NCBI GenBank assembly: GCA_029204225.1
Contig: CM055102.1
Location: forward strand, 4,889,520-4,953,519
DNA length: 64,000 bases
Source: Diphasiastrum complanatum
Taxonomy: Eukaryota > Streptophyta > Lycopodiopsida > Lycopodiales > Lycopodiaceae
Reading direction: 5' to 3'
A model generated the notes under the pieces. The model saw only the letters and a list, made by a program, of their open reading frames with translations. It was not told the origin of the DNA and made no database searches. Shown in pieces: positions 1 to 64,000 of the stretch (within the stretch, counting starts at the first letter, position 1; each line of letters opens with the position of its first letter). The position numbers were made by a program, and so were the translations under genes.

Positions 1-730
1 TTTTAGCTCAACTTGACAAAGTGGCTTTTTCACCTTTTTACCGCAAATCTGCTAGGTTAACTGTCTGGAGACAAATCTCTGACACAAACCTCAGAATCTC
101 CATGGATCATTGACAATGTGATTAGCTTCCTTCCTGTCCTTACGGCATCCAAAACGGTGCACAAACAGCGAAGAAATCACCAGTTATGTATAAAAACCGT
201 AACCCCAAGTCCGGTTTCAATTTTCAGCTGGCTTCGAAATTGTCAATTTTTCACCAAATTTTTCCTTGTCTGATGCTATTCACAGGCTAATAATCCCTCT
301 GCTGAGCTTAGCAAGCCTCTATAAATTAGAAACCATGCACCAGTGCTTCTCTTTTCGTCTTCAACCCGCCGTAAAACCACGAACTCTCAGAAGACAGATC
401 TCCCGAAGCTCTCTTCAACGGCGACACTGTACTGTGTACACTCCCTATACGGCTCTGATACCAACTTAGAATTTGCTTTGCACAGGAACACAGATCATGC
501 TACACAGTAACACAGACAGAAAATCACTCTCCTTAGCAAGCTCACATAGCAACTGTATTTCTCAAAATGAAATTACACTGTACATATAGCTGTTCACTCA
601 GGCAACCCATGCATGACCCAGGTTGCCGTTGGCAGGACGCGTGTCCCGTCGACTTGCCTCGTGGTGAGGCCAACTGATTCTTATCCACTGATAGGACCCA
701 TAGTACAGTAACACAGTGATTCTAACTATT
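1..730 (-). mobile_element. Probable 5' end of a minus-strand copia element (leader plus LTR), cut by the window edge
   Basis: The sequence GCTCTGATACCA at 452-463 is the reverse complement of the plant copia primer binding site that pairs with initiator Met tRNA. Read on the minus strand it would be followed by the element's leader at 451 down to 1, so gag would lie beyond the left edge. The LTR should then lie to the right; an end near 716 (GTAACACA, which reads TGTGTTAC on the minus strand) is possible, but I could not prove its borders because no partner LTR is in view. No protein similarity is visible. The alternative is a solo decayed primer site in unrelated DNA. Confidence 0.4.
452..463 (-). 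other. tRNA-iMet primer binding site (copia)
   Basis: A perfect match to the TGGTATCAGAGC motif on the minus strand. It would prime minus-strand DNA synthesis of the copia element running off the left edge. Confidence 0.55.
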
Positions 731-1140
731 TGGTGTCCTGTAGAGAAAGCTATGGCTGTCAGAAGTTTGCCAATTTTTGAACTAAATTTGCAAAAATTTT
801 AAAATGTTTTGATGCATGCATGCTTGTAATTCAGTGTAGTGCTTGTCTGTCGATGGAAATGTATGGATAGACCTGTATGCATGCTTGGATGCATGTTGTA
901 TGCGTAATCAATAGATTGATCGGAAGATTTCTTGCATGAAGCTATTTTTGACAATTCTAGATCAAATAGCAGATTTCCTAGTGGTTTCCCAGTTTCTTGG
1001 CAATTTACATAAAAATTGATTTTGATATTAAAATCACTACATGTCATGTTGAATGCATGCTAGATGTTTCAGAATCCTTCCAATATGTAATAGTAATTGT
1101 GAAACTGTCAAGTCGATGTTTGATCGATTTTCACAGTTTA
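731..1140. other. Non-coding stretch, nothing recognised
   Basis: AT-rich DNA with many ATGCATGC-like palindromic short words around 812-900 (GATGCATGCATGC and relatives). No gene or element could be supported. Confidence 0.4.
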
Positions 1141-1600
1141 GGTCAACCGTAAATTCACTGCTAAAGTTGTCTTAAAACTCATTGATTATTTGATTGTCTG
1201 TGTGATTGAATAATTGAATGTTTGGAACATAATCATGATGAAACATTCAGAATCATTGTTTTATTACACTGATGTATATCTATTATTAAACATCCTAAAG
1301 CATGCTCTCTGTTGTTGTAAATCAATACTTTGATTCTTGCATATGGATACTCGTGCAGTCTAAGTCTGTGGTCGATCGTTCTTTTGAATGAGCAACAATC
1401 CGTTGTTGAGGACAGATTGTCGGGCTACATTTAGATTGTGCTGAGACATTTGTAAGTTTCTCTGGGCTAGTTTTATTGATGCAACAGAGTTATGCTTGTC
1501 TGACAAACTTAATTAGGTGCACAAACCGATAGATCAATTTGGTCGATAAGTCGGATACACTAATCAGCAATGAAGCATGTTTGATAGGAGAATTGTCGGC
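1141..1600 (+). repeat. Diverged LTR fragment of the 7380-8598 family
   Basis: This stretch aligns by eye with 7930-8390. Both contain AACCGTAAATTCACT, then GTCTTAAAACTCATTG, GATACTCGTGCAGT, GTTGAGGACAGATTGTCGG, GGTGCACA plus a Gypsy-style GATAAGTCGGATACACTAAT tail, in the same order and spacing. Similarity stops at the shared GTCGGCAT. The copia element at 1743-7329 lies between the two copies, so both were present before it inserted. This copy carries no primer site and is older or truncated. Confidence 0.7.
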
Positions 1601-1737
1601 ATTTTAAGGGAACTTCTTCAGACGATGCAGATTGTTACATCTCCCAATTTGAGTCCATTGTCGGTTCCTATAATACCATATTACATGCCTATTTTTCTTG
1701 AAGTATTATTTGATGATGCAAAATCCCAATTAACCTA

Positions 1738-1742
1738 CTCGA
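1738..1742. repeat. Left target-site duplication of the copia element
   Basis: CTCGA lies directly outside the left LTR. CTCAA lies directly outside the right LTR at 7330-7334. Five bases is the length copia integrase makes; one base differs. Confidence 0.65.
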
Positions 1743-2266
1743 TGTGAAAGATTTTAGATCCTTAAGATCCAATCTACTTTAATGATCTTTGGTTAGAAAG
1801 AGAAATACACTACCAATCTCACCAATGTAGAAAAATCAGCATCTACACACAGTTTGAGATGCAAACACTAATAGAACTTGATCAAATTTGAATGAAATGA
1901 TTATGTACTGTTGTTGTCCGTACAAAACCAGCAAGCTATTGTATTTCACACGTGTGGATCCAAAATAGCAAATATAGATCATTCTACACATAGAATTGCA
2001 AGCAATCACCAAGATAGTGCACCAATGGATAGTAGAACCCAAGAGGACCATGAGAGAGAGAGAGAGAGAGTACCCAACTATTCAAATTGAATCTACTCAA
2101 ACTCGCATTCTAATTTTCCCACACTTTCAATAAAGTGTTTATTCAAATAAAATTTAGACTAATGAACTTTGAAAAGTCAACCTCTAAGTCTAAAACAAGT
2201 TTTGGCCTCAATATGCCAAATATGGAAATATTGCAAAATGTGATAAAACTAGTTGAATCTTTCACA
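1743..2266 (-). repeat. 3' LTR of the minus-strand copia element
   Basis: It begins TGTGAAAG and ends CTTTCACA on the plus strand, matching the right LTR (6683-7329). It is about 120 bp shorter: the segment present at about 6990-7130 in the right LTR is missing, and a GA run (2052-2070) sits at the breakpoint. Confidence 0.88.
2052..2070 (+). repeat. (GA)n microsatellite at an LTR deletion breakpoint
   Basis: A GA run of about 19 bases. The partner LTR instead has a longer unique sequence that includes a GAGATAGAGAAGAGAGAAGA purine stretch. Confidence 0.9.
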
Positions 2267-4028
2267 CTCCCTCTTCAACTAGTTTTAGCATAGACTTTGA
2301 TAATACTCCAAGTGAAGTCCTATGCTTCATGAACAAGTCTTTTCCCAATGCTTTGGTAAAGATATCAACTACACATTCCCTTGAAGACACATGTTGAAGC
2401 TCCACCTCCTTTGCAATGACTCGCTCCCTCACAAAATGAATATGCTTGCTCCTAGCATGAAAGATAGGATTGGATGCCATTCTTTGGGCTGATTGATTTT
2501 CACAAAAGATGATTGGTCTCTCTGAAAAATCCAGCAAGTGAAGATCCTTGATCATCCTCTTGATCCATACCATCTCCTTTGTGCAATGTGTAAGAGCTTT
2601 GTACTCAGCCTCACTAGATGACAATGAGATAGTGGCTTGTTTCTTTGACATCCATGATATAGCTCCATCACCTATGAAAATACAATAAGCACTAATGGAT
2701 TTCCTATCCATTACATCTCCAGCATAGTCCGAATCTGAAAATCCAAAAAGATTAGGTGATGATCCCTCATACAATATGCCAAAATCTTGAGTTCCAATGA
2801 TGTACCTCAAAACTCGCTTTCCTAGCTTCCAATGCTCCTCACTAGGATCTTGCATGAATTGACTCAATCTTCCAACACAATAGCTTAGATCAGGTCTAGT
2901 AATGGCTAGATAGATGAGTGAACCAACTAGCTTCCTATAGAGAGTAATGTCCTCGAAGGATCTTTCATTACCTCTTATAATTAGCTTTACATGAGACTCC
3001 AGAGGTGTATCAATAGCTTTTGCATCTACCATATGAAATCTTTCTAGAATAGAATTAGCATACTTCTCTTGACAAATGAAAGTAGATTGAGAAGATCTAA
3101 TGACTTCTATTCCTAAAATGTAATGCAAATTACCAAGATCATGCACCTCAAACTCCTTCTTTAGAGCATTCTTGATATCCTCCACATCAAGATTTTCTCC
3201 ACCACTCAAGATGATATCATCCACATAGATTAGCAAGATGGTAACATCATTTCCAGCAAACCTATAATAAAGTGAATGATCATACTCACTCATAAAAAAG
3301 CCTTGAGAGAGTAAAAAAGTGTTAAGCTTAGCATACCAACTCCTTGGTGCTTGCTTAAGGCCATACAAACTCTTTTGTAGAAGACACACATGATTTGGCT
3401 TTGTTGATGAAATGTAGCTCTCGGGTTGCTCCATGAACACTTCCTCCTCAAGATCACCATTCAAGAATGCATTTGAAATGTCCATTTGCATAGATCCCAT
3501 CCATAAAGTGTAGCAAGTGAAATGATGACTCGAATGCTTACCATCTTTGGCACGGGTGCAAAGGTCTCATCATAGTCAATTCCTTGTTGTTGAGCATATT
3601 TTTTTTGCCACTAACCTTGCCTTGTACTTGTTGATAGATCCATCTTGGTTTGTCTTTACTTTAAAGATCCATTTGCATCCAATATCTTTCTTGTCCTTAG
3701 GCAACTCCACCAATATCCATGTTCCATTCTTCATAAGAGCTTGATACTCGAGATCCATTGCTTGGATCCACTCCTCTTCTTTCCTTGCTTGATCTACATT
3801 TGTAGGCTCATCCAAAGAGGTTAGGAAAGCTACATAGTTTCTAGAAACTACTTGCTTACCCTTTTGATCATATGTGAGCCTTGAAGGTACTTGTCTTTCT
3901 CTTGATGTTCTCCTTGGCTTTTGATTTGATGAAGGTCCATCATCACCACCATCCAAAGTAAGATCCTTCTCATCAACATCAAGAATGTTAGATCCATCCA
4001 CTCTACCATCAATCATACTTGAAGACAC
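2262..4028 (-). pseudogene. Copia reverse transcriptase and RNase H, broken
   Basis: Three frame pieces cover the domain. 4028-3576 carries the start of the reverse transcriptase (WIQAMDLEY, then GCKWIFKVK and KARLVAK). About 3575-3501 continues in another frame with YDETFAPV. 3500-2262 holds the rest: MDISNAFLNGDL, the YGLKQAPRSWY box, the catalytic YVDD box (YVDDIIL), then RNase H with a DSDYAGD-type region, SSSEAEY, ENQSAQ, HARSKHI and VVDIFTKAL. Two frameshifts separate the pieces, one at a run of A residues near 3600 and one near 3500. The enzyme would copy element RNA into DNA. A functional product is not possible without a restored frame. Confidence 0.9.
2267..2282 (-). other. Polypurine tract of the copia element
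   Basis: On the minus strand the sequence GAAGAGGGAGTG lies directly next to the 3' LTR. It is the expected plus-strand primer site. Confidence 0.75.
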
Positions 4029-5545
4029 CTTTGGAATGTCCCCCTCCTTGAAGATGGATCCTCCTTGGTCCTATCATCAAGAGTAATGTTGACATAGCAT
4101 GTGCATCCAAAGGTTCTTAGAAAGTTGACACTCGGCCTCCTCTTGAATAGCATCTCAAAAGGTGTCCTTCCATCCAAAATAGCACTCGGCCACCTATTGC
4201 ACATGAAGTTGGCACACAACAAAGCTTGATCCCAAAATGGTTTGTCAAGATTAGCACTTAACCTCATAGCTTTAGCACTTTCACATAAAGTCCTATTCTT
4301 CCTTTCAGCCACTCCATTTTGTTGTGGGGTCCTTGATGTTGTATACTCCCTCTTGATCCCATGCTCATCACAAAAGGCCTTGAACTTGTTAGATATGTAC
4401 TCACCACCATTGTCACCTCTCAAGCACTTGATCTTTGTGGAAAATTGGTTCTCCCTTGCATTATTGAACTTGAAAAAGACATCATACACTTCATCCTTGC
4501 TCTATAGTAGATAGATCCAACAAAATCTACTAAAATCATCAATGAATGTTATATACATCTTAGCTCCACTATTTCTAATTGTAGTAAATCCATGAATATC
4601 CGAATGTAGAAGTTGAAAAGGCTTTATAGATCTAGTATAAGGTAGTCTATGTGACTTAGACAAAGCACAAGGCTCACAAACATGCTTGTTATTACTTAAG
4701 AAACTTGGAAGACCAATCACAACCTTCTTCCTTGCCATTACCTCCAATGACTTGAAGTTGAGGTGTCCCATCCTTTTGTGCCAAACCTCTTGAATAGAAA
4801 TTTGCTCCCTTGCAACACATCCAACTTGGTTAGAAATAACACAAGCATCAAGTTTGAACAACTTCCCTTGCCTTTTACCTTTTCCAATCAAGACATCCTT
4901 CCTTTTGATCAAACAAGCATCTCTATCAAACTCCACCTTGAGGCCCTTACTTAGCATTTGACTCACACTAAGCAAATTCTTGGTAATAGATGGAATAAAC
5001 AAGACATCCTCCAAATGAACATTCCTATTTGTAGAGAGAGAAATAGGAATTGTGCCAATCCCTTTGATTGCACACTCATCATCATTGGCCGTGTAGATCA
5101 CCCTCTTGTCAGCCCCATATGCCAACAAAGAAGTGAAGTACTCTTTGTGAAAGGTCATGTGTGAACTTGCTCCACTATCAATCCACCAAGGCTCTAGATC
5201 TCCATCATTAGCAAGCATACATGAAGACATCACAAAAGCATCATCATTTGTATCTTGAACATCCAAACCATCCTCATCAAGAGTAAGATTACCTTGCTTG
5301 TCTCCTTGATCTCTCTTCTTCTTGTAACACTCACTTGCAAAGTTCCCTTTGATGCCACAATAGAAGCACTTGAGCTTTGATCTATCCTTCTTTTTGCCAC
5401 TTGAAGAAGCATCCACTTGATCTTGCCCTTTAGACCACTTACTTTTGGTTTTGTCCTTGAATTTGCCCTTTGTTAACGTAGCATCCTCTGGAAGTGTTGA
5501 TATAGATCTAGCTCTTGCTTGAAGCCTATATTCCTCATTGATCAA
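4013..5545 (-). pseudogene. Copia zinc knuckle, protease and integrase, broken
   Basis: 5545-4502 reads a CCHC knuckle (CFYCGIKGNFASEC), the aspartic protease active site (WWIDSGASSHMT), the GAG-pre-integrase HKRMGH motif and the start of the integrase core (LLHSDIHG, FIDDFSRFCW). After one in-frame stop near 4502, 4489-4013 continues with RGDNGGEY, TPQQNGVAERKNRTL and FGCTCYVN, so the integrase D,D(35)E core is recognisable. The end, normally joining to reverse transcriptase, is lost in a frameshift or deletion near 4020. Confidence 0.9.
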
Positions 5546-5551
5546 GATCTC

Positions 5552-6091
5552 TTAAAGATCCATCAAACTTGGCAAAGTCTTTTGAATAGCAATACTTTGA
5601 ACAATGTTAGCATGAGCATCCAACAAGCCATTAAGAATCACTTGAATAAGCTCTCCTTCCTTAATGCTTTCATCTATGCAAGCTAACTCATCATTCAATG
5701 CTTTCATTCTCAAAACAAAAGTACTTGGACTTTCTTCATTATTTTGAAAACAAGAAAAGATTTGCCTTCTTAGAGTCAACACTCTAGAAGTAAAATTGGA
5801 TTCATAAAGCTTCTTCAATGAATTCCAAGCTTCCAAAGATGATGTGCACTTACCAACTTCCTTGAGAAGTTCATTGGTAACATTCATCTTTATCATGTGT
5901 AGAGCCTTCTTGGCCCTCTTGTCATACCTCAATTGATCTTTTTGTGTTGCTGGTCTCTCCTCCAAACCTACAACAATATCCAAAACATCATTCATCTCAA
6001 GAAGTGACTCCATCCTCACTTTCCACAATGAATAGTTACTAGAGGTAAGCCTATCATTGGCTTCCAACATGACTCCAATTGAGGTTGCCAT
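5552..6091 (-). pseudogene. Copia gag (UBN2-type capsid) of the minus-strand element
   Basis: This is a 179-codon frame starting MATSIGVMLEAN, followed by the typical NYSLWKVRMESLL gag motif and LKKLYES / LTLRRQIFSC motifs. It forms the capsid region. A single TAA at its end separates it from the knuckle-protease frame that follows only a few codons later in the same polyprotein, so it is best seen as a gag-pol polyprotein with one nonsense mutation. Confidence 0.88.
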
Positions 6092-6670
6092 GTAGCAATG
6101 ACCTGATCTTCTCTTTCAACCTGCTTCAATGCACAAAGCACTCCTTTCAACAACAACAAATGCTTTCAAAAGAAATCACCAAGATTTGAAACTATCTCAC
6201 AAATTCTCTTCTAGCACTTATCCAAGCAAATCAACACATAGAATCATGGATTCTTGATCAACCTATGATCTATCCTCAATCTAATGACTTCCTAAGATTG
6301 AAACACACTCAAATGAATTCCAGCAACCTCAATATCTAGAGATCCAATCAAAATTAGGGTTTTGACAAAATCACAAAAAATTGACTATTCCAAATCTACA
6401 TGCAAATGCTGAGAATTTGATATGCAATCTATAAGCCACCACTTAGGCTGAACCAATGATAAAAAAATCGGCCAAATCTAGTATGTGAATTCAAAAATCG
6501 GAATTGATCAAGTATATTGACCTCTTTAGTGTTTTGATCTACAAAAGATCCAATCTACAAAAGCAAAAAATCCGATTTTGGTGTAGAATCCTCTCTAGCA
6601 TGCTCTAGACTTGATATCTTCACCAAATCATTGATAGATCTGATTTCCTCCTTCATAACCTGAAACACAA

Positions 6671-6682
6671 GCTCTGATACAA
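6671..6682 (-). other. Primer binding site of the minus-strand copia element
   Basis: The minus strand reads TTGTATCAGAGC immediately after the 5' LTR. It is one base away from the initiator-Met primer site TGGTATCAGAGC. Confidence 0.82.
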
Positions 6683-7329
6683 TGTGAAAGATTTCAAATA
6701 CTTAAGATCCAATCTACTTACATGATATTTGGTTAGAAAGAGAAATACACCACCAGTCTCACCAATGTAGAAAAATCAGCATCTACACACAATTTGAGAT
6801 GCAAACACTAATAGAACTTGATCAAACTTGAATGAAATGATTATGTACTTTGTCCGTACAAAACTAGCAATCTACTGTATTTCACACATGTGGATCCAAA
6901 AATAACAAATATAGATCATTCTACACATAGAAATTGCAAGCAATCACTAAGACAGTGCACCAATGGATAGTAGAACCCAAGAGAACCATCTATAAGCATG
7001 AAATGAGATAGAGAAGAGAGAAGATCACTCTCTCCACGAGTTACATCCTTTTATAGCAGGTCCAAACCCTATTTGGCCACTTGGCTTTCCCACCAAAATG
7101 CTAACCCTACTAATTTTGGGTCTGGATTCAATGTACCCAACTATTCAAATTGAATCTTCTCAAACTCGCATTCTAATTTTCCCACACTTTCAAAAAAGCG
7201 TCTATTCAAATGAAATTTAGACTAATGAACTTTGAAAAGTCAACCTCTAAGTCTAAAACAAGTTTTGGCCTCAATATGCCAAATATGGAAATATTGCAAA
7301 ATGTAATGAAAGTAGTTGAATCTTTCACA
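6683..7329 (-). repeat. 5' LTR of the minus-strand copia element
   Basis: TGTGAAAG to CTTTCACA, 647 bp, paired with 1743-2266. On the minus strand it contains a plausible promoter TATA run (reverse complement of TTTTATAGCAGG, near 7050). It is the longer, less damaged copy. Confidence 0.88.
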
Positions 7330-7334
7330 CTCAA
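7330..7334. repeat. Right target-site duplication of the copia element
   Basis: CTCAA, paired with CTCGA at 1738-1742. Confidence 0.6.
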
Positions 7335-7379
7335 TTGATGAAAATAATCACCGAATATGAAGAAATATCTAATAGACCC

Positions 7380-8598
7380 GACAATGATAACTTATTCAAA
7401 GACATATTGAAGATAAAGAGACCTAAAGAAATATAATTGAAGGAAGGACTATATTCCGAAGGGCAAATATGAAATGACATGAACCGTAACAAGAAGGCTA
7501 GCCCTAAGAAAGGAACATTCCAGAAGCCCTACTTGTCGTGTCTCAAAATCTTCCACGTGCTTGCTTCTCATTGGAGCAAAGTTGCATGATAAGGATGCCA
7601 CCTAGGAAATGTACACTTGTAATTTTCCTATTGATTGGAATCAGCTAATTAAACTAAATAAGAAGTGACATATCGGTTACTAGAGAGCTGCGTACTTTCG
7701 CGCTCGTTCTCTATATGTACTCCACTTACGCTTCAATACAATTACCGAGTTTTATAGAAGATTACAGAGAGAGTTTATGTCTTGAAGTTCTCCCTTCTCT
7801 CTGCTTCATAAGCCTTCTGTTTGCTGAGTACTTTTGTTCTGACAGTTGGTAAGCCTCACCTTTGCCGGATGTGCTTGTGATTGAAACTCTGGTCAAACAC
7901 TTCCTTAGCCTTGATACTGTCGTACGAGAGCAACCGTAAATTCACTCCTAAGATTGTCTTAAAACTCATTGGTTATTTGGTTGTCTGTGTGATCAAATAA
8001 TCGATTGCTTGTAGCTAAATTGTGATGTTAACTTTTGGAATCACTATTACATCACACTGACGTATATTCAGACTTATACATCCTAAATCTTACTCTGTGT
8101 TGTTGTGAATCAATACTCTGAAATGTGCATTTGGATACTCGTGCAGTTCAACATAGTAGTCAGTCGTTCTTATGAATGAGCGCTCTCTATTGTTGAGGAC
8201 AGATTGTCGGACTACATTTGGACTATACGAAGACATTTGCATCTTTCTCTGTCTTGATTTATCTGATGCAACAGTCCTTGCTTGTTTGACAAACTTTATT
8301 AGGTGCACAGATCTATAGATCGAGCTGGCCGATAAGTCGGATACACTAATTAGAAATGCAACATGTTTGATATGAGATTGTCGGCATCAATGTCTTTTTC
8401 TTTTATTTGTTTAAAACCACATCTAACCGGTGATACTAGTCGTCGATACTCTTGAATGTCCATTGACAACCAGCTTTTAATCCAAGAACAATAAAATGAG
8501 CTAAAAACATCTAAAATCACAACACAAAGTAGTCTCTTTGGGGAACGAAAATCTTTTATACTACATATTCTTACATTTAAGATAAGTATAATACAACA
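7380..8598 (+). repeat. LTR of a gypsy-type element with tRNA-Asp primer site
   Basis: The right end is well placed: ...AATACAACA, a 12-base spacer, then a tRNA-Asp-type primer site at 8611. The left end is uncertain. Recognisable inner blocks are GAAGGACTATATTCCGAAGGGCAA (near 7440, as two overlapping parts), an LTR promoter-like TATATGTACTCCAC near 7711, and TACAATTACCGAG. The same blocks occur in reverse at 32200-32715. Part of it (7930-8390) recurs at 1141-1600. No coding region of this element was found downstream. Confidence 0.7.
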
Positions 8599-8610
8599 TA
8601 TGCTTATTTT

Positions 8611-8629
8611 TGGCGCCGTTGGCGGGGAT
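8611..8629 (+). other. tRNA-Asp-type primer binding site
   Basis: TGGCGCCGTTGGCGGGGAT differs by one base from the complement of the 3' end of plant tRNA-Asp, the primer used by many Athila/Tat-lineage gypsy elements. The same arrangement (LTR end, about 12 bases, primer site) recurs at 48632-48650. Confidence 0.8.
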
Positions 8630-9029
8630 TGCTAATCTGTTGGACTTAGATATTTGTCAGTTCAAGATAAATGCCAGCTGCAGGAAGCAGTTCAAGAAAT
8701 TCTAGATAACTCTTGGCCTCTCTGGGGTTCCAAGGCTTAGCGTGAAGGGAATCTACCTAATTTGGCTTAAAGCCCTTCGTTCAGATCTAACGCCTAAGAT
8801 GTATGCTACAACCAAGAAAAGAGGGAAGAGAAGGGGACTAACTACAAAAGAGCATGGAAGTGGATCTTCATATGCATAAATTTGTAGCTTGGTTTGTTTG
8901 AACCTACATAGCATCCTACCAAAAATCTAACAAACAAGAAGATACACTACACAAGATTAGCGATCTAGGCGTCATACATGTATAGTAGAAAGAACAAGCA
9001 TCAAGAACAAACATGAAAGCTCACTTCAC

Positions 9030-9031
<2 letters not shown>
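8630..9031 (+). other. Leader remnant of the gypsy-type element and unassigned DNA
   Basis: After the primer site there is a short open stretch starting at the ATG of 'atgccagctgcagg' (near 8668), which stops after about 11 codons. It may be a gag remnant. The rest up to the CT run has no support for a gene. Confidence 0.35.

Positions 9032-9110
<79 letters not shown>
9032..9110 (+). repeat. (CT)n microsatellite
   Basis: An uninterrupted CT run of about 79 bases. Confidence 0.98.
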
Positions 9111-9116
<6 letters not shown>

Positions 9117-10789
9117 AAGATTGAGTAATGTCTGTTGAATGTGCACTTTCATTAGTGTTTTGATAGAAACAAGACATTGTGAGCCACTTTGATATTGAGT
9201 GACTTAAAGAACCCGCTTTGATACCATGTAAAAAAATGAAAATGAGCAAAGAGTAATAAGAACCAAAGCTTTGATACCATCTCTAAAATGCAATAGATTC
9301 ACAAAGTGGTAATAAAAATCAAACATGTATAGAGCCTATAGTGCAATAGCTACCTACTAGCATCATATAATGAAGATGAAAAATGGAACTACAAGTAATA
9401 ACATGAACCTGCACTCAATGGTATGAGACAAAAACTTGAATACTCAAATTAAGAAAACTGATCAATGAAAAGATCAAATTATACAAATGAAAAAGATGTG
9501 TAGTTGCTACGGAGATGCGTTGGATCTACTCTCTTCCAATTTTCTAATAAACACTAAGCCTATCTTTCTAAGTGCGATTTATTACTTGTAAATCCATAGT
9601 TGAGTATCAGTTTATAATTAAAAGTGATTAACTACTAGTACCTAATTCGTCTTCTATTAGGTAACCATCACTTTGAAACATAATCAAGAGTGGAAATAGA
9701 TGTAGGGTCGAAATAGTTGTAGGTCAAAATAGACGTAGGGTCAAATTAGACTCCATCTTGATTCGACCCATCTACCCAAGCCAAGGATCAATTTAGATTT
9801 AAATTCAGGGTCGATCTGATACATAACTTTTGTTTTCATCTTTTGATCCAATTTGACCTTGTGTAGAAAGTTTAATATGCAATATCTCAACCCTCTACAC
9901 TAATCTTTGGGCATTTAGTAGTTAGGATTTTAGATTATTGTCCTGCTTGTCAAAATTTGGCAAGATATTTTAGTCTTTAAAAGATCTCACATAACCAACA
10001 ACTACATACCATGATTTATAGCTCATAGAATTCAATGAGTTATCTACAAAAGAAAAACAATTTTTTGTTTTATTGATCAATGACTCCAATCAATCATAGA
10101 TACATTGGCCAATTTTTTTTGAGATGCCAATGTTATAGTTGTGGTGACCCTTTTAAAATTAGATCTATTTTAGATCCTTGGGTTTCCAAAAAACATGACA
10201 TTTTGTGCATTTCGAAACTCATATTGGAACAAAGTTATATAGTGTATGAAATGACTGAAACAATAAGGCAACGAGATCTTGCAAACAAAGTATGAGAATC
10301 AATGGACTCATAGGGAGGCATTGATTGGGTTAACAAACAATGTTGCAAACACATTCAAAGCTCTCCCACATACCATTTATGTGTCACACCAATAAAAACA
10401 TCAAAACATACAATGAACATGCTTTGTTTGCAAGCTATTGACACATACTCAAATACAGGCAGTAAAAAAAAAACAATTTCTATTTCTCACAAACCAAGAA
10501 ACACAGCTAGCTAATCTAAAACAACAGTCATCAGAATAGAAATGTTCATCATAACAAGAAGTTTTTTGAAATATGTAGTTCTAAAATAGACATTGAAGAA
10601 GGACTTGTAAATGGAGCTGATGATATATTCCGAACAAAAACAGTTATATTCGCATCAGACATTATTTGGGTCCAATTCCTCGATCCACACACTAGTCAAA
10701 GAATCGAATTTTTACATGCATATCTATATGAACAAATTGAATATGTAGCACATAGACTCCAACTTATAAAATATCTAAAGAAATCCAAA
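9111..10789. other. Intergenic, nothing recognised
   Basis: AT-rich DNA. Twice near 9210-9275 the phrase CTTTGATACCAT occurs, which resembles a decayed minus-strand copia primer region (GCTCTGATACCA), but no LTR or coding domain could be tied to it. A 71-codon open stretch at 10080-10295 has no family features. Confidence 0.4.
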
Positions 10790-11760
10790 TAGGCACATGT
10801 TGCACCGGTGCCTCAAAGGGCGCTGGGACTTGAGCGGTTTTCCCAACACGCGCTTGAGTCTAACATTAATCCATTACGCACTTACGTAAAAGCCAACTCA
10901 GAAATGTAACAAGCTTAACCATTCAGACTTAAGAAAACTGGAATCCCAACCAACCCAAAAGCCAACTCAGAATCCGTTCCCAAAAGGTAACCAAAGGCAA
11001 AGACAAGCCACACATGAAACCCAAAGGCATAGTGGTCGCCAAACTGACCAATTGGCATAGCGGCAAGCCCCACATCGATGACGAGGACCCTTAGGCGCCG
11101 GCGACGCAAAAAGGTTGTAGTAAGGGTCCTTCCACTTGGACCAGTCCCGGAGGCGAAACCGAAATGGTAATCATCCCCAAGGATCAACTTTATTAGATTT
11201 GGAAGAGGTTACATTCATACATAGACTGACCGGTCTCGGGGCCACCAACACGTGCTGGGCATTGTGCTTGGCTCGTGCTGGTAGAGGGAGCTGAGACCTG
11301 GCGACTGGATTTTTGGCGCTGGTTGAGCTGCCCAAGTTTCTGTCTGTCGGACTCCCCCTATAGTTCTGCTGTGATTCGGCGCACCCCCTCTGTTCTGAAA
11401 CATAGTGCTTTCTGGTAAAGCACGCTTTTTAGGACTTAGTTTTTTATTTTGCTGATTAAGCCTGGCAAGCCTGACAGAATCAGTTTGGCTCCCGGACATG
11501 GGTCCCGGGAGCCGTCCTGGCGGCAGAATCAACTTGCTTCCTGACTAGGCCATGACTCGAGCTCCGGAGCTAGCTCATGACTTGTGACTACTTGACTGGC
11601 TCACCACAGGTCGGAGGCTCAGTCCTTGACGTTCTAATTGCTCTAGGACCTTAGGGAGCGTCACCCCTTAGAGTCTTACAGGGCACACTGGGTGCACCTG
11701 AGTCAGCTTTACAACAGCACATCTTTCTTGAATACAATCGCTGGATACACTTTGCAAATG
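10790..11760. other. GC-rich segment of unknown nature
   Basis: This stretch is clearly richer in G and C than its surroundings and contains two adjacent minus-strand open stretches (11532-11215, 105 codons; 11187-10915, 90 codons). Neither resembles a family I know. The first is rich in Pro, Arg, Ser and Gln, the second in Gly and aromatic residues. There is no splice pattern I can defend. It could be a diverged LTR or leader region of a gypsy element, a transferred fragment, or a decayed gene. Confidence 0.3.
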
Positions 11761-11805
11761 CACGCACTATCCACCGTGCACAAGGCCTAACTTATTTTTC
11801 AACCC

Positions 11806-12042
11806 AAAAAGGATCTCCCAAACATGGCCTCACATACACAACTCTAAGTATCCAAAATATGAGATATCCAAAACTTATCCCTTACATCAACTCTCAAAAA
11901 TCACCATTTCAAAGTTGACACACAAAAAGGATCTCCCAAACATGGCCTCACATACACAACTCTAAGTATCCAAAATATGAGATATCCAAAACTTATCCCT
12001 TACATCAACTTTCGAAAATCACTATTTCAAAGTTGACACACA
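11806..12042. repeat. Two-copy tandem repeat, 118-bp period
   Basis: GGATCTCCCA starts at 11811 and again at 11929. The units, which end in AGTTGACACACA, are nearly identical (differences such as CTCTCAAAAATCACC versus TTTCGAAAATCAC). A recent duplication. Confidence 0.95.
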
Positions 12043-12780
12043 GAAACTGAAATGGAACGTTTACAACACACACAAAATGGCAACCCCAAATTTCTATCAG
12101 GAACACCTACAATGACAATACTTCACCGTCTCCTTCAATCTTTAAACATTGTATCCATACAAAACCTGAGCTTGATATTTGTGCAAATTACAGCTTGTTG
12201 AGTTCAAACATTCTATGCCATTGCCAAAAACCACAACCATACAACTTATTTTACCAAAAAAGTCATTTGTTATTGAAGAGACCATTCTCCAATATATTAT
12301 ATATATGCATCATAACCTCCTCTCGCACACAACATAGTCTATCGACCTTAATAATAGTGCTTATTTAGTCGTTTCTTATTGTTTTCATATCATAAGAGAC
12401 TAGCACATAGAGAGAGGCAAGTGATTTACAAATAAAAGACTACCAATGAATTGTAAAGAAAAAAACCATCAAGATTTTGAAAATACACACTTGTGAATAC
12501 CATTGCATAAAGAGAACAAGATTCTATCACTTGGAATGGCTGCACTCTATCACTTTTGCTAAGGCACGACCCTTGTGGCTTGCACCTATCCCTTGTTTAT
12601 CTTGTGTTATGGCTTATAATTAAATAACCATTGCAAAGCTATTGCTCTACGTGCATGCTTCACCATGCTTATGAAAGTGCCCTCATTAGTATTCATAAGA
12701 CAAAAGTTCAGATAATGAAGCTAATGGCAGCAACAGGCTACAAGACAAATGCAGATTTAAGAGGCAGACTCATAAACTGG
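12043..12780. other. Downstream flank of the glycerol kinase gene
   Basis: AT-rich, no gene. It should contain the 3' UTR and poly(A) site of the minus-strand glycerol kinase gene. On the minus strand the best poly(A)-like words are weak, so no site is called. A (TA) run occurs near 12296. Confidence 0.35.
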
Positions 12781-15081
12781 CTAACTAAGGCCTGCAAGAC
12801 CAAAGGATCTCTGCACAGCTTTGCACCATAAAGCATGTCGCTTTTCTCTCTCATCTTTGCCAATGCGAGGATGAAAAGTGGTAACCTTGGCTTCTGGATG
12901 CCCGTCACGAGTAACAGACAGTGAAATGTCCTCAAAAATTTGCTGCTCTGTCCACCAACCGATTGTAAGACCAGCAACATAGGCAGCACCCCTTGCAGTG
13001 GTCTCAATGTCAGCTGGCCTTATGACAGTGCTGCCAAGAAGATCAGCCTGCCATGCAAAGCACAAATGGCATCAATAATCATTCACTATTTTTACAGCCC
13101 GCTCAGTTTGATGATTGCAATTTATCTTGAATCATTACCCCTCAAAAAGGTGATATATTTCAATCTTTCCTAGGTTGTGGGTTGTGGATTCCTTGACTAA
13201 CTGAGACATCATTTGAGAGACTATTTCAAAGTCTTTGACTAATTGAGACGTCAATTGAAAAACTATTTCAAACTGAATGTGGGTTGTCGGTTGTGGGTTC
13301 CTTGACTAATTGAGGCATCATTCGAGAGCCTATTTCAGACTAAATGTGACCACTTAATTCACATGAATGCAATGCCTATGCTAGACAGGATCTCACCTGG
13401 AGCTGCAACATCAAGTTGTTGGCTGATGCACCTCCATCCACTCTGAGAACAAACTCACTGGTGTTTGAAGAAGCATCTGATTGCATGGAGCTTAAGACAT
13501 CCTTAGCCTGGAAGCATAGGCTTTCTAGAACAGCACGAGCAACGTGTGCTTTGGAGGTAAAGCGACTAATGCCTATCAAAACACCCCTTGCATCATCCCT
13601 CCACCAGGGAGCAAACAAACCATTGAATGCAGGTACAAAATATAAACCCCCAGTGTTTTCAACCGAGTTGGCTAATGCCTCAATCTCTCTGGCAGAATCG
13701 ATGATGCCTAAGGTATCCCTCAACCATTGCACAGCAGCTCCAGCAATTGCAATGGAACCCTCCAGGGCATAATGTGTGGGTGCATGTGGCCCAAGCTTGA
13801 ATGAGATAGTTGTCAAGAGCCCATGCTTTGATGATACAAGTGTTTCACCTGTGTTCATTAGAATGAAGCAACCAGTCCCATAAGTGCTTTTAGCTTCACC
13901 TTTCTTGCACTTTTGGCCTAACACTGCAGCATGCTGATCCCCGATGCATCCGGCTATTGGAACTCCTGCCAGGGGCCATCCTTCAGCAACATCTCCTATG
14001 TACTCGGCATTGCTTACGATGCGAGGAAGAATAGTAGAAGGAATACCCAACCTCTTGAGAGTAGGTTCATGCCACTGCAGGGTACTCAGATCCATTAGCA
14101 AAGTACGAGCTGCATTCGCACAGTCTGTGACATGCACGCCACCCTGCGGTACGTCTTGACCATCTGTTAACTTTCTTGTAAGATTCCAGATAAGCCAAGT
14201 TTCAACTGTGCCAAAGAGAGCATCCCCTTCCTCAATTGCAGATTTTACCACGGGTACCGATTCAAGCAACCAAATCAGTTTCATGGCACTGAAGTATGTA
14301 CTAATGGGCAGACCAGCGGACTTCACAAATTGGAGTCTTCCTTCAGGTAATTCCTTCTCGAGGCGCCTATATTTTGAAACAAAGACTACATGTGTCAATC
14401 GCGAAGAACAATAATTCTTGCAGAGAAATCTTTCGTAAAAGGTGAAGTTAGTAATTGGAAAAATAATAAGCACATTGGATCTGCAAGACAATAAAAAGCT
14501 AAAGGAAGCTGATGCAAAGAGTGAAAAAACAGTCACGGAATAACAGTTAGAGGTAGAAGAAAAGAATGAAGACCTGCAAATGGAGCTGGTCCTAGCATCC
14601 ATCCAAACAATGGCATTGTAGAGGGGAAGCCCAGTGCTCTTCCTCCAAACTACAGTTGTCTCCCTCTGATTCGTAATTCCAATTGCTTTGACATTACCAT
14701 CGATTGATATTCCCTCTGCTCTAGCCTTTTCACATGTCTTCTGGATGCAAACTTTCACAGTGTCCAAGATTACAAGTGGATCGTGCTCTACCCACCTGTA
14801 GGATGGCAATACTCTTAGCACAGCCTTAATAAACTAGAATGAATGTCTATATAGCAAGAAATGCATGTACCTGTAATTCGAGAGGCACACAGAAAAAAAC
14901 TTGAATGGCCAAAAAGACAAAAGAAGGTTTCAATACTAGAGTTCTACCCAGCCTGAGGATATATTTGCGCGAATTCCACCTGATGAGAGGCCACTGGTTT
15001 GGCATTCCGATCATACAAGAAAAACCTGGTGCTGGTGGTTCCCTGATCAATGGCACCCACAAAAGCAGGATTACTTCCCAT
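12781..15081 (-). CDS. GLI1/NHO1-like: Glycerol kinase (FGGY carbohydrate kinase family)
   Basis: It phosphorylates glycerol with ATP to sn-glycerol-3-phosphate (EC 2.7.1.30), in plants a cytosolic step that feeds glycerol into lipid and central metabolism. I place four exons: 15081-14948, 14795-14574, 14366-13397 and 13047-12781, all with GT...AG introns (152, 207 and 349 bp). They join to 530 codons, close to the usual length of about 520. Visible motifs are [12 protein letters not shown] (residues 9-20), NQRETTVVW (87-95, glycerol contacts), [10 protein letters not shown] across the second splice, [10 protein letters not shown] (catalytic Asp), [30 protein letters not shown] and the C-terminal [11 protein letters not shown]. 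The ATG at 15081 is the first after an in-frame TGA at 15120. No frame damage is seen, so it looks functional. Arabidopsis glycerol kinase is known as GLI1 or NHO1. Confidence 0.95.
13048..13396 (-). other. Third intron of glycerol kinase, with degenerate tandem repeat
   Basis: A 349-bp intron with a GTGAGA donor and a GCATGGCAG acceptor on the minus strand. Most of its donor half is occupied by the repeat described at 13177-13352. Confidence 0.85.
13177..13352. repeat. Intronic degenerate tandem repeat (three units)
   Basis: The phrase TTGACTAATTGAGACATCATT-like followed by GAGAGACTATTTCA recurs three times, near 13188, 13235 and 13311, with small changes and with GTGGGTTGTGG-type spacers. 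Confidence 0.8.
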
Positions 15082-15660
15082 ATCTGTCCCTCTAGCGCTT
15101 CCTTTCCTCAACTGCCTTCAAGGTGCAAATTCATTTCACAATCAACCTCAATAACTCACTCCTCACCTCTCTAGTGCTCTTATAACTGCAGGAACGGATC
15201 AAATAGTCCACCAGCTTGCACAATGCACCTCCATTCTTGCCCTTCAATGTCGCAATTGACAATAAATAAGACATCTTTCACCACTTGAGCTTCCATTCCA
15301 GTTTCCATAAGCGGTTTGTGGGAGAGCAGTGAGCCAAATTGCCAGAATCCCTTGCTATTTGAGCGGGGATAGAGGCTGCAGATCCATTATTCAATGCGAT
15401 TTGAAGGTAGTGGCAGCAGAAGAAGCATCCTATGCATGAATTGTGGTGCGGCCTGCCAATGGAGTAGCTCATCGCCCATCTTCCAGGGCGCTCTAGGCTC
15501 AACAATGAAGCAGCAGCATCGCAGCCATCCCCGTCGTCGTCCATCCATGATCCCATCCATCCATCCATCCCCATGGGGGGGTTTGATTTTGCCAAGAATT
15601 TGCTGAGCTTTCTATTTAAAATCATCCTCTAGGGGGAGAGTGAGGTATATCCATTCAAAC
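15082..15660 (-). promoter_or_regulatory. Upstream and 5' UTR region of glycerol kinase
   Basis: On the minus strand a TATA-like TTTAAATAG lies at about 15612-15620, some 535 bases before the ATG. That is long for a 5' UTR, and an upstream non-coding exon is possible. A short (ATCC)n run lies at 15540-15571. The TATA assignment is inference from sequence only. Confidence 0.4.
15540..15571 (+). repeat. (ATCC)n short tandem repeat
   Basis: Interrupted CCAT/ATCC units; it lies in the probable leader of the glycerol kinase transcript. Confidence 0.85.
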
Positions 15661-15904
15661 CTTTTTTACAATTTTGTCCTATGCCCAAATTTCAGCTCTC
15701 TTGCTCAACCAGGGTACCCACGTGGCAAATTATGTGACGTAGATCAATTTTTACATCAAAGGCTATAATTGGGTAATTTTGTCCTATATCCAAATTTTAG
15801 TTCTCTGCTCGAGAGTTACCATGTGGTAGATTATGTGACATAGATTAATTGATCTTGGACATTTGCATTATATCTTGGGAATAGAGGTATTTAGAACTTC
15901 TCAA

Positions 15905-16476
15905 TCAAATTCATATGTCAAGAGAAGTATGCTCATTCTATTCTAAAAATATTTCATATGGTACATGCAAAGTCTTGTGATAGACCAATGGAGTCAAATG
16001 TAAAGCTAACTATAAGAGGTAATGAAAGATCCTTTAAGGACATTACTCTCTATAGAAAGCTAGCTAGTTGGTTCACTCATATATCTAACCGTCTCAAGCC
16101 CTAATCTAATCTATTGTGTTGGTAGATTAAGCCAATTTATGCAAGATCCTAGTGAGGAGCATTGGAAGCTACAAAAAGGGTTTTGAGATATATCTTGGGA
16201 ACTCAAGATTTTGACATTGTTTATGGAGGATCATCACCTAACTTGTATGGATTTTCAGATTCAGATTTTTCAAGAGATCAGATGGATAGGAAGTCCACAA
16301 GTGCACATGCTATCTTTATAGGTGATGGAGCTATCTCTTGGATGTCGAAAAAGCAAGCTACTATCTCATTGTCATCTAGTGAGGCCGAGTACAAAGCACT
16401 TACATCTTGTGTAAAGGAGATGTTATGGATCAAGAGGATGGTAAGCAATTTTCACTTGCTGGATTTTTCAGAGATT
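15905..16476 (+). pseudogene. Copia reverse transcriptase end and RNase H fragment
   Basis: The first part matches the region after YVDD of the 2262-4028 element (QEKYAHSIL, FHMV, IRGNERSFKDIT, YRKL), with frameshifts. From 16162 an open frame gives RVLRYILGTQDF, GFSDSDF, MDRKSTSAHAIFIGDGAISWMSKK, SSSEAEYKAL and KEMLWIKRMV, then breaks off at FSEIS. Both ends are lost and no LTR is present. It belongs to the same copia subfamily as 1743-7329 and 56617-57365. Confidence 0.9.
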
Positions 16477-17535
16477 TCAATAGGTTACATGCCCCCAACC
16501 TCCCAAAAAAAAGATGTCAAACATCCCATTTGGTTACATTCACACATATGAAGAGCTTGTAAAAAGTAGAGGTATAATTTGATATCTACATTTTCAAATA
16601 AAGCAATCTAGTGAATAACACTGACATGAATCATCTAATGCATACATGATTTTAAAGTTGGCATTCTAAAATAGAGCATCGTTTTGGTTACATTTACACA
16701 TATTAATTAATTTAAAGATCAAATTTCTTCATTTCTTTGTGCAAAAATTGATTTGAAGCTAAATTTAACCTAGCATTCACAAGGTAATTGAAGGACAAAA
16801 TCATGGTGTAATTTTTTCAGAAGGACTTCTCCTTGTGCACTTCCTCCCGAGGAAGGGCGTGTATCCACCTATGCCCTTTTAGGGCAAAATGCCCTCGAGG
16901 GCGCCTTTCTCCTGGGCACTTGCACATGTGAGATTAAGGGCGTGTTCCCATATATATATCCCTCGAGCAAACCCATTCAAATACGTAAAGCACCTCAAAA
17001 AAATTTGGAATGTATTTTGAAGTAACCTTAATTGCAAGAAATATGACAACTATAGCAACTTGACACATAAGAGGAACCTTACAACTCTGTATGACAAATG
17101 TTTTTACCAATAGTAAAAAATTATTACCTGATGTAAAGCAATTTTACTTAACTGTAAACAAAAAATCACTATAAAAATTCTGTTATATATAATGTTCCTG
17201 AAAAATTAGTGAGAAAACTTCATCATTGAGTATCTCCCTTCTTCCATATGGATGAAAAACTATCTTGAAAGATGTTTCATATGGCAGCTAACTCCAGCTA
17301 TTTCCAATCCAATTTGTTACCCTTCCAAGGAATGCCAGTGTCCTCTGGCCTTTGATTGTCATTAAACAACATGAGGACATCAAAACCTGCTTCAGATGCA
17401 TAAGATTATGATCCGAAGTGAATTGCCATTGTCTCAGCCCAAATCGTAGTGCACAGTTCAAATCTTAAAGTTGTAGCATATACTTGTAGAAAGAATGAAG
17501 AAGGCTTTTGAAAAACACGATAAAAAAGTTTGACC
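16477..17535. other. Intergenic, nothing recognised
   Basis: AT-rich DNA with a moderately GC-rich patch near 16840-16970 (CCTCGAGGGCGCC and GGGCGTGTTCCC-like phrases). No gene found. Confidence 0.4.
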
Positions 17536-17637
17536 ATTAATTATTGACAAATTTGTCTTGCCTGCAACAAACAGCACCACCGTACGATTAATTATTGACA
17601 AATTTTTCTTGCCTGCAACAAATAGCACCGTCGTTGC
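17536..17637. repeat. Two-copy tandem repeat, 51-bp period
   Basis: ATTAATTATTGACAAATTT starts at 17536 and again at 17587. Both copies run through CTTGCCTGCAACAAA and AGCACC. Confidence 0.93.
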
Positions 17638-17998
17638 GAAGGATGCACTACTTATAGCTAATAACAAGGTTTCAATGGATTCGTTGCCTGCCTTTCTCCA
17701 GCTCACGTTTCAGTTGTATCTTGGAAGCTATCTCAACTTTGTCTGATGTTTGTTTGCGAACCACTGATACAGTATGACACGGAAGACACTGAGTGATATC
17801 GTGGTTGACCATAGAGCATCGCTCCTTCAAAACCACAGCGCTCCATCACACCTGTGCTCCATCGCTCCTTCAGAACGAGCGAGCTCCATAGCCAATCCCT
17901 TCTTCAGATCAAGGAAGCAGAAAAGGCGTGTAGTAAAAATGACTAGTAAATCCGAAAAGTTTGAGGGCGTCAAATTTCATTGAGGAGCTTTACGCCGG

Positions 17999-18094
17999 GC
18001 CCGAGGGCCTTCCCCTATAATTATGAGATAATGTTTCGGTTGCCGAGCCCGAGGGCCTTCCCCTATACTTATGAGACAATGTTTTGGTTGCCTA
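17999..18094. repeat. Two-copy tandem repeat, 48-bp period
   Basis: GCCCGAGGGCCTTCCCCTAT begins at 17999 and 18047. Each copy ends with an ATGTTT(C/T)GGTTGCC tail. It lies some 310 bases upstream of NF-YC. Confidence 0.93.
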
Positions 18095-18217
18095 GAGGCA
18101 AGCGATTTTTAAAAAAAAAGGTGTGGGGTAGACAATGCACTAGGGCCAAACGGCCGTGCTCCTTTTGATGCAAGGGCCCCCTCTGGGTTAATAAATTTAG
18201 GAACTTAGAGCTATTCT

Positions 18218-18238
18218 CACGTGTGGCATCTAGGGTTT
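18218..18238 (+). promoter_or_regulatory. G-box and telo-box-like motifs upstream of NF-YC
   Basis: CACGTG at 18218-18223 is a palindromic G-box, the core bound by plant bZIP and bHLH factors. TAGGGTTT at 18231-18238 is the reverse complement of the telo-box AAACCCTA, common just upstream of plant housekeeping genes. A weak TATA-like AATAAATTT lies at about 18190. That these act on NF-YC is inferred from position. Confidence 0.5.
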
Positions 18239-18378
18239 GGGCTTTTGTCTCCATTCTGTTTTTTTGCCTCTCTCAGTTGGAATTGGGATTGGAGTAGAGA
18301 AGGAGAGAGAGGAAGGGGAAGGCGAGCAGGAGCAGCTCAGACAGCGTAAATTGCTTTTTGGAAGAACAAAAAATAGCA

Positions 18379-18406
18379 GAAGAAGAAGAAGAAGAAGAAG
18401 AAGAAG
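18379..18406 (+). repeat. (GAA)n run directly before the NF-YC start codon
   Basis: About nine GAA units run straight into the ATG at 18407, so the whole run is probably 5' UTR. Confidence 0.92.
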
Positions 18407-19267
18407 ATGGAGCATCAGCAGGCGTCGTCCCAGCAATCCATGGGCACCATAGTTGCGCAGAGCCAAGTCCCTTACGCCAATTTGCCGCAGACGCCTCCTC
18501 CTCCTTTGCAGCAAGGAGCTATGGCTGCAGCAGCAGCAGCCGGTGCCTATCCAGTACCGCAGGGAGTCGCTACTGGGCAGTCGCCCGCAGTTTATCAAGC
18601 AGCAGCTGCTGCACAGGCCCTGAGTTACCAGCATCTGCAGCAGCAACACCAGCAGCAGCTGCAAGCCTTTTGGGCTGGCCAAATGCAGGAAATTGACCAG
18701 GTTAATGACTTCAAGAATCACCAGCTGCCGCTGGCAAGGATCAAAAAGATTATGAAAGCAGATGAAGATGTGAGGATGATTTCTGCAGAGGCGCCTGTTC
18801 TTTTCGCTAAAGCCTGTGAGATGTTTATACTGGAGCTTACCCTAAGATCCTGGATTCACACCGAGGAGAATAAGCGCAGGACTCTGCAAAAGAACGATAT
18901 CGCCGCTGCGATCACGCGAACAGATATATTTGATTTTCTTGTTGACATAGTGCCAAGGGATGAGCTGAAGGAAGAGGGTTTAGGGATGCCGCGAGCAGCA
19001 TTGCCAGTGGGAACACCCGCCGATGCAATTCCATATGGGAGTCTGTACTACATGCCGCAACCGCAGGGCCCCACTGGTTTGCAGCAGCCCATAGGAGCGC
19101 CAGCGGTGGTGGTCGGCCGGCCTCCCATGCATGTAGACCCTAATCTTTATGCCCAGCAGCAGCGAGCGCCGACGATGCCTTATATGTCTCACCAGCCAAT
19201 GCAGCAGATGTGGCAGCAACCACATATGTCCAACGCTTCAACAGGGGTTCCGCCCCCCAGCAGCTGA
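18407..19267 (+). CDS. NF-YC: Nuclear factor Y subunit C (HAP5/CBF-C)
   Basis: NF-YC pairs with NF-YB through a histone-fold; with NF-YA they bind CCAAT boxes in nuclear promoters. The 286-residue frame has a Gln/Ala/Pro-rich N-terminus (1-95, with an Ala run near 40-46), then the histone-fold core at about 88-186: [61 protein letters not shown] and [15 protein letters not shown]. The C-terminus (187-286) is rich in Pro, Gln and Met, the usual activation-type tail. The core matches plant NF-YC almost residue for residue. The coding region is one exon, common in this family. The ATG at 18407 follows a GAA run and is the first in frame that gives the known N-terminal style. In Arabidopsis, NF-YC proteins act in flowering, light and ABA responses; the specific role here cannot be read from sequence. 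Confidence 0.95.
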
Positions 19268-22013
19268 CTACTGGCCCCAGAGTTTCGAGCGAAGATTATT
19301 TTTCTGCATGAAGAGAAACTAGGTATATAGAATTTTCGATCTTGCTGAAACATTCTTCTAGACAATTCGTCGTTTAGAAATGAGTAGCCTTTGATTGAAG
19401 CAGGTTAGTCTTTGAGGTTGCCTCTGACACTACACCTAGTCACTTGATTTTCGTAACAGTTTTGTGCTATTGGTGTATTTAGAACTAACATTACTTGCTT
19501 CAAAGTTTTAGGAGGCCTTTCAAAACATCTTATTCTACAACTGACTTTTCTTATTTTCTTATTTGGAAAATGCTTCTGCTGAAAGATTTGATTAAAATTT
19601 TCAAAATTTGACTTAATATCGCCACAGTATCAAATAGACAGTGTTGCAGATGAGAGCATGTGCCATACGGCACACCAAGTTGTAAATAGCAAAATCCATC
19701 CTTTTTTGAGATTTGTTTTGTTTTAGTACTCTTGTCACTACCTGAAGCTCTGTAGTTTTTGTATATTTGAAGATTTTGCATTAGACTGTCAGTATTGACA
19801 TTGATCCTAGAGGTAAGTTCACGCAGGCTTCACAATTGGTGCCGGCTAGTCTTGGAAATGATTTGAGTTGTTAGTTTTAAGTGCTTTTGAAAAATTGAAT
19901 CTGGTAACTTGCCCCAATTTCTGCACCTTGGCTAAAGTAAAGCTGCTTTTACTCAACATAGCTGTAATCAGGACCCAGGTGCATGTTTGTATAATAAATG
20001 GTATACAAGAAGAGCTGATATATGGGCTTCCTTATAGCTGGTTCATGGATCTTACGTGGACACTAGTTTATGAAAAATATCACCACCTGGCCAAACGCAT
20101 ATTCCAACATAAGTTTTAGAGTCTGGTGTCTGGTCTCGGACTTTTCCTGGAAAGGATAATAGAGGGGCAACTGAAGGTAAATATCATTGTTGACTTGGTA
20201 AGCTACGATAGGCTGTCCAGCCAAAACAATTGGTTGAGGATGATCAACTTGCATTTTTAGCTGTCTGAGTCATTTATGCTTGTAAGTTGTGATTAGAGGC
20301 TACTAACACTGTCTAAATATAAATTTAACCGATTATTATCTTCCAAGTTTTAGCAAATCAATTTTCATGTATTTATTAGCAGCTTAGTATCATGCATATT
20401 ATATTTTAGAGTCTAAGAGTAAGTTATTTAGGGTTGCAATTCCTCAAGCGTAATCTTTTCCCCACTTGTATCGAGTCTCCAAAAGTAGCTTGATTTGAAT
20501 CCTTGGGGTGACTGGAAGCACAGTTCTATATCCTAGGAAACAATAAATTTAAGCATATTTAACTTTTTTCCAGTTGTACTGAATTGTTTTGCTGCCCCAC
20601 CAAACCACTCAATTTCTTATCATGTCATGCTGTTATTTTGCTACAGTAGTCACTCCACAATTCTCGATTAACACTAGTTTGCTTCTCATCATGATTAATT
20701 GTTGGCATAATGTAAATTGTGAAAGGGGTATCAATGATTTTGAATGCCTTTTTCCAGACTCCTTATTAACCATGTCCACAATCTCCATCTCAAGCTGCTT
20801 TGAAACCGAATTTAAGGACCATGGGATGGGGTACAACGATACCTTTTCACATGTTGTGCTAGACTTTGTTGTAGCACTGACTTTCATCATGGCTCAACCC
20901 ATCTACACAATGCAATGAGTGAATCTTGTGGGTTGGAAGTTGTCGTAACACCATTATCTTACTTGGCTACTAGGCTCTTTGGGCCTAGGGTATTTATAGC
21001 TTCTCTAGGATGCTATGAATCTGCCAACTACTTGGTAATGGAAATTATCATAGTGGCATATGTTATCTAGGGCTTCTAAACTTCCATCGCTAAAGTTCAA
21101 TAAACCCTTCATGAAGTTCAATACAACTAGCTCCTTGGGGCTAGTGATGACATTTACCACCTTAAACATACACTTATCTTGATTTTGACCATTGGATTCA
21201 CATCGTTAATGATATTAATGATTTTGGGCCTTAACACCTATCAATTGTCACAAATAAGGGAATGATACAAGTAATGAAAGCATGCAACGACAAAATATTA
21301 TTTACATTATTGAATACATCCCATTCCCTTCTTTCATAATTATTTTGTTGAAATCTAATGCATAAATTGACACTAAATTCATGTTACTATCTATTGTTGA
21401 TTGTGCCCATTAGACAATATGTTTGTCCTACATGTTTATTCACTCTCAATATTTTCAACAGCTGATGTAGCATATAGTCATGAATAAAATTCATAGGCAT
21501 GGCTTTGCGTAAGCATAGAAGACAATCACGGACATGGCATCACATAAGCTCAAAGACACAACAAATTGCAACTAAGATACTATTGAATTTATGTTGGACA
21601 TCATTTTGAAATGTCTATAAAACAGTTTTTACTATTTTTGGAGCATTTTAGAAAATAATAGTGGAGCATTAACGTTTTGTTGATTTCTTTCGATAATTAT
21701 GTTTTAAGTGTATGCGATGGTTGAAAAGTGGTGCATAAAAATTCATAAGGTGTGGAATGCAGCAGATTTTAGCCTATATTAGTTGTCAAAGCTCTAGAGT
21801 TAAAACTTAAAACTCAAGATTTGAAGCTTGCATAATTTAGAAATCAACCTTGTGAATTTTCCTGTTCTCATTAGAGCATCATCCATGCATAAGTTTCTTC
21901 GATAGTAGTGCTTTGGTCTCATGCAGTAGATGATTTGAATTTTCACATTGACTAACAGTTCACGATACATAATGTATTGATCAGTTTTGTCTTTTTTGTA
22001 AACACCTACTTAG
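19268..22013. other. NF-YC 3' UTR and intergenic DNA
   Basis: The first several hundred bases are probably the NF-YC 3' UTR; AATAAA at about 19994 is one possible poly(A) signal, not proven. The remainder is AT-rich with no coding similarity. The overlapping open stretches at 20589-20918 and 20633-20890 on opposite strands show no family motif. Confidence 0.4.
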
Positions 22014-22649
22014 TGTTAAACACATCATTTACAAGAATTGATTAGTGGATAAAATTTGTTACCTTGTGTATATAGACAGAGTGTAGGATCAATATAAGGC
22101 AATCAAATGAATCATTAGTAAGTTACAATCAGAATCTATCAAGAGAAAGTGAGCAAAATCTAAGACAATAGAGAAATTGATTTATTCGTCAGTTGCATCT
22201 TTGATTGACTGAAGAAGCGCAGTAAGATTATAACACTTAGCACACAAGTATTGTGAACCTTATCGGTCACAAGATTCCCTTTCATGATCTGATCGTTGTA
22301 TTCCAACACCTTCAATTTACAGATTCTCTATTTATCTATGCACGTGTTAATCACAGTCGAATGCTCTCTTGTTCCTTCTCTCTTTCCCTAATCTTACTTC
22401 CATAGGTTAATATAGAATATCTATCGAAGAATGCATGGCTGTCACACACGCTTAAATTTATTTGCACTCCACGGTTGTCTACGACACCTACTTAAAATAT
22501 TCTACTAAGTCAAATGAATGATCTAACTATCTAGCAATTGTTTGAATATCGAAAGATCATTTCTTAAAATTATTATTGTTTTCTTCTTGGGGAGAACTGT
22601 TTAGACACTTCGCAACATCATCGAACACATCCTCACTTCATCCCCAACA
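22014..22649 (+). repeat. Probable 5' LTR of the decayed copia element
   Basis: The right end (CCCCAACA) is fixed by the primer site that follows two bases later. TGTTAAAC at 22014 is the most likely left end, but no partner LTR exists to prove it. A TATA-like GTATATAGAC lies near 22067. ACGGTTGTCTACGACACCT in this LTR recurs at about 28105, so a related LTR lies there. Confidence 0.55.
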
Positions 22650-22651
22650 AG

Positions 22652-22663
22652 TGGTATTAGAGC
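22652..22663 (+). other. Copia primer binding site
   Basis: TGGTATTAGAGC, one base from the initiator-Met primer site. The same variant is used by family B at 45209. Confidence 0.75.
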
Positions 22664-22728
22664 AAGTTTGAATTATCTATCGAGTTCACAATTATTGCTA
22701 GATTATATTGTTTTTTCATTCTTTAATC

Positions 22729-23345
22729 ATGGAAGGTTCAACCTTTGAGATCCGATTATAAATTCAACGGTGATGACTTTCACATGTGGAAGTTCAAAAT
22801 GAGGATGATTTTGATAAAAAATAAACTATGGAAATACATTGACGGTTCAATAGCCAAATTGGTCGAACCAAAATTGCTGACTGCTTGAGAAGCAAAAGAT
22901 GACAAAGCCTTAAGCCATCATATCCTTGAATCTAAAAGATTTGCAAATAGCTCATGTAGCTAATTGTTCCACTGCCAAAGAAGCACAAGACATTCTGATT
23001 GGTTTGTATGAAACTACAGATGTCACCATTTGTTTCTTTTTGAGAAAAAAATTCCTGTTGTTTAAAATGAATAAAGAAATTTCAGTAAGTAATCATCTTA
23101 ATGATTTTAAGCAGCTGCTTAATTAGCTAGCTATAATAGGCGCTCCAATATCGGATGAAAATGCCAACATGTCACTTCTATCGAGTCTTCCTCCCTCTTA
23201 CAACCAGCATCAACAACACGATCGACAACAACAGACGTCCAAGACTAGACTATTCTACAAGTATTGCAAGAGAACCCATCACAACATCAAAGATTGTCGA
23301 ATTCTCAAGCACAATAAAACGAAGAAGAAAATGCAGTAGCAAAAA
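22729..23345 (+). pseudogene. Copia gag remnant
   Basis: The stretch starting ATGGAAGGTTCAACC reads, with breaks, YKFNGDDFHMWKFKMRM, then CSTAKEAQDILIGLYE and FLLFKMN, and finally the zinc knuckle CKYCKRTHHNIKDCR at about 23260 in another frame. It is a capsid and nucleocapsid relic. Confidence 0.75.
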
Positions 23346-23429
23346 GGAACTTCAAATTCTGCCAAAATCACTCATGAAGATCCAACACTGCTTATGGTGC
23401 AAGATCAACAAAGTAAAGATACTCAATAA

Positions 23430-24450
23430 TCGGTATCTTGATTCAGGAGCTTCCCAACACATGACACCATGTAAGAGCTTATTCAAAAAACTCACTATTT
23501 CTAATTCGAAGTATATTTTTTTTGGAGACTCAAAATTTGCACAAGGTAGAAGATTCTACTTCAATTCCCTAACGACATTAGAAGATTAATCACTATGTAC
23601 TATGTATCCAAATTAACGAAGAATCTATTGTCTATTAGCAAGATTACAAATCAATGATATAGAGCCTTGTTTAATCATATCCTTGACCATATGATTATGA
23701 TGCATGTACAAATCAATGATATAGAGCTATCTTGTACATGCATCATAATCATATGGTCAAGGATATGAGCTTCAATGCTACCTCCAGTGCCACTAAACAT
23801 GTCTGTGAGATGTGCTTACTAGGAAAACAACCTAGATCAAAATTTTCCCGAAGGACAAGCCACAAGAGCCAAGTCCATTCTGGAATTGATTCATAGTGAT
23901 CTGTGTGGCCCTATGAGTACACTCTCTCTGGGTTCTGCACTATAATTAATCATCTTTATTGATCATTATTCTAGATTTACCAGAACAATGTTTATCAAGA
24001 ACAAGTCTGAGGCATTCAATTGTTTCAAAAAATTCAAACAGATTGTTGAGACACAAACTGGACGGAAGATCAAGACCCTACGTACCGATTGTGGAATATG
24101 CTAGACGAAATGTCGGACTATCTTATTTCGCGCGATATGCATCATCAGTTCACCACTAGCTACACCCCATAGCAGAATGAAGTAGCTGAAAAGAAAAATC
24201 GACCATTATTAGATGCAACACGACCAATGCCTTCAAATGCTCAACTACCCCAGAAATTTTGGGCTGAAGCTATATCTACAGCTTGCTATTTGTAGAATTA
24301 TTCGAGCACCAAAGCTGTCAACTCGAAGACTCCTTTCGAAGCCTGTTACATATACAAGCCGAGTCCGAAGCATCTTTGAGTGTTCGAATGTCTATGCTAC
24401 GTGCAAATTCCCTCCGACTTAGGAAAGAATCTTGATCATGCCAGCTACAA
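23430..24450 (+). pseudogene. Copia protease and integrase remnant
   Basis: The protease site RYLDSGASQHMTP is at about 23434. Integrase pieces follow in several frames: ELIHSDLCGP near 23887, FIDHYSRFTRTMF near 23955, and a degenerate QFTTSYTP-NEVAEKKNR near 24150. It is interrupted by the foldback rearrangement at 23675-23768 and by several stops. Confidence 0.75.
23675..23768. repeat. Perfect 37-bp inverted repeat inside the copia integrase
   Basis: 23675-23711 is the exact reverse complement of 23732-23768, with a 20-base loop. In addition TACAAATCAATGATATAGAGC occurs directly at 23645-23665 and 23707-23727. The right arm encodes the normal pre-integrase protein sequence; the left arm is therefore the extra, inverted copy. 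Confidence 0.93.
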
Positions 24451-24599
24451 GAATATCTTCATCGGATTTGACTCGCTACAAAGCCTATGGTATCAGTTGC
24501 GCAACAAGGAGAGCTATCTACCCAGCAACTGATGATAGTTCAAAGATCTGCTTGAATTAGACAAGAACCTGATCGATACATCCCACAAGTCTTCATGAT

Positions 24600-25215
24600 T
24601 TAGAATAAACCTGCCTTAGTTGCAAAAGCCTCGTTGAACTCGGATGCAGACAATTGGCATAATGACCATGGACGCTGAGTATACTTCATTGATGAAGAAC
24701 AAGACCTGGAGTCTTGTCGACCCTCCTACGAATGCGAAGATCATCAACACTAAGTGGATATTCAAGTTGAAGCTTAATCCAGACGGATCTGTATTCAAAT
24801 GGAAAGCTCGACTAGTGGTGAAAGCCTACGAACAATCGTATGAAATAAAGTACACCGAGACTTTCAATCTAGTTGTAAGACATCAATCTATTCGAACATT
24901 CTTGGCTATCGTAGCTGCAAAAAATCCGGACGTTCACCAAATGGACATTCACACAACATTTTACAAAAAGACATTTATATCTACCAAACAGAAGGTTATC
25001 TCCTTCAAGGCCAAGAGCATAAAGTCTGCAAGTTGTAGAAGGCCATCTATGAGCTAAAACAAGTTTCCCGAGCCTGGTTCGAGAGAATAAAACTATTCTT
25101 GTTGCAACATTAATTCCTTCCAGTTCTGTAGACTTGAATGTGTAAGTACTACATAGGCTCAAGCTATGTCATAATAGTATTTTATGTCGATGATTCATTA
25201 ATCATCAATATCTGA
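24600..25215 (+). pseudogene. Copia reverse transcriptase remnant
   Basis: An open frame at 24644-25057 reads MDAEYTSLMKNKTWSLV, TKWIFKLKLNPDGSVFKWKARLV and DVHQMDIHTTFYKKT; the following frame reads YELKQVSRAWFERI and ends around VFYVDDSLI. RNase H is absent. Confidence 0.85.
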
Positions 25216-25504
25216 TCCTAAATGTAGATCTAGGCACAATAGAAGATGCACAAAAATAAATGTCAAATTTATAGAAAATTCTACACATATAATTTCTATC
25301 TTGATCAAGATCTACATAACAAATCAAGATAGAATCAAAAGCTATTCAACATATAAAAAGAATTGATACTAATCTTTGTAAACAAAGATAGAACAAGCAT
25401 ACATCAAGTTATCTACTCACAAGTAGAAGAGAACCAAAAATAATGAGATAGAATTCACTCCAAGCCTTCCAAAAGTGGAATGCCACTTAGGTTCTACATT
25501 CTCC

Positions 25505-26080
25505 ACAAACTACTTGTTATTTATAGCTAAGAGAAGCTCCCTCTTTATTCCATGTGCCACACAAATATCTGTGAACTTTGTTAATAGGCCTTCATCTCCA
25601 TTTGCCAACTTTAAGCACTTGATCTTCATGTTGAATTGACTCTCCATAGCATTTTGGAACTTGAGAAAAACATCAAGGACTTCATGCTTACGCTTTAGAA
25701 GATAAATCCAACAATATGTACTAAAGTCAACAATGCAAATCACATACATCTTTGCCCCTCCATTACTCAAAGTGCTAGTACAATGCACATCCGAATGTAC
25801 TAAATGAAAAGGCATCTTAGATCTTGAGCTAAAATTAGAATAAGATGACATATGTGACTTTTACATTGAATAAAGCTTGCAAACTTGCTCTTTGCCATCA
25901 GATTACCATTGTTAGAAATAACACATCCATCAAGTTTGTAGAACTCACTTTGTCTCTTGCCCTTGGCAATCAAGGTTCCATTCTTGCTTATAAAGCAAGA
26001 ATCACCAACAAATTCCACTTCAAGATCTTTTTCCACCATTTGACATACACTAAGAACATTCTGTGGAAAATTCAACTAGT
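25505..26080 (-). pseudogene. Copia pre-integrase and integrase fragment
   Basis: 26075-25800 reads NVLSVCQMVEKDLEVEF and YKLDGCVISN, the region between protease and integrase. 25851-25510 reads LVHSDVHCTSTLSNGGAKMYV, DFSTYCWIYLLKRKHEVL and HGIKREL, the integrase core up to the middle. Both ends are lost. It resembles the integrase of the 1743-7329 element (same GGAKMY and CWIYLL phrases) but is a separate, older copy. Confidence 0.85.
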
Positions 26081-27021
26081 CTAGTTGATCTATTTTGGCA
26101 ATTTTGAGGCCAACATGAAATTTCAACTTAGAGATAGATTTATATTTTGTCAATAAATGCCTAAATAGTGTTTGTACTATTTTTGGCTAGTTTTGATACA
26201 TTGCATCTAGACTAGAATTTCTAGGTTTTTTTTATGAAGTACCAAAAAGTTATCATTTAGGGCAAGTTGGTTGTTGGGAATTAAGCTCACAGTCTTCTCC
26301 TTGGTGATACTATTTTCCATTTCAAGAATTTTCATGCACGTTTATTGATCACTAATCTAGGGTCAGATGCAACTTCCTTTGGTTCTATGTTTGCTCATAT
26401 GATACCTACAAGAATCATAGAATTTAGATAACCGAACTATTCGAAGGACGATTATGTCGGGGTTCTGGCTGATCTTCATCCATGGATAAAGACTAAAGGG
26501 TATCCATTCCTATTTGAATCTACACTCGAATGTCAAGCTATTTAAAGAACATCGAAGACATGGCCATCTTTGACGACTTCGACCGTCAGTTTACTAAACA
26601 ACTTCGAAGTGTCCGACTTATACAACAACTGGCAGAGGTTGATTTACTACATAAGGTTGTCTAGGCTGAAACTGATGTGGGCCTGTAGGCCTTGGCTGAA
26701 AATGTCCTGGGTCACTCAACCACTTTTGTCCCGACTTATCTGACATCTTCGACGAGCGACAAACTCAGCTACTTCTATTGGAAGTATCACACAAAAGTGT
26801 GCATTTCAAGCTCTTATTCAAAAAATCATATCTCATAAACTATGATGAATCACATCAAATCCTTTCACACGTGTGTTTTTCATATATACATTTACTGATT
26901 AAAAATTTTGAGACCTTCATATATAAGATATGATATGTCAAACATGTGGGGGTACTGATGAAACTTCGATATTTTCATATATGAGACTACATTGTTGTGA
27001 ATTTTACATTTAGCTTTTAGC
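26081..27021. other. Intergenic, nothing recognised
   Basis: AT-rich. A short stretch at 26400-26760 has a gag-like feel in one frame (FRYPNYSKDDYVGVLADLHPW-like) but is too broken to assign. Confidence 0.3.
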
Positions 27022-27560
27022 TTGTCTACTCTTAAAAATCCTATATGATTATAGAAACATGTTTATCAAAAACAAATTGAATTTGGAGATCTATAGAGAT
27101 AAATACGTGCAGTCAAAGTTACCATTTTAAGTATTGATAAAAATCACCAAAATTAAAAATTTCATATATGAGTGTATAATACCATGATTTTAACAATATT
27201 TTTTTGGTTTGTCTACTTTAAAAAGTATTATATGCCCATAGAAACATAGCTCTTAATTATTATTTTTTTCAATTTGGAGTTATGTAGAGATAGATATGTG
27301 CATCTAAAGTTACGCATGTCAAGTGTTGAAAAGTATTGAAAGGTGCTAGAAAGTTTCAACTCTTTTGCAGGTGGATTTTATTACCCTTTCTTTGGTTGTC
27401 TACTTTCAAAAATCCTTTATGACGATAGAAATATGTTTGTAAAAAAAATTGAATTTGAAGTCCTATAGAGATATATACGTGTACCTAAAGTTACCCATAT
27501 GAAGTATTGAAAAGTGCTAAAAATTGAAGCTTTTAGGGATCAAATTGCCATCAATTGAGA
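27022..27560. repeat. Diverged tandem repeat, about 187-bp period, three units
   Basis: TTGTCTACT begins units at 27022, 27209 and 27397. Each is followed by AAAAATCCTATATGA-like, CATAGAAACAT, GAATTTGGAG-like, ATAGAGATA and AAAGTTACCCAT in the same order. The units have diverged substantially, so the array is old. Confidence 0.85.
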
Positions 27561-27769
27561 GAAATTTTTTTTAAGTCTTCCAATAACACAATGAAGAGTC
27601 AAGTCTAGTTCCACCACATACAATTGAAAGATTGAAATTTCAATCATTTGATGGCATGTTATGTCTCTTCAAGTGACCAAGGGTTTTATGTGCACTTTTG
27701 TGCGCACACGCACAAAAATGTGCTGAAAACAACTCTAATTCTAAGTACAACCAAGTACATAGTTAATTT

Positions 27770-28330
27770 AAAATACTCTTGTAATTATAGATTAGTTACC
27801 CATTTCTTGTAATTACAAGTACGCTAGTTATAAATACACCTCCAGCTCGCATCAATCGATGCTTCGTGATGCAAACTAATTTGTCAGAGCATAATTTATT
27901 TAGCATCCAAGTTACGCCTCCATTCCGGTTGTAACACTTTGTGTTGTTCAAGATTTCAGTGTAATATACAAGCAACACATTCTTTCTATCTATGTCTAAT
28001 GTAGATATTTGTGTTGTGATCCGATTAAACTTTCATACTGCTAGCTCACACTTTTTTACTCACTCTAATCAGAACACAAATGTCTACGAGTCCTTAGTTT
28101 CTGATCAGACGACGGTTGTCTACGACACCTGAGGAACCAGCATTATCAGACCACATTATCGTTCTAAAATTCTAAACTGAACTTCATAATTGAAACCATT
28201 TCTTTAATCCCTTCGGTGGACTGTACTCATGTTTGTCTGAGTATGAATATTTTATGATCCTGTCAGTGAGAACGCATGTGGCCGTGATTTTATTTCTGCA
28301 TTTATAATCTTTCAAATTGTTCTTGCTCGT
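27770..28330 (+). repeat. LTR-like segment related to 22014-22649
   Basis: It contains a TATA-like GTTATAAATACACC at about 27827 and the phrase CGGTTGTCTACGACACCT at about 28107, shared with the LTR of the decayed copia element. Borders could not be set. Confidence 0.45.
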
Positions 28331-28707
28331 AGCAGCCCATAGTAATGGGAGAGTCATTTATGCAAGTATTTATTTCTCTCTTTCTTCCTTCTCACATCCA
28401 ACAACATTGGCTAAATGACGTTTTGGCAGCAATAAATAACAGTAGCATTGTGGAAAAACTATATTGTTATTCTCATTTTATGTGGAATATTCATCTCTTT
28501 TGATTTTATGTCCATCTCATGTGTATATCTCATGATATCTTGATTTCTAGTGTGTAGAATGTCATTTTTATTGTTGACCTTTTCCACACATGTGAAGGAC
28601 AATATGTTGCTACTGTTGTATAGATAGGGACAATAACATATTGTATCTGAGTGCTTATGATCAGATCTCAGTGATTTACACAATTCTAGATGATTTCTAT
28701 CTTGTAG
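28331..28707. other. Non-coding, nothing recognised
   Basis: AT-rich DNA between the LTR-like segment and the family-A reverse transcriptase fragment. Confidence 0.4.
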
Positions 28708-29673
28708 CTAAGCAACAATACCAATATGGTTAAGGATTCGAAACAGATGTTGTTCTCATAATTCGACATGACTGATCTGGGTGAAGCTCACTTCTATCTG
28801 GGAATTCAAATACACAGAGACAGAGCAAATTGACTGATTTACATCACTCAACAAAGGTATCTTCATAATGTTCTTAACAGATACAATTTGATGAATTGTA
28901 AATTAGCTCACTCACCAATGGATCCAGGCCTGCATTTGTCAAAGGACCAATGTCCCCAGACCAAGCAGGAAGATGAGTAAATGAGAGAGTATCTATATCA
29001 ATCGATACTAGGATCTCTCATGTACACAATGGTCTGTACAAGACCATATATCTCTTTTGCTATTAGCTCACTCAGCCAATACATGGCTAATCCTGGCATT
29101 ACCCATTGGAAGGCTCTTATTCGAGTCATGAGGTATATTCGAGCTACCATGGACCAGTGCATCTACTATGGAGATGTCAACAACGACAATCTTCATCAGC
29201 TCAGTGGTTATTCAAATGCAAGCTGGGGAGGAGATGCAGACAATCGTAAGTCCACATCTGGATTTACATTCTTCTTCAACGGCGGTCCTATTTCGTGGAA
29301 TAGTCATAAGCAAACCTCTATCACACTTTTTTCTACTAAAGCATAATACATTGCTACTTCTCAAGCGTTTTGGTTGAGAAATTTGCTGTCAAACATCAAT
29401 CTGTATCAAAACAGCCCTACAATTTTGTTTTGTGATAACCAAAGTGCTATCGCCTTATCGGGCAACCCTAGATTTCATTCTAGGAGTAAGCACATTGAGA
29501 TCAGATATCACTACATCAGGAGGAAGGTTCTCGACAGAGAGGTGAGCTTAACGTACTACAGAAGGAAGGACATGGTTGCAGACATCTTCACGAAAGCACT
29601 CAGTGTTAATGCACACAACAGATTTTGTGCATTGCTCAGTCTGAAGATCAAGGCATTCACGGATCCAGATTAA
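28708..29673 (+). pseudogene. Family-A copia reverse transcriptase end and RNase H
   Basis: The start matches 37840-37965 (SNNTNLVKDSKQM-like, FDMTDLGEAHFYLGIQI). It continues through YLYQSILGSLMYTMVCTRPYISFA, SGYSNASWGGDADNRKSTSG, ISWNSHKQTSI, then, after one stop near 29346, ILFCDNQSAIALSGNPRFHSRSKHIEI and MVADIFTKAL to the natural stop. The 5' half of the element is missing. Confidence 0.88.
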
Positions 29674-29680
29674 GAGGGGT
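29672..29680 (+). other. Polypurine tract of the family-A copia
   Basis: AAGAGGGGT directly before the 3' LTR. Confidence 0.75.
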
Positions 29681-30766
29681 TGTTGGATTTATTCCCTCTA
29701 CTCTCCTTAAATCTCATTTTAGTCTGCCTCCATTCATGCTGCATATTTACGAACGTTGTGCGCAGTCTGCATATTTACACACAAATTCGCACAGACGAAG
29801 AAAAGGCGAAAGAATTGCGACACTGTGTTTTTACACACGTTATGGTGACAGGCGAAAAGAGGACACTATCTTACAGAATGCCAAAGGTGTCCTAAAAGCA
29901 AAGGCGCCCTGTAAATCTAATCCTAAGGCTACTCGTAAGAGTGACACACTTTTTGCATTGTCATCATCAACGATCCCTTCAGCACTGACTAACGTCGCAC
30001 CCTTTTCATGCTCACTCCATGCAGCTGCGCTAACAGATTGGACAACAACTACAACCACCCACGATCTCTTACAAACAACACATCCACTCTGTACTTTCCA
30101 CATCTGCACACCTGTAATATAATGTATATATACTGGATACCATTTGTGTATTCAGGTTAATGAGTGAATGAGTTGATGAATGAGACGAAGTAGATGCCTT
30201 GCGCATTGATTCTTGATTGTCAGCAATAAGGTTTTATTCCTTTACAGATTGTATAAGCTTCATAGGGCACGCGGTTTCGTCCGCTATTGTCTTGTGCTCT
30301 ACTGCATTATTGACATGTATACATGATATACTTAATCTGATACATTTCTTTGTTCTGCGTTCAGATCTATGTTAATATTGCTATGCTTATCATTCAATCT
30401 ATTTGATCTTTCTAGTTGTTCTTTTTGGTAATAGACGACTAACATTTAGTCTTGTCATTTGCGAATCATTTGCGACGAATAGTTTGTCTTACTATTCGCG
30501 ACAAACCATTCTTCTGAAGCTTCATTCATTTATTAAAGTTTGGCTACGTAATCAAGAACAACTGTGATTCCCATCACTACCATTTTGTTCGTTCTGATAG
30601 GCATAGTCATGCTTACGGAGAGAGTCGTATAGCTCGTTCCGCTACGCACAAACATTTTCAGTTTGAGTTCGTTTCTCATTCATGTTCGTCTTACATCTTT
30701 GAGCTTATTTTTCGTTTCTAACATATGACACCTTTTCTCAACTCGTTCATCTCCCTCTCTCCAACA
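29681..30766 (+). repeat. Family-A copia 3' LTR (1086 bp)
   Basis: It begins TGTTGGATTTATTCCC and ends CTCTCCAACA, with TGTTGG/CCAACA terminal inversion. The same LTR is at 35860-36957 and 38571-39666. A TATA-like ATGTATATATACTGG is at about 30123. Open stretches inside it are chance products of the LTR. Confidence 0.88.
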
Positions 30767-32082
30767 CTTTCAACAGAAAGAGACATTAACCTGCAAGTAA
30801 TTGTTCTTCACATTACTTGTTCATATGTCTATGCACTTTGACTAGTTTAAGTATATGATATAAACTTAGTACATAGGAAACACATAGTAGATTCACAAGA
30901 TTAAGATGTACATAAGCAACTTATCCAACTATGTTCCTATACATAAACATAGGCTATAAACTGACAGATATCCACAATCGGCATATGTTACTCACATAAC
31001 TCACTGAGAATCTTGCAACTTAGCTACAAAAGAACTCTATTTCTCATGAGTAAATAACATATCTGGGAAATCTCTGAAGTGAATAACTCCACATCACAAG
31101 TTTTCCAACCATCTGACTCTTATTAACAAAATTTCTTCTACCAATCAGCCTACAACAGATCTTAGCGTACAAACTAGGATTAGGCTAACTTATACAGACA
31201 TCTTTGGACATAGAGTTAAGATTAAAACTTCATTCCATTGATCCAATCCATGACAAAATGGTACTTGGTAACAATCAGTGAACCTTAATTTAATCTTTAC
31301 CACTACTTCCCATATTCATGAATATCTCACAACTCTAACCCAAAACTCCTCTAGTTCCAAATTAATCAAAATAATCACTTAGAGAGTTCCTCTATTTCAA
31401 ACTGGATAGTTCTACCATAGCACACACACAAATTTTTTTTCCAAAATCAATGCAACTGGCTGATTCCTCGAAAGACTTATTCCTATATTTTCTTCCTCCC
31501 TTTTAAAAAGAAATTCATAATTTCGATTTAAAAGTTCCAGGAGACAATGTATAAGATATCAAAGATTCAAAAAAGTCAGTAATGAGTATCCAATACTATT
31601 AGAAACCAGAATTTTACTTAGAATCACAGAATATCTTATCCCGAATGATAGAAATATTACCTCTCAATAATCAACTATCAAATAGAGACTAACGTTATGG
31701 TTCAGGAAACCTAAATTTTGAGCCATATTCAAAAATCTTATATGGAAATACAATATCATATAACTATAACAGTCCTTCAGAACAAAGTTCTACACTTGAA
31801 AGAATTATATGAATCTCAATCCAATTGTCATGTATTAAGAAAGTTCTAAAGAGTAGAGGTCTAATATAATAGAGAAATAGATTTACAATTTGGTATTGCT
31901 AACTTTAGCACTAATCACCTTGACAGTTTTGATTTGTTCATTGAGTGCCACACTTAATCCCTAACAAATCCCCTTATAGACCAACATAGAAACTGTTCCA
32001 TTAGATTTACATTATTCTTGGTCCTTATTGATACCAAAAACAAGAAATGCTCCTTAATTGACAGATTTTCAAAATCTTCAAT
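30767..32082. other. Non-coding, nothing recognised
   Basis: AT-rich, no frame longer than about 60 codons, no domain. Confidence 0.4.
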
Positions 32083-32220
32083 TAAAAGTGAAGGGTACAA
32101 TGACTCTAACAATTGACTGATTTCAACTCAGTAAGGCTTACGACAGTCAACTAAAAGTGAAGGGTACAATGACCTTAACAATTGACTGATTTCAACTCAG
32201 TAAGGCTTACGACAGTATCA
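32083..32220. repeat. Two-copy tandem repeat, 69-bp period
   Basis: TAAAAGTGAAGGGTACAATG starts at 32083 and 32152, and both copies continue through AATTGACTGATTTCAACTCA and TAAGGCTTACGACAGT. Nearly identical, hence recent. Confidence 0.94.
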
Positions 32221-32715
32221 AGGCTGACCAAAGTTATCATCACATGCACATCTGACAAGTTGAGGCTCATGAACAATCAGAAACAGAAGTACTCAACAAG
32301 CAAAAAGCTTATGAAAGCGAAGAGTAGGGAAAACTTGAAGACTCAAACTCTCTCTGTGATCCTAAGACTCGATAATTGTATTGAAGCATATGTGAAGTAC
32401 ATATAGGGAGGGAGTGCGAAAGTGCGCAACTCTTTAGCAACCAATATGTCGCTTCTTATTTAATTTAATTAATTATTTCTATCCAATACAAAAATTGCAA
32501 GTGTTCAATTCCTAGGTGGCATCCTTGTCACGCGGCTCTGCTCCAATGAGAAGCAAACACATGGAAGGTTGCAACACTTGCACGGGGCACAATAAATGAA
32601 TCTTCTAGAGTGTTTTGCTCTTAGGGCTAGCCTTCTTATCAAGGTTCATGTCTTTTTATAATTGCCCTTCGGGTTATAGTCCTTCCTTTAGATTCATTAT
32701 TTGGGTATCTTTACC
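32200..32715 (-). repeat. Inverted LTR fragment of the 7380-8598 family
   Basis: The reverse complement aligns with about 7440-7925: GAAGGACTATA-CCGAAGGGCAA, AAGGCTAGCCCTAAGA, GTGCTTGCTTCTCATTGGAG, AAGGATGCCACCTAGGAA, TTCAATACAATTA-CGAGT and CCTTGATACTGTCGTA occur in the same order. It is a second copy of that gypsy-type LTR in opposite orientation, truncated at its inner end. Confidence 0.8.
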
Positions 32716-33359
32716 TTCACCAAAAAGAAAGCTAAGCAACAATATGACTAAATAGCTATATTAAACTTTGTCGAATTTTCAGATGATAAATCCCACTCAG
32801 ATCTAGCTATATTGAGTTGGGCGAAGGTTAGTTTGCACAAGAAGTATCAATTTTATGCAAGGCAAGAGTTCAGTTATATGTTATCTTGAGAACCTTCACC
32901 GAGCATGATGCAGTTATTATGAACATTCGTCGACTTGACAGATGGATTCAAAGCATCAAGATCAGGTTGGGTGAAGGTAGAAACCCTAGAAATTGTTATT
33001 ATATGCCATACATGGGCGAAGATTGGAGGAACCTTCGCTTGGAACTTTTGCCTGATGTAAAGAACCTTCGTCGAACTACCCTATTAGTCAGGGACCTTGG
33101 CCAAGAATTCTGAAAGCTATTTCCATAGTACTGAACATGTTTGCCAATTTTTGTCCAGAATTGATTGGCCAAACTAGCACTTTGTCTAGTAGACCCTCCA
33201 ACTTTGCCTATAAAAGGGCCCATTTCGAGTGCATTTCTCACCAGTGCTAGCAAAGCTCTTGCCAAATTTTTTTCCAACCAAACTTTTTAAGAACTTCCTA
33301 CCAACATTCTAACACTCTCTCAAGCCTTATGATCTCTTGTCTATTTTACTACTACCATT
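32716..33359. other. Non-coding, nothing firm
   Basis: Next to the inverted LTR fragment; the phrase GAACCTTC-CCGA recurs four times between 32888 and 33075 (AACCTTCACCGAG, AACCTTCGCTTGG, AACCTTCGTCGA and relatives), possibly an old short-repeat patch. Confidence 0.35.
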
Positions 33360-35060
33360 ATGTCTTCTACTAGGTCTGATACCTCTGTTCCACCCCGATC
33401 CATTATCCAACATGATGTTTAAACCTCAACGGACATCATGGCTTTGGCTAGCACTGATAAGGTGGTAAAATGGCTGACCCTCATTGAGCCTTTGCTCAAA
33501 GCGTTGGGGATCCATGCCTCGCCTTTTCAAATTGAATTTGTATGGAGTTTATCATCATGGCCTTTGGGATGTGGAACGAGGCCAAAGCCAAATTTTGTAT
33601 CAATTTCCAAAGAGTAGTGCACAAGTGCGGGTAACATAGGCTGCCCTTGCTGCAATAGGCATCATTTCTGACACGAGGCCTAATCCATCTCATAAACATG
33701 CCAATGTCGTGATCAAGCCCTTTGTTGATACCAGAGTTGTTAGTACCACACAAATGATAACTATCTCATTGAGGCCATTCGAGACTCAATGCTGAGTCTT
33801 CACACTAGGAAAACATGCCACAGAGTAGGCATCGAGTTTGCAGCTAGATTGTTTCACCCAACTTGCCTCCCGCGACCCGTTGTTGCACTCAACAACCAAT
33901 GCCAACTGCACAACCACTTCCTACAGTACTCGTTCTGAACTTCCCATTCCTTCATCCTCTGCCACCACCCTCGCCTTTGATTCATCATTGATGCCTTATG
34001 TTACAATTGGTTCTATAGTTCAGGCTAGAAAAGTGCAAGCCACACCACCCCCCCAAACTACTGTAATGTCTCCAGCTACACGCATGTTTATGAATATGAT
34101 AAATGACTCCAACCTCTTAGACACTAAGATGACATTCATTTTGTTCCAAAGCCCTCCTCCTTTAAACCCAACTCTCCCAAAGCAGGATTTGATTAGTTTT
34201 TGGATGCATCCATAGAATTACAAGAATTGGCACCACAGTATAGGTCATCATCTTCTCCAGCTACCTATCAAGCTCTTGACACTCTGAACATCTCTGTTGG
34301 TGCATGATTCCCAATAATATTTGATGCCACCATACCAAAGGAATTTGAAGAAGAAGATGTTTTTTGAAGGAAAAGACACCTAGCAGATGCAGCCATCCGC
34401 CCCTCAAGGCCAACAAGGAGTTGTAGTACCATCTAGTGGGCCGAGTGTTACTCTTGATTATGATAATATCTTGGGAATCCATTCACACTTGGGACAACTG
34501 ATTCATAAGATGATAGAGGGAAAAACTTCTTTGGAGAAGTGCATTTCAGATCTAGGCAGTGAAAATACACTCATAAGCCATAAGCTGATCCAGTTGAATT
34601 GAGAATTCCAAGTGGCAAAGTAGCATGCACATTATTCTTATGAATTCAATAAGAAGAAATGAAAGAAGGAAGATACCTTCATTTATAGAAGCATTAGACA
34701 AGGTGGAAGTATAAGCTCTATTCTTGTGTGTGTTGTCTAACCAAAGGGGTCTAATGGCAAGGAGAAAATCTCATTGACGACATCTTATGTAAAGAATCTT
34801 TCTTATTTTTTTGCTATGCACTTGGCTAGTTGTGATGCTAATGGGCTTGAAGAATGTGAATCTTCCCATAAAGTTCTTTTTCTAACAAGTGGTGTCACAT
34901 GTTTCAATAAAGAGGGTAGTTCAAGTGATACAATGTTGAACAAAATTGACGGGGGCTTGATGAGGAAGATATGCAAGGTGCAAAAAAAATGTTTTTTTCT
35001 ACCTTTTGTTTCGCAATCGTCAAGAGGGACCCTTGTAAGAGTGATCTAGATTGTGTGTCT
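33360..35060 (+). pseudogene. Degenerate protein-like stretch of unknown family
   Basis: An ATG at 33360 opens MSSTRSDTSVPPRSI before a stop. Coding-like composition then reappears in pieces: VKWLTLIEPLLKALGIHASP (33470), a Ser/Thr/Pro-rich part at 33838-34215, a Gln-rich piece near 34387, and HLASCDANGLEECE with SGVTCFNKEGSSSDT at 34774-35049. No catalytic motif known to me is visible. It could be a decayed gag-like or plant-repeat protein (two blocks with a Ser/Pro linker), or chance. I give no function. Confidence 0.3.
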
Positions 35061-35859
35061 ATTGTGTTGGATTCCTATCCTCTCCATCCCTTATCTTGTT
35101 GCTAATCTAGATCCAATCATTTGTTGTATATAAATATCTATACAGTCGCATGCTTTTTAGAAATACACTTGTTTTCTAATAGTCTGCAGAAACATTGGAC
35201 GACATTGTTTTGTCGACACAGCCAAACGATCGAATCACCATTGATCCGAGTATCACCATCACATTGAACTATCGGCCAACATCAACTATTTGCATGTCAT
35301 CATCGACTCAAATACTTGACTCAGACATTCGACAGCTCAATAGTACCTTCATGATGATCGAACATAATCTCTTAACATAATTAGATCTTGTCTGATGGTG
35401 ACTGCTAACAACACGTAGTGCCTTGATTCTATTTGTAAACGTATAGACTATGTATTCTTTTAATCAATTATCCATGTGTATATATCTATTAACAATTGAA
35501 GATACTAAGTTACACACAACAACAAGCTCAGTTACTTACTCAATCAAATGTTCATAACACATCTATTCGACCTTTCTTTCTGTTTCTACATAGTATTGTT
35601 TCAGAAAGATATTTCCATACTATCCCAACATATTGAGGAGTGGAATGGACTTTGAGTGTTAGAAAGGATCATGTTTGACACTCATCTACACTATTCTATT
35701 TACAACATCTACTATCTTTTGCTTCATGATGGTGGTAGCTTTCACTATGGCTAGTGAAAGGAGACTTGTTATGACTTATGGTTAGTGAAAGGAGACTTGT
35801 TATGACTTTCTTTGACCTCAATCAAATGTTGAGAGAGATTATTTGTAGAAGTTAAAATA
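35061..35859. other. Non-coding, includes a 31-bp tandem duplication
   Basis: ATGG(C/T)TAGTGAAAGGAGACTTG occurs at 35747 and 35778. The rest has no recognised content. Confidence 0.5.
35747..35808. repeat. Two-copy tandem repeat, 31-bp period
   Basis: Two near-identical units starting at 35747 and 35778, ending TTGTTATGACTT. Confidence 0.92.
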
Positions 35860-36957
35860 TGTTGGATTTATCTCCTTTACTCTCCTAAATCCTATGTTAA
35901 TCTGCCTCCATTCATGCTGCTGTATTTTACTTGTGTTGTCGTATAGTCTGCATATTTACATGTAAAATAAGACAAGCGAATAAAACGCGACTGTCTGCAT
36001 AAATACAAGTAAATTTCCACAAGCGAAAAATTCAAAATTGTATTTTTTACATGTGATTTGTGACAGGTGAAAAAGACAACACTGCCCTACAAATAAAGGT
36101 GCCCTTATAGAAAAGCAAAGATACCCTGTAAATCAAATTTTAAGGCATTTGTCAGAGTGTCACATTTTTCGCATTTTCACCAATGCTAATTTCACCGAAG
36201 GTTGACATCGCGGCCTTCTCATGCTCATCTTATGCACTGTGCAATCAGATTTGACAACGATAGTAGCCACCCACGATCTCCCACAGACAGCACATCCACT
36301 TTGTACTTTCTTCATCTACACACTTGTAAAATTATGAATATATATTGAATGCCATCTGTGTATTCAGTTTGTGATCATAGCATCAAAACGAAACATCACT
36401 GATAACCAGAGACAGACATAGTAGATGCTTTCACAAATCGATTCTTTCTTCCAAATGTATTGTCAATAATAGGTTTATCACCTTGACAGATTGTGTGATT
36501 AGCTTTGTGGAGCATGCGGTTACGTCCGCTATTGTTTTGTGCTCACCTGCATTATTGACCTGTATATTTCGTTATATTTAATCTGATTACAGCTCTGTTT
36601 GTTATGCGTTCAGATTTGTGTCAATATTGCGATGCTTTCTACATTTTGTCTGACTTTCTTATTGCTTAATCTGGTAGTCTGCGCTTCACGAATTACTATA
36701 AGTCTAGTTGTTCGCGGCTAATATTTAGTCTTGCCTTTTACGACTAATTCGCGATTGATTATCAGTCTAGCACAGTCTAGCTCTTCATGACAAATTATCT
36801 TTCTGATGTTTTTGATGTTTAATGTTTGGGTATGTAATCAGATCGAACATGATTTCTATCAGTAGCATTCTGTTCGTGTCTGATAGGCATAGTCATGCTT
36901 AGGTAAAGAGTAAGATAACTTATTCCGTTGTGCACAAAACACCCCTCTTTTTCAACA
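35860..36957 (+). repeat. Family-A copia LTR (first of a tandem pair)
   Basis: TGTTGGATTTATCTCC to CTTTTTCAACA, 1098 bp, followed at once by a perfect primer site. It is therefore a 5' LTR. Confidence 0.9.
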
Positions 36958-36969
36958 TGGTATCAGAGC
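36958..36969 (+). other. tRNA-iMet primer site, family A
   Basis: Perfect TGGTATCAGAGC directly after the LTR. The leader after it (ATTTTCTGTAGCCTAATAAG) recurs at 39680. Confidence 0.9.
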
Positions 36970-37139
36970 TATTTTCTGTAGCCTAATAAGCTTCCATAGT
37001 AACAAGACTCTACTAGCCGATAGAGTAATTGTCACACGACAATCAGAGCTTCGGGCTCAGGCATGTCCATTATTGACCCACTATTTGACAGCGAATCAAA
37101 CAAAAATGTTGTTGCTACCTAGCAACAAGTCCCATGAGT

Positions 37140-38570
37140 GGTTCATCAGTCGATTCCTCCTAGAAGATCAAGCTGAGTGTGCACACAGCCCACAAGGTAT
37201 ACTCTTGAGTTTGCATGTCTCTTGATACAAGAACCAACAATAGTCGAAGAGGTAGTCAGCCAACCAGACTCTGATCTTTGGAGAGAAGCTATGGACAGAG
37301 AGTATTCCTCTCTGATCAAGAACCAGACATGGTCACTAGTCGAAGCTTCTATTGGCTGCAACATCATTGATGCAAATGGATCTTCAAGATCAAATATAAT
37401 GCCAATGGAGCAATTGATCGAAGGAAGGCAAGACTAGTAGCACGAGGATTCACTCAGATCCCAACGTCGACTATAGTGAGACTTTTAGTCCTGTAGTCAA
37501 ACATTTGTCGATCTGAGCACTCCTATCATATGCTACAGCTGCCGACCTCAAAGTGCATCAACTTGATGTGAAAACAGCTTATCTGAATGGAGTTATACAA
37601 GAAGACATCTACATGATCTAGACCTAAGGATACATTTTGGAAGGTATGAAAAATCATGTCTGTAAACTCCATAAGGCACTCTACGGCTTGAAACAGTCTG
37701 CCAAAGCTTGGTTTCAGAGGATCAACACATTTCTCATCGAACAAGGTTTCAACCAAGCACTGCTGACTGCAATGTGTATTCCAAGTTGGTGCAGCAATCC
37801 TTCATTATCATAATCTTATATGTGGATGATACGTTGCTTTTCAGCAACAATACCAATTTGGTCAAGGATTCTAAGCAGATGCTATTTTCAGAGTTCGACA
37901 TGACTGATCTGGATGAAGCTCACTTCTGTCTAGGCATTCAGATCCACAGAGACAGAGCGAGATGACTGATCTATATCACTCAACAAAGGTATCTTCACAA
38001 TGTTCTTAGCAGATACAATCTAATGAATTGTAAATTAGCTCACTCACCGATGGATCCAGGCCTGCATTTGTTGAAGGACCAATGTCCCCAGACCAAGCAA
38101 GAAGAGGAGCAGATGAGAGAGTATCCTTATCGATCGATACTTGGATCTCTCATGTACGCAATGGTCTGTACAAGACCTGACATCTCTTTTACAGTAAGCT
38201 AACTCAGCCAATATATGGCTAATCTTGGCATTACCCATTGGAAGGCTCTCATAAGAGTCATGAGGTATATTCGGGCTACCATGGACCAGTGCATCTGCTA
38301 TGGAGAAGGCAACAACAACAATCTTCATCAGCTCAGTAGATATTCTGATGCAAACTGGGGAGGAGATGTAGACAATTGTAACTCCACATCTGGATTTACA
38401 TTCTTCTTCAACGGCGGTCCTATCTCATGGAACAGTCGTAAGCAAACCTCTATCGCTCTTTCTTCTATAGAAGTAGAATAAATTGTTGCTTCCCAATCTA
38501 TTAAAGGAGTGTTTTGGTTGAGAAATTTACTGTCAGACATTAGTTTGTATCAGTACAACCCCACAATTAT
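37140..38570 (+). pseudogene. Family-A copia reverse transcriptase and RNase H, truncated at both ends
   Basis: The leader is joined at about 37140 straight to reverse transcriptase, so gag, protease and integrase are deleted. Visible motifs: LWREAMDREYSSLIKNQTW, TWSLVEA, then in shifting frames [51 protein letters not shown] (the YVDD box near 37820), MTDLDEAHFCLGIQI and RNase H pieces (YSDANWGGDVDN, ISWNSRKQTSIAL). It breaks off near 38570, where it is fused to base 73 of the LTR. Stops and frameshifts prevent function. Confidence 0.88.
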
Positions 38571-39666
38571 ATTGTGTTGTCATCTACATATTTGCATGTA
38601 AAATAAGACAGACGAATAAAACGAGACTATCTGCATAAATACAAGTAAATTTCAATAGGCAAATAAAAGGCAAAAAGGACGATACTGAATTTTTTACACG
38701 TGATTTGTGACAAGCGAAAAAGATGACACTGCCCTGCAAATGCTAAAGGTGCCCTTATAGAAAAACGAAGGTACCATGTAAATCAGTTATTAAGGCATTT
38801 GTCAGAGTGTTGCATTTTTTGCATTTTCACCAATGCTAATTTTAGCGAAGGTCGTCGCGACCTTCTCACGCTCATCCCATGCACTGTGCAATCAGATTTG
38901 ACAACGGCAGTAGCCACCCACGATCTCCCACAGACAGCACATCCACTTTGTACTTTCTTCATCTAGACACCTTTCAAATTGTGTATATATATTGAGTGCC
39001 ATCTGTGTATTCAGTGTGTGAGCATAGCATCAGAATGAAACATCAGTGATAATCAGAGACAGACATAGTAGATGCTTTCGCGCATCAATTTTTTCTTCCA
39101 GATGTATTGTCAGTAATAGGTTTATCACCTTGACAGATTGTGTCATTAGCTTTGTGGAGCATGCGGTTACGTCTGCTATTGTTTTGTGCTCACCTGCATT
39201 ATTGACCTGTATATTTTGTTATACTTAATCTGATTACAGCTCTGTTTGTTCTGCGTTCAGATTTGTGTCAATATTGCAATTCTTTCTACATTCTGTCTGA
39301 CTTTCTTATTGCTTAATCTAGTAGTCTGCTCTTCCCGAATTATTATTAGTCTAGCTGTTTGCGACTAATATTTAGTCTTGCCTTTTGCGACTAATTCGTA
39401 ACTGATTATCAGTCTAGATCAGTCTAGCTCTTCGCGATAAATTATCTTTTTGATGTCTTTGATGCTTAATGTTTGGCTACGTAATTAGATCAAACGTGAT
39501 TTCTATCACTAACGTTCTGTTCGTATCTGATAGGCGTAGTCATGCTTAGAAAAAGAGTAAGATAACTTATTCCCCTACGCACGAATGCTTTCCTTTCGAG
39601 TTCGCTTCTTTTCGTCTTCCTTTCTTTTCGAGCTATCCTCGTTTCTCACACCCCTCTTTCCCAACA
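38571..39666 (+). repeat. Family-A copia LTR (second), 5' end deleted
   Basis: It begins at TGTGTTGTC, which corresponds to 35932 in the first LTR; about 72 bases of LTR, the polypurine tract and the end of RNase H are lost in one deletion. It ends CCCTCTTTCCCAACA and is followed by a primer site, so it acts as 3' LTR of one unit and 5' LTR of the next. Confidence 0.88.
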
Positions 39667-39678
39667 TGGTATCAGAGC
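39667..39678 (+). other. tRNA-iMet primer site after the second LTR
   Basis: Perfect TGGTATCAGAGC. The leader that follows matches the one at 36971, proving a second internal region starts here. Confidence 0.9.
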
Positions 39679-39822
39679 TATTTTTTGTAGCCTGATAGGC
39701 TTCCACAGTAACAAGACTCTACTAGTCGATAGAGTAATTGTCTTTTTGTTCTATAATTTGGCATCAGATTTTCATACTTAAGTCACTGATAGTTATTCCT
39801 ATCACCTAGACTAGTCTTCCGC

Positions 39823-39921
39823 ATGGATTCCCAAGGGAAAGCCAGTCATATCATGTGTAGGAAAAAGCCACGAGCTTCTACAAGAAACTGTTTCACGATG
39901 GATTGCAAGACAAATTTCATG
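39823..39921 (+). pseudogene. Start of family-A gag, interrupted (piece 1)
   Basis: The frame opens MDSQGKASHIM and runs to TNFM at 39921, where the minus-strand family-C copia is inserted. The next piece begins at 43782 (see there). That this is the true start of the same gag is inferred from the matching TCATG on both sides. Confidence 0.5.
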
Positions 39922-39928
39922 AATCCTT

Positions 39929-40057
39929 TGCAAATCTTTTCGAGTCGGTCACGAATAGAAATGTTTCGAGTTAGTGTTCATTTCTTTCTCATCCTTTGTC
40001 AAGTAAACTGTGCGCTTTGTTGGTAGAATCAAGATCTGTCTAATCAGTTGTTCTACA
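39929..40057 (-). repeat. Family-C 3' LTR
   Basis: About 129 bp, very short for copia, paired with 43648-43776. Starts TGCAAATC on the plus strand and ends TTCTACA. Confidence 0.8.
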
Positions 40058-40068
40058 ACTCCCTCTCA
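40058..40068 (-). other. Polypurine tract, family C
   Basis: The minus strand reads GAGAGGGAGT directly before the 3' LTR. Confidence 0.65.
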
Positions 40069-41713
40069 AAGTGATAGTTGGATTAACTCCAATCTTCTTC
40101 GCTGCTTCTCCAACAAAGCTTTACTTAGTGGCTTTGTAAAGATATCAGCTGTAATTTCCTTTGTGGGTATGAAGACTGTCTTCAATATTTTCTTCTTGAC
40201 TAAGTCCCGAATCACATGATACGTGATAGCTATGTGCTTTGTTTTCGAGTGAAATACAGGATCTTTTGTAAGATAGATTGCTGAAGTGTTATCCATTAAC
40301 AAGACATAAGGTTCAGAACTAGATTCATCAAATCCTTCTAGTATCTATTAAAACCAGATTAGCTCGTTTGCCATCTTGGCTGCTGCTACATATTTCGCTT
40401 CATAGGAAGATTGAGCTACTGTTGTTTGCTTCTTGCTAATCCAGAGTATGGCTGCGCTAGATGCTAGAGTACAACCTCCTGAAATACTTTTGTTATCATC
40501 CTTCATGGATGCCTAGCTTGCGTCACTGTAAGATTCGATGTGAAATCAAGCTTTCTTCAAATAACACAGTCCATAGTCTTTCGTTTTCTGGAGATATTGT
40601 AGTATTCTCTTTGCCAACTTCCAATGCAATGATCCTGGGTTTTGATTATATTGGCTCAGTCTATATACTACAAATGCTATATCAGGTCTGTTGTTGTCTG
40701 CTAGATATAACAATGATCCAATAAGCTTACGATAGGGTGTTTGGCCATTCGTTCCTCATCTTCGAGAGTCTGCAGACAATCTGCCTTATTCAGTATGCAC
40801 ACCTTTGCATTTGAGCATGTTGAAGTCTTCAATGATCTTTTGAGTGTATTTTTGTTGGTGAAGATACAGCTTACCACCTTCAAAGTCTCTCACAATCTGC
40901 AAGCCTAGATAGATTTTAGCTTCTCCTAGGTCAATGATCTCAAATATTTCAGAAATGTCTCTTTTGACATCTAAAATTAACTTATCTCTTCTTGAGAAGA
41001 TAAGCGTGTCATCAATGTAAACAGCTAGAATGATTATTTCATTTTGGACATGATTGATATAGACATTTAGCAAATAGAGATTTGAAGCCTATGGAACATG
41101 GTGCTTCGTCCTTCTTTCTATACCATTGTCTTGCTGCTTGTTTGAGACCATAAATGTTTTTGTTCATGTGACATCCGTATTCTGAACATTCTTGGCTTAC
41201 AAAACCAAGTGGTTGGTCCATGAAGAAGTCTTCTTCCAATTCTGCGTGCAAGAAAGTAGTTTTCTCATCCACAATATGGATTTGCAGATCATGAGACACT
41301 GCATACATGAATAACAAGCGAATTGATGTATGTTTGACTACTAGTGAGAAAGTATCAGTGTAGTCAATCCCATACTTCTGTGAAAATCCTTTAGCAACCA
41401 ACCTTGTCTTGTATTTGATGTTTTCTCCATCAGGACCTGTTTTGATCTTATAGATCCACTTGCACTTAAGTGGTTTTCTGCCATCAAGTATAGGTGCAAG
41501 TGTCCATTCATTGTTCTTGTACATGGATGACATTTTGCCCTCCATTGCCTGAATCCAGCGATCTTTATCCGGTCCATCTACAACTTCCTCGAATGTTTGA
41601 GGTTCATCAGAGAATCCACAAAATTCGATGGTTGTATCAAAAATATCTTGACCATATCTTTCTAGTGGTTTTTGTTGTTTATCAGATCTTCTCACAGGTG
41701 GTTTCAAGTTCAA
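40066..41713 (-). pseudogene. Family-C copia reverse transcriptase and RNase H
   Basis: 41713-41039 reads WIQAMEGKMSSMYKNNEWTL, CKWIYKIKTGPDG, YTDTFSLVVKHTSI, EKTTFLHAELEEDFFM and YGLKQAARQWY. 41073-40786 has the YIDDTLIF form of the catalytic box (Ile for Val) and DLGEAKIYLGLQI. RNase H follows in pieces; 40302-40066 ends with MDNTSAIYL, HSKTKHIAI and ITADIFTKPL at a natural stop. At least two frameshifts or stops lie between 40786 and 40302. Confidence 0.88.
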
Positions 41714-41942
41714 TTCTGATTAGAGCTTTTCTGCTGGAATTTGAACTAGCGATTTGAGTCTGTCAGGCACTCGATCTTGACTTCCCTCTGAATCTGGTAG
41801 CTCTCTTTTATCTTCTGCTTGTTTTTCTTCTGTTGTTGTTGATAGCTCATAATAAATTTTGAGAATCTCATAGCTGACTAGATCACTGTCTGCTATGTAT
41901 TTTGTCTCATCAAATTTAACATCTCAAACAACTTTTATCTTG

Positions 41943-42620
41943 CTAGTTTCGGGTACATAAACCTGATAATATCAATGAATGTATTCTGAATCCTGCTAGA
42001 CAACCTTGTTTTGTCTTTTCATCGAGTTTCTTTCTCAACTTATCTGGTATGTGCATATACACTATGCATCCAAATGTTTGAACATGTGCAAGATTTGGCT
42101 TAAATTTCCACCATATCTCATGAGGAGTTTTATCCGGTATTCGAGATTTCAGAATATGATTTTGAAGATAATTTGATGTAGCCACTACTTCTGTCCACAA
42201 TTGTTTTGGTGCTTTCGCATGAGCCATCATACACCTTGCAGCTTCCATCAGTGTACAATTTTTTCGTTCAGCTATTCCATTGTGCTGAGGTGTGTAAGAT
42301 GCAGTCTTTGTGTGCATAATACCTCGATCAATATAGTAAGCTTTGAATTCTTTGAAAATGCAATCTATGCAAATTTGCTTCAGTTTATTGCATGTCCGCT
42401 TCTCAGCCCAATTCGTATACTCAACAAATTTCTTGAAAGCTTCAGATTTAGTACGAATAAAGTATACTACAGTGAACTTGCTGAAGTCATCAATAAACGT
42501 AATGAAGTACTTTGCATCACCCAACGACAATACTCTGAATGGTCCACAAATATCGGAATGCACAATTTCAAGTACCTTAGTTGCTTTATAGACATCCTTA
42601 CTAAAAGATGTTCTAGTCAT
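41943..42620 (-). pseudogene. Family-C copia integrase
   Basis: The frame reads LEIVHSDICGPF, FIDDFSKFTVVYF, IKCK-like CNKLKQICIDC, YTPQHNGIAERKNCTLMEAARCM and FGCIVYMHIPDK. The three acidic positions of the D,D(35)E core can be placed except for a poorly kept middle region. It is separated from reverse transcriptase by broken sequence (41940-41720). Confidence 0.87.
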
Positions 42621-42751
42621 CTTGCCTTTAAGACAAGATTCGCAAGTAGTTCAAATATCTCTACTTTCGACTCCTTGAATTCTCTGACTTTTGTTGGCTA
42701 GGTACAAGGCTTCCATGTTCATGTAACATAGCCTTTTTTGCCATAGTACAT

Positions 42752-43621
42752 CTATCCCTGAGTTTGATTGACTTGTTCAATTCTTGTTTGAATTTTCAGG
42801 TGATCTGAATTTCCTTCTCTGTTGTCTTTAGCAACCAGGTTATCAGAATCTTTCTCGAACAGTTTACAAGAGTTCTTTGTGAAGGTTACTGACATGCCTG
42901 TATCAACTATCTTAGCAACAGATAAAAGACCTTTATCAAGAGTAGGGACATAGAGAACTTCCTCCAGTTTCTTGTCTCCCTGATTCGTGTCCAGCCATAA
43001 TACACCAGTTCCATCAACCACGTGTTTAGAACCGTCTCCAAGTATAATGAATTTCGAATAGTTCTTCTTGTACTCAGACAAAATTTGTTTCAAGGAAACA
43101 AAATGTGAGGTGGCTCCCGAATCAAGTACTACTTCTCAAATTGAATTAGATGAACAACATAGATCAGTACTAGCATAAGCTACTGAATTCCTTGTTGCCC
43201 TGTCTTCTGCCGCTCTAGAGCATTCTGCTTTGTCTTCGACATAGTTTGAATATGAAGATTTGCTTCGATTCTACTCCTTTTTGTTTTTGAAATTCTGATA
43301 ACAGTCTATTGCTGCATGACCTCATTTATGAAAATGAATGCATTCGATTTTTGGACTTAGCCAACACTTTACTTCTGTGTGACCTAATCTTATGCATCTG
43401 TTGCAGATATTCTTATCACCAGAATTCTTCTGTTGTTTTCCAGATTGTTGTTCATTAGTCTTAGACTCATTCTTCTTAGACGACTCCCTCTTAAACTTAG
43501 AATTCTTAGAAGATTTATTATTCTGAGTAAATAGAGCATTTTTAGAGTCACCATTTTGTTCATAGCGTTCACGAGCTTCTACTTCCTCTTTAACTCCATC
43601 TACTGCCTTTTGAAGTGTCAT
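42752..43621 (-). pseudogene. Family-C copia zinc knuckle and protease
   Basis: 43621-43322 carries a Lys/Asn/Ser-rich region and the knuckle CNRCIRLGHTEVKC. A frame break follows. LDSGATSHF (protease site) is at about 43120, and 43093-42752 continues FIILGDGSKHVVDGTG and VLYVPTLDKGLLSVA. N-terminal gag is deleted. Confidence 0.85.
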
Positions 43622-43647
43622 ATTTAAATAGACGCTCTATTTTCAAG

Positions 43648-43776
43648 GTCAAATCTTTTCGAGTTGGTCACAAATAGAAATGTTTTGAGTTCGCGTTCGT
43701 TTCTTTCTCATCCTTTGTCAAGTAAATTACACGCTTTGTTGGTAGAATCAAGATCTGTCTGATCAGTTGTTCTACA
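43648..43776 (-). repeat. Family-C 5' LTR
   Basis: Matches 39929-40057 with a handful of changes. No primer site adjoins it. Confidence 0.8.
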
Positions 43777-43781
43777 TCATG

Positions 43782-44213
43782 GACAAGCTTGATGGAGCCA
43801 ATTACCATCTATGGAAATTTAAGACGAAAACAGTGCTAATGGCTAAATAATTGTATGATGTTGTTATAGGTGAAGAAGGAAAACCCAAAGCTGACGATGC
43901 AGCAATCGCTAGATGAAAGCTGAAGGATGGCAAAGCATTCGCGCTGATCATCCTCAACATTTCGGATACTCAGATCGGCCATGTATCCGAAGTCCAGACA
44001 TCCAAAGAAGTCTGGGACATCTTGAGCACATTATACGAAGTGAGAGATATAGCTTCCAAGCTACATCTCAAGAAGAAATTTTACTCCCTTGAAATGGCAA
44101 ATGGTGAATTCTTTGCAGAATCACATCAACCAATTCAAGAACCTATTGAAACAAATGGCCGCTGTCGGATCTGTCATAGACAATCAAGATGCAGTGATGA
44201 AACTGCTTACAAG
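43782..44213 (+). pseudogene. Family-A gag, piece 2
   Basis: After ATG at 43781 (shared TCATG) the frame reads DKLDGANYHLWKFKTKTVLMAK, a typical copia gag start, then GKAFALIILNISD, SKEVWDILSTLYEV, and in other frames KKKFYSLEMANGE and MKLLT. It ends at ACAAG (44209-44213) where family B is inserted. The continuation is at 51409. Confidence 0.8.
44209..44213. repeat. Left target duplication of family B
   Basis: ACAAG, identical to 51409-51413. Confidence 0.85.
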
Positions 44214-44612
44214 TGTCAGAAATGGTGAACTCCTGCAACTTTGCCGCAACACAAACACAAAGCGAAAGTCAAACGAGAATAATTCGTGAAAGTCAACGTC
44301 CCTTGACTCGAAGCACGAACAATTTGCGAATCCTTCATGAATCATAAACATACCTCTAGGACCGCTAACCGCAAAGGGTTGCAAACTGAAAAGATACAAA
44401 AGAAACGAAATGAGTGAAAGCAAACGAAAGAAATGAAACAAACGAAGGAAAATCTTTCGCGCTGCCAGCTGGCAGCTCAACGAGCTTGGAGTCGTAGACT
44501 TCACGCCCAGCTGAAACGAGTGCAACAATGGAGGAAAACTGATTAGTTGATTAACATTAACTAGTTTTGTGATTCTGCGTTTAGCTATCTTGTAAACTCC
44601 ACACAGTGTAAA

Positions 44613-44618
44613 TATAAA
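44613..44618 (+). promoter_or_regulatory. LTR TATA box, family B
   Basis: AATATAAACTATC recurs in the 3' LTR near 47286 and, with a GTATAAACG form, near 52999, which suggests it is the retrotransposon promoter. Confidence 0.6.
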
Positions 44619-44667
44619 CTATCCTTTTTGGATCATAAATACAAGAGAAAAAAATAGACAAAATACT

Positions 44668-44860
<193 letters not shown>

Positions 44861-45208
44861 GTAGCGACTAGTGCAGAAAAGACAAATACTAGAAACAAAA
44901 AGAGTTGTGCATGAAAGTCTGCTAATGAGCAGAACACAATGAAAGAGCAGAGTGTCATTTCGCCAACGAGCGAGACACTGACGATCTTGCTCTAAAAATC
45001 ATACTCATAATACAATTGCTCTATTTTTGTGCTTCTCCTTGTCTTGTGTCATTTGTCTTGATTGCTAGAATAGAATGTGTTCTGTGATGTGTAGTCGCGT
45101 GTCTATGATCCTGTGAAGCTTCTGTGCAAAAGAAAATTCAAAGACACAAAATCGTTTACGAATACGAAAAAGAAAACGAAAAAGAAAAATGGTTGCTCTT
45201 TCGCGACA

Positions 45209-45220
45209 TGGTATTAGAGC
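45209..45220 (+). other. Primer binding site, family B
   Basis: TGGTATTAGAGC directly after the LTR, one base from the initiator-Met site. Confidence 0.85.
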
Positions 45221-45272
45221 CCACAGGTTATCACTACTGATATTTGAGTAGTGATTCTCTAGATAACACAAT

Positions 45273-45790
45273 ATGGCTACAACAATCCAGACAAGAGTAG
45301 AAATCAGTCTTGATGGCGCAAATTACAGAATCTGGAAATTCGAAATCAAAACACTTCTGAAGGGCGAAGGCATCTGGTCGGTGACCGAATTCTCAGAGAT
45401 GCAGCCACCAGAGGGAGACCCCAGGAGAGCTGAATGGATCAGAAAAGATGAGTGCGCAATGGCGATCATCGTTTCGTCCATAAATGAAAATCTACTCATG
45501 TAGATTGAAGACTGCGAAAGCAGCCATGCAACATGGGAAAGATTAAGGCAGAAGTATGAAGTGAGGACTGCAGCTTCAGTCATGCACCTTCACAATCAGC
45601 TGCAATCCATATGATGGGATGGCAACCAGTTGGATCAGCACGTTGAGAAGATCAGAACAATCTTCGCTCAGCTCGCTACATCAGGACAGGAGCACCAAGT
45701 CCCAGCACCACAGTAGCTGATGTACTTCATGAAATCTCTACCAACGTCCTATCAGCCGCTGAGAATGAAATCTTCATGAAGTAGGCTAAA
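45273..45790 (+). pseudogene. Family-B copia gag
   Basis: Starts MATTIQTRVEISLDGANYRIWKF, then ECAMAIIVSSINENLL, a TAG at 45501, and on in the same frame: SSHATWERLRQKYEVR, SVMHLHNQLQSI, HVEKIRTIFAQLA, YFMKSLPTSYQPL. Two further stops occur. It then passes directly into reverse transcriptase sequence. Confidence 0.85.
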
Positions 45791-46969
45791 GGTTTTGAAG
45801 ACCCCGACAATCGACAATATGTCTGTCGATTGTAGAGATGCATCTATGGTCTAAAATAGGCATCATGAGCCTGGTACGGTCTTCTGAAGTCTCTAGACTT
45901 CAACCCTACTCAACCAGACTCTAATGTCTACATAAAAAGAGTAGAAAATATTTTGTGATACTGACTATCTTTGTGGATGATTCCGTAATGATAGAAAATT
46001 CCTTGATGCTGATAAAAGACACAAAGAGTCAGATTTCTGAAAGCTATGAAATCACAGATCTTGGAGAAGCAACAAAATGCCTTGGGCTAGAGATCAGAAG
46101 AGATCGAACAAAGGGCAAAATGCACTTGAGTCAGTCAGAATACGCTAGAAATGTGCTAAAGTAGTACCACATGATGGACTGCAAAGAAAAGGCCACACCA
46201 ATGATAGCTGGAGCCAAGCTCACGAAGCAGGATTGCCCAAAAATGGAAGAGAAAGAACAAAAGATGGCAAGTATACCCTACCAAAACTTAATTGATAGTC
46301 TGATGTACCTCACAATTTGTAATAGACCGGATGTGGCTTTCTCTGTTTACACCTTGAGCCAATTTCTCTTCCAATCCTGGCCTGGCACATTGGCAAATGG
46401 CAAAACGAATCCTACAGTATCTGAAGGGTACCCAGTAAATGAGATTAACCTACAGAGCTGAAAACAAAGAAGAAAGATTCGAGCTGCACCCTATAGTGAT
46501 GCGAGTTGGGTGAGCTGCAAAGATACAAACAAGTCCATAACTTGAGGATGTACCATAGCATGCGGAGCTGCAATCAGCTGGATATGCAAAAAGCAAACCT
46601 CGGTGGCTCAATCCTCTTGCGAAGCTGAATATGTCACAGCTTCAAAGGTGGCGAATGAGGTAGTGTGGCTGCAGATGATGCTAGAGGCAATCAGGATACC
46701 ACAAGAAGGGCCAAGCACGATGTTGATGGACTCTCAGAGTGCCATCTATCTGTCCCAGGATCTTGTGTTCCATTCAAAGACAAAACACATACCTCTGAAG
46801 TACCATCACATTCAAGATTTGATCTCAAAAGGAGAGCTCCAGGTCCAGTATATAAAATCAGAAGACATGATTGCAGATCTGCTCACAAAACTGCTCAACA
46901 AGCCACTCTTTGCCAAACAAAGAAAGGCAATTGGATTAAACGTGCAAAGCTACAAGGTTCAAGAGGAAG
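45791..46969 (+). pseudogene. Family-B copia reverse transcriptase (C-terminal half) and RNase H
   Basis: The junction after gag reads GFEDPDNRQYVC, then a broken YGLK-AS-AWY, LTIFVDDSVMI (catalytic box with FVDD), ITDLGEATKCLGLEI, YQNLIDSLMYLTICNRPDVAF, a broken stretch and RNase H from 46603: AQSSCEAEYV, MDSQSAIYLSQD, HSKTKHIPL and DMIADLLTKLL. The last codons run into the LTR. Several stops are present. Confidence 0.87.
46961..46969 (+). other. Polypurine tract, family B
   Basis: AAGAGGAAG directly before the 3' LTR; the other copy has AAGAGGGAG at 52672-52680. Confidence 0.75.
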
Positions 46970-47355
46970 TGTCAGAAATGGTGAACTCCTGCAACTTTTC
47001 CGCAACACGAATATGAAACGAAAGTCGAATGAGAACAATTCGCGAAAGTCAACGTCCCTTGACTAGATACGGAAGAAACGAAATGAGCGAAAGCAAACGA
47101 AAAAAACGAAACAAATGAAGGGGAATCTTTCACACTGCCAGCTGGCAGTTCAACGGGCTTGGAGTCGTAGACTTCATGCGCAGCTGAAACGAGTGCAACG
47201 ACGGAGAGTAACTAATTAGTTGATTAACATTAACTAGTCTTGTGATTCTACGTTTAGCTATCTTGTAGACTCCACATAGTGGAGATATAAACTATCATTT
47301 CTGGATCATAAATACAAAGAGAAAAAAAGAATAGACAAAAATATTGTAAGAGACA
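46970..47355 (+). repeat. Family-B 3' LTR, part 1
   Basis: TGTCAGAAATGG... up to GTAAGAGACA, where element D is inserted. The second part is 51052-51408. Confidence 0.9.
47351..47355. repeat. Left target duplication of element D
   Basis: AGACA, identical to 51047-51051. Confidence 0.88.
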
Positions 47356-48619
47356 TGTGATGCCACAAAATTGTTAAATGTTGAATAAGAACATAAATAT
47401 GGCACAATTTACTCGAAATTGAAGATATGAGCTGGATAAATATAAATCATGAAGAGGCCTAAGTCATTTTTTGGGAATATATCTCCTAAGTACTTGTCTT
47501 ATAATAAAGGGCAAGACCTTTAAAAGGAAAGACATTGTCTTGGATAGCCTTTACTACGTCGTCCACACAAAACAACTAGATATGAAAAGACATGTTAAAC
47601 TAGAGTAATTTTAACTCTTGGTTAAATATACCTCTTATGGTATAATTGAACGTATACTTAGTCTAATTGTTAACTAGACCCTTTCGCGGGAGCGATGCAC
47701 ATGTTGTTTTAGAGGTGTGTTTGTTCGTCCCGTAGAACATATATTGATCTCACACTTCAGTCTCGAGCATCGAGAGAGAAGAGTTTATGCATATGTAAGA
47801 GATTGAAGAAGTGAATAGAGTGCTGAGAGTTATTCTCCCTTATCTCTGTTCTTCGCACTGTTGAGTGTGAGTGATCCTGAGTCTACTAGCAATCTCTAAC
47901 GCATTTCATGAATTACTCTCTGATCAGACAAACTCTCTAGCACATTACAGTCGTTGGCTGTGTATCCGTAAAAGATGCTCTAAGGAACTGTCTTAAAATC
48001 ATTTTATTCGTCTGTCATGAATACTTTCTTTTCGGCACTCGAATAACGACTATCTTTGGTACAGTCTAGCATGATCATTGAATAAAACTGTATGTATACA
48101 TATGAGATGACAGTCCATGTCTGAAGAATCGAGTTCTTGATCTGTGTTCCTGATTGTAATTGACATAAGTTTCTAACGTGCTCTAAAACTATTCGTGTTC
48201 TTTGACCATTAAATTGGAGTTACGTTGTTGAGGACTTCTGTCTAGAAATGAACAGTTTGCGAACGCGATTAATTAATTGTCTGCACAACCACGCATACAT
48301 CAAACATTTCTTGACTCTCTATTGACACCTTAATCAGCCAGAGTGTAGTACTATTGTACTACTCTGATAAAATCTCATCTGTAGAACGCGTTTCATTCGA
48401 TTTGATAGAGGCCATATTGTTGTTTAGAAATTATTAACATTACATTCCTCAAACACAAGTAATACTGGTTACTTTCTAATGTTTGTCGACAACCAGAATA
48501 ACACTCGAAACCATTTGTCATAAATTGTACCAAATACATAACTTTCTAACAATGTCCCTTGTGGGAACGACATTATTTACTACAAAATCTATATTAACCT
48601 TGTTGGTATAGTATGACAT
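47356..48619 (+). repeat. Element D 5' LTR
   Basis: TGTGATGCCACAAAATTG to GTATAGTATGACA. It shares the phrases GGAACTGTCTTAAAATCATT and GTTGTTGAGGACTTCTGT-like with the 7380-8598 LTR (CTTAAAACTCATTG, TTGTTGAGGACAGATTG), so they are distant relatives. Confidence 0.93.
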
Positions 48620-48631
48620 ATACCAATGTTT

Positions 48632-48650
48632 GGCGCCATTGTCGGGGATA
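48632..48650 (+). other. tRNA-Asp-type primer binding site, element D
   Basis: TGGCGCCATTGTCGGGGAT, two bases away from the complement of plant tRNA-Asp's 3' end. It starts 12 bases after the LTR, as at 8611. Confidence 0.82.
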
Positions 48651-49770
48651 GCTTAAGAAAGTTATAAGAAATCTGACACATCCATCTCCATCTCTAGTCT
48701 ATGTCAGATAGAGAATCCCGACTAGAACAATACCGTAAGCTTATAGACGACTTTCTCTGGTTATGGGCCAAGCTCTCTATCGAGCAGAAATGATTTCTCT
48801 GTTGGGGCATAATCTAGGGGAAATTCTAGGTCGTGCCTTTCGGATTAGCAGAGTTATACATACTTTGGCTATGTATGCTCTTGAATATATTTGAATCAAA
48901 GAATTTTAATTTTTGAGGAACGAAGACAATAAGTGACATTTTTGGAAGTGAAAGTCACAGTTTCAACTGTACAAACCACAAGTTGTTGCGGATCTAGGTG
49001 CTTTTGACGATGCAGGGTTGCTGATCAATGTAAATATGGCCTATCCTGAACTCTTCAGTCTTTATGTGGATTGCGACCGAAATCTTGCAGATTATTTTGC
49101 GGGAATTTGATACAATCTGCAAGACAGAAGGAAGTCAATTCGCTATAAGCAATTTTGTACATATTCCTTTTGGCAGTTCGGAACTTTCGCGGCAAAGACA
49201 TTGTTTTTCATTCAGAATCTTTATGTTAAAGCAATTTCATAAGATTTTCAGCTCGCTATAGTAAAGAAATCACACTACGAAGTGGTTCAGATGTAGATAG
49301 AAAGTTAACTCAGGAGCTGTTTGATAGAACTTTGCTCCCGGTTAAGCTTCAAGAATTCGACAACCTCCCAATTGGCCGTTATACGAAATCCAAAGAAGAC
49401 TTGTTGTTGATGAGGCTCAACAAAACTTGGAGTTCGCTCAAAAGCTACAATGATGAATTGAATTTTTTGTAAATATTTATTCTTACCTATGTCGTGGTGA
49501 TGATTACATGTGATGCTGAATCCAGATCTTTGAAGTTTGATGAGGTTTTGAAGATTGATTCCAGTTCTTATCAACAATTCAAAGATCAAATCAAATCAAC
49601 CTATTTAATAGAAACAACAAAGACACATATTCTCTAAGATGAAGAAATATCTAAAGGACGAAACCTATGAAGAAATATCTTTTCACCTTAACGAAAATCT
49701 GAAGAATAAGGATGTTTCGCGAATGATACTCGAAATGAAGATGATATGTTCATGAGGACGTTTCACATTT

Positions 49771-49781
49771 GAGAAAGGGGA
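49771..49781 (+). other. Polypurine tract, element D
   Basis: GAGAAAGGGGA directly precedes the 3' LTR. Confidence 0.8.
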
Positions 49782-49783
49782 TA

Positions 49784-51046
49784 TGTGATGCCACAAAATT
49801 GTTAAATGTTAAATATCAACATAAATATGGCACGATTTACTCGAAAATGAAGATATGAGCTGGATAAATATAAATCATGAAGAGGCCTAGGTCATTTTTT
49901 GGGAATATATCTCCTAAGTATTTGCCTTATAATAAAGGACAAGACCTTTAAAAGGAAAGACATTGCCTTGGACAGCCTTTACTAGGTCGTCCACACGAAA
50001 CGACTAGATATGAAAAGACATGTTAAACTAGAGTAATTTTAACTCTTGGTTAGATATACCTCTTATGGTATAATTGAATGTATACTTAGTCTAATTGTTA
50101 ACTAGACCCTTTCGCGGGAGCGAGGCACCTGTTGTTTTAGAGGTGTGTTTGTTCGTCCCGTAGAACATATATTGATCTCACACTTCAGTCTCGAGCATCG
50201 AGAGAGAAGAGTTTATGCATATGTAAGAGGTTGAAGAAGTGAATAGAGTGCTGAGAGTTATTCTCCTTTATATCTGTTCTCCGCATTGTTGAGTGTGATT
50301 GATCCTGAGTCTACTAGCAATCTCTAACGCATTTCATGAATTACTCTCTGATCAGACAAACTCTCTAGCGCATTACAGTCGTTTGTTGTGTATCCGTAAA
50401 ACATGCTCTAAGGAACTGTCTTAAAATCATTTTATTCATCTGTCGTGAATACTTTCTTTTTGGCACTCGAATAACGACTATCTTTGGTACAGTCTAGCAC
50501 GATCATTGAATAAAACTATATGTATACATATGAGATGATAGTCCCTGCCTGAAGAATTGAGTCCTTGATCTGTGTTCCTGATTGTAATTGACATAAGTTT
50601 CTAACGTGCTCTGAAACTATTCGTGTTCTTTAACCATTAAATTGGAGTTATGTTGTTGAGGACTTCTGTCTAGAAATGAACAGTTCGCAAACACGATTAA
50701 TTAATTGTCTACACAACCACAAATACATCAAACATTTCTTGACTCTCTGTTGACACCTTAATCAGTCGAAGTGTAGTACTGTTGTACTACTCTGATAACA
50801 TCTCATCTGTAGAACGCGTTTCATTCGATTTGATAGAGGCCAGATTGCTGTTCTGAAATTATTAACATTACATTCCTCAAACACAAGTAATACTGGTTAC
50901 TTTCTAATGTCTGTCGACAACCAAAATAACACTTGAAACCATTTGTCATAAATTGTACCAAATGCATAACTTTCTAACGCTATTTCCTATGGGAACGACA
51001 TTATTTACTACAAAATCTATATTAACCTTGTTGGTATAGTACGACA
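49784..51046 (+). repeat. Element D 3' LTR
   Basis: TGTGATGCCACAAAATTG to GTATAGTACGACA, the near-identical partner of 47356-48619. Confidence 0.93.
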
Positions 51047-51051
51047 AGACA
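51047..51051. repeat. Right target duplication of element D
   Basis: AGACA. Confidence 0.88.
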
Positions 51052-51408
51052 GAGAGAGAGACATAGCGACTAGAGCAAAAAAGAAAAATACTAGAAACAA
51101 AAAGAGTTGTGCATGAAAGTTTGCCAACAAGCAGAACACAACAAAAGAGCAGAGTGTCATTCCGCTAACGAGCGAGACACTGACGATCTCGCTCTAAAAA
51201 TCATACTCATTGCTTTATTTTTGTGCTTCTCCTTGTCTTGCATCATTTGTCTTGATTGCTAGAATAGAATGTGTTTTGTGCTGTGTAGTCGCGTGTCTAG
51301 GATCCTGTGAAGCTTCTGCACAAAAGAATATTCAACGACACAAAATCGTTCTCGAATACAAAAACGAAAATGAAAATGAAAAAGAAAAACAGTTTCGCTT
51401 TCGCGACA
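51052..51408 (+). repeat. Family-B 3' LTR, part 2
   Basis: GAGAGAGAGACATAGCGACT... to TTTCGCGACA, continuing 46970-47355. Confidence 0.9.
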
Positions 51409-52080
51409 ACAAGCTTGCCAAGCTCATACAACAGTTGGGTGATGATCATCACGACACATCCAGAACTGACTCTTTCAAGAGTCATTACAATGTTGTTGTA
51501 GAAAGACACACGGAGGAACGAAGCCTCAAGTTTCTCAGCTGATTCTCACGCCTTGTACACCAACAAGAGCATGACTAAGTAGAAGAAGAAGAAAGGCCCG
51601 AAGCAATCAAAGCAAGACCAGAAACCAGCACAACACAAAGAACAATCGAATTTGTAGAAAAAGAAGAAGCTGTTCTGCAGATACTGCAAACAAAACAACC
51701 ACGAGATTCAAGACTGTCGAATATTACAAGCTAAGCACAACATCAAGGGACAGTCGAATCAAGTGGCCAATGTAGCTACAAATGCTCCACAGCCCATTCA
51801 AGAAGCGGATCATGATGCCTTCATGACCAGCCATCAAGGAGCATCCAGCGATAGTTCTTGGTTTCTGGATTCCGGTGCCACTCAACATATGACCAGCCTC
51901 ATTAGTTGTTTTGAGTCCTATACACCCTACAGTACCAACAAATATGTTCACCTTGGCAATAATAGCACACAAGCTATTAAAGGTGAAGGTACTATAAGAT
52001 TGAGCTTTGCAAATGATCAATATAGGCTACTTTCTAAAGTCCTGTATGTACCCAACTTATCTACGAATCTGTTTACGCAT
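51409..52080 (+). pseudogene. Family-A gag end, zinc knuckle and protease (piece 3)
   Basis: Starts at the ACAAG duplication and completes the gag phrase TSLPSSYNSWVM and HPELTLSRVIT. A Lys/Gln-rich region with stops follows, then the knuckle CRYCKQNNHEIQDC, then from 51763 VANVATNAPQPIQ, WFLDSGATQHMT (protease site), YVHLGNNSTQAIKGEGT and LSKVLYVPNLSTNLF to about 52080. It ends abruptly at a junction with family-B sequence. Confidence 0.85.
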
Positions 52081-52680
52081 TGATCCAATTCTGTTCCAAT
52101 CCTGGTCTAGCACATTGGCAAAAGGCCAAACGAATCCTATAGTATCTGAAGGGTACCCAGAATATTGGATTAACCTACAGAGCTAGAAACGAGGAGAAAA
52201 GATTTGACTTGCATCACTACAGTGATGCGAGCTGGGTGAGCTGAAAGGATGACAACAAGTCCATTATTGGAGGATATACAATAGCATGCGGAGCTGCAAT
52301 CAGCTGGATATGCAAAAAGCAAACCCTGGTAGCTCAATCCTCTTGCGAAGCTGAGTATGTCACAGTCTCAAAAGTGGCGAATGCGGTAGTGTGGTTGTGG
52401 ATGATGTTGGAGGCAATTGGGATACCACAAGAGGGGCCAAGCATGATGATGATGGACTCCCAGAGTGCCATCTATCTATCCCAGGATCCTGTCTTCCATT
52501 CAAATGTGAAGTACCATCACATTTGAGATTTGATCTCGAAAGGAGAGCTCCAGGTACAGTTCATAGAATCAGAAAGTATGATTGCAGATCTCTTCACGAA
52601 ACCGCCCGACAAGCCACTCTTTGCCAAGCAAAGAGAGACAATTGGATTGAACGAACAAAGTTGCAAGGTTCAAGAGGGAG
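52081..52680 (+). pseudogene. Second family-B RNase H end
   Basis: Reads, in mixed frames, WHIGKRPNES-like, KSIIGGYTIACGAAISWICKKQT, AQSSCEAEYVT, MMMDSQSAIYLSQDPVFHS, IEHESMIADLFTKPPD-like and ends with AAGAGGGAG before the LTR. It closely follows 46390-46969. The left end joins family-A protease at 52081 without an LTR, so its 5' part was lost in a recombination or deletion. Confidence 0.85.
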
Positions 52681-53395
52681 TGTCAGAAATGGTGAACTCC
52701 TGCAACTTTGTCGCAGCACAAACAAGACACGAAGGTCGAACGAGAACAATTCGCGATAGTCAATGTGTCTTTGACTCAAAGCACGAACGATTTGCGCAAA
52801 ATGGATGCAAAACAAAAACTACAAAAAAAATGAAGACACACAAAGAGAAATCTTACGAGCTGTCAGCTGGCAGCTCAACGGGCTTCATGCCTAGCTGAAA
52901 TGAATAGCAATGACGGAGACTAACTAACTAGTTGATTAGCGTTAACTAGTCTTGTGATTCTATGTTTAGCTAACTTGTAAACTCCACACAGTGGAGGTAT
53001 AAACGAACCTCTCTGGATCATAACTATAAGAAGAGAGATAGTGAATAAAGAGATCTATAAGAAACAAAGAGAGACGTAGCGAATAGAGTAAGAAAGCAAA
53101 AATATCATAGCTGTGCATGAAAGTCTGCCAACGAGCAGAACACAACGAAAGAGCAGAGAATCAATCCGCCAACGAGCGAGACACTGACGATCTCGCTCTA
53201 AAACCAGACTGACAAAATAGTCGCTCTATTTCGTGTATCTCTTGGCCTTGTGCTGTGTCTCTTGATTGTTAGAATAAAATATGTTCTGTGATGCGTAGTC
53301 GAGAGCTTCCACACGAAAAGAAATTTGAAAGACAGAAAATTGTTCGCGAATCCGAAGAGAGGATGAACACGAAACAAGAAAAAGCTTCCGTGACA
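52681..53395 (+). repeat. Family-B 3' LTR (second copy)
   Basis: TGTCAGAAATGG to AGCTTCCGTGACA, 715 bp. No AG expansion. It directly abuts the minus-strand integrase of 53396. Confidence 0.88.
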
Positions 53396-54160
53396 TATCC
53401 AACCATAATCCCTTTAATAGAATTAGGATCATCTCTTTTCCTTGTTTCCAAGGGCACATGAACAAAGCAAGCACAACCAAAAACTCTAAGGTGATCTACC
53501 TTAGGTTTCTTCTTAAACAAGACTTCAAAAGGTGATTTTCCAGCAAGTGCATTGTGAGGTAATCTATTACACAAATAATTTGCACAATTTATAGCTTCAT
53601 CCCAATATTCTATAGGCAAAGAAGCTTCAACTTGGATTGCTTTAGCAGATTCACATAAAGATCTATTTTTCCTCTCAACAACTCCATTTTGAGATGGAGA
53701 ATAAGCATAAGAAGACTCTCTCTTTATTCCTTCACCTTCACAATATTCATGAAACTTGTTGGAGATGTATTCACCTCCTCCATCACATCTTAAAGCTTTA
53801 ACTTTGAAAGAAAATTGTTTCTCAACATAAGCTTTGAAGATTAGGAAGTGATTAAAAACCACAGCCTTTGAAGAAAGTAGATATAACCAAGTATATCTTG
53901 TAAAGTCATCAATAAAGGTGACAAAACATGTTGCACCACCAATTCCGAATGTATAAGCTCCAAAGGATGAGTAGTCTTTATAAAAGACTTTTGATATGGC
54001 TTTCTGTGTGATTTTGCAATAGCACAAGCCTCACAAGGCTTGAAATTTTTGGAAAGAGATATTGGAAGACAATTGCCTTCACTTTCTTGACCATAGAAGA
54101 CATAGATTTAAAGTTAGGATGCCCCAACCTTCTATGCCACAACTCCTCCTTAGATAACAA
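53396..54160 (-). pseudogene. Family-E copia pre-integrase and integrase
   Basis: 54160-53978 reads LWHRRLGHPNFKSM. From about 54027 to 53396 the integrase core reads GGATCFVTFIDDFTRYTW, KALRCDGGGEYISNKF, YSPSQNGVVERKNRSL, YLCNRLPHNALAGKSPFE, VFGCACFVHVPLE, KRDDPNSIKGIMVGY, then is cut at the family-B LTR. The protease and zinc knuckle between here and gag are deleted. One frameshift lies near 54000. Confidence 0.87.
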
Positions 54161-54197
54161 AGCAATTTCATAAAAAAAATTGCATTCTCATAAGAAT

Positions 54198-54801
54198 TCA
54201 ACTTAAAAATTCCACCACATCTAGATCCATCAGCCTAGATTCTTTATAAATAAGAATTCCTTGAAGAGTTTCTAGATTAGGCAACTCCTCCTTAATGGCA
54301 AAAGACTGAACAAGATTATCATAGTCATCTCTCAAGCCATTTAAAATGACTTGAACTAGCTCATCTTGGTTAATAGTAACACCAACACAGGAAAGCTCTC
54401 TATGTAAATCTTTAACTCTCAGAACATAGTTTGATGCACTCTCTTTCACTTCTTTGGAAACTTTGGAAAATCAAATTCCTAAGAGTGAGTATTCTAGAAG
54501 TATTCTTTGCTTCACAGATGGACTTAAGTGCATCCCAAGCTTCTTTGGCTGTAGTGCAAGATCCTATCTCTCTCAAAATTTCATTAGATACATTCATCTT
54601 AATGAAATGTAGAGCCATTCTAGCTCTCTTCCTATACTTAGGAATTTCAACCTGTGCTTGAGGCTCCTCCTCAACACCAAGCACAATGTCCATAACATCC
54701 TGGAGTATCAAAATAGACTCCATTCTGAACTTCCAAATTGAGTAATTAGAAGTATTTAGTCTTTCATTTGCTTCTAAAAGATATCCCCCCAGAGGTGCCA
54801 T
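54198..54801 (-). pseudogene. Family-E copia gag
   Basis: 54801 down to about 54430 reads MAPLGGYLLEANERL, NYSIWKFRMESIL, MALHFIKMNVSNEIL and LTLRNLIFQSFQ; after a frameshift 54449-54198 reads YVLRVKDLHRELSCVG and DELVQVILNGL. A relative of the 5552-6091 gag. Its start ATG is preceded on the minus strand by a long leader up to the primer site at 55559-55570. Confidence 0.87.
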
Positions 54802-55558
54802 TTAGATGAAGACTTCTTAGTTATTGGACTGCAATATGTTTGAGCTGTTCCAATCAGACTTTAAGTTGCTGCTCTCTTTCACTATAGGTATTTTCAAGGA
54901 TATTCTACCTTCCTATGTGAAACACTTGCAACTATATTTGAGAAGGATCTCAAATATTCCATAAGAGAAGATTATCTAGATCAGACACACAAAGTGAATT
55001 GTGACACTTTGGCAAGTTTGAATCCTACTTTTGGCACATGTGAAATGCTTCAAAAGAAAATACTATTGACACTCAGAAGGCTCAAAGGGTGCTCAATTAC
55101 TTCAAACTAGTCTTGATCTTCAGTTTCTTGTGAAGGATGCTCAAAACAATGGATTCAGAACAAAGCAAGGTTGAATCAAATCAAAATGCTGTCACTCGGA
55201 TTTTGGACCTATCCCTATCCTCTTTAAGAGCTTATAACTCTTGATAGACACATCAGCTTGATTTGGTTTCAATCTCTATGAAAAATACAGATTATAAGCT
55301 TTCGATCAAGCTATAACACCACTATTTTTGGATCTTCAAGCAAGGAGATAGAAGGGACTAAAAATCTCTGATTTTTACACGTACGGAATTCCAGAATTCC
55401 GTACTAACACTATTCAGGTCTAAAAATTCAGTTCCACTCTGATTTGATCCAAATACACTTCAGAGAAAGGTGAGAAAAAGTGCTAAACTACTTTTTTGCT
55501 TGAATTCGCTCTCAATTTCTTGTACAATCAGAGATGTTAGCATGCAAAGCTTAATTTG
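54802..55558 (-). other. Family-E leader (non-coding)
   Basis: The stretch between primer site and gag start on the minus strand; no other content recognised. Confidence 0.55.
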
Positions 55559-55570
55559 GGTCTGATACCA
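55559..55570 (-). other. Primer binding site, family E
   Basis: The minus strand reads TGGTATCAGACC immediately after the LTR, one base from the initiator-Met site TGGTATCAGAGC. Confidence 0.75.
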
Positions 55571-56619
55571 TGACAAAATTTCCAAAATTCACATGTGTGG
55601 GGAATGTCCACAAGTATGATGGATCTAATTAAGCTTTGTGATTAGCACAGTAACCTGATTCTAAATTGATTACAAGATCTAGCTCAGAAGATATGGCTTA
55701 ACTACAATCTAGCATGCTAAACATCAGAATATGATAGCAATAAATCAATAATGAGCAAAAGTACCAGATATCAGTGTATTAGCATTAGCCTCAACATGAG
55801 TTAGAGAGAGAAAGATAGAGAGATAACAAGCAAAACTTGTGTGGATCCAAAATGGCATGAGATAGCTACAAAGCTATGGTTCGTCATCACAAAATATGAG
55901 GAGAGCTACACAAATTTATGGAGTTTGAGGTAGCTCGAGGTAGAACCATATCCATCCATCATTTAATGACATCTAAAGTGAAAACTAGAGTCTATGTAAC
56001 ATTTGTCACTTCTCATGCATGAAACTCTACCAACTTTTTCCAAGTGTGCTAGTTCTAACTAGAAATGTACAAATCATCATGCATGTGTCCATTACACTTT
56101 GTGCATGCCTTGCATGTCACCATGGATCACTTACAATTAATGCATGTGAATTGCCACGAGTTTCTACAAGCATAATTTTGCTAATTCTATGTCTACAAAC
56201 TATATGCAAGTTGTATCATCATTCTAGATATGACATATTCATGTAGCTCGTGTTCTATCTAGGCCAAACTTGGCATTTTGCATTTATGAACAACATACTT
56301 AGAGAGAGAGAGAGAGAGATGCCCTATTCCCACACTTTTACACTATATATAATAGGTCCTTGATCTATTTGGATGTGCTTGTCCAAGCTTATCAACATTT
56401 AGAAAGTTCTAGATCTATTCTACCAATAGACTAGATTCAATGCATCTCAATTTTCAAATTTGAATTGGTTCAGACTTGACCTGCCTAGTTTTCCCACACT
56501 TTCCAAAATGGTAATTCAAATAAACTTAGGCCTAAACAACTTTATAAAGTTTATCTCTAAGCCGAAATTGCTAGTTGAGCTAAACATGATAAATCTTAAC
56601 TAGTTGACAATTTCTCACA
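55571..56619 (-). repeat. Copia LTR shared between two minus-strand internal regions
   Basis: The left border is set by the primer site, the right border by a polypurine tract (GAAGAGGGAGTG on the minus strand at about 56619-56632). TGACAAAATTT to ATTTCTCACA, about 1049 bp, with imperfect terminal inversion. It is the 3' LTR of the 56617-57365 unit and the 5' LTR of the 53396-55570 unit. Confidence 0.65.
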
Positions 56620-57365
56620 CTCCCTCTTCGACTAGTTTTACTAGACTTTGAAAGTACACCAAGTGATGTTCTATGCTTTGTAAGCAAGTCCTTTCCAAGT
56701 GCTTTGGTGAAGATATCAGCCACACATTCCTTTGAAGAGACATGTTGAAGCTCTACCTCCTTTGTCATGACTTGTTCCCTCACAAAATGATATGCCACCT
56801 CAATATGCTTGCTCCTTGCATGAAAGATAGGATTGCTTGCCAATCTTTTGGCTAATAGGTTGTCACAAAAGATGATTGGACTCTCTGAAAAATCCAACAA
56901 GTGAAGATCTTTCACCTTCCTCTTGATCCATAACATCTCCTTTATGCATGATGATGTAAGTGCTTTGTACTCGGCCTCACTAGATGACAATGAGATTGTA
57001 GCTTGTTTCTTTGACATCCAAGAGATAGCTCCATTACCTATGAAAATAGCATGTACATTAATGGATTTCCTATCCATTTGATCTTAAGCAAAGTCCGAAT
57101 CTGAAAATCCAAACAAGTTAGGTGATGATCCCTCATAAAGAATGCCATAATCTCTAGATCTCGAGATGTACCTCAATACTCTCTTGCTTAGCTTCCAATG
57201 CTCCACACTTGGATTTTGCATAAATTGGCTTAGTCTACGAACACAATAACTAGGAATAGGTCTTGTGATGGTTAGATATATGAGTGAACCAACTAGCTTC
57301 CTATAGAGAATGTCCTCGAAGGATCTTTCATTACCTCTTATAGTGAGCTTTACATTTAACTCCAT
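56580..57365 (-). pseudogene. Copia RNase H and reverse transcriptase end (family of 1743-7329)
   Basis: 57365-57084 reads VKLTIRGNERSFEDI, YRKLVGSLIYLTITRP and RRLSQFMQNPS; 57077-56580 reads MDRKSINVHAIFIGNGAISWMSKKQ, SSSEAEYKAL, FCDNLLAKRLAS, HARSKHIEVAYHFVREQV and CVADIFTKAL. One stop (near 57080) separates them. The upstream part is missing, replaced at 57366 by gypsy sequence. Confidence 0.88.
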
Positions 57366-57625
57366 AGCAAATTTACTGATCTAAGTTGCATTTTACAACT
57401 CAAGAAAAGGAGTTATTTGTTGTGATATGTGCACTTAAAACTTGGAAGCATTATCTTTATGGTAGTCAGTTTATAGTGTATATAGATCACCAGCCTCTAA
57501 TTTACTTTTGCGATCAACATGATCTGAGAGGTCGTAAAGAGCTTACGCTAGAATTTGATTTTGAGATCCGATATGTCAAAGGCAGCTCTAACCAAATTTT
57601 AAGACACTCTAAGTCAGATTGGTAA
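57366..57625 (+). pseudogene. Ty3/gypsy RNase H fragment
   Basis: The frame reads LHFTTQEKELFVVICALKTW, HYLYGSQFIVYIDHQPLIYF, GRKELTLEFDFEIRYVKGSSN: the classic gypsy RNase H pattern (TxxE-E-L, DHxxL, YxxGxxN). Only about 80 codons survive. It is a different superfamily from every other protein remnant here. Confidence 0.9.
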
Positions 57626-58343
57626 ATCAAATAAACTTTTATTCATCTAGATTTCTATAGATGATCCATATCTTTTGTTGAGAGGAAAGTGTGAAACAAA
57701 TTCTCATTTTGGTGATACTAGAAAAAATGAGAATGAAAAAAATCATAAACAAATTTTATCAATTTGTTGTAACTTTTAGATGTTTATTCAAAACTTAGAA
57801 CAAAATAATATCAAAATTGTAGGATTGACATATAGTAAAGATATGACAATATGACATGGCAAGGCCTTTGTGATACAACATGGCTTTGTTTAACGATAAA
57901 TCATATCAAGACATAAATTACAGGATCAAATTAAGCCATAAGCATGTCTTATCACACCAAAGGAAGCCACAACCATTTGGAGGGTGACTAGTTTTCTTCA
58001 AGACGGTTTCGTAACCTTGTTGTTGTTCAATGATTCGATCGAATGCATCATCGGCTAAGGTCTATCACCATCGATAAGCGAATTACAGAATTAGAGCCAA
58101 CCAAAAAAACTTAAAGCGGTCATGCAGTGATTCACACAATACAGCTTTGGCATGGACAGCTAAACTCAGGACACAAAGTCTGGCAGCTTCAGAAAGACTG
58201 TCAAATTGCAACCTATCATGTGAATCTAAATGCTTATGTAACTGCAATGTACATTGGGTTCTTCTCAGCTGCAGTAAATAACCAGGAAGCGTACTAGCAT
58301 GACAAATTAAAAAGGCGATCGCCATTGGAATGGTGACTTCTAA
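57626..58343. other. Non-coding flank, probable 3' UTR of the WIP gene
   Basis: AT-rich to 57900, more mixed after. No gene. The WIP transcript (minus strand) should end in this region. Confidence 0.4.
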
Positions 58344-59947
58344 TTACGCTGCAGTAGATTCTTGAGAGCCACCAGAAACATCGTTATGTGTTTCAAACTC
58401 AGTTTGTGCATCTCCATCGTCTTCGCCTGAGTCTCCACCAAAAGCAGCATGTCCAACACCGAATGCATGTATGTGATCTTTGAGTGATCTCTTGTGCTTA
58501 AAATCGGAGCCACATTTGCAGTACCAAAGTTTGCCACAGTTTTTCTCGTGAGTGCGCCAATCTCCTCGCACTGCAAAAGCCTTGCCACATTTCCGGCATG
58601 GAAATGGCTTGAGACCGTGCTTCCGCTTGTAGTGCGTTTGCAGTGTGCGAAAATCCTTCAGTGGCTTTGCTTGCATATGGTTGATGTTATTGCGACAGCC
58701 GACTGCGCAGCAATAGCATGGCAGTCGAAGCATCGCCTTAGGTTGAGTTCCCTTCAGTGACTCTGGGCCTCTGCGATACCGCGATCCGTGTCCCCACATA
58801 TGCATCTGGAAAAAAAACTCCATATATCAGCAGCTATGATCAATGCACATTCAAAAACTTTTATCTGGCGAAGCTTAAATAGTGAATAGCTTTTTTTCAA
58901 ACTACAACTTATTCGTATTCTGAATAAACCGTGCTTGAAAGATTTAGAATTTCAGCAGTCTCATTTGTAGGACTAAAGATTCCGAAATCTGAATAACATC
59001 TATCTTGCGATCTGTGGTAGGTGCTGTAATTGAAAACATGAAAGCTGCAACTAAGCAAAGTCGATCTGGTATCTTACTATCTTTCATGTAAGTCCCAGTA
59101 GTAAATAAGTGCTGCTTATTTTTCAGTATTCACAGATTACCTGAGCATAGAAAAAAGATCCTAAGATTCATATACGCAAAGAGGCACTTCAGCCATCAAA
59201 GTCGTGTGATTTGTAAGAAGCAACATAACAACGGTACGGTTAAAGGAAATTTCTGGAAGCTTAATGCACCTGCAGATTGTTGTAACGGTTAAACGTTTTG
59301 CTGCAGACTGGACATGAAAACTGCGTTGCACCATCAAGTATTTGAGCAGGAGAGGGAATCCAGTACTGACCCTCAGGCAGCTTGCCATGTCCCTTGTACA
59401 AGAAGCTGTGCATGCATTTCTTTTCGGTGATGCTGAGCATCTCTTGCGCGTCCTCAGATGGCAAGAGGCTAATCAATTCAGAATATACATTAGGAGGGCC
59501 GATCTGAAGAGAAACTGCCACGCTACTAGTTTCGGATTCGCTCGATTCTGGCGGCAGAATGGCAGTCTTTATGGACATGATATCTTGATCTGGCTTTAGG
59601 GAGGCGTAGCTCAAGAGGGGAAGCGTGTCTCGCCGGGGTGATGTGCTACATTCGTTCTCCTGTTCTACCTGCAACAGCTTCCGCTCCAGCTCTGTTGTGC
59701 CTTCATTATCTTGCTGAGACCTTTGAATATCATGAGAAAAACGTGCGCTATAGAGAGAACTACTGGCACATGCACAGGCAAAGGGATAGAAACTTTGTTT
59801 GGAGTAAAAGACGCGATTGGTATCGCTACAAGGAATGACAAACGGTAGCGGACCATCGGGCTTAAGCCACTCTGCGAAAAGGTAGCCATGCGCACCAGAA
59901 GTGCACGTTACCACCATGGAGCTCTGCTGATTATAGCGAGAGTCCAT
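58344..59947 (-). CDS. WIP-family C2H2 zinc-finger transcription factor (TT1-like)
   Basis: A nuclear DNA-binding regulator; the Arabidopsis family (TT1, NTT, WIP2-6) controls seed-coat, transmitting-tract and vascular or organ patterning. Two exons: 59947-59270 and 58805-58344, with a 464-bp GT...AG intron that falls after the codon for Gln 226, inside the first finger. The 379-residue product has an acidic, low-complexity N-terminus, the family signature [11 protein letters not shown] (near residue 195), then four fingers: finger 1 (C212, C215, H228, H232), finger 2 (about 258-289), finger 3 ending in Cys (C296, C299, H312, C316) and finger 4 (C322, C324, H337 onward). [43 protein letters not shown] and [11 protein letters not shown] match the WIP domain nearly exactly. 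No frame damage is seen. The start is uncertain: the frame is open to 60019 but has no ATG above 59947. Confidence 0.93.
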
Positions 59948-60004
59948 CGGTGCCTGGATTAAACCCAACAAGAAAGAGACGTCAAGGTCCTGTTCATGGG
60001 ACAC

Positions 60005-60390
60005 TGCTGCATTGCAATGCCTTCAAAAGAACTGATCAAGCTCGCTCCTTGCACTGTGAGCTCTGCAAATTCGATGAAGAGAATCTGAAGATGCCACATT
60101 CATCCGAAAGAATTTAAGCTCACAGCTTTGTTTAACATTACTTCCTTTTGTGCCTGCAGGAGCTGCTCATTGATAGCTCTAAGGCGTATGCTTGTTTTAT
60201 GACTCGTGGTGGTCAAAATTAAAGGTTGCTTTCAGGGTCAATCAAGTCTTTGGCGTAAAGATATTGTCACGTTCAATAGATTTGATGTTGTTGTTAAGTG
60301 CGTCAAAGACAGAAAATAGGTGTAGTGAAAGATAGAAAAGGCGAACATGAAATCTTCCAAAATTTAAATGGGTCCCTTAGAATTATGGTG
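60005..60390 (-). promoter_or_regulatory. Upstream region of the WIP gene
   Basis: No ATG in the WIP frame occurs before an in-frame TGA near 60017. An additional 5' exon spliced here cannot be excluded. No clear TATA box. Confidence 0.35.
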
Positions 60391-60407
60391 CGCGAACGCG
60401 CGCGCGC

Positions 60408-60446
<39 letters not shown>
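60391..60446 (+). repeat. Compound (GC)n(GA)n microsatellite
   Basis: CGCGAACGCGCGCGCGCG (60391-60408), then a GA run to 60446. It lies about 450 bases upstream of the WIP start. Alternating GC can form Z-DNA, and GA runs bind plant BPC proteins; both are known properties, not shown here. Confidence 0.92.
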
Positions 60447-60448
<2 letters not shown>

Positions 60449-60891
60449 TGCTGCAGATTCAATCTTTCAGAGAAAGCTTGATCAAACAAAGGTTCACGAG
60501 AGAGGATAATCAATGGCTGAAAGACGGTTCTAACTTCTAACCTTCAAGGCTCATCTCTCGAGGCATTGTGGCCAGATCAACCAGTCCAGAATTAGCTGAT
60601 GTTCACAAGACAGTAGCTATGCACCGAGACAAGGAGGTGTAAATCAATACGGAAAAAGGAAAGTCTGACGGGGGAGGCTGGGGCGCTCGGGTAGAGCAAA
60701 AGAGACTGGGTAGCTACCACGTTCTCTGCTGTAAGACAAAGGACATTACGGATTAATCCTGAAGCAAGCTCTAGGCAAGATCAAAGCGATCCAGGGAGAA
60801 AGGGGAGCAAGACAGCACATAGAATTATGATTGTACCTAGTGTCATCACTTTGGGTGGTGCTGGTGACTATAATCCTCACCAAAAAGGCAC
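60447..60891. other. Intergenic, nothing recognised
   Basis: Somewhat GC-richer than average; no gene. Confidence 0.4.
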
Positions 60892-61028
60892 GAGTGGGGC
60901 ATCCCTGGGAAGCTGGAGATCAGAAACCTGCAGCTCCTATAACAGCAACAGAGAATAATGAGTGGCACATCCCTGGAAGGCTGGAGATCAGAGATGCAGC
61001 TGCTCCCATTCCCGTAACAATAACAAGG
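60892..61028. repeat. Two-copy tandem repeat, 68-bp period
   Basis: GAGTGG-CATCCCTGG-A-GCTGGAGATCAGA at 60892 and 60960; the units differ at several positions (e.g. GGAAG versus AAGGC). Confidence 0.9.
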
Positions 61029-62033
61029 GAGGATAGGAATTAGCAAGATGATGATGGATCATCAGCATTGCACGTTCACAGCAAATGCAAGCCTCACGAG
61101 ATAGGCTAGGATAAGGTGAAGGAGTTACCCTCCCCAATTGGACGAGATAGAGAGAGCGTGTGCATAAGCTGTGAGTGAGTATTACTCTCGAGAGTAAAAG
61201 TACAAATAAGAAAAGTTTGTACTGGTAATTGGCTGAGCCACCAAGGGGTCCCGCCAAGCTGCTGGGCCTTGGAGACACTTAGGGGTGCAGATGATGTGGG
61301 GCCTTGGGTAACTCTATAATCTCCATCCTGGAACTCCAGCCACAAAGTGGCATGGCTCACAATGTGAGTGTCACAATGCTCATGAAAAACCAACAAATAC
61401 AAACAACCCAATTGTTACATTTCACATTTCATCTCTTTGTTTTAAGTTTTTTTTTTTTTTTAGGTTATGAATTTGGCTAGATATGGGTCAATAAATGTTT
61501 TTAATTGTTCAAAAATACTATATAAGTTTTTTACCTACAACAAATGTAAACAAAAAGGTTTTTCTAGTGGCTTTAAAGTTAAGTTTTCAAAGTTCATCCT
61601 ATACATAATAGATTGTGAAATTAACTTAGAGTCTAGTATTAGGATTTGAGATTTGAGAATAGTATTATTAAGTTGATTTGACATAACTTGTACTTATTGT
61701 TCTAGGTTTAAATCAATACTAGTTTTAAATCTTGATTATCAAAAATCTTTGTATGGATTGTTTAATGTTTTGTAAAGAAATTTTTTTTCATGAGAGTTTT
61801 TTTTTCCATGTTTAAACGTTCATGGAAAAGGGAACTTTAGGATTAGAAATTAGCCCAACAATTTATTTTAGGCTAATTTGAAAAAACAATTATTACATTA
61901 AAAGTTAGAAGGTTTTTTATAAGATTATGAAAAACATTTTTTACGAGCTCTGTCTCACATGCAATATAGAGCGTGCATGGATGTAGAAGTGAATCACTTC
62001 ATCATTGTATTTGAGAGTTGGCCCCCTTTCCCC
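61029..62033. other. Intergenic, nothing recognised
   Basis: Includes a T run at 61447-61461 and very AT-rich DNA from 61430 to 61950; no gene. Confidence 0.45.
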
Positions 62034-62202
62034 GGCCCCCACCCCCATCCAAAGGTGTAGCATGGATGAGAAAGAAAGTTACATGATGATTTGTCTTCTC
62101 CACTTGGATGATGTGGACTTGGCATGATGATCTGTCTTGGCATGATGATGTGGACTTGGCATGATGGTGTCTTCTACACCTTTGGTGGATGAGGGTGGGG
62201 CC
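62034..62202. repeat. Foldback repeat with inner tandem units
   Basis: GGCCCCCACCCCCATCC-AAAGGTGTAG at 62034-62060 is the inverted partner of 62174-62202, with a 3-bp gap. Between them GATGATGTGGACTTGGCAT occurs twice (near 62106 and 62145), with a shorter TTGGCATGATGATCTG unit between. It resembles a small foldback or MITE-like element, but no target duplication was established. Confidence 0.75.
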
Positions 62203-63162
62203 TTCCTTACACTCATTCACAATGAGGAAAACGCTCATCCCACATGCACCTGCACCACAATTCATTTATGAAGAAGACTTAGACCAACTTCAGATCTTGT
62301 AGTTGTACGCTAGTACGATAAGTTCTTTTTGCACATCCAAGAACTATTTGAAAATAGTGAGATCTATTTGAAAAAACTTATCTAGGTGGGGTCCGTACAA
62401 TAATGCATGAGATCTCTAGCAGAGCACCCAAGTTTAGCTCATGTAAAGGTGTGGGCTTGGCCCAATTCTATCTCACCACATGGAAAGATTTATTGAAGAG
62501 AAGTCACCCCTATCTCTCGTTCAAATTTGTACTAACACGATATCTCACCATACACCCAAATGACTTCGTACGACAATCAATACACAAATTACAAAATTCA
62601 CTCAAAAAGTTTGGTTTCACTACTCACACATGCCTCTGGAAGTTAAGATTGAGAGATTACGTAATTAAAGATGAATGATTAAGGCTTATCGTTGATTATA
62701 TTCTATTGAGAAGATTTTGTCCATGCTAATATCACAGATGACATAAGGCCCAAACCTATGAGCAACGTCTCTAAGATGTAAAGTTCCTCCCCAACAGTGT
62801 TGCAATTTGAATTTTAGGATTGTGCTTCATGCAATTTTGACAAGACCTTTTGAATAGAGTTAATGTCCATCATATGCCATGTGGTTACGAGACTTGGCTT
62901 TCAAATCTTCCAATCTCAAGATATATCAAAATTTGGGTTGCAAAAGTCTTCTCCCAATTGTCAAGATAGAGCATCAAGTAATAAAAAAGTCAATTTTGTT
63001 GTTATATCATTCTAAGGTTAAGTGAACTTTTTAATATTGGATGAGAAAAATGATGGAAAGCCTCTGAGTGAGTGTAGTTCCAGTAAAATTTTGGTGACAA
63101 ACTGATGGGAGTTTCTCGAACGATTCGCAAAACTATTCTATCCACGATTAATTTCTATTTGA
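62203..63162. other. Intergenic, nothing recognised
   Basis: AT-rich, no family similarity; the open stretch 62403-62678 is probably chance. Confidence 0.4.
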
Positions 63163-63245
63163 GAAGAATTCGCGAAAGATCAATCAGGCTCTATAACGGA
63201 ACAAGAAGAATTCGCGAAAAGATCAATCAGGCTCTGTAATGAAAT
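63163..63245. repeat. Two-copy tandem repeat, 41-bp period
   Basis: AGAAGAATTCGCGAAA at 63163 and 63204, followed in both by GATCAATCAGGCTCT. The ATTCGCGAAA word is also frequent in the family-B LTRs. Confidence 0.9.
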
Positions 63246-64000
63246 GAAACGAAACTAGACAAAACAAAGCGAAGCTAGACGAAGCGAAGCAAAACTTGAA
63301 CGAGCTCTGACATTGATTTTTTTTTTTGTTAAAAGCGTAGTGATCGCAAAGCGAAGCGAAATGAAACACGAAGCGAAAACAATCACGAACAAAATCAGTT
63401 TGTGTGGAATTCATATATGATTGCTGGTCATTGTCGGCTATATCATTCCTACAATCCTCCAGAATGTAGACAAACACTTCTGATTTATGTTATAGATTAA
63501 TACAACATTCAACAAAATTGAACCAGTGTGCGGAATTGAATAAACAAGTAAATGAGATACACGAATAATAGCAGACAAAAATTCATTCGAGATCATACAA
63601 TCATTCAGAATAATATGTGCATCAGCTACAACATTATCTATTGATCCTCTTGATTTCAAGCACTGTGTGACAGATCCACACAGTGCATTGGAGTGAGAGA
63701 AATACAATTCTCCCACGAATAGCATCTCGCCTACTAGCGGACTTCTGGATTTACTGATCCTCTTACAAAATTGTCTCGCTCACAGGTGGACATGTATTAT
63801 GTATATTTTTGTCTATCTATTTTATGCATCAAGCAGAATGTATATTGTTTGCAAACTTTTTCATGCCGCGTCGAGTAACTTCCCTGATCAAACAAATTAA
63901 ACATCTATAAATAATCATGGATTACAAGAGTGGCGAATTAGCCACGTCCTAAAGCACTTCTGCTGATGTCACGATATCATATCAAATATTTGTACCTCAT
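63246..64000. other. Unassigned, possibly LTR-derived
   Basis: The repeated AAACGAAA/GAAGCGAAGC words at 63240-63400 look like the family-B LTR (46990-47110, 52730-52850) but could not be aligned end to end. No gene to the window end. Confidence 0.35.

What the first reader, a model, noticed from the sequence alone, without database searches (positions are those of the whole stretch)
38571..52080. Insertion stack: family-A gag split twice, one intruder itself split
The family-A gag reads through once the intruders are removed: ...TNFM|DKLDGANYHLW across family C (TCATG on both sides), and MKLLTS|LPSSYNSWVM across family B (perfect ACAAG). Family B's 3' LTR is then split by element D (perfect AGACA). 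So family A is oldest, family B later, element D last; family C also postdates A. Few windows give a relative order this clean from both the target duplications and a restored host reading frame.
Basis: seen in the sequence. Interest (0 to 1): 0.72.

Follow-up and report, generated by a model that had tools for sequence, protein, structure and literature searches.

The report
Ordinary nest of LTR retrotransposons
Old jumping genes here were interrupted by younger ones, one inside another, so their order of arrival can be read from the sequence; the case is clean but of a very common kind.

Summary
The nest is real. Elements C (39922-43776) and B1 (44214-51408) sit in the gag region of a copia-type element, A; D (47356-51046) sits in B1's 3' LTR. 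All three have perfect 5-base flanking duplications. Across B1 the A gag pieces fall on consecutive Pfam PF14223 positions, 2-97, 98-131 and 132-171, though the last two score below the curated cut-off. Two other B-family LTRs in the window have both flanks of the D site without D. D's LTR divergence (K2P 0.057) is below B1's (0.127), as nesting predicts. The order A, then B1, then D stands. C postdates A on weaker evidence; C against B1 is undetermined.

Corrections: gag is in phase at both junctions but not open (one frameshift, five stops). C's ends are non-canonical if its duplication is TCATG. A is the second unit of an LTR-IN-LTR-IN arrangement starting at 35860. Near 52067 A is fused to a second B-family fragment. 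A's age cannot be read from an LTR pair. One study alone compared 4,126 nested pairs. The host genome search did not complete (9 of 9 tries), so intact A copies were not examined.

The parts
35860..36957 (+). Family A LTR1 (5' LTR of the first unit of the array)
   Evidence: Starts TGTTGG at 35860, ends AACA directly before the PBS at 36958; 87.9% identical to LTR2 over 1,019 aligned bases.
36958..38571 (+). Family A unit 1 internal part: PBS and leader, then RT-RNase H; no gag or integrase recognised by reading the frames
   Evidence: RVT_2 match E 3.7e-13; frames; leader 36939-37033 matches 39648-39742.
38572..39666 (+). Family A LTR2, first ~70 bases missing; preceded by unit 1's RNase H and followed by unit 2's PBS
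39667..39921 (+). Family A unit 2 PBS, leader and N-terminal gag piece (ATG at 39823)
   Evidence: PBS-like TGGTATCAGAGC at 39667; open to the C insertion.
39917..39921 (+). Target duplication TCATG, left of C
39922..43776 (-). Element C, copia-type, minus strand: short LTRs (~127-137 b), protease region, integrase, RT; start of gag, leader and PBS not found
   Evidence: Pol_BBD 2.6e-15, SH3_retrovirus 1.9e-11, RVT_2 6e-37 (integrase core rve only 0.00049, below cut-off); LTR copies 39931-40057 and 43650-43776, 91% identical; no PBS-like site by pattern.
43777..43781 (+). Target duplication TCATG, right of C
43782..44213 (+). Family A gag, middle piece (frameshift near 44105-44115, two stops)
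   Evidence: PF14223 positions 2-97 (E 4.2e-18) and 98-131 (E 9.7e-05, 22.3 bits, below the curated 27).
44209..44213 (+). Target duplication ACAAG, left of B1
44214..51408 (+). Element B1, copia-type, gag-to-RT internal deletion, with D inside its 3' LTR
   Evidence: 5' LTR 44214-45208, PBS 45209, 3' LTR 46970-47355 + 51052-51408; gag PF14223 E 2.5e-21 and RVT_2 E 6.4e-12.
47351..47355 (+). Target duplication AGACA, left of D
47356..51046 (+). Element D, LTRs 47356-48618 and 49784-51046 (1,263 b each, 94.5%), 1,165-b internal part without a recognised domain
   Evidence: PBS-like TGGCGCCATTGTCGGGG at 48631; 0 of 3 peptides reach a Pfam cut-off.
51047..51051 (+). Target duplication AGACA, right of D
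51409..51413 (+). Target duplication ACAAG, right of B1
51409..52067 (+). Family A gag C-terminal piece (three stops) and start of the protease region
   Evidence: PF14223 positions 132-171 (E 0.014, 15.3 bits, below the curated 27); Pol_BBD E 1.5e-21.
52068..53395 (+). B2: 3' fragment of a second family-B copy (RNase H end plus LTR), fused to A
   Evidence: 81% match of 52068-53047 to 46342-47333; junction sequences; its 154-aa RNase H peptide had no Pfam match.
53396..57367 (-). Element E, minus strand: RT-RNase H (57367-56620, by reading), one LTR (56619-55571), PBS (55570), gag, integrase cut at 53396; another shared-LTR arrangement

Best explanation
This is a three-layer nest of LTR retrotransposons. 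A family-A copia-type array was present first. B1 inserted into its gag, making an ACAAG duplication, and C inserted near the start of gag on the other strand, making TCATG (or TCA). Later D inserted into a GA-rich stretch of B1's 3' LTR, making AGACA. Each step is ordinary integrase-mediated insertion of a double-stranded cDNA at a staggered cut. Shown: duplications, in-phase junctions, consecutive Pfam positions across B1, two in-window LTRs without D, lower LTR divergence of D than of B1. Inferred: that the mechanism was integrase, and that the junctions at 38571, about 52067 and 53396 are deletions or recombinations. The order of C relative to B1 and D is not determined.
For: Perfect 5-base duplications 3 of 3, chance about 0.0015 per fixed pair of borders. 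Gag pieces fall on consecutive PF14223 positions 2-97, 98-131, 132-171. B1's 5' LTR and B2's LTR carry both flanks of the D site without D (2 of 2 aligned). K2P D 0.057 [0.044-0.072] against B1 0.127 [0.098-0.157]; without CpG columns 0.043 against 0.108. No N in the window.
Against: C: borders non-canonical with TCATG; no homology support left of it. Two of the three gag matches are below the curated cut-off (22.3 and 15.3 bits against 27), and the third piece alone does not beat shuffles against B's gag (89 of 500 reach its score) or E's gag (102 of 1000); its first 29 residues alone match nothing. D's site: in B1's 5' LTR a 188-base GA tract lies at that very place (I left 164 bases of it out of the alignment) and B2 aligns loosely there, so the exact empty base pair is not seen; AGACA lies in GA-rich sequence, where chance matches are likelier. 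A LTR1/LTR2 divergence (0.134) does not differ from B1's and need not date A. No intact A copy was examined.
Confidence: 0.93

Rival explanations
1. C did not insert here by transposition; its junctions come from rearrangement, and TCATG on both sides is chance.
For: Ends are not TG...CA together with a 5-base duplication; the left gag piece has no detected relative; no PBS-like site was found in C and its gag start is missing (frames).
Against: The 5-base match has about 0.0015 chance (before allowing for alternative borders), the frame is in phase (1 in 3), and C's right end begins with TG on its own strand at the end of an LTR copy.
Confidence: 0.08
2. Assembly artefact: the nest is a mis-join of repeats.
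For: The parts are repeats; no duplication was seen at the A-B2 and B2-E junctions, and no reads were available.
Against: No N; perfect duplications, Pfam positions and lower divergence of the inner element would have to arise by accident.
Confidence: 0.03
3. The A part is two separate elements lying head to tail with a deletion between them, not a shared-LTR array.
For: The RNase H end, polypurine tract and first ~70 LTR bases are missing at 38571, so the original border cannot be seen.
Against: One deletion of a few hundred bases, as judged from the related copy at 28711-30676, is enough for the shared-LTR reading; the separate-element reading must also lose unit 1's 3' LTR.
Confidence: 0.3

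Closest known systems
Nested LTR-retrotransposon clusters as analysed by REANNOTATE (PMC2672092; abstract and outline seen) and LTRtype (PMC5379124; passages)
   Same: Younger elements inside older ones, order read from nesting, ages from LTR pairs.
   Different: Nothing in kind; here the order is also checked by gag-model positions and by LTRs of the same family without the inner element.
LTR-IN-LTR-IN and IN-LTR-IN complex elements of LTRtype (PMC5379124 tables)
   Same: One LTR shared between two internal parts, as in A (35860-52067) and E (57367-53396).
   Different: The A array here is also interrupted by later elements and fused to a B-family fragment. In that paper LTR-IN-LTR-IN and IN-LTR-IN number 6 and 1 of 438 (maize chromosome 10, 0-2 Mb) and 11 and 13 of 2,263 (Arabidopsis).
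Nested/original LTR pairs compared for LTR similarity (PMC7251063; passages)
   Same: D in B1 behaves as the majority there: the nested element has the more similar LTRs.
   Different: None; that study reports approximately one fourth of nested elements going the other way.

Membership tests
Ty1/copia-type LTR retrotransposon (A) | Copia-type gag and RT | tested here: met
   PF14223 4.2e-18 in unit 2; RVT_2 3.7e-13 in unit 1.
Ty1/copia-type LTR retrotransposon (A) | LTR pair with 5-base duplication round the whole element | tested here: inconclusive
   Two LTRs seen but the 3' end of unit 2 is lost at about 52067.
Ty1/copia-type LTR retrotransposon (B1) | LTRs TG...CA, 5-base duplication, PBS next to the 5' LTR, copia-type gag and RT | tested here: met
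Ty1/copia-type LTR retrotransposon (B1) | Integrase upstream of RT | tested here: inconclusive
   That part is missing from this copy: gag passes into RT near 45790-45830, so the order cannot be seen in it.
Ty1/copia-type LTR retrotransposon (C) | Protease region, integrase, then RT in that order | tested here: met
   (integrase by SH3_retrovirus 1.9e-11; rve core below cut-off).
Ty1/copia-type LTR retrotransposon (C) | TG...CA ends together with a 5-base duplication | tested here: inconclusive
   Either TG...TT with CATGA or TG...CA with TGA, read on C's strand.
LTR retrotransposon, superfamily open (D) | LTRs TG...CA, 5-base duplication, PBS-like site near the 5' LTR | tested here: met
   that this PBS type is typical of some Ty3/gypsy elements is recalled, not from a call.
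Autonomous LTR retrotransposon (D) | Own gag or pol domain | tested here: not met
   0 of 3 peptides picked by eye from its internal part reach a Pfam cut-off; probably non-autonomous.
Shared-LTR array (LTR-IN-LTR-IN), A | One LTR preceded by the 3' coding end and followed by PBS and leader of the same family | tested here: met
   LTR2 38572-39666; leaders 36939-37033 and 39648-39742 match at 92.6%. The border before LTR2 is deleted, so two separate elements are not excluded.

The most novel reading that the evidence does not exclude
Two shared-LTR arrangements of different copia-type families (A on +, E on -) lie within 22 kb, with family-B copies in or beside them. If this is typical of the genome, it would point to unusually frequent unequal exchange between LTRs here, rather than independent insertion alone, as a main way in which the stack was built.
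Probability: 0.1. Interest if true: 0.35.

Novelty: new member of a known kind. Interest (0 to 1): 0.12.

Why it matters
It is a clean teaching case: nesting, target duplications, gag-profile positions and LTR divergence agree for D in B1 in A. It also shows two limits: the host element's age cannot be read from its LTRs once it may be an array, and an in-phase junction is not an open gene. It changes no general view.

Tried and rejected
Host genome: the genome search 'own' was sent nine times in the same form and never answered, so intact family-A copies, solo LTRs and empty sites elsewhere were not examined. Relatives in public collections: none confirmed in viral contigs (4 pattern matches, 0 confirmed; 3, 0 confirmed) or genome contigs (25, 0 confirmed). 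Those collections are viral and prokaryotic, so this says little. Rfam (gathering threshold) and tRNA scans of the window found nothing. The organism was therefore not identified; that it is a plant is a guess from the element types, recalled and not shown. A first paper search gave one paper, not read further; of the papers listed I looked into three.

Rejected: reading A's age from LTR1/LTR2 (K2P 0.134), because LTR2 may be shared between two units. Rejected: an order of C against B1 from LTR divergence, because C's LTRs give 0.095 or 0.140 depending on the border chosen, with wide intervals [0.041-0.156 and 0.078-0.215] that include B1's 0.127. Rejected: naming a class for D, since no domain was found.
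Full report
Observation. Self-comparison (for 36000-56000, for the whole window) and direct reading show the LTR pairs and borders. D has LTRs at 47356-48618 and 49784-51046. B1 has a 5' LTR at 44214-45208 followed at once by a PBS-like TGGTATTAGAGC (45209), and a 3' LTR from 46970 to 51408 that D splits. C lies on the minus strand between 39922 and 43776, with short LTR copies at 39931-40057 and 43650-43776. The flanking 5-mers are perfect in 3 of 3 cases. Random pairs of places share a 5-mer in 1,442 of 1,000,000 draws over the window and 1,680 of 1,000,000 within the stack.

Continuity of the host gag. I searched the pieces of A's gag apart. The middle piece matches Pfam Retrotran_gag_2 (PF14223) at model positions 2-97 (E 4.2e-18) and, after a frameshift near 44105-44115, 98-131 (E 9.7e-05, 22.3 bits, under the curated 27). 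The piece right of B1 matches 132-171 (E 0.014, 15.3 bits, also under the cut-off, but on exactly the next position); a 29-residue version of it matches nothing. B's own gag covers this place in the model, positions 2-140, and E's gag covers 100-166. Aligned alone, the part just left of B1 beats shuffles against E's gag (0 of 1000 reach its score) and nearly always against B's (5 of 500); the piece right of B1 does not (102 of 1000 and 89 of 500). The profile position, the frame and the duplication carry the argument together. Across C there is no such support: the 33 residues to its left match nothing (317 of 500 shuffles). The frame is in phase at both junctions, but gag has five in-frame stops and one frameshift, so 'reads through' means in phase, not open.

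Empty sites. For D, the window holds two relatives of the target: B1's 5' LTR and the LTR of B2. Both show the two flanks of the D site without D. They are not exact empty sites: B1's 5' LTR carries a 188-base GA tract there (44672-44859), of which I left 164 bases out of the alignment, and B2 aligns loosely at the site.

Ages. K2P: D LTRs 0.057 [0.044-0.072], 1,263 aligned bases; B1 LTRs 0.127 [0.098-0.157], 714 aligned bases with the GA tract and D site left out; C LTRs 0.095 [0.041-0.156] on 126 bases or 0.140 [0.078-0.215] on 135; A LTR1 against LTR2 0.134 [0.110-0.160] on 1,019. With CpG columns dropped: D 0.043, B1 0.108, C 0.048 or 0.099, A 0.105. D is younger than B1, as nesting demands. 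The A value does not separate A from B1 and is not a clean age.

(1) LTR2 (38572-39666) is preceded by A-type RT-RNase H and followed by PBS and gag; an earlier LTR1 (35860-36957, start) has the same PBS and leader (36939-37033 against 39648-39742, 92.6%). So A is an LTR-IN-LTR-IN array, or two head-to-tail elements with a deletion. At 38571 the RNase H end, polypurine tract and first ~70 LTR bases are missing relative to the copy at 28711-30676 and to LTR1; a short TTGTG is shared at the join. (2) At about 52067 A passes into B2, the 3' part of another family-B copy (81% of 52068-53047 to 46342-47333). B2's LTR differs from B1's two LTRs by K2P 0.244 and 0.270, its internal part by 0.154. Whether A and B shared sequence at this join cannot be told, as no other copy of that part of A is in hand. 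(3) B2 ends at 53395 against element E on the minus strand, which has RNase H (by reading, no Pfam run), a polypurine tract, one 1,049-base LTR (56619-55571), PBS and gag in a row: another shared-LTR arrangement.

How it works. Each layer is explained by ordinary LTR-retrotransposon insertion with a staggered cut; the junctions at 38571, 52067 and 53396 by deletion or recombination. Integrase action and the deletions are inferred.

What is known. Resolving the order of nested elements is a stated purpose of REANNOTATE (PMC2672092, abstract and outline), and LTRtype annotates nested insertions (PMC5379124, passages); the latter lists 438 elements in five layers in 2 Mb of maize chromosome 10. 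PMC7251063 (passages) compares 4,126 nested/original pairs in fifteen plant species and finds about a quarter with LTR divergence against the nesting order. The finding is a sound and ordinary example.

Limits.

Noticed in passing
55571-57367 (minus strand): Element E shows RNase H, polypurine tract, one LTR, PBS and gag in a row: another shared-LTR arrangement of a different family close to the A array.
   Followed up: partly
52068-53395: A second family-B 3' fragment in the same orientation, fused to A's protease region and ending against E.
   Followed up: partly
44672-44859: 188-base perfect GA tract in B1's 5' LTR at the place where the 3' LTR holds D; the 3' LTR and B2 have only short GA stretches there.
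   Followed up: partly
28711-30740: Related A copy: RT-RNase H 87.6% identical to unit 1 but LTR only 72.6% identical over aligned bases, so the LTR has diverged much more than the coding part.
   Followed up: no
45790-45830: B1 passes from gag directly into RT; the end of gag, protease, integrase and first part of RT are missing.
   Followed up: no
11802-12046: Direct repeat of 127 bases offset by 118, 96% identical.
   Followed up: no
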